DNA from: Hydractinia symbiolongicarpus | Taxonomy: Eukaryota > Cnidaria > Hydrozoa > Anthoathecata > Hydractiniidae | Assembly: GCF_029227915.1 (NCBI RefSeq) | Contig: NC_079884.1 | Span: 25,048,001-25,112,000, forward strand | Reading direction: 5' to 3' | Length of the DNA stretch: 64,000 bases | In this document: in pieces, positions 1 to 64,000 of the stretch | Layout of the letters: every line of letters starts with the position of its first letter | Position numbering within the stretch: the stretch's first letter is position 1 | Notes under the pieces: generated by a model | What the model saw: the letters and a program-made list of their open reading frames with translations, nothing else | Databases searched by the model: none | Told to the model about the DNA's origin: nothing | Program-made: the position numbers and the translations under genes

Positions 1-1690
1 TGCAAATATCTGGCAACGCCATAGAGGGTACAGAAAAAATCAGGTATTAATGCCTGAATTATTCTGTACCCCCCTACAGTTCTAGGCGTACAATATCTGG
101 CAACGCCATAGGGAGTACAGAAAAAATCAGGTATGTATGCCTGAATTATTCTGTACCCCCTACAGTTCTGGGCGTGCAAATATCTGGCAACGCCATAGGG
201 GGTACAGAAAAAAGCACGTATGGATGCCTGAATTATTCTGTATCCCCCTACAGTTCTGGGCGTACAAATATCTGGGTACGCCATGGGGGGTACAGAAAAA
301 ATCAGGTATGGATGCCTAAATTATTCTGTACCCCCCTACAGTTCTAGGCGTACAATATCTGGCAACGCCACAGGGGGTACAGAAAAAATCAGGTATGAAT
401 GCCTGAATTATTCTGTACCCCCCTACAGTTCTTGGCGTGCAAATATCTGGCAACGCCTTAGAGGGCACAGAAAAAATCAGGTATGGATGCCTGAATTATC
501 CTGTACCCCCCTACTGTTTTGGGCGTATAAATATCTGGCAACGCCATAGGGGGTACAGAAAAAATCAGGTATTAATGCCTGTATTATTCTGTACCCCCCT
601 ACAGTTCTAGGCGTACAATATCTGGCAACGCCATAGGGGGTACAGAAAAAATCAGGTATGAATGCCTGAATTATTCTGTACCCCCTACAGTTCTGGGCGT
701 GCAAATATCTGGCAACGTCATAGGGGGTACAGAAAAAATCAGGTATGGATGCTTGAATTATTCTGTACCCCCTACAGTGCTGGGCGTACAAACATCTGGT
801 AACGTCATAAGGGGTACAGAAATAATCAGGTATGGATGCCTGAATTATCCTGTACCCCCCTACTGTTTTGGGCGTATAAATATCTGGCAACGCCATAGGG
901 GGTACAGAAAAAATCAGGTATTAATGCCTGTATTATTCTGTACCTCCTTACAGTTCTGGGCGTAGAAGTATCTGGCAACGGCAAAGGGGGTACAGAAGAA
1001 ATCACGTATGAATGCCTGAATTATTCTGTACCCCCTCAGTGCTGGTCGTACAAACATCTGGCAACGCCATAGTGGGCACAAAAAAATCACGAATGAATGC
1101 CTGAATTATTCTGTACCCCCTACAGTGCTGGGCGTACAAACATCTGGTAACGTCATAAGGGGTACAGAAATAATCAGGTATGGATGCCTGAATTATTCTG
1201 TACCCACCTACAATTCTGGGCGTACAAATATCTGGTAACGCCATAGGGGGTACAGAAAAAGTCAGGTATTAATGCCTGAATTATTCTGTATCCCCCTACA
1301 GTTCTAGGCGTACACTATCCGGCAACGCCATAGGGGTACAGAAAAAATCAGGTATGAATGCCTGAATTATTCTGTACCCCCTACAGTTCTGGGCGTGCAA
1401 ATATCTGGCAACGCGATAGGGTGTACAGAAAAAATCAGGTATTAATGCTTGAATTATTCTGTACCCTCCCTACAGTTCTAGGCGTACAATATCTGGCACC
1501 GCGATAGGGGGTGCAGAAAAAATCAGGTATGAATGCCTGAATTATTCTGTAACCCCTACAGTTCTGGGCGTGCAAATATCTGGCTACGCCATAGGGGGTA
1601 CAGAAAAAATCAGGTACGGACGCCTGAATTATTCTGTACCCCCCTACAGTTCTGGGCGTACAAATATCTGGGTACGCCATGGGGGGTACA
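1..1690. repeat. Higher-order satellite block, copy 1
   Basis: The monomer order and most private variants of this block recur at about 4198-5800. The offset is 4197 bp up to about position 760 and 4110 bp after about position 1000, so one copy has gained or lost exactly one 87-bp monomer. The first 120 bases are also identical to 12301-12420, giving a third, shorter match. This shows array growth by segmental duplication rather than monomer by monomer. Confidence 0.85.
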
Positions 1691-2510
1691 GAAAAAATCA
1701 GGTATGGATGCCTGAATTATTCTGTACCCCCCTACAGTTCTAGGCGTACAATATCTGGCAACGCCACAGGGGGTACAGAAAAAATCAGGTATGAATGCCT
1801 GAATTATTCTGTACCCCCCTACAGTTCTGGGCGTGCAAATATCTGGCAACGCCATAGAGGGTACAGAAAAAATCAGGTATGAATGCCTGAATTATTCTGT
1901 ACCCCCTTGCAGTTCTTGGCGTAGAAGTATCTGGCAACGGGAAAGGGGGTACAGAAGAAATCACGTATGGATGCCTGAATTATTCTGTACCCCCCTACAG
2001 TTCTGGGCGTACAAATATCTGGGTACAGCATGGAGGGTACAGAAAAAATCAGGTATGGATGCCAGAATTATTCTGTACCCCCCTACAGTTCTAGGCGTAC
2101 AATATCTGGCAACGCCACAGGGGGTACAGAAAAAATCATGTATGAATGCCTGAATTATTCTGTACCCCCCCTTCAGTTCTGGGCGTGCAAATATCTGGCA
2201 ACGCCATGGAGGGTACAGAAAAAATCAGGTATGGATGCCTGAATTATCCTGTACTCCCCTAATGTTTTGGGCGTATAAATATCTGGCAACGCAATAGGGG
2301 GTACAGAAAAAATCAGGTATTAATGCCTGAATTATTCTGTACCCCCCTACAGTTCTAGGCGTACAATATCTGGCAACGCCATAGGGGGTACAGAAAAAAC
2401 CAGGTATGAATGCCTGAATTATTCTGTACCCCCTACAGTTCTGGGCGTGCAAATATCTGGCAACGCCATAGGGGGTACAGAAAAAATCAGGTATGGATGC
2501 CTGAATTATT

Positions 2511-3386
2511 CTGTCCCCCCCTACAGTTCTGGGCGTACAAGTATCTGGGTACGCCATGGGGGGTACAGAAAAAATCAGGTATGGATGCCTGAATTATTCT
2601 GTATCCCCTTACAGTTCTGAGCGTAGAAGTATCTGGCAACGGCAAAGGGGGTACAGATGAAATCACGTATGAATGCCTGAATTATTCTGTACCCCCTACA
2701 GTGCTGGTCGTACAAACATCTGGCAACGCCATAGGGGGTACAAAAAAAATCACGTATGAATGCCTGAATTATTCTGTACCCCCTACAGTGCTGGGCGTAC
2801 AAACATCTGGTAACGCCATAAGGGGTACAGAAAAAATCAGGTATGAATGCCTGAATTATTCTGTACCCCCCTACAATTCTGGGCGTACAAATATCTGGTA
2901 ACGCCATAGGGGGTACAGAAAAAATCAGGTATGGATCCCTGAATTATTCTGTCCCCCCCTACAGTTCTGGGCGTACAAATATCTGGGTACGCCATGGGGG
3001 GTACAGAAAAAATCAGGTATGGATGCCTGAATTATTCTGTATCCCCTTACAGTTCTGAGCGTAGAAGTATCTGGCAACGGCAAAAGGGGTACAGATGAAA
3101 TCACGTATGAATGCCTGAATTATTCTGTACCCCCTACAGTGCTGGTCGTACAAACATCTGGCAACGCCATAGGGGGTACAAAAAAAATCACGTATGAATG
3201 CCTGAATTATTCTGTACCCCCTACAGTGCTGGGCGTACAAACATCTGGTAACGCCATAAGGGGTACAGAAAAAATCAGGTATGAATGCCTGAATTATTCT
3301 GTACCCCCCTACAATTCTGGGCGTACAAATATCTGGTAACGCCATAGGGGGTACAGAAAAAATCAGGTACGGATGCCTGAATTATT
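2511..3386. repeat. 438-bp tandem duplication of five monomers
   Basis: Bases 2511-2948 and 2949-3386 are two nearly identical copies at an offset of 438 bp, five monomers. Both carry the same rare CTGTCCCCCC, GTACAGATGAAATCACG and GGTACAAAAAAAATCACG variants. It looks like a recent unequal-exchange product inside the satellite. Confidence 0.85.
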
Positions 3387-4197
3387 CTTTACCCCCCTAC
3401 AGTTCTAGGCGTACAATATCTGGCAACGCCATAGGGGGTACAGAAAAAATCAGGTATGAATGCCTGAATTATTCTGTACCCCCCTACAGTTCTGGGCGTG
3501 CAAATATCTGGCAACGCCATAGAGGGTACAGAAAAAATCAGGTATGGATGCCTGAATTAATCTGTACCCCCCTACAGTTTTGGGCGTATAAATGTCTGGC
3601 AACGTCATAGGGGGTACAGAAAAAATCACGTATTAATGCCTGAATTATTCTGTACCCCCCTACAGTTCTAGGCGTACAATATCTGGAAACGCCATAGGGG
3701 GTACAGAAAAAATCAGGTATGAATGCCTGAATTATTCTGTACCCCCTACAGTTCTGGGCGTGCAAATATCTGGCAACGCCATAGGGGGTACAGAAAAAAT
3801 CAGGTATGGATGCCTGAAATATTCTGTACCCCCCCACAGTTCTGGGCGTACAAATATCCGGGTACGCCATGGGGGCTACAGAAAAAATCTGGTATGGATG
3901 CCTGAATTATTCTGTACACCCTTACAGTTCTTGGCGTAGAAGTATCTGGCAACGGCGAAGGGGATACAGAAAAAATCAGGTATGGATGCCTGAATTATTC
4001 TGTACCCCCTACAGTTCTGGGCGTACAAATATCTGGGTACGCCATGGGGGGTACAGAAAAAATCAGATATGGATGCCGGAATTATTCTGTACCCCCCTAC
4101 AGTTCTAGGCGTACAATATCTGGCAACGCCACAGGGGGTACAGAAAAAATCAGGTATGAATGCCTGAATTATTCTGTACCCCCTACAGTTCTGGGCG

Positions 4198-5800
4198 TGC
4201 AAATATCTGGCAACGCCATAGAGGGTACAGAAAAAATCAGGTATTAATGCCTGAATTATTCTGTACCCCCCTACAGTTCTAGGCGTACAATATCTGGCAA
4301 CGCCATAGGGAGTACAGAAAAAATCAGGTATGTATGCCTGAATTATTCTGTACCCCCTACAGTTCTGGGCGTGCAAATATCTGGCAACGCCATAGGGGGT
4401 ACAGAAAAAATCACGTATGGATGCCTGAATTATTCTGTATCCCCCTACAGTTCTGGGCGTACAAATATCTGGGTACGCCATGGGGGGTACAGAAAAAGTC
4501 AGGTATGGATGCCTGAATTATTCTGTACCCCCCTACAGTTCTAGGCGTACAATATCTGGCAACGCCACAGGGGGTACAGAAAAAATCAGGTATGAATGCC
4601 TGAATTATTCTGTACCCCCCTACAGTTCTTGGCGTGCAAATATCTGGCAACGCCTTAGAGGGTACAGAAAAAATCAGGTATGGATGCCTGAATTATCCTG
4701 TACCCCCCTACTGTTTTGGACGTATAAATATCTGGCAACGCCATAGGGGGTACAGAAAAAATCAGGTATTAATGCCTGTATTATTCTGTACCCCCCTACA
4801 GTTCTAGGCGTACAATATCTGGCAACGCCATAGGGGGTACAGAAAAAATCAGGTATGAATGCCTGAATTATTCTGTACCCCCTACAGTTCTGGGCGTGCA
4901 AATATCTGGCAACGTCATAGGGGGTACAGAAAAAATCAGGTATGGATGCCCGAATTATTCTGTACCCCCCTACAGTTCTGGGCGTACAAATATCTGGGTA
5001 CGCCATGGGGGTACAGAAAAAATCAGGTATGGATGCCTGAATTATTCTGTACCTCCTTACAGTTCTGGGCGTAGAAGTATCTGGCAACGGCAAAGGGGGT
5101 ACAGAAGAAATCACGTATGAATGCCTGAATTATTCTGTACCCCCTCAGTGCTGGTCGTACAAACATCTGGCAACGCCATAGGGGGCACAAAAAAAATCAC
5201 GTATGAATGCCTGAATTATTCTGTACCCCCTACAGTGCTGGGCGTACAAACATCTGGTAACGTCATAAGGGGTACAGAAATAATCAGGTATGGATGCCTG
5301 AATTATTCTGTACCCACCTACAATTCTGGGCGTACAAATATCTGGTAACGCCATAGGGGGTACAGAAAAAGTCAGGTATTAATGCCTGAATTATTCTGTA
5401 TCCCCCTACAGTTCTAGGCGTACACTATCCGGCAACGCCATAGGGGTACAGAAAAAATCAGGTATGAATGCCTGAATTATTCTGTACCCCCTACAGTTCT
5501 GGGCGTGCAAATATCTGGCAACGCGATAGGGTGTACAGAAAAAATCAGGTATTAATGTTTGAATTATTCTGTACCCTCCCTACAGTTCTAGGCGTACAAT
5601 ATCTGGCAACGCGATAGGGGGTGCAGAAAAAATCAGGTATGAATGCCTGAATTATTCTGTAACCCCTACAGTTCTGGGCGTGCAAATATCTGGCTACGCC
5701 ATAGGGGGTACAGAAAAAATCAGGTATGGACGCCTGAATTATTCTGTACCCCCCTACAGTTCTGGGCGTACAAATATCTGGGTACGCCATGGGGGCTACA
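4198..5800. repeat. Higher-order satellite block, copy 2
   Basis: This is the second copy of the block at 1-1690. It shares rare variants such as GGTATGTATGCC and the short linker CCCCTCAGTGCTGG. It differs from copy 1 by one monomer and scattered point changes, so it is older than the near-identical 438-bp duplication at 2511-3386. Confidence 0.8.
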
Positions 5801-8800
5801 GAAAAAATCAGGTATGGATGCCTGAATTATTCTGTACACCCTTACAGTTCTGGGCGTGCAAATATCTGGCAACGCCATAGAGGGTACAGAAAAAATCAGG
5901 TATGGATGCCTGAATTTTTCTGTACCCCCCTACAGTTTTGGGCGTATAAATATCTGGCAACGCCATAGAGGGTACAGAAAAAATCAGGTATGGATGCCTG
6001 AATTATTCTGTACCCCCCTACTGTTTTGGGCGTATAAATATCTGGCAACGCCATAGGGGGTACAGAAAAAATCAGGTATGAATGCCTGAATTATTCTGTA
6101 CCCCCTACAGTTCTGGGCGTGCAAATATATGGCAACCCCATAGGGGGTACAGAAAAAATCAGGTATGGATGCCTGAATTATTCTTAACCCCCCCCCCACA
6201 GTTCTGGGCGTACAAATATCCGGGTACGCCATGGGGGCTACAGAAAAAATCAGGTATGAATGCCTGAATTATTCTGTACCCCCCTTCAGTTCTGGGCGTG
6301 CAAATATCTGGCAACGCCATGGAGGGTACAGAAAAAATCAGGTATGGATGCCTGAATTATCCTGTACCCCCCTACTGTTTTGGGCATATAAATATCTGGC
6401 AACGCCATAGGGGGTACAGAAAAAATCAGGTATTAATGCCTGAATTATTCTGTACCCCCCTACAGTTCTAGGCGTACAATATCTGGCAACGCCATAGGGG
6501 GTACAGAAAAAATCAGGTATGAATGCCTGAATTATTCTGTACCCCCTACAGTTCTGGGCGTGCAAATATCTGGCAACGCCATAGGGGGTACAGAAAAAAT
6601 CAGGTATGGATGCCTGAATTATTCTGTACCCCCCTACAGTTCTGGGCGTACAAATATCTGGGTACGCCATGGGGGGTACAGAAAAAATCAGGTATGGATG
6701 CCTGAATTATTATGTACCCCCTACAGTTCTGGGCGTGCAAATATCTGGCAACGCCATAGGGCGTACAGAAAAAATCACGTATGGATGCCTGAATTATTCT
6801 GTACCCCCCAACAGTTCAGGGCGTACAAATATCTGGGTACGCCATGGGGGGTACAGAAAAAATCATGTATGGAAGCCTGAATTATTCTGTACCCCCCTAC
6901 AGTTCTAGGCGTACAATATCTGGCAACGCCACAGGGGGTACAGAAAAAATCAGGTATGAATGCCTGAATTATTCTGTACCTCCTACAGTTCTGGGCGTGC
7001 AAATATCTGGCAACGCCATAGGGGGTACAGAAAAAATCACGTATGGATGCCTGAATTATTCTGTACCCCCCTACAGTTCTGGGCGTACAAATATCTGGGT
7101 ACGCCATGGGGGGTACAGAAAAAATCAGGTATGGATGCCTGAATTATTCTGTACCCTCCTACAGTTCTAGGCGTACAATATCTGGCAACGCCACAGGGGG
7201 TACAGAAAAAATCAGGTATGAATGCCTGAATTATTCTGTACCCCCTTGCAGTTCTTGGCGTAGAAGTATCTGGCAACGGGAAAGGGGGTACAGAAGAAAT
7301 CACGTATGGATGCCTGAATTATTCTGTACCCCCCTACAGTTCTAGGCGTACAATATCTGGCAACGCCACAGGGGGTACAGAAAAAATCATGTATGAATGC
7401 CTGAATTATTCTGTACCCCCCCCCCTCCCCCTTCAGTTCTGGGCGTGCAAATATCTGGCAACGCCATGAAGGGTACAGAAAAAATCAGGTATGGATGCCT
7501 GAATTATCCTGTACCCACGTACTGTTTTGGGCGTATAAATATCTGGCAACGCCATAGGGGGTACAGAAAAAATCAGGTATTAATGCCTGAATTATTCTGT
7601 ACCCCCTACAGTTCTAGGCGTACAATATCTGGCAACGCCATAGGGGGTACAGAAAAAATCAGGTATGAATGCCTGAAATATTCTGTACCCCCTACAGTTC
7701 TGGGCGTGCAAATATCTGGCAACGCCATAGGGGGTACAGAAAAAATCAGGTATGGATGCCTGAATTATTCTGTACCCCCCTACAGTTCTGGGCGTACAAA
7801 TATCTGGGTACGCCATGGGGGGTACAGAAAAAATCAGGTATGGATGCCTGAATTATTCTGTACCCCCCTACAGTGCTGGTCGTACAAACATCTGGCAACG
7901 CCATAGGGGGTACAAAAAAAATCACGTATGAATGCCTGAATTATTCTGTACCCCCTACAGTGCTGGGCGTACAAACATCTGGTAACGCCATAAGGGGTAC
8001 AGAAAAAATCAGGTATTAATGCCTGAATTATTCTGTACCCCCCTACAGTTCTAGGCGTACAATATCTGGCAACGCCATAGGGGGTACAGAAAAAATCAGG
8101 TATGGATGCCTGAATTATTCTGTACCCCCCTACTGTTTTGGGCGTATAAATATCTGGCAACGCCATAGGGGGTACAGAAAAAATCAGGTATTAATGCCTG
8201 AATTATTCTGTACCCACCTACAGTGCTGGTCGTACAAACATCTGGCAACGCCATAGGGGGTACAAAAAAAATCACGTATGAATGCCTGAATTATTCTGTA
8301 CCCCCTACAGTGCTGGGCGTACAAACATCTGGTAACGCCATAAGGGGTACAGAAAAAATCAGGTATTAATGCCTGAATTATTCTGTACCCCCCTACAGTT
8401 CTAGGCGTACAATATCTGGCAACGCCATAGGGGGTACAGAAAAAATCAGGTATGAATGCCTGAATTAATCTGTACCCCTTACAGTTCTGGGCGTGCAAAT
8501 ATCTGGGTACGCCATGGGGGGTACAGAAAAAATCAGGTATGGATGCCGGAATTATTCTGTACCCCCCTACAGTTCTAGGCGTGCAAATATCTGGCAACGC
8601 CAGGGAGGGTACAGAAAAAATCAGGTATGGATGCCTGAGGTATTCTGTACCCCTACAGTTTTGGGCGTATAAATGTCTGGCAACGTCATAGGGGGTACAG
8701 AAAAAATCATGTATTAATGCCTGAATTATTCTGTCCCCCCCTACAGTTCTAGGCGTACAATATCTGGCAACGCCATAGGGGGTACAGAAAAAATCAGGTA

Positions 8801-11800
8801 TGAATGCCTGAATTATTCTGTACCCCCTAAAGTTCTGGGCGTTCAAATATATGGCAACCCCATAGGGGGTACAAAAAAAATCAGGTATGGATGCCTGAAT
8901 TATTCTGTACCCCCCCCCCCCCCCCACAGTTCTGGGAGTACAAATATCCGGGTACGCCATGGGGGCTACAGAAAAAAGCAGGTATGGATGCCTGAAATAT
9001 TCTGTACACCCTTACAGTTCTTGGCGTAGAAGTATCTGGCAACGGCGAAGGGGGTACAGAAAAAATCAGGTATGGATGCCTGAATTATTCTGTACCCCCC
9101 TACAGTTCTGGGCGTACAAATATCTGGGTACGCCATGGGGGGTACAGAAAAAATCAGGTATGGATGCCTGAATTATTCTGTACCCCCCTACAGTTCTAGG
9201 CGTACAATATCTGGCAACGCCACAGGGGGTACAGAAAAAATCAGGTATGAATGCCTGAATTATTCTGTACCCCCCTACAGTTGTGGGCGTGCAAATATCT
9301 GGCAACGCCATAGAGGGTACAGAAAAAATCAGGTATGGATGCCTGAATTATCCTGTACCCCCCCTACTGTTTTGGGCGTATAAATATCTGGCAACGCCAT
9401 AGGGGGTACAGAAAAAATCAGGTATTAATGCCTGAATTATTCTGTACCCCCCTACAGTTCTAGGCGTACGATATCTGGCAACGCCATAGGGGGTACTGAA
9501 AAAATCAGGTATGAATGCCTGAATTATTCTGTACCCCCTACAGTTCTGGGCGTGCAAATATCTGGCAACGCCACAGGGGGTACAGAAAAAATCAGGTATG
9601 AATGCCTGAATTATTCTGTACCCCTCTACAGTTCTGGGCGTGCAAATATCTGGCAACGCCATAGAGGGTAGAGAAAAAATCAGGTATGGATGCCTGAATT
9701 TTTCTGTACCCCCCTACTGTTTTGGGCGTATAAATATCTGGCAACGCCATAGGGGGTACAGAAAAAATCAGGTATTAATGCCTGAATTATTCTGTACCCC
9801 CCTACAGTTCTAGGCGTACGATATCTGGCAACGCCATAGGGGGTACAGAAAAAATCAGGTATGAATGCCTGAATTATTCTGTACCCCCTACAGTTCTGGG
9901 CGTGCAAATATATGGCAACCCCATAGGGGGTACAGAAAAAATGAGGTATGGATGCCTGAATTATTCTGTACCACCCCCCCCCCCCCCCCCCCCCACAGTT
10001 CTGGGCGTACAAATATCCGGGTACGCCATGGGGGCTACAGAAAAAATCAGGTATGGATGCCTGAATTATTCTGTACACCCTTACAGTTCTGGGCGTGCAA
10101 ATATCTGGCAACGCCATAGAGGGTACAGAAAAAATCAGGTATGGATGCCTGAATTTTTCTGTACCCCCCTACAGTTTTGGGCGTATAAATATCTGGCAAC
10201 GCCATAGAGGATACAGAAAAAATCAGGTATGGATGCCTGAATTATTCTGTACCCCCCTACTGTTTTGGGCGTATAAATATCTGGCAACGCCATAGGGGGT
10301 ACAGAAAAAATCAGGTATGAATGCCTGAATTATTCTGTACCCCCTACAGTTCTGGGCGTGCAAATATATGGCAACCCCATAGGGGGTACAGAAAAAATCA
10401 GGTATGGATGCCTGAATTATTCTTAACCCCCCCCCCCCCCCACAGTTCTGGGCGTACAAATATCCGGGTACGCCATGGGGGCTACAGAAAAAATCAGGTA
10501 TGGATGCCTGAATTTTTCTGTACCCCCCTACTGTTTTGGGCGTATAAATATCTGGCAACGTCATAGGGGGTACAGAAAAAATCAGGTATTAATGCCTGAA
10601 TTATTCTGTACCCCCCTACAGTTCTAGGCGTACAATATCTGGCAACGCCATAGGGGGTACAGAAAAAATCAGGTATGAATGCCTGAATTATTCTGTACCT
10701 CCTACAGTTCTGGGCGTGCAAATATCTGGCAACGTCATAGCTGGTACAGAAAAAATCAGGTATGGATGCCTGAATTATTCTGTACCCCCCTACAGTGCTG
10801 GTCGTACAAACATCTGGCAACGCCATAGGGGGTACAAAAAAAATCAGGTATGAATGCCTGAATTAATCTGTACCCCCTACAGTTCTGGGCGTGCAAATAT
10901 CTGGGTACGCCATGGGGAGTACAGAAAAAATCAGGTATGGATGCCGGAATTATTCTGTACCCCCCTACAGTTCTAGGCGTGCAAATGTCTGGCAACGTCA
11001 TAGGGGGTACAGAAAAAATCAGGTATTAATGCCTGAAATATTCTGTTCCCCCCTACAGTTCTAGGCGTACAATATCTGGCAACGCCATAGGGGGTACAGA
11101 AAAAATCAGGTATGAATGCCTGAATTATTCTGTACCCCCTACAGTTCTGGGCGTGCAAATATATGGCAACCCCATAGGGGGTACAGAAAAAATTAGGTAT
11201 GGATGCCTGAATTATTCTGTACCCCCCCCCCACAGTTCTGGGCGTACAAATATCCGGGTACGCCATGGGGGCTACAGAGAAAATCAGGTATGGATGCCTG
11301 AATTATTCTGTACACCCTTACAGTTCTTGGCGTGGAAGTATCTGGCAACGGCGAAGGGGGTACAGAAAAAATCAGGTATGGATGCCTGAATTATTCTGTA
11401 CCCCCCTACAGTTCTGGGCGTACAAATATCTGGGTACGCCATGGGGGGTACAGAAAAAATCAGGTATGGATGCCTGAATTATTCTGTACCCCCCTACAGT
11501 TCTAGGCGTACAATATCTGGCAACGCCACAGGGGGTACAGAAAAAATCAGGTATGAGTGCCTGAATTATTCTGTACCCCCCTACAGTTCTGGGCATGCAA
11601 ATATCTGGCAACGCCATAGAGGGTACAGAAAAAATCAGGTATGGATGCCTGAATTATCCTGTACCCCCCTACTGTTTTGGGCGTATAAATATCTGGCAAC
11701 GCCATAGGGGGTACAGAAAAAATCAGGTATTAATGCCTGAATTATTCTGTACCCCCCTACAGTTCTAGGCGTACAATATCTGGCAACGCCATAGGGGGTA

Positions 11801-12824
11801 CAGAAAAAATCAGGTATGAATGCCTGAATTATTCTGTACCCCCTACAGTTCTGGGCGTGCAAATATATGGCAACCCCATAGGGGGTACAGAAAAAATCAG
11901 GTATGGATGCCTGAATTATTCTGTACCCCCCCCCCCCACAGTTCTGGGCGTACAAATATCCGTGTACGCCATGGGGACTACAGAAAAAATCAGGTATGGA
12001 TGCCTGAATTATTCTGTACACCCTTACAGTTCTTGGCGTAGAAGTATCTGGCAACGGCGAAGGGGGTACAGAAAAAATCAGGTATGGATGCCTGAATTAT
12101 TCTGTACCCCCCTACAGTTCTGGGCGTACAAATATCTGGGTACGCCATGGGGGGTACAGAAAAAATCAGGTATGGATGCCTGAATTATTCTGTACCCCCC
12201 TACAGTTCTAGGCGTACAATATCTGGCAACGCCACAGGGGGTACAGAAAAAATCAGGTATGAATGCCTGAATTATTCTGTACCCCCTACAGTTCTGGGCG
12301 TGCAAATATCTGGCAACGCCATAGAGGGTACAGAAAAAATCAGGTATTAATGCCTGAATTATTCTGTACCCCCCTACAGTTCTAGGCGTACAATATCTGG
12401 CAACGCCATAGGGAGTACAGAAAAAATCAGGTATTAATGCCTGAATTATTCTGTACCCCCCTACAGTTCTAGGCGTACAATATCTGGCAACGCCATAGGG
12501 GGTACAGAAAAAATCAGGTATGAATGCCTGAATTATTCTGTACCCCCTACAGTTTTGGGCGTATAAATATCTGGCAACGCCATAGGGGGTACAGAAAAAA
12601 TCAGGTATTAATGCCTGAATTATTCTGTACCCCCCTACAGTTCTAGGCGTACAATATCTGGCAACGCCATAGGGGGTACAGAAAAAATCAGGTATGAATG
12701 CCTGAATTATTCTGTACCCCCTACAGTTCTGGGCGTGCAAATATCTGGCAACGTCATAGGGGGTACAGAAAAAATCAGGTATTGATGCCTGAATTATTCT
12801 GTACCCCCCTACAGTGCTGGTCGT

Positions 12825-12828
12825 ACAA
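12825..12828. other. Target-site duplication ACAA, left
   Basis: ACAA ends the left satellite part and is repeated at 18781-18784. Joining the two flanks over one ACAA restores GCTGGTCGTACAAACATCTG, which is exactly the intact monomer sequence found elsewhere in the array (for example around 2703). This fixes the element borders to the base. Confidence 0.95.
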
Positions 12829-12865
12829 CACGGCTGTTTCAGAGCGGAAACTAAGACTGCGCATG
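12829..12865 (+). repeat. Left terminal inverted repeat (short-spacer end)
   Basis: The end reads CACGGCTGTTTCAG, then AGC, then GGAAACTAAGACTGCGCATG. The 14-bp outer block is identical to the other end and the 20-bp inner block differs at one position. The spacer here is 3 bp. Confidence 0.92.
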
Positions 12866-13656
12866 CGTCAATAATTACGGCCACGTTGAGGCGCAAGATG
12901 GCGGGCGCAAATAAAAACAATCATGATAAATAAGTAACTAACTTTTTGAAATCGCTTTTGCATGATAGAATCTATTTCAGTGGATTTAATTTAGTTTTTT
13001 AAAGCATTTCAACACGCTGGAAGCTAAATCTTTCTTTTACCTTTGCGACAAGCATGCTGTTGGAGTAATACTGTGGCAGTTTTGAAGGCATACTTTTTTT
13101 TGTTAAAATTAACATGGCAACTTGTTCCAACTAATTTTTGGTTTTGTGGACGTTGCGAAGTTATGTGGCTGGTGTATTATATATTTTTGGAAAGCTGAAA
13201 GGCTCATCTACAAGGTAAGAAAAACGAAAAAACTGTATCAGTACTTCTGAAAGAATGCTAGAGCGCTGAATTCTGGCAATAAAAGTTAGTGTAAAACCTG
13301 AAAATTTTAACTCCCTCTTTGACATAATCTACTGTATGATTTATTGTAGGCATTAAAACTGTTGTAGTTTACTAAGCTAATATTTCACAGAATAACAACA
13401 CTAAACAACATTCTATATAAACAATTCTGTAACTCTAAATAAGGTTTCTGCGTCTCATACACTACTAACGTAAGCTCGACAAAAAGTCAAATAAAAATGA
13501 ACTATGCATGTAGTAAGCTAATTAACTGTTCAATTCTTTTTCTTTCTAGACCAGCTGATCCACCTTTAAAATAATGCAAAGACTAAAGGAGCTTGCAAAG
13601 TAATGCTAATATGCAGTTAAAGATATAACTAGCTATCTAAGCTGTAAGTCTAAAAG
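12866..13656. other. Transposon interior, 3' flank without gene
   Basis: This lies between the left end and the transposase stop codon. It is AT-rich and I see no coding exon on either strand. It probably holds the transposase 3' UTR. A minus-strand AATAAA corresponds to 13340-13345, about 310 bp past the stop. A CAAGATGGCGG motif, as bound by YY1-type factors in animals, lies at 12893-12903; its use here is unknown. Confidence 0.5.
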
Positions 13657-16600
13657 TTATTCTTCACGTGCAATTTTTCTTTTTTTAATTTTTGGTTTTA
13701 ATTGGCTCGATTCAGGATTTACATTAACAAAATGTTGCTTTAATGTATTTCGTAACCGCTCGACTGGGTTTTTGATGCAGCTGTACCTGCTCGACATCCT
13801 GTTGATTTCATGATGCAAGCTTTCTCCACCTTAAAAATGTTATAATTTGACATTTAAGCTAGCTAGCTACACATTTTCTGAAAAATAACACATTTTGGTA
13901 AAAAACACAAATTTTGGTGTTACCAGGTTACAAATTTAAGTGGCTGTTTACCTTGTTCGCCATAAAACCCAAATCCAACATTCCATTTTGCTATGAACTC
14001 AGTGACATGATCTTCAAGCATATGCAGTTTTGGTGAAATATTAACTTTTGGCCAGTTAGTTCGCAGATGCATCATGAATTTATTAATTGAAATTTCTAGA
14101 ATTATGTACTATATGTATATTATTCTTTCTTTTTGTTTTGTTTTTGGCACATGAAATTTTAAAAAAAACTTATTTATTATTAAAAAAAGGAACAAGTTTC
14201 TCACCTAAAGCCAGTATTTCCTCACATGACAGATATTTTGCCGAATTGTAAATGTTATGAACTTCTGCAAAGTAAGTAAATAACATGTCGTACTTATCCA
14301 TTTCTAAATTCACACTGTGAATAAGCTGGTCATCATGCTTTTGTGCTGCAACAATCTCTTTAATGCTGGATGTTAAATTTTGGATGTTTTCTTTCTATAA
14401 GAGCAAGATTGTTTTTTTAATTTTCTTTAAATATGTTATTTTTAAATTGCTACATTATTGTTAGTATTAACAAACCTTTAGCAATTTATGTACATGGTTG
14501 CCGATAAAACTTTGGCCATGGTAGGCCTGACGTTCAACACCCATTTTTTGCAGCGTTTTATCTATTGAAGAAGCACAAGGACCAACACCTAAAATAAGAT
14601 GAACAAACTATTAAACATAGCTTTAGATTGGAGAGAATATAAGGCTTGCATCATAAGATCAGAATGAAAATTATAATTTTGGAAAGTTTTTTTTCGGGAA
14701 TTAAATTTCTTGGAATTTCCAGACAAAAAAACATTTGCGAATATCACAAAAAATTACTTAGGTAATAAAAATGATCATACCCACTAAAATTCTTTTGTTG
14801 TTTCCCAAGGTTGAGATTTCTAATTCTAATTCTGTGATTTTCTTCTCAGTTTTTATTATACTTTTCTCGTACGTCAGTATATTTCGTTGTAAGCCACCAG
14901 ATATTACAAGCCAGTTTAACTGATCTTGCTGGTTTGCTAATTTGGCTTTTTCATCTTCCAGCTTTTGCTGCAAGTCATTTGTTTCTTTAAGGACTTCGAT
15001 GTAGTCACCATAATCTGAATCCAGTTCATTGTCTTCTGTTGCCAACAGCAGAGCTATTTTTACATCATAGTCTTGGCAAGAAGACTCAAACATTTTAAAC
15101 ATCTTTTGATATACACCCAAGGAAATATGAAGACCAGGAATACAGACCTAAAATTAGGTGTTTATATAGATTTTATTTTGGGATTATTAAATCAACTTGC
15201 AGTGGAAAAGCATAAAAATATGATGTATACTTGATCAATAGGTATGTCAAAAAATATGTTGTCAATGACATTATAAAATTCTTTCGCATTTTTAGGGCTC
15301 CCACCACTTTCACGGAAATCTGCTAAATTTTCTTCAAGTGTCGCCAGTGACCTTTTCTTAAATTTCTTGCGAGTAAACACTGGGATGTTCATTAGTTTTG
15401 AGGTAATGTTGCAAAACAAACAGCTGTGACGCCCTAAACACAAATGTTAAAGTATACATATTTTATTAGAAACTTTTAAAAATAAACCATTTTTAACTAT
15501 GCATTTCCCATATCTGCGTAGTAAAAACCCATTGTTAAACTACAGGAACTTTATGAAGTTGCAAAAAAAGTTCTGTAAAAATTAATTAATTTTGATTATC
15601 AACTAGCAACTTGCCCCAGATCTTAAGTAATTAATATTTACCATTTGCACCAGTTATACCATACATTGCACACAGAAATTCGTAGTCGCCATACATAAAT
15701 ACACGGAATATCGACTCTTTATATTTGACTTGTTGCAGCATTTTTATTTGTGGTCAAAAATTAATTAATTTTGATTATCAACTAGCAACTTGCCCCAGAT
15801 CTTAAGTAATTAATATTTACCATTTGCACCAGTTATACCATACATTGCACACAGAAATTCGTAGTCGCCATACATAAATACACGGAATATCGACTCTTTA
15901 TATTTGACTTGTTGCAGCATTTTTATTTGTGGTCGAAACCGTTCAAGGCAGACTCTTAAGTTTGTTCTTGTGTCTTTCCCTAATTTAAAAAAAAAATATA
16001 AAAAATGTTTTGATTTCTACTTTAGATCACTTAGATCATTTCTACTTTAGATCACAATTAGACATCACATGCATAGAATTTTGGAAATTCCAGTTTTAAT
16101 TTTTTTTTTTTCATATTTGTAATATATTGCATTAATGTTTGTTACCTTCAAAAATGCTAAACATTATTGTGTTTTCCTTCTTGTTTGGGTTTAGAACATT
16201 GCCTATTTGATATGCCATTTTAAAACTATTTCCTCCATGGTCTCCACCAATTTTAACATGGATCTCATTGTCAGGAATGAAACTATGTTTTACAAGTAAA
16301 TTGTGACATTCTAGCTTTTTGAGTTGATACAGAATGTGGCCAACTACATTATACAGATACCCCCAGGGCCTAGGTATAACGGATACCCTGTTTCCAACTG
16401 ATAATTTGGTGAGAGGAGCCAGCTCAACTCTCAGTCCTTGGCCTACCCATTCAGCAGCGACACTTCTTGCTTTTTTTTCTGATTCAATTTTTATGTTGAA
16501 TGTTTTCAACCAACGTGATATTTCACGTAGTTGATTCCATGGCATGTTTAAATTTGATTTCATTGCTGTGATGTGATTGGCTGGAATAATGACTTCTGTA

Positions 16601-18300
16601 CCCAAATTTTTAATGATAGTATTTCTGTCACTTTCTTCCATAGACTTTAGCAGTGCTGTGGTCTGTTTTGTGACAGATTGGGTTTCTTCACCAGACATCA
16701 GATGGATTAACTCCTTGGCTGTATTTGCTCTTTTCCGCACATTCCTTTCACATGTTTCATCAGAAGACTTGCGAGGAATTCTAATGGGTGTTATTGTCAA
16801 TGGCTAAAATATGGAACATATGTTATTAATTTGTTTTATGTAAAATGTAATATTACTATTAAAATTATCATATTGTTACAGACAATTATGTGTACATTAT
16901 TTTTAATATAACATAGCATAGTTTTGTATTTTTGTATAAAGTAGTTATACACATTTTTTATATAAGATCACTTAACGATGTAGACGCCTTAGCATTTAGG
17001 GTGGGCACATCAAAATTTTAGTAAATCTCCTAATATATAGAATGGTTTTTATTGACCCCCAAAACTTCCTATATTCTGTGACCCCTCTAGCCACTTACTT
17101 ATATTTATTATTATTTTTAATTATTTACTCTGAACATTTTAAAATTTGTCTTGTTCTTATTATGGCTTGTTTTTTGTATAAAAAATGTGTATAAGAAACA
17201 TTTCACTGGAATTGTAAAAAAATGATAACCTAGGTATGCACATATATAGACATATACAAAAGCAACTTATTTTCAGTTTTGATTTCAGCCTTAAAATTGC
17301 TAAGATCAAAGATCAGCTAAGATCAGCCGTTTGAAAATCAGTTGCTTGTTAAAAAAAGTCAATGTCAAATCACTTTTACTGAGTCCACTCCATACATAAG
17401 TAATCTTACTTGTGAACTTCCACTGGGCAATTGGACAGTTTTATTCGGCAAGTTTGACTGCTGCATTTTTATTCCAACCACATGAGCAATGCATTCTTCT
17501 ACCTTTTTCGGTACAGGCTTGGAAGGGCTCAACTGCATCATCTCTAGTGTTGTAAATGACAATGCTGGAGAGCATGTGTGCGATTGTGCAGACAGCAGTT
17601 TAAATGAACAACCACATGTTCCCTTGACAACTCGTGTGTTTAAAATCCTGGAAATGCACAAACCAGGCGAGACATCCCCGGGTGTTGTTGGGATGCTGCA
17701 GGTGGGACATCTATTTGAATTTTCCAACCAATTTGTTAAACACAAGGCACAAAACACGTGGTTACATTGGTTTATCATTAATGGCCTTTTTAAAATATTG
17801 CTACACAAAGCACAAATCAGATGTTCCCAGTTGCCTTCACTGATATTTATGTCTGAGAGAACGTTTCCACTATAGTCAAAAAGTTCAGAGGTTTTTCTGT
17901 AAATTTTATTAAGTTCTAGGGGTGTCCAAGTTTTTTCTGCGGAATCCACAGCTTTGTGTGTTGGGTTACCACCGCCCCTTCTTTTCATAGGTTTGCCACC
18001 TCTCTTTTTTTGTGCACTTAATATGCATGTTTTGCACTCGGTGTCTTTATGTGTATACCATTTAACAGGCACAATAGCGGTAGCTGAGTCACGTTTTAGG
18101 ACATTACTTATTGTAGCAAAGCACGAGTGACAGAATTTTTTTGGGTGAATGCCTGCCCGATCAGAATAAAAATCAGCTCTGAAAATACTGTCCAAGTTCT
18201 TTATGTGCTCTTGGACAATATGTGATCGTCCAGGCAGAGTGTTTCCACATATTCGACACAGCTTGTTCAACCGAGCTAGGTGTAAATCCCCAGTAGCCAT
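13657..18300 (-). CDS. RAG1L: RAG1-like transposase, 9 exons, 965 aa
   Basis: Predicted transposase for the surrounding element. Exons, 5' to 3': 18300-17410, 16803-16146, 15979-15821, 15433-15231, 15147-14781, 14588-14476, 14394-14205, 14095-13952, 13829-13657. All have GT/AG borders and matching phases, giving 965 codons and TAA. Residues 15-92 hold RAG1-N-like Cys/His pairs (LCRICG, KKFCHSCF, THKDTECKTC). Residues 163-201 are a C3HC4 RING (CALC, CNHVFCALC, CPTC), followed by a CxC/HxC finger at 229-243. Proposed catalytic residues are D485 (KIGGDHGG), D555 (YGDYEFLC) and E907 (FYGEQGGES). C574/C577 and H885/H890 form CxxC and HxxxxH pairs. D555 to C574 is 19 residues, the same spacing as RAG1 D708 to C727. 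The start is the ATG just before the zinc region. I see no frameshift or stop. Splicing is predicted, not observed. Confidence 0.87.
15577..15934. repeat. 179-bp tandem duplication covering RAG1L exon 3 and its donor
   Basis: Bases 15577-15755 and 15756-15934 appear identical. The unit holds the 3' part of exon 3, including the codons for YGDYEFLC with the proposed second catalytic aspartate, plus its donor and the start of the next intron. The copy at 15577-15755 lacks the exon start and has no AG acceptor before it, so it should stay intronic. It is a recent local duplication inside the transposase gene. Confidence 0.93.
17410..18300 (-). other. RAG1L: RAG1L exon 1: RAG1-type N-terminal zinc and RING region
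   Basis: This single 297-codon exon ends at the donor CAA|GTAAGA. It holds all N-terminal zinc features, with a basic linker (KKRGGKPMKRRGGG, residues 98-111) between the first Cys/His cluster and the RING. The same order occurs in vertebrate RAG1: first cluster, basic stretch, RING, then a further zinc finger. Having the whole region on one exon, apart from the DDE core, is compatible with a modular fusion. Confidence 0.85.
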
Positions 18301-18733
18301 CTTGAACTTTAACAAAAATTTTGAAAAAAAAGTACCTAATGTTTGATACAATATCAATTCGTAATGTACTGATACACCTACAGTTCTTTTTTTATTCGTA
18401 TCTCGTAACTATCTTGGAATGATTTTTATAAAAATTATCTGTGGGATAACTTCGTATCTGAAAATATTTTGCTTTAAGTTGGCATGGTGTCCACAGTCTT
18501 CAAAATGGAGGTTGAAAGTTTTTGTTTTGTTTTAGCTAGGCAACAAGCGAATAGCTTTGTATTTGAATTAATCTTATTGGTATAGGACTATATTTTATTT
18601 AAACCACTTAGTTTCCAGTCCTTAAGTTGGTTTATGTGATTAAAATGCCTATTAAACCTGGTGCTAGCTACCCTAAAATTTGTTTACTTTTAAGCGCAAC
18701 TCGCCCCAGTCCTTATTTTAAATTTTTTTTTGA
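18301..18733. other. Transposon 5' flank and probable promoter region
   Basis: This is the space between the right end and the RAG1L start codon. It is AT-rich and has no ORF I trust. The RAG1L promoter should lie here, reading leftwards. The sequence around the start codon reads CAAGATGGC on the minus strand, resembling the CAAGATGGCGG near the other end. Confidence 0.4.
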
Positions 18734-18780
18734 CATGCGCAGTCTGAGTTTCCGAAATCTCGCTAGCTGAAACAGCCGTG
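18734..18780 (-). repeat. Right terminal inverted repeat (long-spacer end)
   Basis: Read inward on the minus strand: CACGGCTGTTTCAG, then a 13-bp spacer CTAGCGAGATTTC, then GGAAACTCAGACTGCGCATG. The spacer is 10 bp longer than at the left end, about one helical turn. This end lies next to the transposase promoter side. Confidence 0.92.
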
Positions 18781-18784
18781 ACAA
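18781..18784. other. Target-site duplication ACAA, right
   Basis: Second copy of the ACAA at 12825-12828; the satellite monomer resumes directly from here as ACAAACATCTGGCAACGCC. Confidence 0.95.
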
Positions 18785-19015
18785 ACATCTGGCAACGCCA
18801 TAGGGGTACAAAAAAAATCACGTATGAATGCCTGAATTATTCTGTACCCCCTACAGTGCTGGGCGTGCAAATATCTGGCAACGTCATAGGGGGTACAGAA
18901 AAAATCAGGTATGAATGCCTGAATTATTCTGTACCCCCTACAGTGCTGGGCGTACAAACATCTGGTAACGCCATAAGGGGTACAGAAAAAATCAGGTATG
19001 GATGCCTGAATTATT
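18781..19015. repeat. Right remnant of the satellite array
   Basis: Nearly three further monomers of the same satellite, in register with the array left of the transposon. The array stops inside a monomer at GCCTGAATTATT. So the transposon landed within about 250 bp of the array edge. Confidence 0.95.
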
Positions 19016-19404
19016 TTGGCTTCCCTGCTGTGAGCAGGCGTGTGTTCGAATCTCATCTTGGTAACTATTTTTACTTTTTTTTTTTTTTGCTGTTATAAAT
19101 TCTAATCTAAAACACAGCTTTTTGTAAACTTTATTCGCGAGGTTGTTTATGTATATCATGCGTCTTTATACATTGAAAATTGTAATAATACCAAGGTTTA
19201 AACTGAAGCAGTTCGCTACACAGCGTTGAACCAGCATCGAAGTGAAGGGAAGCACTCTTTCGGTTACCGTAAAAAATGTGTGACGGAAATATACTCGGTA
19301 CTAAAAGATATACCTTGAAACATAGGGGGGTACAGAAAAAATCAGGGGTACAATAAAATTTATTACAAGTATCAGCTGTGTTTATACCACTTAATATACT
19401 TAGC
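19016..19404. other. Leader region before the methyltransferase start
   Basis: This is non-coding sequence between the satellite edge and the KMT5 start codon, presumably promoter and 5' UTR. It includes GTGTTCGAATCTCATC, similar to a Pol III B box, followed by a T run; this may be a tRNA-derived SINE scrap, but the evidence is weak. Confidence 0.4.
19321..19347 (+). repeat. Isolated satellite half-monomer
   Basis: CATAGGGGGGTACAGAAAAA and the following ATCAGG match one arm of the satellite palindrome. It stands alone about 305 bp beyond the array edge and 58 bp upstream of the KMT5 start codon. It may be a relic of the dispersed element from which the satellite grew. Confidence 0.8.
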
Positions 19405-22400
19405 ATGGTTATCGAAGCTGGACGTATTAAAACAAGGGATTTAGAGAAATCCTTTGGTCAGATATTAGGTGAACACGATGATGTGGCAAGCTATATGATT
19501 TTAGATTCAATGTTAGGATTTGGAACCCATAAAATGAATTTTATATCACTACCAATCAAACCAAGTTTATCAGCCATTAAAGGAATCGTATCGCTGTACC
19601 GAAGATACGGAGATGAACATTCTGTCCTAAATGAGTTAATAGTTCTTCTTGGTCAATGGTGGGATGATTACTGTGAGTCCAATCCAATGTCCTCGGTCAT
19701 GGAGCTAAAAGAGCACGTATGTTTTTTTTAAATCTTGCTGCCCGGTTCAATTTTTAACCGTCATTTTTTGAAAGTCGCCTTCTTGCTTTACGCAATGTTT
19801 ATGTCACGTGATAAGTTGTAAATGGCGTTGTGTGGTAAACATTTGACAAATCCTTCGAAAAATCCTAATATATTTTTTTGTATGAAAACTAAATTTTTAA
19901 GAAAACATCAAATTTGCTAAATTCATTTTTATTAAGTAAATATTTATATTTTGCATCAGCTTGTAGCTATGTGAAAATGAAATGTGATGAATTTGTCTTC
20001 TTTCTTTTGATCCTTGATTCTTGAGATTCTAAGTTACACTTCACTAAAATTCAAATTCACAAATTCAAATAATCTAAATTTTTGTATGTTTATTTTCTGG
20101 CTAATTAAAAAAATCTCCTAAAAGCAGCTAAAATTCTCCAAATTTTTTTATTATAGCCAGCTAGCTAAGCTAGCTAGCTAATGCTTGAAATTTTAGTTAT
20201 ACAATATGGGTGGGAGCCCTGTTATATTTGTATGTGTTTATATTTGCAAACCAGTAGTATGTATGAGGCCTGTGTAACGTCCGTTATGGGTTGGACGGGG
20301 TATATTAATGACCCTTTTCCAATCTGATCTAGACTGTGTTAGATCTAAACTCAACTTCCTCTGTATCAAGTCTGTCCTTGTAACCTCCTGCCAAGTCTTT
20401 CTCGGTCTGCCTTTTGGGCTTTGCCCAAGGAACTATCTAGTCTATACACTTTCTTACCCAATTATCCCCCTCCATTTTTTTCCAAGTGCCCCAGGCAATT
20501 CAATCTTCTTATCTGGATAACATCTTTAATTCTACAGATACTTACCCTGCTTCTTAGCTCATCTGAACTCTTTCTGTCTCTCAGACCGGCGTTACACATC
20601 CACCTAACCATCCTCATATCATTCCTATCTAAACGGTCAAGATCTTTCTGCTTCACTGCCCATGTCTCACTACCGTACAACATAACACTTCTTACACAGG
20701 CCTCATACAACCTACCTTTTAACTCAACTAACAAGACTCTGCTAGTCAACAAAGGAAGTAACTCTCTAAACTTTTTCCAAGCAGAGCCTATCCTACAAGT
20801 AACACTTCTTTCAACACCCCCTTCACTGCCCAACATTTCACCTAATTAACAGAAGTTCTCAAGTATCTCTAATGAGCCACTGTTGCACATCATTGAAGCT
20901 GGAAATACTTCATCTTATCGAGGTAAAAGCTAGATGTGTGATGAATCACACGCTCAAAATTGCTTTTAGGGTGACAAGGCGTGTGATTTTTAGCTCTTCA
21001 ATGAGTACAATTTTGTAAGTGTAATATTAGTTGTTTATGTGCAATCATGATCTCAAGGCAGCACAGCCAATTTTGTTTCAGGTGTGTGTGGAGGCATGCA
21101 AGTGTGTTTGCACATGCTACAATGATAAAAGTGAAAGGTCTGTCTTTGCTGCCATGTTCAACTTTTTTCCATAACTTTTAATGGACTTGTAGTAGTTAGA
21201 CCTTGATGTGTTGTTACTTTTCATAACCTTTATTTTTTTGGACTCTTTCCTTGCCATTTTGATTCCATATTGTGACATAGTCCCTTTTACCAGGTGCTTG
21301 TCGAGAAATATAATCACGGTTGTAAAAAATATTGATGGCATTGACCGTATCTTGATTGAGGATATTTTTAGGTTTAGTCACGGGTTCTATTAAACCATAA
21401 TTCTCTGCAAGTTTTTTAACTACAGCTTTTCTCTTTGATGGACTGTTGGTAAAGTTCTTTAAACTCCTTGCAACAGCTTTTCCAAAGCTTGATTAGAACC
21501 AAATCCTCCTGGATTTTTATTTGATTCAGCAATTTTGACTTTAGCTCTGTACTTTTGCACTCGTTCTCTATTAAGCATCCTTTGATGGGCCAATTTAACT
21601 CCCGACACTCTTTTACTCTTCATTGTAACCCTTTCCTGTCGTTTTCTTAGCTTATCCTTTTCCCTCATTGCATCACCCTTTCCATTCTCCTTAAGTCTTT
21701 TTCTGTACTCTGTCATACGTGTTCGTGGAGATTGTGGTTCACTTTTCTTTATGCTGCTGTTCTCCATTGTACTAAACTAACTGAACTTGCTTGCTCATTT
21801 CTTGCCTTTTTTTTCCATGTCCCATGGGTATCTAATCTAACTCTATTTCTATCATGATACCTGTAACTTTCATTTCTTATTTCCATTTGGAAATAAGTTA
21901 GTTGGAAAGTCTAAAATTAAATTTTCATTTGGACTTTATTGATAGGAGGTGACTTTTTATCAATTTATATATAATAAAATTTACTTATAAATATATTTAA
22001 AACAAAATTTTAATAGTATATATGGAATATTTTTAGGAAAAGGAAGATTTTGAAGCTGAAAAAACATATACCAATGTATCTAGTGTGTTTTTAAACTAAT
22101 GTAATGTCTGTTGTAATGTTCGTTATGTAATGTCCGTTACATTTATTTTTTTTCTGCCAAATGAAAGAAAGTAACAAGTTGCACCACTGAACTACATTTT
22201 TTTTTAAACCAGAAGATATGAAAGTATTAAACCACATTGAGTGTTCAAACTGCTGTAATGTGAAAAATTTCCTGATTTTGTAACAGACATTACATGTAAG
22301 AAGGTCCTAAAATCACCGAAAGTTTTTAGTTTTTCACTTTGAAGCTGGCTGTGATAACTTTTGTCTTTGAAAAATTAGTCTCTTAAGAAGGATATTTTAA

Positions 22401-25400
22401 AAGTTCAGGAAGAAGATACTATACAAACATACATAAAAATTAGGTTTTTGCCATTTTAAGGAAAAATCTGGTGATTTCCAACATGCAAGCCCGTCGAATC
22501 TTACGCATTAAAAATGTGTTTTTGTCACTTTTTTCACAAAAAACTTTAAAATTTAGTTAATATAATGTATAAACATTAATGGGTGGTGCCTGCCACCTTT
22601 TCTAGTTTAATTATTTGAAATATTACATATGTCTCATTATTCATGGAATCGCTCAGTGTGACTAAATACAAATCAATTATATATATATATATCTTATAAT
22701 AATGCAGAAACTGTGTGTGTTTATGTGTGTCTGTCTCTCGGTTGGTAACTGTAAATATTTTACAAAAATCATATTTAAGCTAATTTTAACCATTTCATTA
22801 AGTTTGATGATTAGCAAAAAAGCTAACAAAAACTTGAAATTATTTTCTCACCCTATAGCATTTATCTTATTTTATATTTTAGCTCCTGCGCTATATGAGA
22901 GTTTTTGATCCAGAGTCAGGCTTTGTCATTGTTCCTTGTGCAAGATACTCTACAGAAAATGTGGGTGGAAAGGTTTTAAGTACAAGAAAATGGTAAGAAT
23001 TACTGCTTTTTAAATTTAATAATGCTAATGTGCTTTTTTAGGGCAATTTCATTTTTGGCAAATTGATGCTTATCTCCTTGCAACCCAATTCTCAATTTCA
23101 TCACTCGTTGTCATTCTCAACTCTAATTCCCATTTTCATGTCAACATGCATTGTAGGATATTAATGACCTTTTTAAATCTGATTTAGGCTAGACCATCTT
23201 ATATAATAATACAGAGACTGTGTCTGTATGTAATGGGCAAAGTGGATGTGTTCATTTTCCTTTGATGTAGCCAAAAAAGTTATGTCTTACCTGTAAATTT
23301 TCTGATGTTACGGCGCGATGCCAATAACACTACTTTAACATCAATATTCTATATATTAAATTAATGAAACTGTTCTGCCAAATCTTAGGATGCTGCCCAA
23401 TCTTTGGTCATAAAATTGCCCAGTCTTAAGACTGGCCAGGGCGTCACATGATTGGGCAAAGGACCATGTTAGGCCCATCTTTGGCGCCTTTTAGATTTTA
23501 AAGAAGGGATGTACCACACGAGCTCTGTTTTTTGCAAGTCCAAACAAACATTCTCAGGCACATTAAAACATCATATTTTGGGTATTGTTGAATTGACCTG
23601 GCCAGTTTTTGGACATAGCAGAGTGAAAATCGCAGCTAGCTAACTAGGTAGCTGGTAGAGCACGTGTTATAATTTAGCATTTATATACAGCTTGTAGTAG
23701 TGGCTAAATTTTAAAAATAAAATGTTTATATTTATGATAAATCAGAAAAATCGTATTCAACCATATTATTAATTAGCTAGCTGTTAATTTCATTGGATGA
23801 GATGTTTAGCCAGCTAGCTAATATCATAGTCTATAGAAAAAAAACCTTATTAGACTATGCTAATATGGTTGAGTAGTTTCAATTTTTTATACACAAAATA
23901 CATGGTGTATATAAATTTTTGGCCTTTTGATTTTCCAAGAAAAGTTTCAATTTAAAGTTCCTATTAAGAGGTAAATTCTAAAAATTTTATTGTTCTGTTT
24001 GTCTTTCACAATTGTTCTAAGATTGGGCATGTACGTCCATAGATTGGGCAGTCCAATCCTAAGACTGGCCACCCATTTGTTACTGTCGGAAGATTGGCCT
24101 GGCCAGTCTTAAGACGGGGCGCGTTCCAAGATTGGGCAGAACAAAACCATTGCAGTGCACTTAGAACTTTGAGGCCAAATAACTTGGAAACGAGGTAGTG
24201 ATGTCAATGATTTTCCACCGTGTGAGTAACCTTTAAACCCCAATATCTCTGCAACCGTTTGTCAAAAGTACATGATCCTTACATTTTCTTCATCAGCGTT
24301 TCAAGATCTATAAATGAAAGCACTAGTATAGAAAGTGTTGCGGAGAGGTTGCCAAGGCAAAGGCATTAAGTACAACTCAAAAGATTACCTATTATACTCA
24401 ATATAGCTAATATCATATACTTATGAATACCTGCTTGTTGTAGATGCAAGATAATTATATTTTTCCTAGCCCTGTCCAGGATTTGAACCTGGATCTCTCA
24501 TTTGCATGAGTGTCATAGCCATTAGACCAACAGGGCATGAATATATATATATATGAAAAACTTTACATGTGCATCTTATATATCCTAACTTCGGTTCAAA
24601 CAAACAGACAGTTAACAAGCTGTTGTAATCCTACGCACCTAAAACAATTTTACTTTGTGGAAAATTTTGTAACATTTAAAAATAAAAATACAGTTTATAA
24701 CCTGTTTTTACCCTCTTAAAGCAAAAAAAAACTGCAATATTTTATGGGAAAAGTTTCTGTGAAAGATCAAAAATTAATTGTGACATCTGATAGGCGTAAC
24801 ACATTTTCCCAAAAAACTTTCTTGCAACTTCGGTTTAAAAAAACACAGCGGAAACAGCCTGTTGTTATCATGTCCAGCTAAAAATCAAACAGCAGTATAT
24901 GTTTATTTTGCAAACAAGTTTTCATGACGGTAGGATAAAAAGCTCTTATCCAAAACTGAAAAAAACATATACATATCGTGAAAAAGAAATAATGAATACA
25001 TTTGCAGATTTTCAATACATGTCGACGATTGAACGAGAACCGCTATTCAGAATTTAAAAAGCCTCAGTAATAACAAATGTTGATGTTGTAAAAATATCCC
25101 GATATATATATATATATATTGAAATAATTTTCGCTTTTGCAACTTAAGCCGCACTGATGTATGCTCAGCGGCAGGGTTAAAAAAGTTTATTTCCTGACGT
25201 GTGTACAATATATATAGCTAGCTACAACCGTCCACGAAAATATAGCTCTCTATTCCCCCTTAATGTTAAGAACTGCCCATTTGTGGCTAAGCAACATAAA
25301 CAATTACACGTGACATACCTGTATATATATAAACATTTACTATCTGCAAAATATCTAGCTGGCTATGTTTTGCCATTTTGTGGACGATTGTAGCTAGAAC

Positions 25401-28400
25401 AAGCTGTATGATGGGACATTCCTACAGAGTAGAATTATCTCACTCACTGTGCAGTATATAGCTATGTATAATAGCTAGCTAGATAGAGGGATAGGTAGAA
25501 AATCAGTCTCAAACAATTTTTCTATGCTAGCTATGTTGCTGATTTTATGCCAGCAAAAATAGCAATTTATTGCTAGCTACAAGGGTAGTTCTATCCCAGC
25601 TAAGTAGTTAATTTTCTGCAAGCTTTGTAGCTAGTTTTATGCTAGCTATATTGCATTATTTGTTTGTTTTTATGCTAGCTAACTCTTACAGTAGCTAGGT
25701 AGCTAAATGCTATCTAAGTTCTATTATTATTCTATCTAAATCTGCAGTTTTAAGCTAGCTAGCTTTTGGTGTGAGTGAGAATAAGAATGGGTTCATTACA
25801 TGTAAAAAATAGTGATATACAAGCGAGCTAAACATACCCTTTCTTCATTTTCTTGAACAAGCCCTTCCTCCTTCGGCTGCGATATAGCTAGCTTAGATTA
25901 ACGGAAGTTTGAGTTTGAGGCGCTATGTTATCCGAGAAAAAGTCACGTGATATTAGTCAAAGTGACTAAATATCACGAGGTAGTGATGTCAATGATTTTC
26001 CACCGTGTGAGTAACCTTTAAACCCCAATATCTCTGCAACCGTTTGTCAAAAGTACATGATCCTTACATTTTCTTCATCAGCGTTTCAAGATCTATAAAT
26101 GAAAGCACTAGTATAGAAAGTGTTGCGGAGAGGTTGCCAAGGCAAAGGCATTAAGTACAACTCAAAAGATTACCTATTATACTCAATATAGCTAATATCA
26201 TATACTTATGAATACCTGCTTGTTGTAGATGCAAGATAATTATATTTTTCCTAGCCCTGTCCAGGATTTGAACCTGGATCTCTCATTTGCATGAGTGTCA
26301 TAGCCATTAGACCAACAGGGCATGAATATATATATATATGAAAAACTTTACATGTGCATCTTATATATCCTAACTTCGGTTCAAACAAACAGACAGTTAA
26401 CAAGCTGTTGTAATCCTACGCACCTAAAACAATTTTACTTTGTGGAAAATTTTGTAACATTTAAAAATAAAAATACAGTTTATAACCTGTTTTTACCCTC
26501 TTAAAGCAAAAAAAAACTGCAATATTTTATGGGAAAAGTTTCTGTGAAAGATCAAAAATTAATTGTGACATCTGATAGGCGTAACACATTTTCCCAAAAA
26601 ACTTTCTTGCAACTTCGGTTTAAAAAAACACAGCGGAAACAGCCTGTTGTTATCATGTCCAGCTAAAAATCAAACAGCAGTATATGTTTATTTTGCAAAC
26701 AAGTTTTCATGACGGTAGGATAAAAAGCTCTTATCCAAAACTGAAAAAAACATATACATATCGTGAAAAAGAAATAATGAATACATTTGCAGATTTTCAA
26801 TACATGTCGACGATTGAACGAGAACCGCTATTCAGAATTTAAAAAGCCTCAGTAATAACAAATGTTGATGTTGTAAAAATATCCCGATATATATATATAT
26901 ATATTGAAATAATTTTCGCTTTTGCAACTTAAGCCGCACTGATGTATGCTCAGCGGCAGGGTTAAAAAAGTTTATTTCCTGACGTGTGTACAATATATAT
27001 AGCTAGCTACAACCGTCCACGAAAATATAGCTCTCTATTCCCCCTTAATGTTAAGAACTGCCCATTTGTGGCTAAGCAACATAAACAATTACACGTGACA
27101 TACCTGTATATATATAAACATTTACTATCTGCAAAATATCTAGCTGGCTATGTTTTGCCATTTTGTGGACGATTGTAGCTAGAACAAGCTGTATGATGGG
27201 ACATTCCTACAGAGTAGAATTATCTCACTCACTGTGCAGTATATAGCTATGTATAATAGCTAGCTAGATAGAGGGATAGGTAGAAAATCAGTCTCAAACA
27301 ATTTTTCTATGCTAGCTATGTTGCTGATTTTATGCCAGCAAAAATAGCAATTTATTGCTAGCTACAAGGGTAGTTCTATCCCAGCTAAGTAGTTAATTTT
27401 CTGCAAGCTTTGTAGCTAGTTTTATGCTAGCTATATTGCATTATTTGTTTGTTTTTATGCTAGCTAACTCTTACAGTAGCTAGGTAGCTAAATGCTATCT
27501 AAGTTCTATTATTATTCTATCTAAATCTGCAGTTTTAAGCTAGCTAGCTTTTGGTGTGAGTGAGAATAAGAATGGGTTCATTACATGTAAAAAATAGTGA
27601 TATACAAGCGAGCTAAACATACCCTTTCTTCATTTTCTTGAACAAGCCCTTCCTCCTTCGGCTGCGATATAGCTAGCTTAGATTAACGGAAGTTTGAGTT
27701 TGAGGCGCTATGTTATCCGAGAAAAAGTCACGTGATATTAGTCAAAGTGACTAAATATCACGAGGTAGTGATGTCAATGATTTTCCACCGTGTGAGTAAC
27801 CTTTAAACCCCAATATCTCTGCAACCGTTTGTCAAAAGTACATGATCCTTACATTTTCTTCATCAGCGTTTCAAGATCTATAAATGAAAGCACTAGTATA
27901 GAAAGTGTTGCGGAGAGGTTGCCAAGGCAAAGGCATTAAGTACAACTCAAAAGATTACCTATTATACTCAATATAGCTAATATCATATACTTATGAATAC
28001 CTGCTTGTTGTAGATGCAAGATAATTATATTTTTCCTAGCCCTGTCCAGGATTTGAACCTGGATCTCTCATTTGCATGAGTGTCATAGCCATTAGACCAA
28101 CAGGGCATGAATATATATATATATGAAAAACTTTACATGTGCATCTTATATATCCTAACTTCGGTTCAAACAAACAGACAGTTAACAAGCTGTTGTAATC
28201 CTACGCACCTAAAACAATTTTACTTTGTGGAAAATTTTGTAACATTTAAAAATAAAAATACAGTTTATAACCTGTTTTTACCCTCTTAAAGCAAAAAAAA
28301 ACTGCAATATTTTATGGGAAAAGTTTCTGTGAAAGATCAAAAATTAATTGTGACATCTGATAGGCGTAACACATTTTCCCAAAAAACTTTCTTGCAACTT

Positions 28401-31400
28401 CGGTTTAAAAAAACACAGCGGAAACAGCCTGTTGTTATCATGTCCAGCTAAAAATCAAACAGCAGTATATGTTTATTTTGCAAACAAGTTTTCATGACGG
28501 TAGGATAAAAAGCTCTTATCCAAAACTGAAAAAAACATATACATATCGTGAAAAAGAAATAATGAATACATTTGCAGATTTTCAATACATGTCGACGATT
28601 GAACGAGAACCGCTATTCAGAATTTAAAAAGCCTCAGTAATAACAAATGTTGATGTTGTAAAAATATCCCGATATATATATATATATATTGAAATAATTT
28701 TCGCTTTTGCAACTTAAGCCGCACTGATGTATGCTCAGCGGCAGGGTTAAAAAAGTTTATTTCCTGACGTGTGTACAATATATATAGCTAGCTACAACCG
28801 TCCACGAAAATATAGCTCTCTATTCCCCCTTAATGTTAAGAACTGCCCATTTGTGGCTAAGCAACATAAACAATTACACGTGACATACCTGTATATATAT
28901 AAACATTTACTATCTGCAAAATATCTAGCTGGCTATGTTTTGCCATTTTGTGGACGATTGTAGCTAGAACAAGCTGTATGATGGGACATTCCTACAGAGT
29001 AGAATTATCTCACTCACTGTGCAGTATATAGCTATGTATAATAGCTAGCTAGATAGAGGGATAGGTAGAAAATCAGTCTCAAACAATTTTTCTATGCTAG
29101 CTATGTTGCTGATTTTATGCCAGCAAAAATAGCAATTTATTGCTAGCTACAAGGGTAGTTCTATCCCAGCTAAGTAGTTAATTTTCTGCAAGCTTTGTAG
29201 CTAGTTTTATGCTAGCTATATTGCATTATTTGTTTGTTTTTATGCTAGCTAACTCTTACAGTAGCTAGGTAGCTAAATGCTATCTAAGTTCTATTATTAT
29301 TCTATCTAAATCTGCAGTTTTAAGCTAGCTAGCTTTTGGTGTGAGTGAGAATAAGAATGGGTTCATTACATGTAAAAAATAGTGATATACAAGCGAGCTA
29401 AACATACCCTTTCTTCATTTTCTTGAACAAGCCCTTCCTCCTTCGGCTGCGATATAGCTAGCTTAGATTAACGGAAGTTTGAGTTTGAGGCGCTATGTTA
29501 TCCGAGAAAAAGTCACGTGATATTAGTCAAAGTGACTAAATATCACGTGGCTAAAGGTACCTTAATCTGAACTGGAAATCCCCGTTAGGCCATCTTTAAA
29601 AGTAACAAAAGCACTCCATCACCGTGCCTTTGATGTTGTCTCGCTGAATCATAAATTTACGGGAAAAATGACCACAGTTTTTTGGTGAGTCTTTGCTGAT
29701 GTCAGCAAAATTTATAAACCCTTATATCTTCTTAGGCATTTGTTGAAAAAGTATGATCCTATACATTATTTTAATCAGCGTTTCAACCTCTACACATTAC
29801 AGGCATCAATAAACTAAATTTCAGCAATTTTTTTTGCACTGCTGACGTAAGCAAAACATATAAAACAACCTATTTTTCATCATCCTTCTGCGTAAGTGGA
29901 TTTCTCAACGGGCCTTATCGACTATCTCTTTAATAATAGCCGTATTCCGTCTGTCTGTTTGTGCGTCTATTTGTCGGGACACGAAATGCGATATATAAAG
30001 GATGAGCGACTCCGTAGATTTTGTCCACAGGTTAACAAATAGTATATATATTTAAATTTTTGTTCACTGTCAAGTCCTGCATTTGGGATTTAAAAGTTTT
30101 AAAAGTGTCGAAAGCTTCTATTTGAGCTAAATAAGCCATCAAAAATTTTCCCCAACTAGACAACTGCTTTGATCAAACCCAGGATTTCAGAGACATGACT
30201 CAAACGCTCTATACCGACCATGCTACAAATCCCAGGAAAAATAGATGAAATGCTCTCTTAAAGCGATTTTATGGTAAAAATTTTATGGTACTTGTCCAAA
30301 CATAAATCATTGTATAAAAACAAAAGTAGTACTATTTAAAACTTTCCATTAAGCCATCTTTGTTTTCTGAGAAATTAAATCCCAGAAAGCAGCATGCAAA
30401 AGAATGATGCACTAATACATTTTGCTCTTGCCTTGTCCCTAAAGAAAAAAACAGTACAGAAAGAGGTAACTAATTTAAACATTTTCATAGAGAATGCTAA
30501 CTATTTTGCGAGTTTTATGAATATTCTTTTATTTTATCTGGTATGATCGTTAGAAAACTTTGTTTGATTCATCAAAATGGAAGATGTCATTGCTTTACAT
30601 TAATTGGCACTATTTTTATTGTAAAAATTGAAAATGGCGAATAAGCTTTCACCTGTTATCACACAAGATTTCTCATTGCATCAGTTTTAATTTCCTTGAC
30701 ATTAAAAAAATGTTTTGCAGCTAATTTTCTGCAGAATTTATACCATTCACAATTTGCTTTGTGAAACTCCCCTTTTCTTGAACACTGTTACAGTGATAGA
30801 GTAATGTGCCAACCTGGTTTTTTGTATTCTATCACATCATAAGGAAAAAAGGGATTTATGCACAAGTTTTGTTTTTAATGTATCTATGATTAAATTTGAT
30901 CTTTGTATATACAAAGTTTCATTTTTTAAAGCTACAAATGAAAATAAATAAATTTTTTGAATACAAATGGCCTTATAATGAGGTATTATCTAAACTGAAA
31001 TTCCTCTTTACAAAGTATGTCCTCATTACTCAATTATATGAGTACCTAGCCTGGTTTTTAACCCATCCAAATTCTTTCTTTCTTCCAGACTGGTGGTTTA
31101 TGTAACTATTCTCTGTTCTTTAATGTTCAAAATGTCAAATTCTTTGTGCCTCACTGCCTATCTCTCCCTTTCCAAATATACCATTTACTTGGGCCTTATA
31201 CAATCTACCTTTTTTATCTGCAATAAGCCATCCTGGTCTGAGATAATAAAACTAATTTTTTCTTTTCTATAATAAATTATAAATAAGTGTATGTGACAGG
31301 CAACAAAGAAAAATAACACATCAACATGTTCATTTTCTTTGTAGCCACAGAAATTTTCTTTGAAGTAGCTCATAAAAGTATGACTACTTTCTTTGTTTAT

Positions 31401-34400
31401 ATCACTAATTAAAACGACTCAATTTAATTTGCTGAAATAATTTTAACAGCTGACTTTTTAAAAAGGATTACCCTTGACACAAAAGCACAACCAATGTAAA
31501 GGTCAATTCGTTTTAAAAAAAAAATGCAAAAAGTAAAATCAAGAAAACTTAAAGTGAAAAAGTGTAGGGTTAAAAAGTATAATTTAAAAGGTTAGAAGTT
31601 AAAAGCTACAAGAAATTACTTCAGAAGTGGACTTAGAAGTAATAAAGTAAAGTTGGAAGTAGAGTTTGACGTGGGTTAGAATTTATACAGGGTTGAAATT
31701 CATAAAAAGTTAGAACTTACATTTTTTTAGTTTGATGTACGCTAGAGCTACCTGTTTTTATATGGTGCAATTTAAAGCTCTATATTCTTCAAGTTTTAAA
31801 AGATAGCATATTTGGTCACATTTGTTCAATATGTATTACCTGCTGCGTAACTAATGTATATTAATCCTAAAATTTAAAATGCTACACTAAGCTGTTAGCT
31901 ATAGCTACCAAGCAAATTTGCTGTTCAAATGGAAAACTTTGGTTTGTTGAACTGACAGCAATGTTATAAATTTTACAATACTATTATTTTTATTTATGTG
32001 TTTTACTAAGCATAAATAGCCATAACCATTACTTAGCTACTAAGTATCTCCAATTTTTTAGAAAAGGACAGTATGGTTTTTCTATTTATATATATTATTT
32101 GTGTTGCAAGCAGGTATTTTTGAAATTTTATAAACTGTTACGGAAATAAACCACATACTACAACATACTGAATATATATTTTTGTATAAAAACGGTTGTG
32201 TAACTGGATGTCAGTTTTGCTGGAAGAAAATTCCATTGTTTCTCCTTTTTGTTTTTGTTGAAAATAAATTCTAATTCAACAAAAATGAGTTCTTTTGGAA
32301 ATGTAAACCAGAGTTTGGAACACCAAAAAATTTCGCCATCTAGAAAATAAGTAATTTTTGTACTTTATTGTCACAAATATTCATGGATATTTGCTCCTCA
32401 TAAACCGTTCTCTTTTACATTTAGTGTAAAATTTTGTAAGAAAGGACTGATACAATGTTACCAAAATAATGATCTTTGTGGATTTAAATTTACTCCTTGA
32501 TCACCGCATTTTGATTTCGGTTAAAATGTTTGGTTAAGGACAGTATGGATTATACCGAAAAATTGAATTTTTCAAATCTGATTTGACATTTTGTGTAAGA
32601 CTTTTTTTATTGAATTATAGGAGTTACTCCTCCATCTTTTTTTCCATTTCAGATTCAATACACTGAAATAATTGCAATTTGTATGTGTAAGAAAATGTTT
32701 TTGGTTCTCGTCAGGTCATTGGTGACGTCATTAAAGTTTGAATGACGGATCTTTTCTATTTTTCTGCCAGAGTGGATTTTTCCACAAGCCCTGTTATATT
32801 TTTAATGGGTTATGATGAGTGTTTTTGTTATATAATAATATAATAATATATAATTTTTTTTAAGGTGATAACTAACCTTCTAGACAAAGTCTCAAGGTGG
32901 GCGATGATAGTCGCTAATATAGTGTCACTATTAAAGCTGTGAAAAATCAGCTGACATTAAAAATTCTGTGTACTTATAAATCATTGTTGATGGCATGCAT
33001 TAGATGAAAGAACACACACTTCTTTTAGGGACAAAGGTGAAAGAATAACAAATCTTGTTGGCTGTATTGCTGAATTAACAGAAGAGGAAGAAGATGATTT
33101 ATTAAAACCTGGAGACAATGATTTCAGTGTAATGTTCTCAACACGGAAAAATTGCTCACAATTATGGCTAGGACCTGCCGCCTATGTGAATCATGGTAAG
33201 AAAAATATTATGTTGTATTAGCAGGCCTATGCTAATAGAAAAGTCCTGTTTTAGTATAAAAATTTAAAAATGCATAATATGTAGAATCCAAAATCTTCAT
33301 GTTTGCAAAGCTATAATTTACATTTCTAAAAGAAAGGCAGGGGGCTGATTATGCGTGGGAGGTCATGAAGTAGTGGGTGAAACTTAACGAAGTTGTGTTT
33401 TAGCTGTAAACTGTCTATATAACATCAAAACCCTTATATTTCAACCTTTAACAGAATGATATATGTAAAAATTATTTTTGCACCTTAGTAAAACTTAAAA
33501 TTAAGTCTCGACTCATATGTGGTTCAGATTTCGGCACATAAAATAAAATTGCTAAAGGTTTTTGCATTTTAAAGCTGGGAAGCCTCTATAGGATGTACTG
33601 GATGTTTTCCGTTAGATTGGCTTAAACGTTGTAACTGTTTAACAGAATCTATCGGCTTGCTTTTAAATTTCCATCATTACAATTCCCCTGTGCATCACTA
33701 AAAGTTTTTTCAGCTAGAATGTGTGAGCTAGTATCTTTTTAGGTTGTTTTCAGACTTTATTAAAATCAGTGCTATATTTGTCAATCATTTATTAGTCTAT
33801 GTATGCGACTGGCACAGTAATAATTTACTTTATATATTTTTTGTTCATCAGTATATTATTATTATTTGCGTTGTAGTCAAAACGTTTTAAGGTAGTCCGA
33901 GGTTCTACTATGAAATTTTACACCAAAATAGCTCCACATGTTAAAATTATTTGACAAAAAATGTCAAGAATACCAGGAAAATAAGGAGATAATACTTAGA
34001 GGACAAAGAAATTAAATCAGTTAATAGTTAACAACGGTATAATTTAGAATTAATTAAGAAATGGTAGGATAGGATGAATAGGGTGTGAATAATTCAAGAA
34101 AACAAGGAATTGTTATGCTTATTTTTTTCATCTTTCTATTTTAGACTGTCGTCCTAATTGTAAGGTATGTATTATTTCGTCATTATATTTGGAGAATTTG
34201 CAACATACCAAAACACCAAGGATGTGAAACCTTCTTTTCTGGATGCTCATTAAGACCTCAATAAAAAACAAGGAATCTAGAAAAACATTTTTCTTCAACA
34301 ACTTCTTCACCTTTCTTGAATCTTTGGTCCTGAGTGCAAAGGAGTTCAACTCCTTCAACTCTTCCTGTGCTATACCAAAGCAATTAGTAATAGCTTTTAG

Positions 34401-37104
34401 GTTATCTTTATTCCATAGTTTGTTTCCACTGGTAGAGACACAGCTTGCATAAAAGTCCTGAGGGATATTTTCATTGGAGAAGAACTGGTCTGTTACTATG
34501 GTGATGACTTTTTTGGTGACGATAATTGTTTTTGTGAATGCATAACTTGTGAAAGGTAATCAAATGTTCTTGTTTCAACAGAGTTGTCAGTCAACCAAGA
34601 AAATGCGTTTTAATGTGAAAAAAAAAATTATTAATTACTTTAAATTATGCTTTTTTTAATAAGAACTATAATAAAATCCAGCCGAAGACTGGCTGGCTGA
34701 CCTTTCTTATTTTGTGCTTAATATTAACAACACGAATTTTTATTTCTCGAATTTTTGCGAAATTAATGTGCTTATATGAAAATATTGGGACCGTGTTTTA
34801 ATTGTACCGGATAGGTTTTAGCGCAAAAGTAATTTATGATCCGGTACAGTGGAAACACATACGAACCGTGTTTGCACAGCCCTGTTTCCATATGCGAACA
34901 GCCTTTTGTAAATATATACATGATTTACGCCATAATAGAAAATGTACAGAATAACAAAAGAAGAAGCTATCCGATACGAGACATATCACTTCTTGTGAAA
35001 GCCGCGTGGCCCAGAAGCTATCCGATAATTTACGATTTGTCCCAACAGAGAAGGCCTATCCGTTACGTAAATTTATTTGGCGCCAAACCTGTCTGATACA
35101 ATGGAAACATGGGCTGGGTGTAGTTTCTAATAGAGCGTCCGTACGTCACAGCTTTTCTCTGGATCCGCTCCTTTATTATTTTCTGATTTTATGCGCAAAG
35201 TAACATCAATTAATGCTATAAAGCGACATTTTTTTGATTTTTGAAAAAAATCTTATGGTGCCATTTTTGGCAAAAACAACAAAAAATTTGACCCAAAAAT
35301 AGGGTTTTTTAGTTCCTTTTTCTATAAAAGTCTAAAATTGTAGTAGAGATTATTACAGATTATCTGTAAATTCCATTTAAGTTTGATATTCGTGTGTGAT
35401 CATTAACGTATAAGCTTCTCAGAAAAAGAAACGATCTCAAGCAGAAAACCATTACGGGTAACATGAGAGATTGCTAAAGGAGATACATTATTTTTTGGCA
35501 AATGTCAGACTTATTGAAACCTCCGATTACACGTTCTTGGTTGTACAAAACAATGATTTGAGCATAGAGCAATTTTATGAAAACAAAACTTCTTATAAAA
35601 TTGTTCTTATAGAAAAACCGTGTAGCGAGGAAGAACAAAATTAGAATAAAAAATACATACGCGTGTATGCATTTTTCACAACTTCTCTCCAGTGCTTTAA
35701 AAGCAACTTTAATTGGTTAATGCTGTATATCTATAGTTTTCTTATTAATGTGATTGGTTAGTTTTTTTTTATTGTTATATTAATGTTGTTTTCACGTGCT
35801 TGTATTTCTACTTAATTTTTTGAAGAGGTATCCAGTGGTGATTTAAAACGAACCAAGTGTCTTCGTTTTTTTCCGATTCGAATTCCGATTCCGATTCCCT
35901 CCTCTTAAATATATTACTTATCTTCTGTAACACTGTGTGAGCATTTTTTTTTAAAACTATGCTTTTCATGCTTTTATAGACGTGGTAGTGGAGCATTTGC
36001 TGACCTCAACAAGCCACGATCTCCTCAGGAAAAGAAGCTAGGAAAGTATGGTCTACGGGAAACCGATAAACGCTTGTCACGACTTATGCGACATACCGAA
36101 GGTAATAAACAGAAATTTTTTGCTTTACCCTGAGGAGTTGAAATTTTGATTAAAAAAACCCAGAAAATCAGTAGTATTTTCAGTCTTTGTTCTTGTCGTG
36201 TTCTAATTATACAGCTATTTCTAGTTCTTGATTGAATTGGTTTTCGTCAAAAGATTCCTATGAAGCAAATATATACCGACAATTTTTGTTTGAAAGTGTG
36301 TTTTTTATGAAGGTGTTTTCCTTTCACTTCATTTATGTCTGTCCACATTTTTTTTCATTATTGGTACTTTGTTTTTGTGTAGATACCTCGACAGATGACG
36401 AATCTCTTGACTCTTTGCCGAAGGGAACTTCATCTTCATGTTCCGAATCAATAGCAAACAGTGAAAATGCAAAAACAACGACAAGAAAATATCCGACGAG
36501 AAAAAAACAGTGTTTTACAAGTAAGGCGAAAAAGCACATAGACAAAAGTTTGTCTATGAAATATGCAACATATATTGATCTTATACCTGGCCTTAAGGAT
36601 TTGCCGTACTTCGATTTATTATTGGTCGAACGACAGAAAGCTGTCAAGCCTATCCGCTTGCAGGAAAAATCCGATTTATCCGGAAAACGTTTTTTATTAC
36701 CATACAAGAATTCGACTCCCGAGGTTCGGTTGAACCCGTTAAAGCGCGTGTGGTCTGCGGGTCAGCTTTCTGAAATCTCATTGTCATCTTCATCATCATC
36801 AAGCGCAGAAAGTTCGGACGTGGACGAGGAACATATTCACAATCCGATGTTGCAAGAATTTACTTCTTCTGTATCAAACGAAAATTTGAAACTCACTATA
36901 AAACTTAAACCGTCTCCCAGAAAGAGACGTATATCGTCCAGCAGCGAACAATCGGACGATCAGATGCGAAAGGGCGTTCGCTCTTCTGTTCGCCTGCGAC
37001 CGCTGACGTCTTTGCGTAAACACGGGCACCACACGAGCCGCGCACGTTTGTTTTCGAAACGAAATCGTGTGATTATCCAAAAAAAATGTGCTTGTTGTCA
37101 CTGA
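19405..37104 (+). CDS. KMT5B/C: Histone H4K20 methyltransferase, Suv4-20 (KMT5B/C) type
   Basis: A nuclear SET-domain enzyme that in known family members di- and trimethylates histone H4 lysine 20. Exons: 19405-19716, 22883-22992, 33029-33195, 34145-34164, 34419-34555, 35980-36101, 36383-37104. Phases match throughout, giving 529 codons and TGA. Family signatures: [20 protein letters not shown] near the N-terminus; [19 protein letters not shown]; then [20 protein letters not shown] leading to NHDCRPNC (195-202); [14 protein letters not shown]; and a post-SET CECITC (242-247). The tail is basic and serine-rich ([14 protein letters not shown]) and ends in CACCH. The start follows the family N-terminus; an in-frame ATG 27 bases upstream is possible. 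Introns 1 and 2 (3.2 and 10 kb) are full of repeats. One copy per genome is usual in invertebrates. Confidence 0.94.
20290..20836 (-). pseudogene. LINE reverse-transcriptase C-terminal fragment
   Basis: This minus-strand frame in KMT5 intron 1 reads [40 protein letters not shown] and [11 protein letters not shown]. These are typical of the C-terminal end of non-LTR retrotransposon reverse transcriptases common in cnidarians. The frame shifts near 20460 and continues as DNWVRKC in another frame, with stops further on. It is 5'-truncated and dead, and lies antisense to the host gene. Confidence 0.85.
21117..21767 (-). pseudogene. Frameshifted transposon-like gene fragment
   Basis: A minus-strand ORF starts at 21767 ([20 protein letters not shown]), rich in Arg and Lys with RKRQERV and [10 protein letters not shown] stretches. 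It ends with a stop at 21459, but the next frame continues without a gap: [18 protein letters not shown], then [16 protein letters not shown]. The last part resembles N-terminal regions of multicopy transposon proteins of cnidarians with a (P)GK(R/K)D(F/Y)V motif; I cannot name the superfamily. A further frame break follows near 21340. It is a decayed copy in KMT5 intron 1. Confidence 0.55.
23371..24143. mobile_element. 773-bp inverted-repeat element, TGTTCTGCC ends
   Basis: The left end reads TGTTCTGCCAAATCTTAGGA and the right end, reversed, TGTTCTGCCCAATCTTGGAA. AAAC flanks both sides as a 4-bp target duplication. Removing the element gives ATGAAACCATTGCAGTGCAC, close to GAAACCATTGCAATGCAC at about 40964, which acts as a related empty site. 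Inside, the palindromic TCTTAAGACTGGCCAGG occurs near both ends. No coding is visible, so it is a MITE of unassigned superfamily, nested in an older dispersed repeat. Confidence 0.82.
24470..24535 (-). pseudogene. tRNA-like sequence, copy 1
   Basis: On the minus strand, a 7-bp acceptor stem pairs CCCTGTT with GACAGGG. A D arm GTC/GAC lies within an A-box-like TGGTCTAATGGC, and a perfect T arm CCAGG-TTCAAAT-CCTGG gives the B box GGTTCAAATCC. The anticodon stem CTCAT/ATGAG closes only four bases (GCAA) instead of seven. So it has Pol III promoter elements but cannot be a normal decoding tRNA. It may be a tRNA pseudogene or the head of a tRNA-derived SINE. Confidence 0.65.
26255..26320 (-). pseudogene. 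tRNA-like sequence, copy 2
   Basis: This is identical to the copy at 24470-24535, one 1785-bp repeat unit further on, with the same short anticodon loop. Confidence 0.65.
28040..28105 (-). pseudogene. tRNA-like sequence, copy 3
   Basis: This is identical to the copies at 24470 and 26255, in the third 1785-bp unit. Confidence 0.65.
29514..29549. repeat. 36-bp hairpin at the end of the 1785-bp repeat array
   Basis: CACGTGATATTAGTCA and TGACTAAATATCACGTG are inverted around a short AAG-containing centre, with one extra A in the second arm. It is complete only after the third unit; the first two copies are cut within its right arm. Confidence 0.8.
29546..33028. other. Rest of KMT5B/C intron 2
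   Basis: AT-rich intron with no trusted ORF. It holds diverged members of the dispersed repeat family also seen at 24143-24330 and 40963-41340, for example TCAGCGTTTCAACC near 29780 and TTCCACAAGCCCTGTTATA near 32775. Confidence 0.6.
30146..30240 (-). repeat. tRNA-derived remnant (possible SINE)
   Basis: On the minus strand TGGTCGGTATAGAGCG resembles an A box, and CCTGGGTTTGATC, about 30 bases later, a B box. The anticodon and acceptor stems do not fold well, so this is at best a decayed tRNA or SINE head. Confidence 0.35.
34145..34164 (+). other. KMT5B/C: 20-nt microexon of KMT5B/C
   Basis: This exon codes only for the end of the split Asp codon and CRPNCK. It supplies half of the NHDCRPNC motif of the SET active site. 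It lies between TTTTAG and GTATGT and is the only sequence here that joins the flanking exons in frame. Skipping it would remove 20 nt and break the frame. Confidence 0.88.
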
Positions 37105-37260
37105 AAGTGTCATGAATTGTAAAAATGTTGTTATCGTGGATTGTGCGTTGATCTGTATTATATATATATTAATGTGGTAAAAACACAATATTTGAAGTTG
37201 GTGTCCGACTAATTGTTCGATCGTTGGACGCGCTTTATGAATATTTAATATTCACTTAAA

Positions 37261-37266
37261 AATAAA
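37261..37266 (+). terminator. Polyadenylation signal AATAAA of KMT5B/C
   Basis: First good AATAAA after the stop codon, about 157 bp downstream, in AT-rich sequence. This is a prediction only. Confidence 0.5.
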
Positions 37267-39770
37267 ACAAATTCGCACTGCAAATTTAGTCCTTAGATTT
37301 ATTATTCATTCTATCTAACCTATCCTTAAAATTCAACGAACGAGAGAAAACTGAGAACTAACTTGCTGTGGGGATCGTAACTTCCCCAATATTACTTGGG
37401 TCGGAAGTGACTTTTGTCTAGCGACTTCCTAACTTTTTACACCAAGCTATGTCACGTCTGAAATCCATTGTTGAAATCCTCGTGATTGACATGATTCAAC
37501 TTTTTTTTTTATATTCGCTGAACATATTGATTTTTAATCAAGCTGATGATTAGCTTCATCTTACAACACATTTAAACTCTCAGTGTTTTTATATAATATT
37601 GATGTATATAAAATCAGCATGATAGCTTCCTATGCTCAGAAATATAATCAACTATCTTCCGTTTCCCTACACATGATACGGAAAAAGTGTCATTTATTGG
37701 TTCGATGTAAATGTGTTAATAGTTTGAACATGACTTTTTATTATACTGTATTAAAGGGTATTAAACCTCTATTCACACATTGAAAATCTAACGAACATGC
37801 AAATTGTAAAAGAGAATTGTTTTGTTTTGTTTTATCGTCGTATTACCTTCCCGTTCTTACTGTCAGCGAATACTTCACAACTTTGATTTAATTGGCTGTC
37901 TGTGAAATGAAATCCCGCCTTTATTGTCAAAATCCATCAAGCTACGAATAATGAGTAAGATTGAAATACGGGGGTTGTTTTAATTCTCACTTGATTCTTC
38001 CCGCTTTTTCTAACCCCAACCACACTTCAAAATTATTTTTGCGTTATAGACTTTAAATATGTTTTTCTGATTCACACTGCATGAGAAAACCAATTTCGAA
38101 CTAATTTGATTGTCACGACTCAAAAAATTAGGCAACAGACCAACTTGCAATAAGAATTAGTTTATGAAGTGGATCAACCTCTGCATGATTCTTATTCTTA
38201 TCTCTAAATTTGTGAAATTTAAGGCCTGCGAATTTATCAAGAAGCGAGTAGTACAATTTTGTTTGTTTTTTATATTTGTTATTGTTGGCTCGAATACTTG
38301 TTAAAAAATATTAAAACTTGCAAACCAAATTTTACTGCAGGGTAAAATTGACAGGGAAGATGATAACTGAGGTTACAAAATATATTTGGCTTTTCTTTTT
38401 TCTTTTCTTTTTTTTTTTACAAACAAGCTATGCTGCATCCTTAGCAGCTATGACAAACCCCCGTCTTTAACACTTCACAAATCAATTATCGATAAAGAGA
38501 TTTCTACAAAGACAAAATATATTGTTTTCATTTCAATAAACTATTTATGTGAACATAAATAGTTATTAGTTTTCTGCTGTATTATAGTTGTCAATCAAAC
38601 TTAAAGTCATTCATCGAACGAACAATTGATTTCAACAGATTTTTTTGTACAGTTTTACTTATTTTTCCATCGAGCAACTTTTTATTACTCAAGGTCCTCA
38701 GACCCTCAGCGCTTGTTAAAAGTCCTACAAACCCAAGTAACTTGAAGCTTTAAGGTCAATACTCTCGGGTGGCCGGATAAAGATTTATTATAACGAAATA
38801 AACTACTTAATATCACTCAGAGAAACGAACTCTAAAACAAGATTATCGGAAAACACAACTGAACAACATATGTCGTTTCAGTCTTGCTCCACACTAGAAA
38901 TAGGATACATTTTCCCACTATTATTATAATAGTAATCTAAGTAAGAGACAGTGAAGCATCTTTATAGTAACCTAGTGTCCATGGCTTGTCTAAGTAATCA
39001 AGTTTTTTTTGGTGACTGGATGGCACTTTAGGCTCAGATTTAACACTATTCAAGATTTTTGAAATTTGAAGTAGCTAAGTTTAATCTAAATAGCGTTGAC
39101 TAAAATCAAAGAACATAAAATTTTGCCACTTACAGGTTAACTAATTACGTCATTTGTCGTAAAGCAGGAAACACCTAAAAAACACCTAACAGCAAATTTT
39201 GAGAGCAATCAAGAGCTGAAGGGCTTATTAAAAAACGCGTTTTTGCGGTTTTGCATACTGCCCAGAATAGCTACGAATCTTTCCTGGGTAAGAATTTTAA
39301 AATAATTTGTTTAATACTTTGAGAAGTGGCGGTATCATATTTTTGTTAGGTTTGGAAAGTTGCGACGTCAGTCGATGTAATTTATTTGGTAAGCAGTCCT
39401 CTGAAAATAATTTATTGTGCTTAAGTGACAAATGATGTGTGCTTACATAAACACTGTGGTTTTTTGGTCCACCCACACTGTTTTTGCGGACCGCTGTATG
39501 GCTAATTCCATCCCCGCTGACCGAAAACAATATGTGATGAGGAATATATCTTTGGCAAAGTTGGAGAAACGTTCTTTTACCAGGTGATTAGTATCGTGTC
39601 TGCGCAGTCGACCAAATTGTTGTGAATTTGACGAAGAAACTTTTTAATACGCACGAATTGTATACATTAGAATTTTACATTGATTTCTCAAGAATTCGCT
39701 AAATATTTAACGTTTATTAGCACTAATAACTATGTACAAAAGCTTGCATTTGCTGCGATGAAATATCAAT
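37267..39770. other. Intergenic region between KMT5B/C and LRP5/6
   Basis: About 2.5 kb of AT-rich sequence. I see no conserved coding sequence, RNA gene or clear mobile element. The LRP5/6 promoter and 5' UTR should lie towards its right end. Confidence 0.6.
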
Positions 39771-39800
39771 ATGATTGTAGTGCAAATATGGACCTACGAA

Positions 39801-42800
39801 ATGCAGTTGTTCTTGTTTATCTATTTTTCATTCATAGCCAATATCTCAGGTAAAGTTGACTTCTTATTACAATTTGTTCAAAGCCATCACAGGCCTTATT
39901 TTATAAATCTTGCTATTTTGCTAGATGACAGAAAAGTAAATTTCGTTTCTCGTTGTGGGAATATTTCTGTCTGTAATGCAATTTTATCTTTACAAGCTAA
40001 GAAAAGCATGTTGTAAGGGTGGAAACTTGCTAGTTTTAGCATGTTAGCATTGCTCAATTAGGCAGTAAGGGTGGAAACTTGCTAGTTTTAGCATGTTAGC
40101 ATTGCTCAATTAGGCAAGTTGCTGCAGCTCAATACACTGACGTTTTCCAGTGTCAGTTCTTTAACAATTTTCTTGCGCAAAATATTATTTTTTTTTTGAG
40201 AAATCAGTTAAACTGTGGTAGGTATATAATTGCAGCTAGAGTTTTTACTTTAATCAAAATCTGAGTAATGTCACATAAGCCATACTTTAATTCACTGCCT
40301 ATAGCTAGCCTGAAGCTAGTTTAAGTTGCAGTAGAACATTATTATTAGCTAGTTTAAGTTGCAGTATTACATTATTATTAACATAAATATTTTCACAATT
40401 TAGTTTGCAAACTCATATGATGGATGATAACCACCCAAATAGACTAATTAGGCTACTTTGATTTGCATTAAGGGGCCTTCAAAAAAAATTTTCGGGCCCC
40501 GCTAAGATTCAGACCCCCTCCATCCCCCTCTTTTAGCGGATTTCCGTCTGAAATACACACATTCAGATAAATTTTTGAAAGGGTCAGGGGCGTGTTTTGT
40601 AGATAAAAGTTATCGGAATTGATGAAAAGAGGAATTATGCTCACGAACGACGAAGAATGTTCTGGCCACGAACAAATTTTTAAAATTTCTCAATCCTTAG
40701 CGGATTTCTTTTTCAAGCTTCAGACTCCCTCCCACCCTTAACGACGATATCCCACTAACAGGGCCCGAAAAAAATTTTTGAAGTCCCCTAAGGAGCTGTT
40801 GACAAAAAAAATTCTGTCCTCTCTCTTTCCAAAAATTTCAGTGAAGTGTGACTTGTTATAAAAAATGGTTCTGCCGTAAACTATTGCGACTCTAATCAGG
40901 GAACAAATTAGCTATTTGTTGACGTTTTACATTAGTTTGATGTCAACAACGTAATTATGATAACGAAACCATTGCAATGCACTTTTAACGTTAAGGCTAA
41001 ATAAATTGAATGGGAGTAAAAATAACTGAGATCTCTCCTGCATGTGTAACCTGGGACCAAATTCTCAAAGCTGCGTCTGCTGTTTCAGAACAGATGGGTT
41101 GAAGACGTCATCAAAATCCTTTAAACCTCAATACTTTTAGAAGTGTTTTTTGAAATGGCATGATTTTTGGATATTATTTTTATCAGAGTTTCCAGCTTTT
41201 TACAATAAATGACAACAAATTAAAAAATTAAATAATTAAACCTTTTTTTGACAGTGCTAATGCCTTAAAAATTCTTTATATTCGTATCTTTTCTATTATT
41301 CTTTCCCTTGAAAGGATCTTTCCACAGGCTTAAGGACTAGTTATAACTATAACAGTTAGTAAAATAAGTGTTACTTTTTTTACTATTTTGCAGTATAATG
41401 AACCAGTCAAAATGGCAAACATTGATTGCACACAAAAGTTCATAAGATTGGTGTAATCACATGTACAAACAAACAATATTATAATGAAAAAAGGCTTTTC
41501 CATTGAAAGTTTTTGGCGAAACAAATATTGACAAATATTCTGACTTTTAACTACATCATGCCTGGGTCAAGCAAACGAGATTCATTTTGGCAAAAAATTT
41601 ATATTGATCTATTTAATTTTATAATGTTTATGCATTTATAAAGTTTGAATGCATATCCCTTATCAGGTCTACAATTACTGAGGACAAAAAATGTCAAAAT
41701 TTGCTGTTACTAAATGTGAATATCTTAAGAAAGAAAAGAGCTTTTTAAAAAATTTAAAGACTTGACCAACTTTTTAAGCTCTATGAAATAAGTCAAACAT
41801 CATTTAATACCTTGGGTTCCCTTTAATATAGTTTATAAGTACTTGTTACTTTATGTTCAAATTAAAATAAAAATGATATTATTTATTATTTTTCTGTGTT
41901 GCATATTAATATGCACTTAAACTTATTTTTTTTATTGCTCAGTATTTTATACTAGTCAGTAAACCTGTGAAAAAATCCACTTAGGCAGAAGAAAAATAGA
42001 AATAATCTGTCATTTATATTTTGATGACATCAGCAATGACCTGTTGATATGTATACACACATTACAATTTTTGCAAAAAATACAATAGCTGTCACTTACA
42101 TGTTAATTTTTGTAGTAAAAAGGTAGAGTTTTAAAAGTTTATATTGTACACAATGTAAATTAAACTCTTCAATTACAAGTATTGAAAGTGCAGTATAATG
42201 CAGCATATTGCAACATGCTGCAATATCAGCAAATTTCTCCCTATCCATTTATAATCAAGAGATTTGGTTCAGTTTTTTGTTTCTATTTTTATCCTTGGTT
42301 CCTGGAGACCAATGATTTTGGCAGTTCACTAACTCACATCACAGGCCTTACCATAAATAAATCCCCCAGCAATCAATCATTTGCATAAAAAAAATTTGCA
42401 TTAGCAATTTTTTTTTGTTCATTTGACAAGTCTGTCACCAAAACAAGGTATTAATTAGAAAATAAAGCCTCGCACAAAAGGCTTTAACTCTTGCTGTTAT
42501 ATGCAGTGGTTGTTTGATTTCATAGAAGTTGGTGTCCATTACATATGTAAACTTAGTTGTGTCGCTCTGAGGACAAGATGGGGGTTAATATTCATTTTGT
42601 AACTCAGACAAAAGGCTTGGAGAACCAATTGGAAAAATGCACTTGAAATATAGGTCATGATTTTTCAATCTAGGTACAAAGTGATGAAGAGTATCTTACG
42701 TAATAAAAAGAAAAGCATTCACTCGCTCACTTGACGGCTTTCCACTTTTCATTTCCAATGCAATTTTATGGGCTTCCTCCCTCAAATGCCATATGATGGC

Positions 42801-45800
42801 ATGTCTCATATTATTGTTTGTGCACAAAACAGAGCATCACCTCCTGCATAGACCCTCTACATTTTTGGTGCTGCTGAATTTGAGTTTCATTTCTGGCACA
42901 CACCATACAAAAGTGACCTATACAGTCCCAACTTCATATGTAACAGGCGCTGTTTCCGACGTTCTGCGATAAGTCGGGAACGAAGTTTCTTTTCGGATTC
43001 TGCACTACAATGTAACCCAACTTTTCGGATTATGCACATGTGCATGAGAATAGTATAAATGCAAGTGATGTATCCTTGGTCAACTGAAACCGTGGCACAA
43101 GAGAAATAAAAATCATGATCACATTGCAACATAATTAACATATCGATGCTTCGAAAATAAGTAGGCAACATGTTGTAAACCACTTTAAAATTCTTTTGTT
43201 TATAATTATATTGGTAACTGATTGGTATGATATACACACAATCAACATCGACCAGAGAAAGTGGAATGGGTTCTATTGAGCGAAGTCCACGGTTGAACCT
43301 GCTATTTAGCAAAGTCCACGGTTGAACTAAAACAAAAGATAAACATTCAAGATAGCGACATTGAGACTGTTGTGGTGATGTTGAAAATATACTAATAAAC
43401 AGGGAGTTTAAATTGTTTTGTATAGCAAGAAAATTCAGAAATATTTATCTCATTCGTCTGTAATAAAAATTCATGCAAGCGATTTAAAGCTGGTGTAGCA
43501 AATATTACGCAAGCGCTACATGCTTGCAAGCAATCGCTCGCAACTTCTAGAACGCCTTCAGCATCAATATTATATATCACTTTTTTACTATTTTATCTGG
43601 CGCAAAAATTTAATTTAAAACTACAACAAAAACGTATTTAAATTAATCACTTATTTTCTATATTTTTGCTTTAGATTTACTGTTTCATACATACCCTGAT
43701 ATAAAAACCCACTACCTATCGTAACCCTCGAGAGGAGTGAGCTCCAACTATAGAATTCTTAACATATTTTGTTAAAATATTGCATCATGCTTCTAGTAGT
43801 GCACCATAAGCATCTAAGTAGTGCACCATAAGAAATTTATAAATTTTTCATTTCCTTACTTTTCTGTTTTCCTAATATATAAATGTAGGTTTATAAAGCA
43901 ACACATAGGTTTTAAAATATTTGGTTTATCTTTACCTTTGGTTGGAAATAAAGGTTAAAGGCACCCTTTAAATATTCTTTCCTTTAATATTTTTTTTTTT
44001 TTATTTTTTTTTTTTTGCAAAATAAAATTCTGCAGAGAAAAAGTTAAAATATTAGTACTAACCAAGAATGTTGTGAGTGAAAGAATTCTGATTGAAAAAA
44101 ATTGAATGCAAAAAAGCACCTTGCCAGTTGCACACTTTATAGCTTTCACAATATCACAATCTCTTTTTTAGGTGATACAAGGATTTTAGTTTCCAATGGA
44201 AAGGAAATCGGTAAATTCACCTTTGGATCGTCACTGTATTCAAAAGTTTTGGATGAAAAAGATTATATTCAATCTATAGCATATGCCTATAAAGAAGATT
44301 TTGTATTTTATACAAATTTTCTGGCTGATAGGGCTGTAATAAAAGGAGTCCATTTGGATGGTAATAAAGGCGATGCCCCTATACTAATCGAGTCCACAAC
44401 TGAAAATGGTTTTAAAGCATTAGCAGTTGACTGGGTTACTAAGAAACTTTACTTTACTGACATGGCGAAAAATAGAATCGAAGTTTGTCCTTATGATGGA
44501 TCGTACAGAAGAGTTTTGGTATCCAAAGGTCTTGATCAGCCTGTGGCAATAGCTCTTCATCCACAAAAAGGGTATGTTAAATTATTACGGTTAAAAAGCT
44601 ATTTTAGTTAAGGTTCATGGTGACAAAGTATTACACATTTTTTTAAAAAGCAACCAAGTTGCTGAAATAGTGGATGAGATTTGGGTGAAAACTGATTAAA
44701 TTTCAAAATTTAAACCAAAGGTGTCCTAATCATCTAACTTTATATTCCAAAAATGGCATGTGTCCAGCAAGCAACTTTAATCTGAAATCATATATTTGCT
44801 AAATCAAATATTTATCAACTGAGAGTGAGATGTAAAATGGAATTGCTTTACGAAAACAAAAATACTGTAAAAACTTTTTATCAAATGAATGTTCAAAAAA
44901 ACTGCAATTATTTAAACCAAGGCTTTTTTCAGGAGATACATGAAAAATAATGCAACACGCCCACACACAATTTCATGAGAAGTTGGCCAATGCAGCTCAC
45001 CCAAAAGCATGTATGAATCAGTCGTCATGTTTTTTTCACTACGCATTACAAATTTTTTCTGATTCTGTTTTGCCTAAGACAGATTTGACATGATTTTTGG
45101 TGAAGAGTGGAACATATAATGGACCAACAATAGTATATGTGCAAAAGTCTTACCACAATGTACATGCTTTTTTACTATAATTTGGTGTCATAATTGTTTG
45201 TCTAAGAGCTTTCACTGTGATAAAAGCTAAAGACTTAATTTATCACTGCCTTATCATCATAATAATCCTCATCTTATATTAATTTGTCGCTTTTAATTAA
45301 AGGTACATGTTTGTGGCTGATTGGGGCGATCGTAAAATTGCTCGTTATGATATGGACGGTAAAAACGAGTTTGTTCTGGTCAACAAAGGAGTCAACGCTG
45401 TGCCATACTCCATAGCAATTGATATTGAAACAAATCTCTTATTTTATGGTGATATTGGTATGCATACAATTGAGTATATTACGATAGATAAGAAAAACAG
45501 GACAGTTCTGAAGGAAAATGTACAACCACATCATATGTTTGTCTTCAAAAATATTTTGTTTTGGTCAGATCAAAAAGCTAATATCTATGCATTAGACATT
45601 CACAAACCTAGTAATATGACTAATGATACTGTTCCTGAGCTTCGTCAAGTTCCATCTGATTTGGTCATATTGTCAGCTAATATTCAACCTGATGGTATGT
45701 TTATCTTAATTAATCTTGACGCAACGGATAGCTGTACTGTTTTAATAATAAGTGGACAATGTTTTGTTTTATGCATTAAATATTCTCTTGAATAATATTC

Positions 45801-48800
45801 TCTAATTATATCATATTATTCAATTTGTTTTTTAGAATTCTAACGGTTCCCTTTTTTCTTCTTTTAACTGAAATGTCTTGAACTGTAAAACAGTTTCGAT
45901 AGTTGCCCCTAATTGCATCATGTTCTTTGTTTTCTCAATATTTTTCAAGTTAGCAATTTATGCATATATCTTTAACCTTGTCAGGGTGTCTACTCAGCCA
46001 GGATCTTCAAAATATGTCAGAAAAAGTCAGAAATATCAACAATTTCTTTAAAATGTCAGGAAAATGTCTGAAAATTTGGGTAAATGCCCAATTAAAACTG
46101 TTCTTATTTTTTAAGATAGTAAGTGTTGAATCTCAGATTTGCTCAGATTTGTATAAGTAGATTATGTGTAGTGTTTTTGTTTTTGCCACAAATAACACAA
46201 ACCATTCTGTATACAGTACTGGAAAAAGGTTGTTTAACATCGCGTATCGCGACGGTATTCTGGATCCACGATGGACGTTTTTTTTACCTTTAAATTGTAT
46301 CGAGAGGGCTTCGCGATGCATCCGTCTCGATGTCATTCTCGAAGCTATCAAGGTCATTAACACTTTTTCATAATAGAACTATTTTAAAAATAAGAGTGTA
46401 TTCAACAATGATCGCGGATGTTTAAATATAATTATACTTCCCTTTGTTATATTTTTTTAACTTATGCATAACAATCTAGGGTATACATCTAGCGTTAATC
46501 TTTCTTTTTTAGATCACATTTTAAAAGTTTTTATAAACGAAAAGCGACGATAGAAATGTTTTTTTAGATCGAATTTAAAAGTTTAGGAACGAAATGCAGC
46601 GATAGAAATGCTTTTTTAGATCGAAGTTAAAAAGTTTATAAACAAAATGCTGCGATAGAATTTTTTTTTAAGATCACATTTTAAAAGTTTATAAACGTAA
46701 AGCGGCGATAGAAATGTTTTTTAAGATCGCATTTTAAAAGTTCATAAACAAAAAGTGGCGATAGAAATGTTTTTTTAGAAGTTTAAGAACAAAAAGCGCC
46801 GATAGAAATGCTGTTTTAGATGGCGTTTTAAAAGTTTAAGAACGAAGAATGGCGATAGAAAAGCTTCGATAGATCGCATTTTGAAAATTTAAGAACAAAT
46901 AACGGCAATAGAAAAGTTTTTTAGATCGCATTTTAAAAGTTTAAGAACGAAAAGCGGCGACAAAAAAAGCTTCGTTAGAGATCGCATATTCAAAGTTTAA
47001 AAACGAAAAGTAGCGTTAGAAAAAAAATACGTTGAAAAAGTAATGAGCTAGAATTACTTTAATAAATACTATTTAAAATAAAAAAAAGATAAAGCAGAGA
47101 TGTGTTTGAAATAAAAAAAACTTTCTCTCTATTTATTTTAATTGTTTCTTATTATTATAAACGCGGTACATCGCGTATCGAGGGAGTCCACGCACGTTAC
47201 ACGCTCGACATGTTAAACAACCTTTTTCCAGTACTGTACATCATCGTGTAAACTGGCTCTTCACTCTTTCTGTAGTGTATACCAAGTGTTCTATTGATAA
47301 TGGTGGTTGCAGTCATCTGTGCTTGTTGACACCTACTGGACACTCCTGTGCTTGTCCAACTGGAATATCATTAAAAGCAGATGGGAAGACCTGTGAAAAA
47401 GGTATAATTTTAATAAAAATCTTTTTTTTAAAATGGGATTTTTATTTATCAGATGAAACTCTTGCAATCAATAAGCAGCTGACCATTATTTTTGATATTT
47501 TTTAAATTACTTTTAAATTTTAAATTTTCCCTTTATCTTCTGTAATCAACCTGTTATAAAGATTCAAATTGAAACTTTAAGTTGGGAATATTTTGTCACC
47601 ACATTTTTCTATTAAATTATGTTGGTCAAAATATTTGCTCAACGAACTTGCAAAGGTGTACTGGGATCAAGTGGCATAGCTACAAACATTTTTAGTGACC
47701 AAGGACCTTAAAATACTTTAAAATAGTTTTTGTGACCACTTTGTTACTCTGGACAAAGTATATCTGACAGACCACAAGGTTAAGAAGACGGAACTATGGT
47801 CAGTCATATCGTTAAATCAAACCCAAATATTCATAAAATAAAGATTAAATGACGTTTAACAATTCCAAGATTACTGATAGAAATGTCAAAATTTGCTATT
47901 CCTTTAACTGAGCATCGTAATAATGCAGCATAATATAAATCCTAAAATATATAAGTGCAGATATCTTAAAGACGAAAAGTGCTTTTAAAAAACCATAAAG
48001 ATTTTAAGCTCATCATTTATTCATCGGAATCCCCTGATGTTTTAATTTTAACAGCAATTTAATAATGTTTTCATACTTTTTTAGGCATGAAAAAGTTTCT
48101 CTTGATAGCAAGAAAGACAAACTTGCGATTGATGTCTCTGGATGCAGATAAGAATGTGGATGTTGTATTACCAATCAAAGGGTTAACACGTGCAATGGAT
48201 GTTGAGTATGATATATTAACTAACCGAGTTTACTGGTCAGATGCACCATCATTATATCATTATGCTACAAATTCAGATTATACAGTAAATGTAGCAGGGA
48301 CGATAAGCAGTGCTTACTTAAATGGAACAGGTTAGTCTAACAACTGACTAAATAATAAAAAGTTAATCCATGCTTTTTCTGGTTTTTTTTTATTTATATT
48401 TTTCTGTCTTAGATGTTCGAAATGTGATTCCTTTCCTTGAAGCTAATAGTCCAGAAAGCCTTGCTATTGATTGGAACGCTCGTAACCTGTACTGGACTGA
48501 TCCCTTGTTAAAGCGAATTGAGGTGTCCAGGCTGGATGGTTCATCAAGAAAAATTATTGTTGCTGCGGATCTAGCAAAGCCACGAGGCATGGCCGTTGAC
48601 CCAGGGGATGGGTATGAGTTATTTTATCTTTTATAAATTTGCCCACAGCTAAGGCATTTAGGGTAGAGCATTTAATTCACTATGAACTTTTATAAGTATT
48701 CATAGTATGCATTTTGCATGTTCATTTTTTATACATGTTTGCATGTTACTCTCACACACTCCTAGTATCTTAAGCCTTGGAAAGAATGTTATCACTACGT

Positions 48801-51800
48801 TGCTTAATTTTTGTATAACAGGAAAATTTACTGGAGTGACTGGGGAAATTTGTCAAGAATTGAGTGTGCAGACTTAGATGGAGAAAACCGTAAGGTTCTT
48901 GTGTCAAAAGGGTTAAAATGGCCAAATGGCATAACGTTGGATTATCAGAACCGCATGCTTTACTGGGTTGATGCAAAGTATAGGGTGGTCAAGAAGTATA
49001 ATCTTAACAATGGAGAAATCGAAGAATTAAAAAGTGTTAACAATCACCCCTATGATATAACAGCGTTAGGCGATTATGTTTATTGGACAGACTGGTTTCG
49101 TAAGGTTTTAAGAATGAATATTCATACGAAAGAAACAAAAGAGGTATGTTTGCCTCATTTTTTTGCATGGGTTATTGCTTTTGAGTGTATGGAATTAGCT
49201 TGTTAGTGTCATCGAAAACAGTAAGGGGCACCAGAAATTTGTTTTGTAAGGTAAAAGTAAATATGGCCACCACACAAAATAATAAGCTTATTTATCCTAT
49301 CATTAATTCTTGAGATGAATGTAAGTTAATTTGGTTATGACAATACAACACAAGCAGAAAAAAATCCCTTTTTGTTAAGGCGAGTGTAAAGGAAAAAAAT
49401 TAATTTTTTTGGAAAAATAAGTTTAATTTTTTTTACAGCAGTCTATGTGAAAGAAAACAAGTTAAAAAAGAAGCATTTAAAAAAAATATGAAAAAGTAAG
49501 AAAAACAATTTTGAACAAAAAAGTAAAAACCCTTTTTAGATACAGCCCAGCCGAGAATAGTCAAAACAATTTGAAAAAAAATTCAGCTGTTTGTAAAGGA
49601 AATATCAGTTAGGAGAGACTGGGGTAAATTTTGCATACACCTAGACCTCAAACAACCTTAATTTTTCAAAAAAAATTATATCACTTAATTCAGAAAATTA
49701 AGAACTTCTAAAATATCTACTTCCTTTATACTCACCTTAATAGATACAAGTTTTAGTACGCGTTGCTAAATTTAATATTTTTTGTTAGCACTATTAAGGG
49801 ATAAATGTTTAGTTACCATGTATGTTTTTGTCAAGCAGTATTTACTTGAAAAGGCTTGCAAAGAGGTGGGTTTTGTACTAAAATTTTTGGAATATAGAAG
49901 TAGTTCTTTTTTTTCTCTAATTATCACACACTGCACTTTTATGTTTCAATGCTTTAAGTATCATGCTATTGATAAGTCCATTTTATATTTCCTGCTAAGG
50001 TTCTAAAGCATTGTGTGTGATGCAAGATTTTCTACTTTTGTAGATACTGACTGGCAAAGCTGTATCAGATGTTATGGGTATCAAAGCTGTTAACATGGAT
50101 CCTGCTTATGGGAGCAACTCTTGTTTTTACAAAACTAATAAGTGTAGCCATCTGTGCTTTCATAAGCCTAAATTAGGTGCAGTTTGCGCTTGTCCAACTC
50201 GAATGGAATTATCAAACGATGGAAAATCATGTAGAGGTTAGATACTTGTTTCAAACTTGTTTTAAAAACATGTTTTAGACATTATTTTTTTTAGCACTAA
50301 AAGTCCAATGCCATGGTGCTATAGCAAAATGCATTGCGTTTATCAAGATATACACTTTTGCATATCTAATATTAGTTGAACGCGTTCAATTAAAATCTTA
50401 AAACAGCACAACCAATTCCGTTTTCAGGCATGTGTAGAGCCTTGCGAGTGTGATCAGAATGACGATTATATAAAAGTTTGGCACTTTCACATGTCATTGA
50501 TATCATTTGAGAGCATTAATAACATAGACAGTACATTATGGAAAAATGAGAGTGAACTTGTGCAACAGTTTTTATACACTCTAGCTAGCTCTAACTGTGT
50601 GAAAATTCATCTGCGTAAGATTTACTTTAGGTTTGATGCTTAAGAGTTAATAGTGAATAATATGGCAATTTTTATCGATTATTACAAATCAGAATAAAAT
50701 AATCAGAAATTTTTGGATAAAAACAGTTTTCTGAAATTTTTACATCGATATGAATGAGTATACTAGTAGGTGATTGTGTGAACAATATAAAAATTGTTTT
50801 GAAATTGGTCAGAAATTTTTAGGGAACAGTCTTGGAAAAGACGGTTTTTTTAAGTGAAAGATACCTAAAAATGTAATAAGAATGTGGTAACAATTTTTTT
50901 TTATGCTTGATATATTTCAGTGTGTAAATTCCTGTTCCCTTTTGTGTTTAGTACCAAGTGGATTTCTTTTGTTTTCGTTGAGTGAGGGAATTATGAAAAC
51001 TTCCATTGATACATTCCGAACAAAACATAAGTTGCCACTCAGCAATGCTGGTTCAGCTTTATATCAAGATATATACTTTCAAACTGGACGTATATTTTGG
51101 TTGAATAACACGCATCAGACGATCAATGCTGCGTTTTTGAATGGGAGTGATATGAAAGTGATTGTTAAAGGTGGACTGGAAAATGCAAATGGCCTTGCAG
51201 TTGATTGGATGGCAGGAAATATATATTGGTTGTCACAGGGTCGTATCGAGGTGGCAAAGTTGGATGGATCCTTCCGTAAAGTTCTAGCTTATGGTAAAGA
51301 TATGGTGGCACCAGCTTATATTGCTGTAAACCCTCATATTAGGTGTGTATAGACGCAGTTGGATATAGCTATTGCAAAGAATTGAAAATTTGCAAATGAA
51401 CCTCTTAAGTAAAAATTGTCACAAAGCGTAGTTTTCTGTTTGTGTTTCTTTTTTTTGTAATTTTAATTTTGCAAAAATTTGAACTTTTACGACTGCTTTC
51501 TAAAACTCGTAACCAAAAGTTTTTGAAATCAAAAGTTAGTGATCATAAATTTTTTTCTTTTATTCTACAGTTGCATTGTAAAAAAGCTGTATATAACTCA
51601 AGTCCCAAGTGCATATGATATGCTCTTGTATAAGATTAAAATTTATGTTTGCACCTTATTTTCATTTTCATTGTTTCTAGCAAAATGTTTTGGTTCAACA
51701 GAGGGCCTGGCGTGGCTAATTTCACATTATGGGAAGCTGGACTAGATGGTAGCAGCCCTAAACGACTACACGGTAACATATCTCAGCCATTATGCATTGC

Positions 51801-54800
51801 TATTGACTACAATACAAGCATCATATATTGGACACAGTTTAATCAAGGCACAGGAATGACGTCATTAAAGAGTTTTGATCGTAGAACTAATCAAATGAAA
51901 TCACCATATGACAATGTGGCGAGGTATAGTGTAGGCATGGTGTTTAAGGACAAGTTTTTATATGCAGACCATGACATCGGAGCCATAAAAGAAGTTCCCA
52001 TTAATGGCAGAACTGTGACAGCTGCTAAAATACTTATTTATGAAGACGATTGGATTCACAATATAAAAGCGTTTCATGGGAGCATGCAGAAAGGTAAACT
52101 CCTATGTTTTTTATTTTTTTTTTTTTTTTTTTTTTTTTACATTTGCGTCATAAAATTTTCTGTAACATAACTATCAATTCTTAAGTATCTAAAGTAAAAA
52201 ATAACAAAAACTTTTTTTTTCTTGTATTTCTTTTACTCTTTCAATCAAGAAATTATTAACAGACTGTGAAAACCTAGGAAACCTTAAAGAAATTGTGTAC
52301 CTAGGTATCTTTATTGCGTTTATGGCTTCGAAACCGAGAAGTATCATAAAAATATAGTAATAAAATCTTTACAACATGCCCAGAAAGTGTCAGAAAATGC
52401 CCTAAAAATGAGAGATTGTTTGTTTTTTATGTGCCAAATTTATCATGTGTTTGTGTTTGTTATATAGTTTGGTCGGGTGTATTTGCAGACAACTAAAATC
52501 GTCACCGTGTTTTTTTTTATTTTTCATATATTTTTTAAATTTTTTTTTAGGCAACAATAGTTGTTCAGTAAACAACGGTGGTTGTTCTCAACTTTGTTTC
52601 GCCACCTCGCTGACTGAACATAGATGTGGTTGCGGTACACATTTCACCTTGCTGGCTGACGGCAAAACATGCACAGCCCCACAGCAGTTTATAATTTTCA
52701 CATCCGGCTCCTTATTGATCCGGCTTATGTTCGATTCGTCGAAACCGGAAGCAGTCTTGCCTATATTCAACGACGAAGCAGTCAGTCAGATTGATTACGA
52801 TTTCATGCGCGGATATGTGTATTGGTTGGTGGCAAAGAAAAATGTCATTGCCAAAAGTCAACAGCACGGTACGCTACACGAAGTTATCCACTTGGTTAAC
52901 GAAACAGATGAAGACTTGTCTGCTGCTTACGACTTTTCTCTTGACCCGTTCAGTAATTCTTTATATTGGACTGATAGCTTACAAAACTCTATAAATTTTC
53001 TCCAGTTAACAACAAAGGCGAATGGAACTGTGTATAAAGACACTAAAAAGATTGTGCATCCGCGGAAAATTGTTGTTTTCCCAGAAATGGCGTTGATGTT
53101 TTGGAATGACGGAAACACTAACAGAATTTTCAAATCAACTCTGGCTGGAACGCAACCGGAAGCACTGATTCAATTGCATAAAGACAGTGTGGTTCGAGAT
53201 TTATCCCTAGACGTAATACAAAAAAATGTTTATTGGTTAGACTCTGGTTTGAGAAGAATAAGCAGCATCTCGATATTTGGAGGGGAAGTCAGAAATCATG
53301 ACTTACCAAAACATGGAACTAACCCTGTTTCGATGGGTATTTTCTCGAAGTTTGTCTTCTGGGCAGATAGCAGTACTAAGTTTATACATAAGGCCTGGAT
53401 TACTAATGATTCATTCGAAGGTGATACAGGCTTTCATGGCACGTATCCTCTCACCATTGACATGGTGGTTGTTAACAACAGTAGAAAACGCGGTAGGTGT
53501 AGAAATGTATTAATTGCAACTCTCTGAACACCCTTTATTTCACAGCTTACTCCTGTATACCCATTATGAAGGCTGTCCACATGGTTAGGAACCTCAAAAT
53601 TTTTAAAAATATAGACAGAATGTCAGGAAAATTTTGTCTTATAATGAAATGTCTGGAAAATGTCTGGATTTAAAATTTCCCACTAAGTCAATGTCAGTTT
53701 TTATCTTCAGCTTGTATTTGTTTCATCCTTTCTTTCTTTTTTTAATTCATGTATATTGTATTTTTCTTCGTTCTTAAACAGTCAGTTGATTTATCAGCCA
53801 TAACTATAGGAGAAAACTAGGTGAATAATGTCAGAAATGTTACCAAAATCGAGGTAAAAAAACCCTGTTTAATAAGAGTGGTAGTATGATTATACATCCA
53901 TAAAAATCAGAAGGTTGGGGTAAATATTTGAGTACAAATATTTCACGGATTATAATTCCTTTCTTATATTCTTTTACTTCAGAGAGTCATCCGTGTTTTA
54001 TCAATAATGGCGGTTGCAGTCACGTGTGTTCCATTCATTACGTCAGTGGTATAGATAATACGAAGCGAGAAGAAACCGCGTTGTGTGGTTGCCCGCTTCA
54101 TCAGGAAGCGAGAAACAAAACGTGTGTTCAGTGTAAGTAGGCTATTATCCACCCACGCATTTAAGCCCTTGCTTACACCACATTGCCTTGTAATTACATC
54201 AAAGTCCGAAATCCTGTTGAAAAGAGACAATGTTTTTGTTTCTGTTTTTAGCTGCTGCTTGTAAAGAAAATGAGTTTTTTTGCGTATTGGATGGTATATG
54301 TCTCCCCGAGTCTAAAGTATGTGATAAAAAGTGCGATTGTGGGGATTGTCACGATGAAAAATCATGCAGTATGTATTTTTGTTTTACTTCTATACAGACA
54401 TTGAGATTTGCCCAATATTCATCAACCCTAAATATACTTAGGGAGTGGGGGTTGATGGGAGCGGGCCTTTGTAGGGATGGAGGAATCCCCACTTCCCCAC
54501 TTTTTTAATAATTCCGTTTTGCTATGCGGTATAGCTTTTTTTTAAAGGCTAGTTTTCACTGCTACAATATTTTACACAATTGTACACAATTTTTATTCTT
54601 GTAAGATATTTTGCAGCTTTAACCACGAACTACAATGTATAACGGCTTCAAAGATCGCAATTTTTTTTAATTAAACCAAATCAGTTTGATTTTGAATATA
54701 CTTGTCACAAGCCTATTATATTTAGTGTTAAACCTTTGTCTGTTGTCCTTGACTTGCAAAAATGGTATAATACTGATAACTCGAACTACTTTTTATATTT

Positions 54801-57184
54801 CTGTCGAGTTTTCATTAATATTTTCTTATAAAAATCACTCCATAACTCGAACTTTGGACGATCCTTTTCTAAGTCGCACCGTTTCGCTTGCCCCACGAAT
54901 CAATATTTCCTCGAAATTTGATTGATTGTTCTCGGTATAGCATTAACAGATTTTGTGAAATTTATCTCTCGAAAAAAGTACGGAGTTGCAATATTTTTAA
55001 TTATCGAATTACGCCGGAACTCAAAATTTGATAACTCGAGCAATTTTCTTGGTCTTTGAGGTTTAGCTCATATTCGAAAATAATTAAAGGTAACTTTTCT
55101 TACGTTACTGAAAGTTAATTTTTCGTTTCTGAACTTACCTACCGAATTTTCCAGGTTATCCTACAGATTGTTCTACTTCGCTTTATAAATGCGGACTAGG
55201 CTGCTTTTCTGAGGAACAGAAATGCGATAAAAAACAAGACTGTCCAGACAATGAAGATGAAAGTGAAGACCTCTGCGGTAAGCTTATACTCTTGTTTTTC
55301 TTTGTGGTTATGTTGTTATTTCAGTTTACCTGTCTTTTTTTGTTTTCTATGTATATAAAACGAAAGGCGTGATATTTATAATTCTTTGAAATTTACTTGA
55401 TGTGCTGTGTGATCCTACAGTAAGCATTCTCTCTTAAAAACAAGCATCTTCTTTTTCTAGCACCATGCGTGAAAGGACATTTTCACTGCGGAGGGCAAAT
55501 GTGCATTCCTCTTGATATGAAATGTGATGGCAAGCCGGATTGTAGTGATGGTGGGGATGAGAAAAATTGTCAAAGTATTTTAAATTGGTTATTTGTTTTC
55601 GACTTCCCAATGAACCATCTGTATTTTGTTAAGATTTCATTGCGTATCTAAGTTGATTAATTTTCGCAAAATTTGCAAAATTTATATTTGCGAAAAATTT
55701 TTTTTTTTAAGGAGTATTGGTCTGCGTGAAATGGTCCCGGAAAGGGATTTTTTCGCAAAAATATATCTTCGCGAAATTACTAGAAAGGACCTATTCGCTA
55801 AATTAATCTAACTTTAAAGACGTTGATTTTTATCTTTTTTTCTCATTGCATTTTTTTGCTGTTTTAACATTTCGCAAATTTCTTTGTGGGCTCGTTTACT
55901 AATTGTTTTACCTACCCGACTTCGCTTTCGAATGAAGACACTTAGTAATGTCAATATTCACCTTTTTTCTAAGAAAAGCATCCATGATAATCCCCTTTTT
56001 TACCTGCCAGTACAGTTCATTTTTTCATACCTTTCGCGAAAAAAAAATCTTCGCAATTTAGCTGAAATAGACCGACTCGCAAAAATTAGTCTTCGCGAAA
56101 TATGTAAAGTTGAATGATTATCGAAAATTATTCTTTTCTAAATGCATTTTTGTTGACCTCGCAAAAATAAGTCCTCGCAAAATTAATCATTTTAGGGAAT
56201 TTGTATTTTATTTTTATTTTTTTTTTTCTAGCAAACGCGACAACCCCGACCGGCTTTCCAAACCCACAACAGGGGTCGAATAAGTCAAGGTTAATGTCTG
56301 GTATCATATCAGGAATTGTTATATGTGTTATCGTTATTGTGTTCGTTATTTTATTGTACGTTAAACTACGTAATTCAAAAAAGAATGCGGCACGACAACA
56401 GGAGAACGGTGCGATGTGGAGAATAGAGGAGTTTGAAAACAAAGCCGGCTCCGTAACTAGTGACGACCCGGCGAAAAGTTCTGTGTCTACGTACATATCT
56501 GCAGTGTCGCACAATACCGACCCGATATCATATTATGATCGAAATAATGTGACGGGTGCATCATCTTCTGTAGCGTCCGGATATACTCATATACCGTACA
56601 ACCCTCCTCCTTCTCCGATTGCCTTGTCTACGATAACAGAAACAAACGATCCTTATGCTTCTGCTACGTGTGAACAATGTAGAAATTCTATTCAAGAGAC
56701 ACCTATGGAGGAGGTCCTGCATGATGCTCCTCCTCCTACGCTAGCTTCGACAGGATTACTAGAAGAGGTCGATTTATATTATCCTATACAACAATCACAT
56801 AACTGGAAACCTCCGAAGACTGTATGTGACAGTTGTGAGACTTCGCGTAGCCGGTCGCGTAAAAAACGGCGCTCCAATCATCGTCCGGAGCATTCGTATC
56901 GCAGCAGTCTTTCGAGATACCCCAGTAACGCTCCGGAACTGGAGGCTTTGTATCAAAGTCGTGAAACTAACATGGACGACCCTTATGATCAAAATTCTTT
57001 ATTCGTGGATCGACAAAGACATCTCCTCTTTGATCCACCTCCTACACCCTGTACATATTTATCGGACGAGGAGAGGCCGCCTTCGCCGACAGAGACCGAA
57101 CAGAGTCTAGCATTCAGTCCAATGCACAGGGGTGAGTTGCGACCTCATTACGCTCCTCCTCCGTCTCCAACTAGTCAGTTATAA
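39801..57184 (+). CDS. LRP5/6: Wnt co-receptor LRP5/6, 16 exons, 1709 aa
   Basis: A single-pass membrane receptor that, in known LRP5/6/arrow proteins, binds Wnt with Frizzled and recruits Axin and GSK3 in canonical signalling. Exons: 39801-39849, 44172-44571, 45303-45694, 47276-47401, 48085-48330, 48413-48611, 48822-49143, 50044-50236, 50952-51342, 51681-52093, 52551-53492, 53983-54132, 54252-54368, 55155-55277, 55461-55574, 56232-57184. All phases agree and 1709 codons are open. Order: signal peptide ([17 protein letters not shown]), four YWTD propeller and EGF pairs, three LDLa repeats, a membrane helix ([17 protein letters not shown]) and a tail with five PPP(S/T)P-like motifs. The length fits the vertebrate proteins (about 1613). 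I chose the ATG at 39801 because it places the hydrophobic stretch at the N-terminus; an in-frame ATG at 39771 adds ten residues. Intact. Confidence 0.97.
40013..40116. repeat. 52-bp tandem duplication
   Basis: The unit beginning GTAAGGGTGGAAACTTGC occurs at 40013 and 40065 with no visible difference. It lies in LRP5/6 intron 1, just after exon 1. Confidence 0.95.
40472..40788. mobile_element. 317-bp MITE with TAA target duplication
   Basis: The left end reads GGGGCCTTCAAAAAAAATTT then TCGGGCCC. The right end, reversed, reads GGGGACTTCAAAAATTTTTT then TCGGGCCC. TAA flanks both ends (40469-40471, 40789-40791). G-rich ends and a 3-bp TWA duplication fit PIF/Harbinger-type MITEs. It has no coding and lies in LRP5/6 intron 1. 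Confidence 0.8.
40963..41340. repeat. Dispersed repeat, relative of the 24.1 kb sequence
   Basis: GAAACCATTGCAATGCACTT followed by AAGGCTAAATAA matches 24139-24190. Later CTTTAAACCTCAATA and the TTTATCAGAGTTTC region match each 1785-bp unit (TTCATCAGCGTTTC) and 29700-29800. The copies are clearly diverged, so this is an old family whose full length I cannot define here. Confidence 0.65.
41341..44171. other. Remainder of LRP5/6 intron 1
   Basis: AT-rich intron sequence. A short direct repeat, AAGTCCACGGTTGAAC, occurs twice near 43284-43327. A 141-codon minus-strand ORF at 42887-43312 has no feature I recognise. No other gene is seen. Confidence 0.5.
46214..47236. mobile_element. 1023-bp MITE with TA duplication, Tc1/mariner type
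   Basis: Perfect 27-bp inverted ends start CAGTACTGGAAAAAGGTTGT and lie at 46214-46240 and 47210-47236, each flanked by TA. TA duplications and CAGT starts are typical of Tc1/mariner. Instead of a transposase, the interior holds a run of about 50-58-bp tandem units. It fills most of LRP5/6 intron 3 and ends 39 bp before exon 4, so that exon's acceptor tract lies directly beside it. Confidence 0.88.
46493..47020. repeat. Tandem array inside the MITE, ~9 units
   Basis: Diverged copies of a unit reading roughly TTTTTTAGATCGCATTTTAA, then AAGTTTAAGAACGAAAAGCG, then GCGATAGAAATG. The spacing varies from about 50 to 58 bp. They lie wholly inside the inverted-repeat element. Confidence 0.88.
48085..50236 (+). 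other. LRP5/6: LRP5/6 propeller 2 and EGF2 (exons 5-8)
   Basis: Clear blades: [65 protein letters not shown] and [15 protein letters not shown]. Exon 8 gives EGF2, with [13 protein letters not shown] in place of the usual NNGGCSHLC, and [16 protein letters not shown]. Confidence 0.93.
50952..52093 (+). other. LRP5/6: LRP5/6 propeller 3 (exons 9-10)
   Basis: Blades include [39 protein letters not shown], and [10 protein letters not shown] followed by [14 protein letters not shown]. This propeller strays most from YWTD spelling. In vertebrates propellers 3 and 4 bind Wnt3a-class ligands and DKK1. Confidence 0.9.
52551..54132 (+). other. LRP5/6: LRP5/6 EGF3, propeller 4 and EGF4 (exons 11-12)
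   Basis: The 942-nt exon 11 holds EGF3 ([13 protein letters not shown]...[16 protein letters not shown]) and all of propeller 4 ([57 protein letters not shown]). Exon 12 holds EGF4 ([12 protein letters not shown]). Unlike propellers 1-3, propeller 4 has no intron. Confidence 0.92.
54252..55574 (+). other. LRP5/6: LRP5/6 three LDLa repeats (exons 13-15)
   Basis: One LDL-receptor class A module per exon, all in phase 1. They read [39 protein letters not shown] and [20 protein letters not shown], each followed by an acidic CxDxxDE-type segment (for example [16 protein letters not shown]). The first has an altered acidic end ([12 protein letters not shown]), which could weaken calcium binding. 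Confidence 0.92.
55640..56200. repeat. TTCGCGAAA-rich dispersed repeat
   Basis: This stretch of LRP5/6 intron 15 repeats words such as TTCGCAAAAAT and CTTCGCGAAAT every 30-60 bp. Similar stretches occur at about 60690-60780 and 61560-61680. It looks like an old family with short internal repeats; no ends can be fixed. Confidence 0.6.
56232..57184 (+). other. LRP5/6: LRP5/6 membrane helix and signalling tail (exon 16)
   Basis: One exon codes for a short extracellular stalk, the membrane helix and the whole cytoplasmic tail. The tail has [37 protein letters not shown] and a C-terminal PPPSPTSQL. These match the reiterated PPPSPxS sites phosphorylated by GSK3 and CK1 in vertebrate LRP6. The second motif lacks the proline after T. 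Confidence 0.93.
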
Positions 57185-57581
57185 CAAGTTTCTTTTTTCA
57201 ACGTATTCTTTTTTATGCATTGGTGAAATTTAAAGAATTTATTTTTCTTAGAAAACTTTTGGTTATTTAATTTTGCGATAACCAGTAGATGTATATTTCT
57301 GATGTTTTATCATTCTTTTATCCTGAGGAAAGTGTTTACCATTTTTGCCGTTCGTTAATTCTAAAAGCTATGCGATTCGCTATGCAATACGGTAATCGCG
57401 TAAGGTATAATATGACGAACCATCTGCTTGCGTGCTGTTCTCCTTTCAAACTTCCATATTGTAGACTTTGGCTACTACGGATACTAACTAGGTTTTGGAG
57501 CTTTCAATGTCGAGTACAGTCCAGTAACTTGAACTGTTTTTATTGAACTTTTGCTAATACTTTGCACCCCTGATAACTTCA

Positions 57582-57587
57582 AATAAA
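57582..57587 (+). terminator. Polyadenylation signal AATAAA of LRP5/6
   Basis: AATAAA about 400 bp after the LRP5/6 stop codon; predicted only. Confidence 0.5.
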
Positions 57588-58204
57588 AGTGTACGAAATG
57601 TTGTGCTAATTTAACGAATTTGGTCAATTCCGGGAAAGTTAGTACCATTGGGGTAGACAAAATGTGTAAAAATTAGTTCTTTTAAAAAAATTATTTACTT
57701 CATAGAGACAAACTCCACTCCAGAAAAAGTGGGAGGGTCTTGCAATTGTCAAGGTTTATATAACAATGGTTGAATTAGTCGTTAAGTCAAACTATTTTTT
57801 CATTTTCGCCAAAGTTCACGTTGTTGAATGCCTCGATCACCCGAACTATTATAACAGTGTATACTGTATTTGTTTTAGTTTTAGAGCCTAGAAAACGTGC
57901 AGCATTTTAACTAATTTTTTGTGAATCGTATTAAGGTTTGGAATTGATAACTATTTAAGAAATCTTAGAAGTATGTATATGTTTGTGAATAATAGTTTTT
58001 AATTTAAACAGCTTCAACTCCAATCCCTACTTTTTTTATGTGATAATTTCCATGTGAAGGACTGGGCTTGAGGTTGTTTAAAGTCTTACACGCAGAATAT
58101 GTCACATGTAAATAGGATTTATTTTGTATTCGCGTTTTCTAAAGAAGATTTAATCGATAAAACGAAAAATAGACGAATTCTAATAAAACATTGCTGTATT
58201 TTTG

Positions 58205-58316
58205 CAACCTCGTCCCCAGGACATCTTGTATCTTTTCTGACATCGGATGGGTGTCGGGCGATACGTCTCGCCGTCCTTGTAATGGAAAAGACAAAAAGGT
58301 GTTGGGAACGAGGTTG
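58205..58316. repeat. 112-bp inverted-repeat MITE-like element
   Basis: It starts CAACCTCGTCCCCAGG and ends with the reverse of CAACCTCGTTCCCAAC. The short length, paired ends and lack of coding suggest a MITE. The same CCTCG-CCCAGG theme recurs in the hairpin at 59928-60005. Confidence 0.6.
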
Positions 58317-59097
58317 GTATTTTTGGTTTTATGAAGTTGATATGTATACCGACGGCACTACGTCAGTGGTACTTTTTCGTTCATGCATCTACGAAGCTAC
58401 CTTATTAATAAAAATATTTTGGTAGCTATACCCGAAAATTTGGTCACCTTTTACTAACAGAAGATAAAACTGGTCACTTCACGTATTTTAAAAGCAACGT
58501 AACTGTCAAAAGATTACACGCCTTTTTTATAAGAAACATGAGGCTTAAATTCCCTAAATTTAAAAAAACACTTCAGAAACATTGGCAGGCTGAGTTAAGC
58601 ACAAAAGGGAAGACTTTTTTGTCAAAGATAGCGTAGTTTAACATTAAATAAAATGTATAATGAGCTATCATCTTCTTCAGTGAACTCAACAAAAACGTTC
58701 TCCTTGGGAAATTTAAGAACTTTCTTTAAGGAACATTATAATTTGAAAAATCCAAGCCCTAATACATGTTTTTTATATATAAGCATTCGTAGGCTTAAAT
58801 TTGGTTCTTTTTAAGCAGATGCTTAACATTATGTGAAGCCTGAGAAGATGCTAGTTTTTATGTTTTGTGTTTCGTGAGCAGATTTTCTTTTTATTCTTTA
58901 TGTCTTCAAATACGCATATTTTGAGCCTGATCATGTGTTTTTCATATTCCATAGCATATTCCAATAAACCTCTTTGCCATTGAGCATAACCTAAGCATAT
59001 ATTGAGCCTAAAGAAGTAATTTTCATAAGCATCCTTAAGCCTCATTTTGGAAATTTAATTGCTTATAAAAAAAAACGTGTGGCATAACATCACTGTT

Positions 59098-59406
59098 GGA
59101 GATGATGGCGATTATTCGTTTTTGATGATGGTAGTGGTGGTGAATAATAGTGGTGATAGTGATGTTAATAGTTGTGGTAATGTTGATGGTGGTGGTGGCG
59201 GTGGTGAATAATAGTGATGATGGTGATGTTAATGATGGTGCTAATGGTTGTGGTGGGGAATAGTAATAATGGTGGCAACTAGTGGTGATGGTGATGTTAA
59301 TAATGATGTTGATGGGATTGGTGGTGGTGGTGGTGATAGTGATGATTGTGACGGCGGTGATGATGATGATGATGATGATGTTCGTGATGATGTTGGTGAT
59401 GACGAT
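59098..59406 (+). repeat. GAT/GGT trinucleotide-type microsatellite
   Basis: About 300 bp of imperfect GATGATGGTGGT repeats with interruptions. Confidence 0.93.
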
Positions 59407-59927
59407 AAATAAAATCAGTGCATGGTTTATTTTTTGCCGGTAAAAACACCTACCTTATTCCAGAAATTAACGAGGCATCTAATTAAAATCCGGATTAATT
59501 TCGTGTCTCGTTAATTGAAATAAGTAAATACTACAGAGGTGTGTTTTTTTACATTGCATCCTTAAAGCTTCCCTTTAAAATTAATATATATATACGTTTG
59601 TGTTTATTTTTTGTTTGTGTATGTAACCAAACAGATAAACACTTTAAAAAAATGTCAACTGTTTTGGACAATGATTTTAGGGACTTGCAGCACAGGAGTA
59701 TCCTATCTTCAGCAAAAAGGTTAATCGTTCAATATATTATAGATTTATGGAAGTCGGTGATGTATAATAAAAAAGCAGGGGCCCCAGAACCGAACCCTGG
59801 GTGGGAGACAGTGACAAACTGCTAACTTTTTTTAAAAAATGAATAAAACCATAGGCTAACACCACAGATGCCATAGTGTTCGAACACATTGTTTCAGTCA
59901 GTGTCGCCAAGACTCTGAGAGAGTATC

Positions 59928-60005
59928 AACCTCGATCCCAGGGCTTTTTTTCTCTCTTTGATATAAGTGATCAAAAAGAGAAAAAAAGCCCTGGGATCGA
60001 GGTTG
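59928..60005. repeat. Long hairpin, 33-34-bp arms
   Basis: CAACCTCGATCCCAGGGCTT followed by TTTTTCTCTCTTTG is inverted as CAAAAAGAGAAAAAAAGCCC followed by TGGGATCGAGGTTG, around an 11-bp centre. The arms differ by a single change. It is probably a minimal foldback MITE. Confidence 0.9.
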
Positions 60006-60033
60006 GGGTTTGTATATTTTGTTGTTGGTGCTG

Positions 60034-60167
60034 TATGTAGGCAACACATGCGCTCTCCTTCGATATGTTTTCGAGATGACTAGTATGGGCTGATCTCATG
60101 TATGTAGGCAACACATGCGCTCTCCTTCGATATGTTTTCGAGATAATTAGTATGGGCTGATCTCATG
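60034..60167 (+). repeat. 67-bp tandem duplication
   Basis: TATGTAGGCAACACATGCGC begins both units at 60034 and 60101. The copies differ by only one or two bases (GATGACTAG against GATAATTAG). Confidence 0.95.
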
Positions 60168-60792
60168 CAGTCTTCTTGTTCCCCTTGGGACTATCGTGCC
60201 GTTCATGTTTATATCGCACGTAAGAGGAAGTTTTTTGAGTTCTCTGTTGTATTGTTAGTGTTATCTTATATGATTTCTGTGTTATGTGGTTCACAAAAAG
60301 TGAGTTAGTTTTTGGATATTGTTGTTTCTTAGTTGTGTTTTCAGTTGTGTTTTTATCCTACTCAGGTTTTTTTTATAAGTTTCTGTGTGTGTTCTTAGTT
60401 CTTGTTTTTAAAATTGCCTATGTCTCTGTCGCCCGGTATTTTGTATTTGGCCTATGTCCATGTGAACATCCAGTGAATCAACTGGATCATCCCCTTTTAA
60501 AACTTTGCTTACTCTATTTTCACTTGTGGTGTGGGAGTGTAATCACTGAATGTCTAAAGAGTTGTGTAGCTACTTGTGTTTTTATATTCTCTGTATAATT
60601 TAAAAGGCACTTTCTTCTGCCATTTTAGTTCCTAATTTGCTTTGTACTGTGTTACGCGATCACTCCGTTAGAGAAACTGGCCTTGTAAACTAAAAAAATT
60701 ATCTGCGCGAAGATTCTTAGACAGATCAATTCTCGAAAATAAATCTTTGCGAAGTTACAAAAATTTTTTTTCGCTAAAAGTTATTCCGCTTA

Positions 60793-61452
60793 AGCCGGGG
60801 CAAATCGAGGCAACTTCTTGAGCAACATTACCCGTCAACATGTTGACGAAGAAAATCTAATCTAAAAATGTTGATTAACATTTATTAACTTTTTATAAAT
60901 GTTGATCAACATTATTGATGAGTTTTATATGTTGCTACGATTTGCTATAACCATCAACATTTCTCGCAACATCTTTCAGTATTTTCGAATCATTAAACTG
61001 CAAATTCGAATGTTCTAGCACGAATTCTAATGTTTTTTTTTCGAGTGTATACACGACTTGCATGAAAATAAGATCAAATTCATTTTTTCCATCGTTTCTC
61101 TACTCCTGGACGAGGTTATCATTGCGTCCTTTCTCTTCCCTTCTTTGAATCCATTTTCTGGTAGGGCCTCGCTTTCTTTCTTTATCGTCATCTATTACCA
61201 ATGCCAGCAATAAACTTGCTGCAGCTTCCTTCTCCGCCATTTTGAAAAAAGAGAATGAATGGTCACGTTTCAGTAGAATGTAGTTGCTCAAAATGTTGAC
61301 GAGAATGTTGACCGATTTGCCTCGGGATTTAACTTTTGGAAAAACTAGTTTTTATAAGTAAATGTTGACGAAAATGTTAACGAGGTATATCAAATCGTAT
61401 CAACATGTTGCTCACAATGTTGACGAGAATGTTGACCGATTTGCCCCGGGCT
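60793..61452. mobile_element. Decayed PIF/Harbinger element, TTA duplication
   Basis: The ends are AGCCGGGGCAAATCG and, reversed, AGCCCGGGGCAAATCG, flanked by TTA on both sides (60790-60792, 61453-61455). TTA/TAA duplications are the PIF/Harbinger hallmark. Repeats of CAACATGTTGACG-type words fill the subterminal parts. A second copy of the right-hand end lies about 120 bp inside (near 61318), so that end is partly duplicated. A transposase scrap is still present. Confidence 0.78.
61100..61240 (-). pseudogene. PIF/Harbinger transposase N-terminal remnant
   Basis: This minus-strand frame starts MAEKEAAASLLLALVIDDDK and reads RKWIQRREEKGRNDNLVQE before a stop. The (R/P)W(I)xRRxExGxxxxLVQEL pattern is typical of the start of HARBI1-like transposases. 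Only about 47 codons remain and the catalytic DDE part is missing. Confidence 0.68.
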
Positions 61453-61455
61453 TTA

Positions 61456-64000
61456 ACTTTTAAAAAAAATAGTTTTTATCAGTAAATTTTCTTTTTCTTG
61501 TAGTTGGTCAGCTGGCAAAAAGGCCTAAACAAATTAAAATTGCGCAAAAGTACTAGATTCGTGATAATAATTCTTCGCAAAAAACCTTGAAATAAATCAG
61601 TTGCGAAAGAAAACTTCGCGAAATATCTTGGCATGACTGAAACGCGAAAATTACTTTTCGCAAAATGTTTTTTTTCGCACTTCGTGGAAAAAAAACAATC
61701 AGTCAAACTTAAGTTTGGTAAACAGCATGTAAAATGCTTTTAACACGACACCTCTTCTTTCACAGTAATCCACTCTACGGACACAAAACCCTGGAATTTA
61801 ATTTAGATAAAGTTCAAATTGCGTGAATTTAGTTTGAAAGAAGTATATTTAATTGCTTGTGGGCCGAACTTTGAAATTTCACACCTCGTCCCAATATAAT
61901 TGGAGGAGGGTTGTAGAAGGCGCAATAGATTTGAGAACTTTTTTGCAGATTATGGTTCTGTTTACCCTCTTTACTGACATTTTAAAAATGGTTTTAAATA
62001 GCTTCTTTCGTGTTCTAAAGTCAAAGTTTTACTTCATGTGATGTCTTATTTGCTTGTTGCGGCAGGCATTCAAACTTACCCATGTCGGCGGACAACGGAG
62101 AAAAAATTAAAATAACTATCAGTATGCTTTTTTAACGAGAGGGAGGATAGCAAACCAACAAATTTTCAATGACATTTTAAAAGTTCTAAACCTCACATGA
62201 ATCCGCCTCCCCACAAGTTGAGGCTCTGTGAAGACTTGCGTTGGAACAACACTGAATTAGGGGGCAGGATGGCGCTAGAAAAAAGTAGTCTCAATATATT
62301 TATTGTGAGGTTGTAGGAATACTGACTTCCAGAATATCTTCCAATTTTTCTGTTTGTTGCAAATTTTAAAACAACCTCTTCCCCACGCCTTCTTATGCTT
62401 TTTGTATTTGAAAGACCTTGTTCAGGCTGTCAAATTATAAAAAGCCTTACAAGTCCTCGGGACGAGGCTGGTGTAAAGAGAGAGATTTTCAGTATTAAAC
62501 TAAACCATAAAATAACGAAAGTGATCTTAGGATAGTTGATATGGGAATGAGATTTGTTGAGTTGGAAAACCACGAATGGGTTGTTGTTGTAAATTTGAAC
62601 CTGAGATAGTTATAATCCCGCATTTTTCCCGCGCTTTTTTTGTGTTTTTTATATTAACGTGGTTTTGCCTAAAATTTACGAAATTCGTTAAAATGTCAGT
62701 ACCTCAAACAATAGTACGTTTAAGATGGCTACATTAAATTTTTTATTGTGCTGTAACAAAAAAGGTTTCTATTTATCATTATTTATTACTCAAACCGCCC
62801 TTTCCATGTTGTAAAACCCAGTAATTCGGTTGCAGGCTATCTCATAAAATAAATTAATTAGGCGTGCATAAAAAACAATCAATTTAATTTCTACAAATGA
62901 AATCGTATTAAAGATCAATTCTTCTAAATGATATTTCATTTTGTATAGGCATCATCGTCATACCAAAATATGTCCGTTTAAAATGTTAGCTGCCCAATTC
63001 TACTTACATAAAACAAAACATGTTTTTGTACTCAGTCATAAGTCATAGAAATATTTACCTGTCAATAAAAATGTGCAATTCCAATTCTGTAAATTGTTTG
63101 CATGAAAACTAAATAATACGAATTACCGCGGGTACTTATTTTACGAGTTTAAAAATTACATTTATAGTATTAATTTTAGCGGATGATAGTTTACCATAAA
63201 TTTCGCGGCTATTCATTTTTGCAATTGAAGTAAAATTAGAATTGTTTTCAGGGTCAATTCCATATGGGATATTATAGTTGAGGAAATTAAAATGAAGTTT
63301 ATCCAACATTTTGAGATTAGCTGTTTATACCCTTAGTTTCTTATTATCACGTACTTAATGTTGGTTTCCACTAACACAGTTGTTAAACCACTAGTGCACA
63401 CCAGTTTAAGATCTGATTTTCTTATTAGAAGCAAATATTGTAAAATAGAGCGACGCAAGATATTGCGCAACAAATTTATATAGAGCTCTACAATGGTTGC
63501 ACAGTAATTACGAATTTTAATAGAACCAAAGATTCGGACATAAATGTTATAAAGGATAATTGATTTCCACCAGCGAAGGCGGAATCTTTAATATCGTGTG
63601 AGAAGATAGATAGAGAGATAGGGATATAGATAGAGACAGCACAGCTAGGCTGGACGCCCGAAAATTATCCAGGCTAAAGATTTTTTTCTGAGAGCGAGGC
63701 TAAAATGAGTTTTAAGCCAATAAGAATCCTAACAGTGCAACAGATTTTTTTATTATCCAATGAACAATACTTTATTTTAAGGTTTATATGCTATCGAACG
63801 TTAAAACTCGTGCAGTGTAGCATAATGAAGATCGTCTTATAATGCGCCATCTTTGATGTTACGTCATTTCTTTCTTTCTGTACAATTTTGCATTTTATTT
63901 TTTATTTATTGAGTTGTATTTTAACATTGCAGGCTAGTTACAATAATAATTGAGAATTCTCAATGATTTGTTCACCCCATAATTCTCCGTTTTCAAGATC
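61456..64000. other. Gene-free right end of the window
   Basis: AT-rich sequence with TTCGCGAA-type repeat scraps (61560-61680), a GACGAGG word near 62460 related to the short MITEs, and a GATAGA tract near 63605. I see no conserved coding sequence or RNA gene. Confidence 0.5.

Follow-up and report, generated by a model that had tools for sequence, protein, structure and literature searches.

The Chapa zinc domain is common to RAG1 and the Chapaev transposases, and in two Chapaev subgroups Chapa is followed by a RING (Kapitonov & Koonin 2015, PMC4411706). That account, which rests on Kapitonov & Jurka 2007 for its description of Chapaev, reports the elements from sea anemone and lancelet and already argues that Chapa, RING and core were united in a common ancestor; in the part of it available, the species carrying the RING subgroups, cnidarian or not, are left unstated. 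The published descriptions available give a Cys/His pair motif, CA..TG termini and a target site duplication (TSD) of 2–5 bp as the rules of the CMC/CMCT group. For RAGL and Transib elements the TSD is reported as 5 bp (PMC8355894, PMC8289069, PMC9435367). Asymmetric ends are described for RAGL and some Transib elements, and the ends of ProtoRAG are bipartite, asymmetric and required for activity (PMC8289069).

The window analysed here is a stretch of 64,000 nucleotides of Hydractinia symbiolongicarpus DNA. Positions 12829–18780 hold, on the minus strand, a complete transposon with the ends CACGGCTGTTTCAG...CTGAAACAGCCGTG, the second being the reverse complement of the first. The termini, CACGG..CCGTG, agree with the CA..TG rule of the CMC/CMCT group, and the TSD, ACAA at 12825–12828 and again at 18781–18784, falls within the group's 2–5 bp. 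The element is inserted in an 87/175-bp satellite array. When the element and one TSD copy were removed, the resulting join aligned over 170 columns, at 97.6% identity with 3 mismatches and one gap, with a monomer pair from another part of the array; retaining both TSD copies in the join cost a second gap and four columns more. The initial annotation had described a complete, apparently intact element with matching ends whose target duplication restores a satellite monomer exactly. Its coordinates, ends and ACAA duplication were all exact, and restoration of the monomer holds as well, the word exactly being true only within the array's own variation. The satellite itself extends over 3–12828 and 18777–19015 and has an 87-bp monomer (175-bp dimer) with an imperfect palindrome of about 54 bp. 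Elsewhere in the window, among plus-strand ORFs in 44096–57184, three match LDL-receptor class B repeats and one matches an EGF-like domain; these look like exons of an LRP-like receptor.

The nine exons proposed for the element were confirmed to give one continuous frame of 965 codons and a stop, and all eight introns of this spliced transposase gene are GT-AG. Exon 1 (17410–18300; all exons are on the minus strand) carries the start codon and a RAG1-type N-terminal zinc module made up of the Chapa/RAG1 N-terminal zinc region (residues 7–103, 17992–18282; PF12560 match at 38–103) followed by a C3HC4 RING finger (residues 163–201, 17698–17814). Exon 2 (16146–16803) contains the match to DUF1280 and the first catalytic Asp, D485; exon 3 (15821–15979) the second, D555; and exon 4 (15231–15433) a C-X2-C pair. 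These are followed by exons 5 (14781–15147), 6 (14476–14588) and 7 (14205–14394), by exon 8 (13952–14095) with an H-X4-H pair and E907, and by exon 9 (13657–13829), which ends in the stop codon. An exact 179-bp tandem duplication, spanning part of exon 3 and its intron and unmentioned in the initial annotation, places an intronic copy at 15577–15755 next to the copy that contains the used part of exon 3 (15756–15934). The 179-bp unit is present once, twice or three times in 5, 15 and 2, respectively, of the 22 element copies described below.

To which transposon family does the core belong? It matched DUF1280 (PF06918) at 4.3e-15, as did 5 of 5 protein homologues, and we take the DUF1280 model to represent the Chapaev-type DDE core. 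Chapaev transposons generate a 4-bp TSD. The catalytic residues D485, D555 and E907 are in place, and the C-X2-C (574–577) and H-X4-H (885–890) both lie between D555 and E907, giving two Cys and two His. Taken together, the DUF1280 match, the 4-bp TSD, the succession of Chapa and RING and the Cys/His pairs fit a transposon of the Chapaev kind. The initial annotation had instead seen a RAG1-like transposon. A rival reading is an element of the RAGL/ProtoRAG type, a direct cnidarian cousin of the RAG1–RAG2 element. Such a cousin would account for the RAG1-type N-terminus, for asymmetric bipartite ends, also found in RAGL (PMC8289069, PMC9435367), and for a structure model of a relative's core, whose best likeness, at the fold level only, is to RAG1, RAGL and Transib; moreover, RAGL pairs are reported in corals and a jellyfish (PMC7204232). 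We nevertheless judge it very improbable, given that the TSD is 4 bp rather than 5 bp in 22 of 22 copies and that the profile check found DUF1280 instead of the RAG1 core, the RAG1 core Pfam model having no match in the transposase at E ≤ 0.1. Further, the element yielded no RAG2-like gene: 10 unassigned plus-strand ORFs, of 65 ORFs listed in 12400–19200, were scanned and gave no Pfam match, and just 828 and 480 bp of the element lie outside the transposase gene. Identity with Transib was likewise rejected on the difference between a 4-bp and a 5-bp TSD. Viral contigs scanned with P0001 yielded no relative.

The N-terminal half of the protein is where the likeness to RAG1 lies. In exon 1, Pfam searches found RAG1_imp_bd (PF12560) above the cut-off and a RING finger, as the initial annotation had foreseen; similarity to the RAG1 N-terminus, a RING and DUF1280 are all present in one predicted protein. 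Searched as a single sequence, residues 38–229 of the spliced protein matched mouse RAG1 156–357 at 4e-11, across the zinc region and the RING; mouse RAG1 ranked second in this search, behind a RING2/BMI1 chimera at 1e-11. A search of the genome with exon 1 gave 133 matches, many further families among them, and a profile was built from 11 N-termini, representing 10 families because L052 and L061 belong to one family. Before alignment, L051 and L059 were dropped for broken frames, and L058 and L060 as near-duplicates of L054 and L055. PF12560 was found in 11 of the 11 N-termini and a RING in 10. When the profile was compared with the PDB, mouse RAG1 95–379 came first with an E value of 1.7e-23, and the best plain RING protein followed at 3.3e-16. 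The alignment of the profile with RAG1 lines up the CRICG, HP..C..C and W.pH....C..C motifs, and the zinc region, RING and following zinc finger are colinear with mouse RAG1 95–379. This result, with the Cys/His pairs of the core, bears out the earlier claim that a RAG1-type zinc/RING region and a DDE core stand in one gene model. A structure model of exon 1 (mean pLDDT 71.7) led in a fold search to RINGs generally, including TRAF6, LNX and RING1B, and the RAG1 structure 1rmd was found at rank 29 (6.1e-4). Fold alone fails to single out RAG1, and the sequence profile succeeds. A protein search with residues 1–297 returned 777 candidates, none at E ≤ 0.001.

Searches for other copies and for empty sites, both suggested by the initial annotation, were successful. 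The H. symbiolongicarpus genome, 480.9 Mb in 76 contigs and matching assembly HSymV2.0, was searched with exon 2. Scoring of 150 among 171 candidates gave at least 22 full-length matches of 100% identity, one of them the window's own, along with many that are diverged or partial. The window's copy and 21 others were compared; these range in length from 5,548 to 6,132 bp, and all 22 are flanked by a perfect 4-bp TSD. They represent 21 sites, since L016 and L017 share identical flanks. Mean pairwise substitution divergence is 0.07%, with a maximum of 0.22%, figures that are lowered by the choice of copies for an identical exon 2. All nine exons are letter-identical to those of the window's element in 12 of the 22, itself included. 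When the end patterns were sought genome-wide with up to 3 mismatches, there were 27 matches to the 5' end and 34 to the 3' end, and none to reversed controls. A facing 3' end was present within 9 kb of 25 of the 27 5' ends, and 9 of the 34 3' ends had no 5' partner. For four of these nine (L088–L091), a TSD partner was sought within 2.6 kb and none was found. These four have a 3' end like that of family 1 (CAGCGCGGAAAGTAAG) and partly different interiors; their 5' ends were sought and not found.

Because 22 copies with perfect TSDs differ by 0.07% on average, the element is the product of a recent burst of mobility, and we infer that activity continues in the present day. A domesticated host gene lying amid transposon remains would also have an intact reading frame, and the RAG1-like domains do recall domestication, yet near-identical copies at 21 sites, their ends and TSDs intact, are the pattern of a mobile element, and we regard domestication as hardly credible. 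The empty site came from a diverged family: a family 2 insertion, L047 (G000:C6:6411500-6420500), with the TSD GGTA, lies beside an element-free tandem copy of its own flank, which serves as a natural empty site.

The spacers of the 12- and 23-RSSs of vertebrates differ by 11 bp, about one helical turn, and the signals start with CAC. The 5' end of the window's element consists of a 14-bp outer block (CACGGCTGTTTCAG, 18767–18780), a 13-bp spacer (18754–18766) and, from base 28 of the end, an inner block, GGAAACTCAGACTGCGCATG (18732–18753). At the 3' end an identical 14-bp block (12829–12842) is followed by a spacer of only 3 bp (12843–12845) and, from base 18, by the inner block GGAAACTAAGACTGCGCATG (GGAAACTAAGACTGCGCATGCG at 12846–12867); all of these features are on the minus strand. 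The initial annotation had not remarked on this difference between the ends. Both ends were located in eight further families, so that nine Hydractinia families could be compared. Under a manually set register, all 9 families have an inner block beginning at base 18 of the 3' end. At the 5' end it begins at base 28 or 29, which makes the offset 10 or 11 bp in every family. A blind best-match search with 12-base words, applied to 6 families, returned 10 or 11 as the offset in all of them. With 16-base words it did so in 8 of 9. The exception, family 2, gave 4, a value we ascribe to a gap in its inner block; family 8 has a runner-up offset that scored 14 of 16, the best one scoring 16. Of 200 letter shuffles of the ends, between 0 and 9 scored as high as the real ends with 12-base words, and between 0 and 3 with 16-base words. 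When families are compared, their 5' spacers show 28% identity, which is near chance, and their outer and inner blocks 60–64%; spacer length is held across families, and spacer sequence is free.

Ten copies from the eight other families had both flanks read, largely by eye, and a 4-bp TSD was present in all ten. The listing of 3' ends in families 7–9 drew partly on the TSD, and an end pattern free of the TSD gives the same places. One family-5 copy begins with CATG, not CACG. Two family-5 copies (L068, L069, L081, L082) have flanks that match each other as repeats and seem to lie inside another tandem repeat. In two further copies, on stretches L079 and L083, the 3' end was sought and not found.

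The ends may thus represent two types of signal with inner blocks one helical turn apart, a layout that recalls the 12/23 RSSs. The pairing of 25 of 27 5' ends with a 3' end in the genome fits a joining of unlike ends without being proof of it. The asymmetry could instead be a by-product, with promoter sequence at the 5' end and an insert inherited by all families, and with no role in pairing. Some of the families do share descent in the tree, and the 5' end of the element adjoins the start of the gene; even so, passive inheritance sits poorly with an offset kept at 10–11 bp across spacers that are 28% identical between blocks at 60–64%. We consider a by-product possible but rather unlikely, and it would leave the identity of the element unchanged; a function for the two unlike ends is the reading we prefer. 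A search for Chapaev together with heptamer and spacer found no paper, most subscription papers and Repbase Reports being outside its reach, and one-turn asymmetric Chapaev ends may, as it appears, be unreported in print.

Is the RING needed? Family 2 (L047), which is about 57% identical to the window's element in exon 2, has kept the zinc region, and no RING motif was found in its three coding-strand frames. P0001 and P0002 likewise have no RING motif. In a core tree of 10 rows, composed without Repbase Chapaev reference sequences, the window's element, family 2, P0001 and P0002 form a clade with 99/99 support, and the L049–L051 families are its sister; L051, a row from a RING family, itself has a damaged RING. 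The tree of N-termini has good support for 2 of 11 inner branches, and for this reason our reading relies on the core tree. The RING of the close sister family looks lost: because the RING is colinear with that of RAG1, and because of the placement in the tree, loss within the window's clade suggests itself as a simpler course than two gains. Among RAGL elements, those of molluscs are described as having a RING-type domain, and those of a nemertean, echinoderms and the jellyfish Aurelia as lacking it (PMC7204232).

In sum, we are confident that the locus is an intact Chapaev-type cut-and-paste transposon that has moved very recently, with one spliced gene whose transposase combines, in 965 residues, a RAG1-type zinc module, a RING and a DDE core. 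How such an element might act can be proposed from its layout and by analogy with RAG. The transposase would bind the outer and inner blocks at both ends, and two or more copies of it would, most likely, bring together one short-spacer 3' end and one long-spacer 5' end. Cleavage would occur outside the terminal CAC, and joining to the target with a 4-bp stagger would yield the 4-bp TSD. The RING would probably act as an E3 ubiquitin ligase that tunes the level of the transposase or of host factors. It is probably dispensable for transposition, because family 2, a close relative without a RING, has spread too.

The initial annotation had supposed that an early-branching animal element with both halves on one gene would bear on when the RING half joined the core. 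The RAG1-type half and the core are indeed together on one cnidarian gene; a deep joining of the two had already been argued in print from Chapaev (PMC4411706), and a RAG1-type front on Chapaev is known, so that the headline observation is not new. What the element offers is a seemingly live union of the RAG1 N-terminal module and a DDE core in a cnidarian for which gene editing is reported. It makes testable the role of the RAG1 front half in a transposon and whether a rule of unlike ends, like the 12/23 rule, predates RAG; the presence of the RING in diverged families and its absence from a close sister form a natural test of its purpose. Tentatively, and by analogy, RAG1-fronted Chapaev transposases might obey a 12/23-like rule inherited from an ancestor shared by Chapaev, Transib and RAG, in which case the RAG1 front and the pairing of unlike signals would both predate the split; we think this possible rather than probable.

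The Hydractinia element resembles published Chapaev in having a Chapa zinc domain and then a RING on a single transposase (PMC4411706). It differs in that its family has 22 near-identical copies and seems mobile now, and in the one-turn asymmetric ends, which the available part of PMC4411706 does not mention for Chapaev; the comparison is with Chapaev as described there, and Repbase entries may share these features. N-RAG-TP of Aplysia (Panchin & Moroz 2008) also has sequence like the RAG1 N-terminus in a mobile element, but it is described as composed entirely of such sequence (PMC8355894). ProtoRAG and other RAGL elements share asymmetric bipartite ends, an N-terminal zinc region, a RING-type domain that varies with lineage and a DDE core with Cys/His pairs, and differ in having a RAG2L gene, a 5-bp TSD and other spacer lengths (PMC8289069, PMC7204232). 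The ends of AanRAGL, from a pelagophyte alga, have a 13-bp outer block, a 10-bp inner block and spacers of 4 and 13 bp, compared with 14 bp and spacers of 3 and 13–14 bp in Hydractinia; AanRAGL has RAG1L plus RAG2L, a 5-bp TSD and a RAG1/Transib core (PMC9435367). Compared with vertebrate RAG1 and its RSSs, the element has a far-diverged core, a different inner block and a 4-bp TSD, and RAG2 was not found in it; what the two have in common is the N-terminal module (RAG1 95–379), signals that start with CAC, and two spacers that differ by one helical turn.
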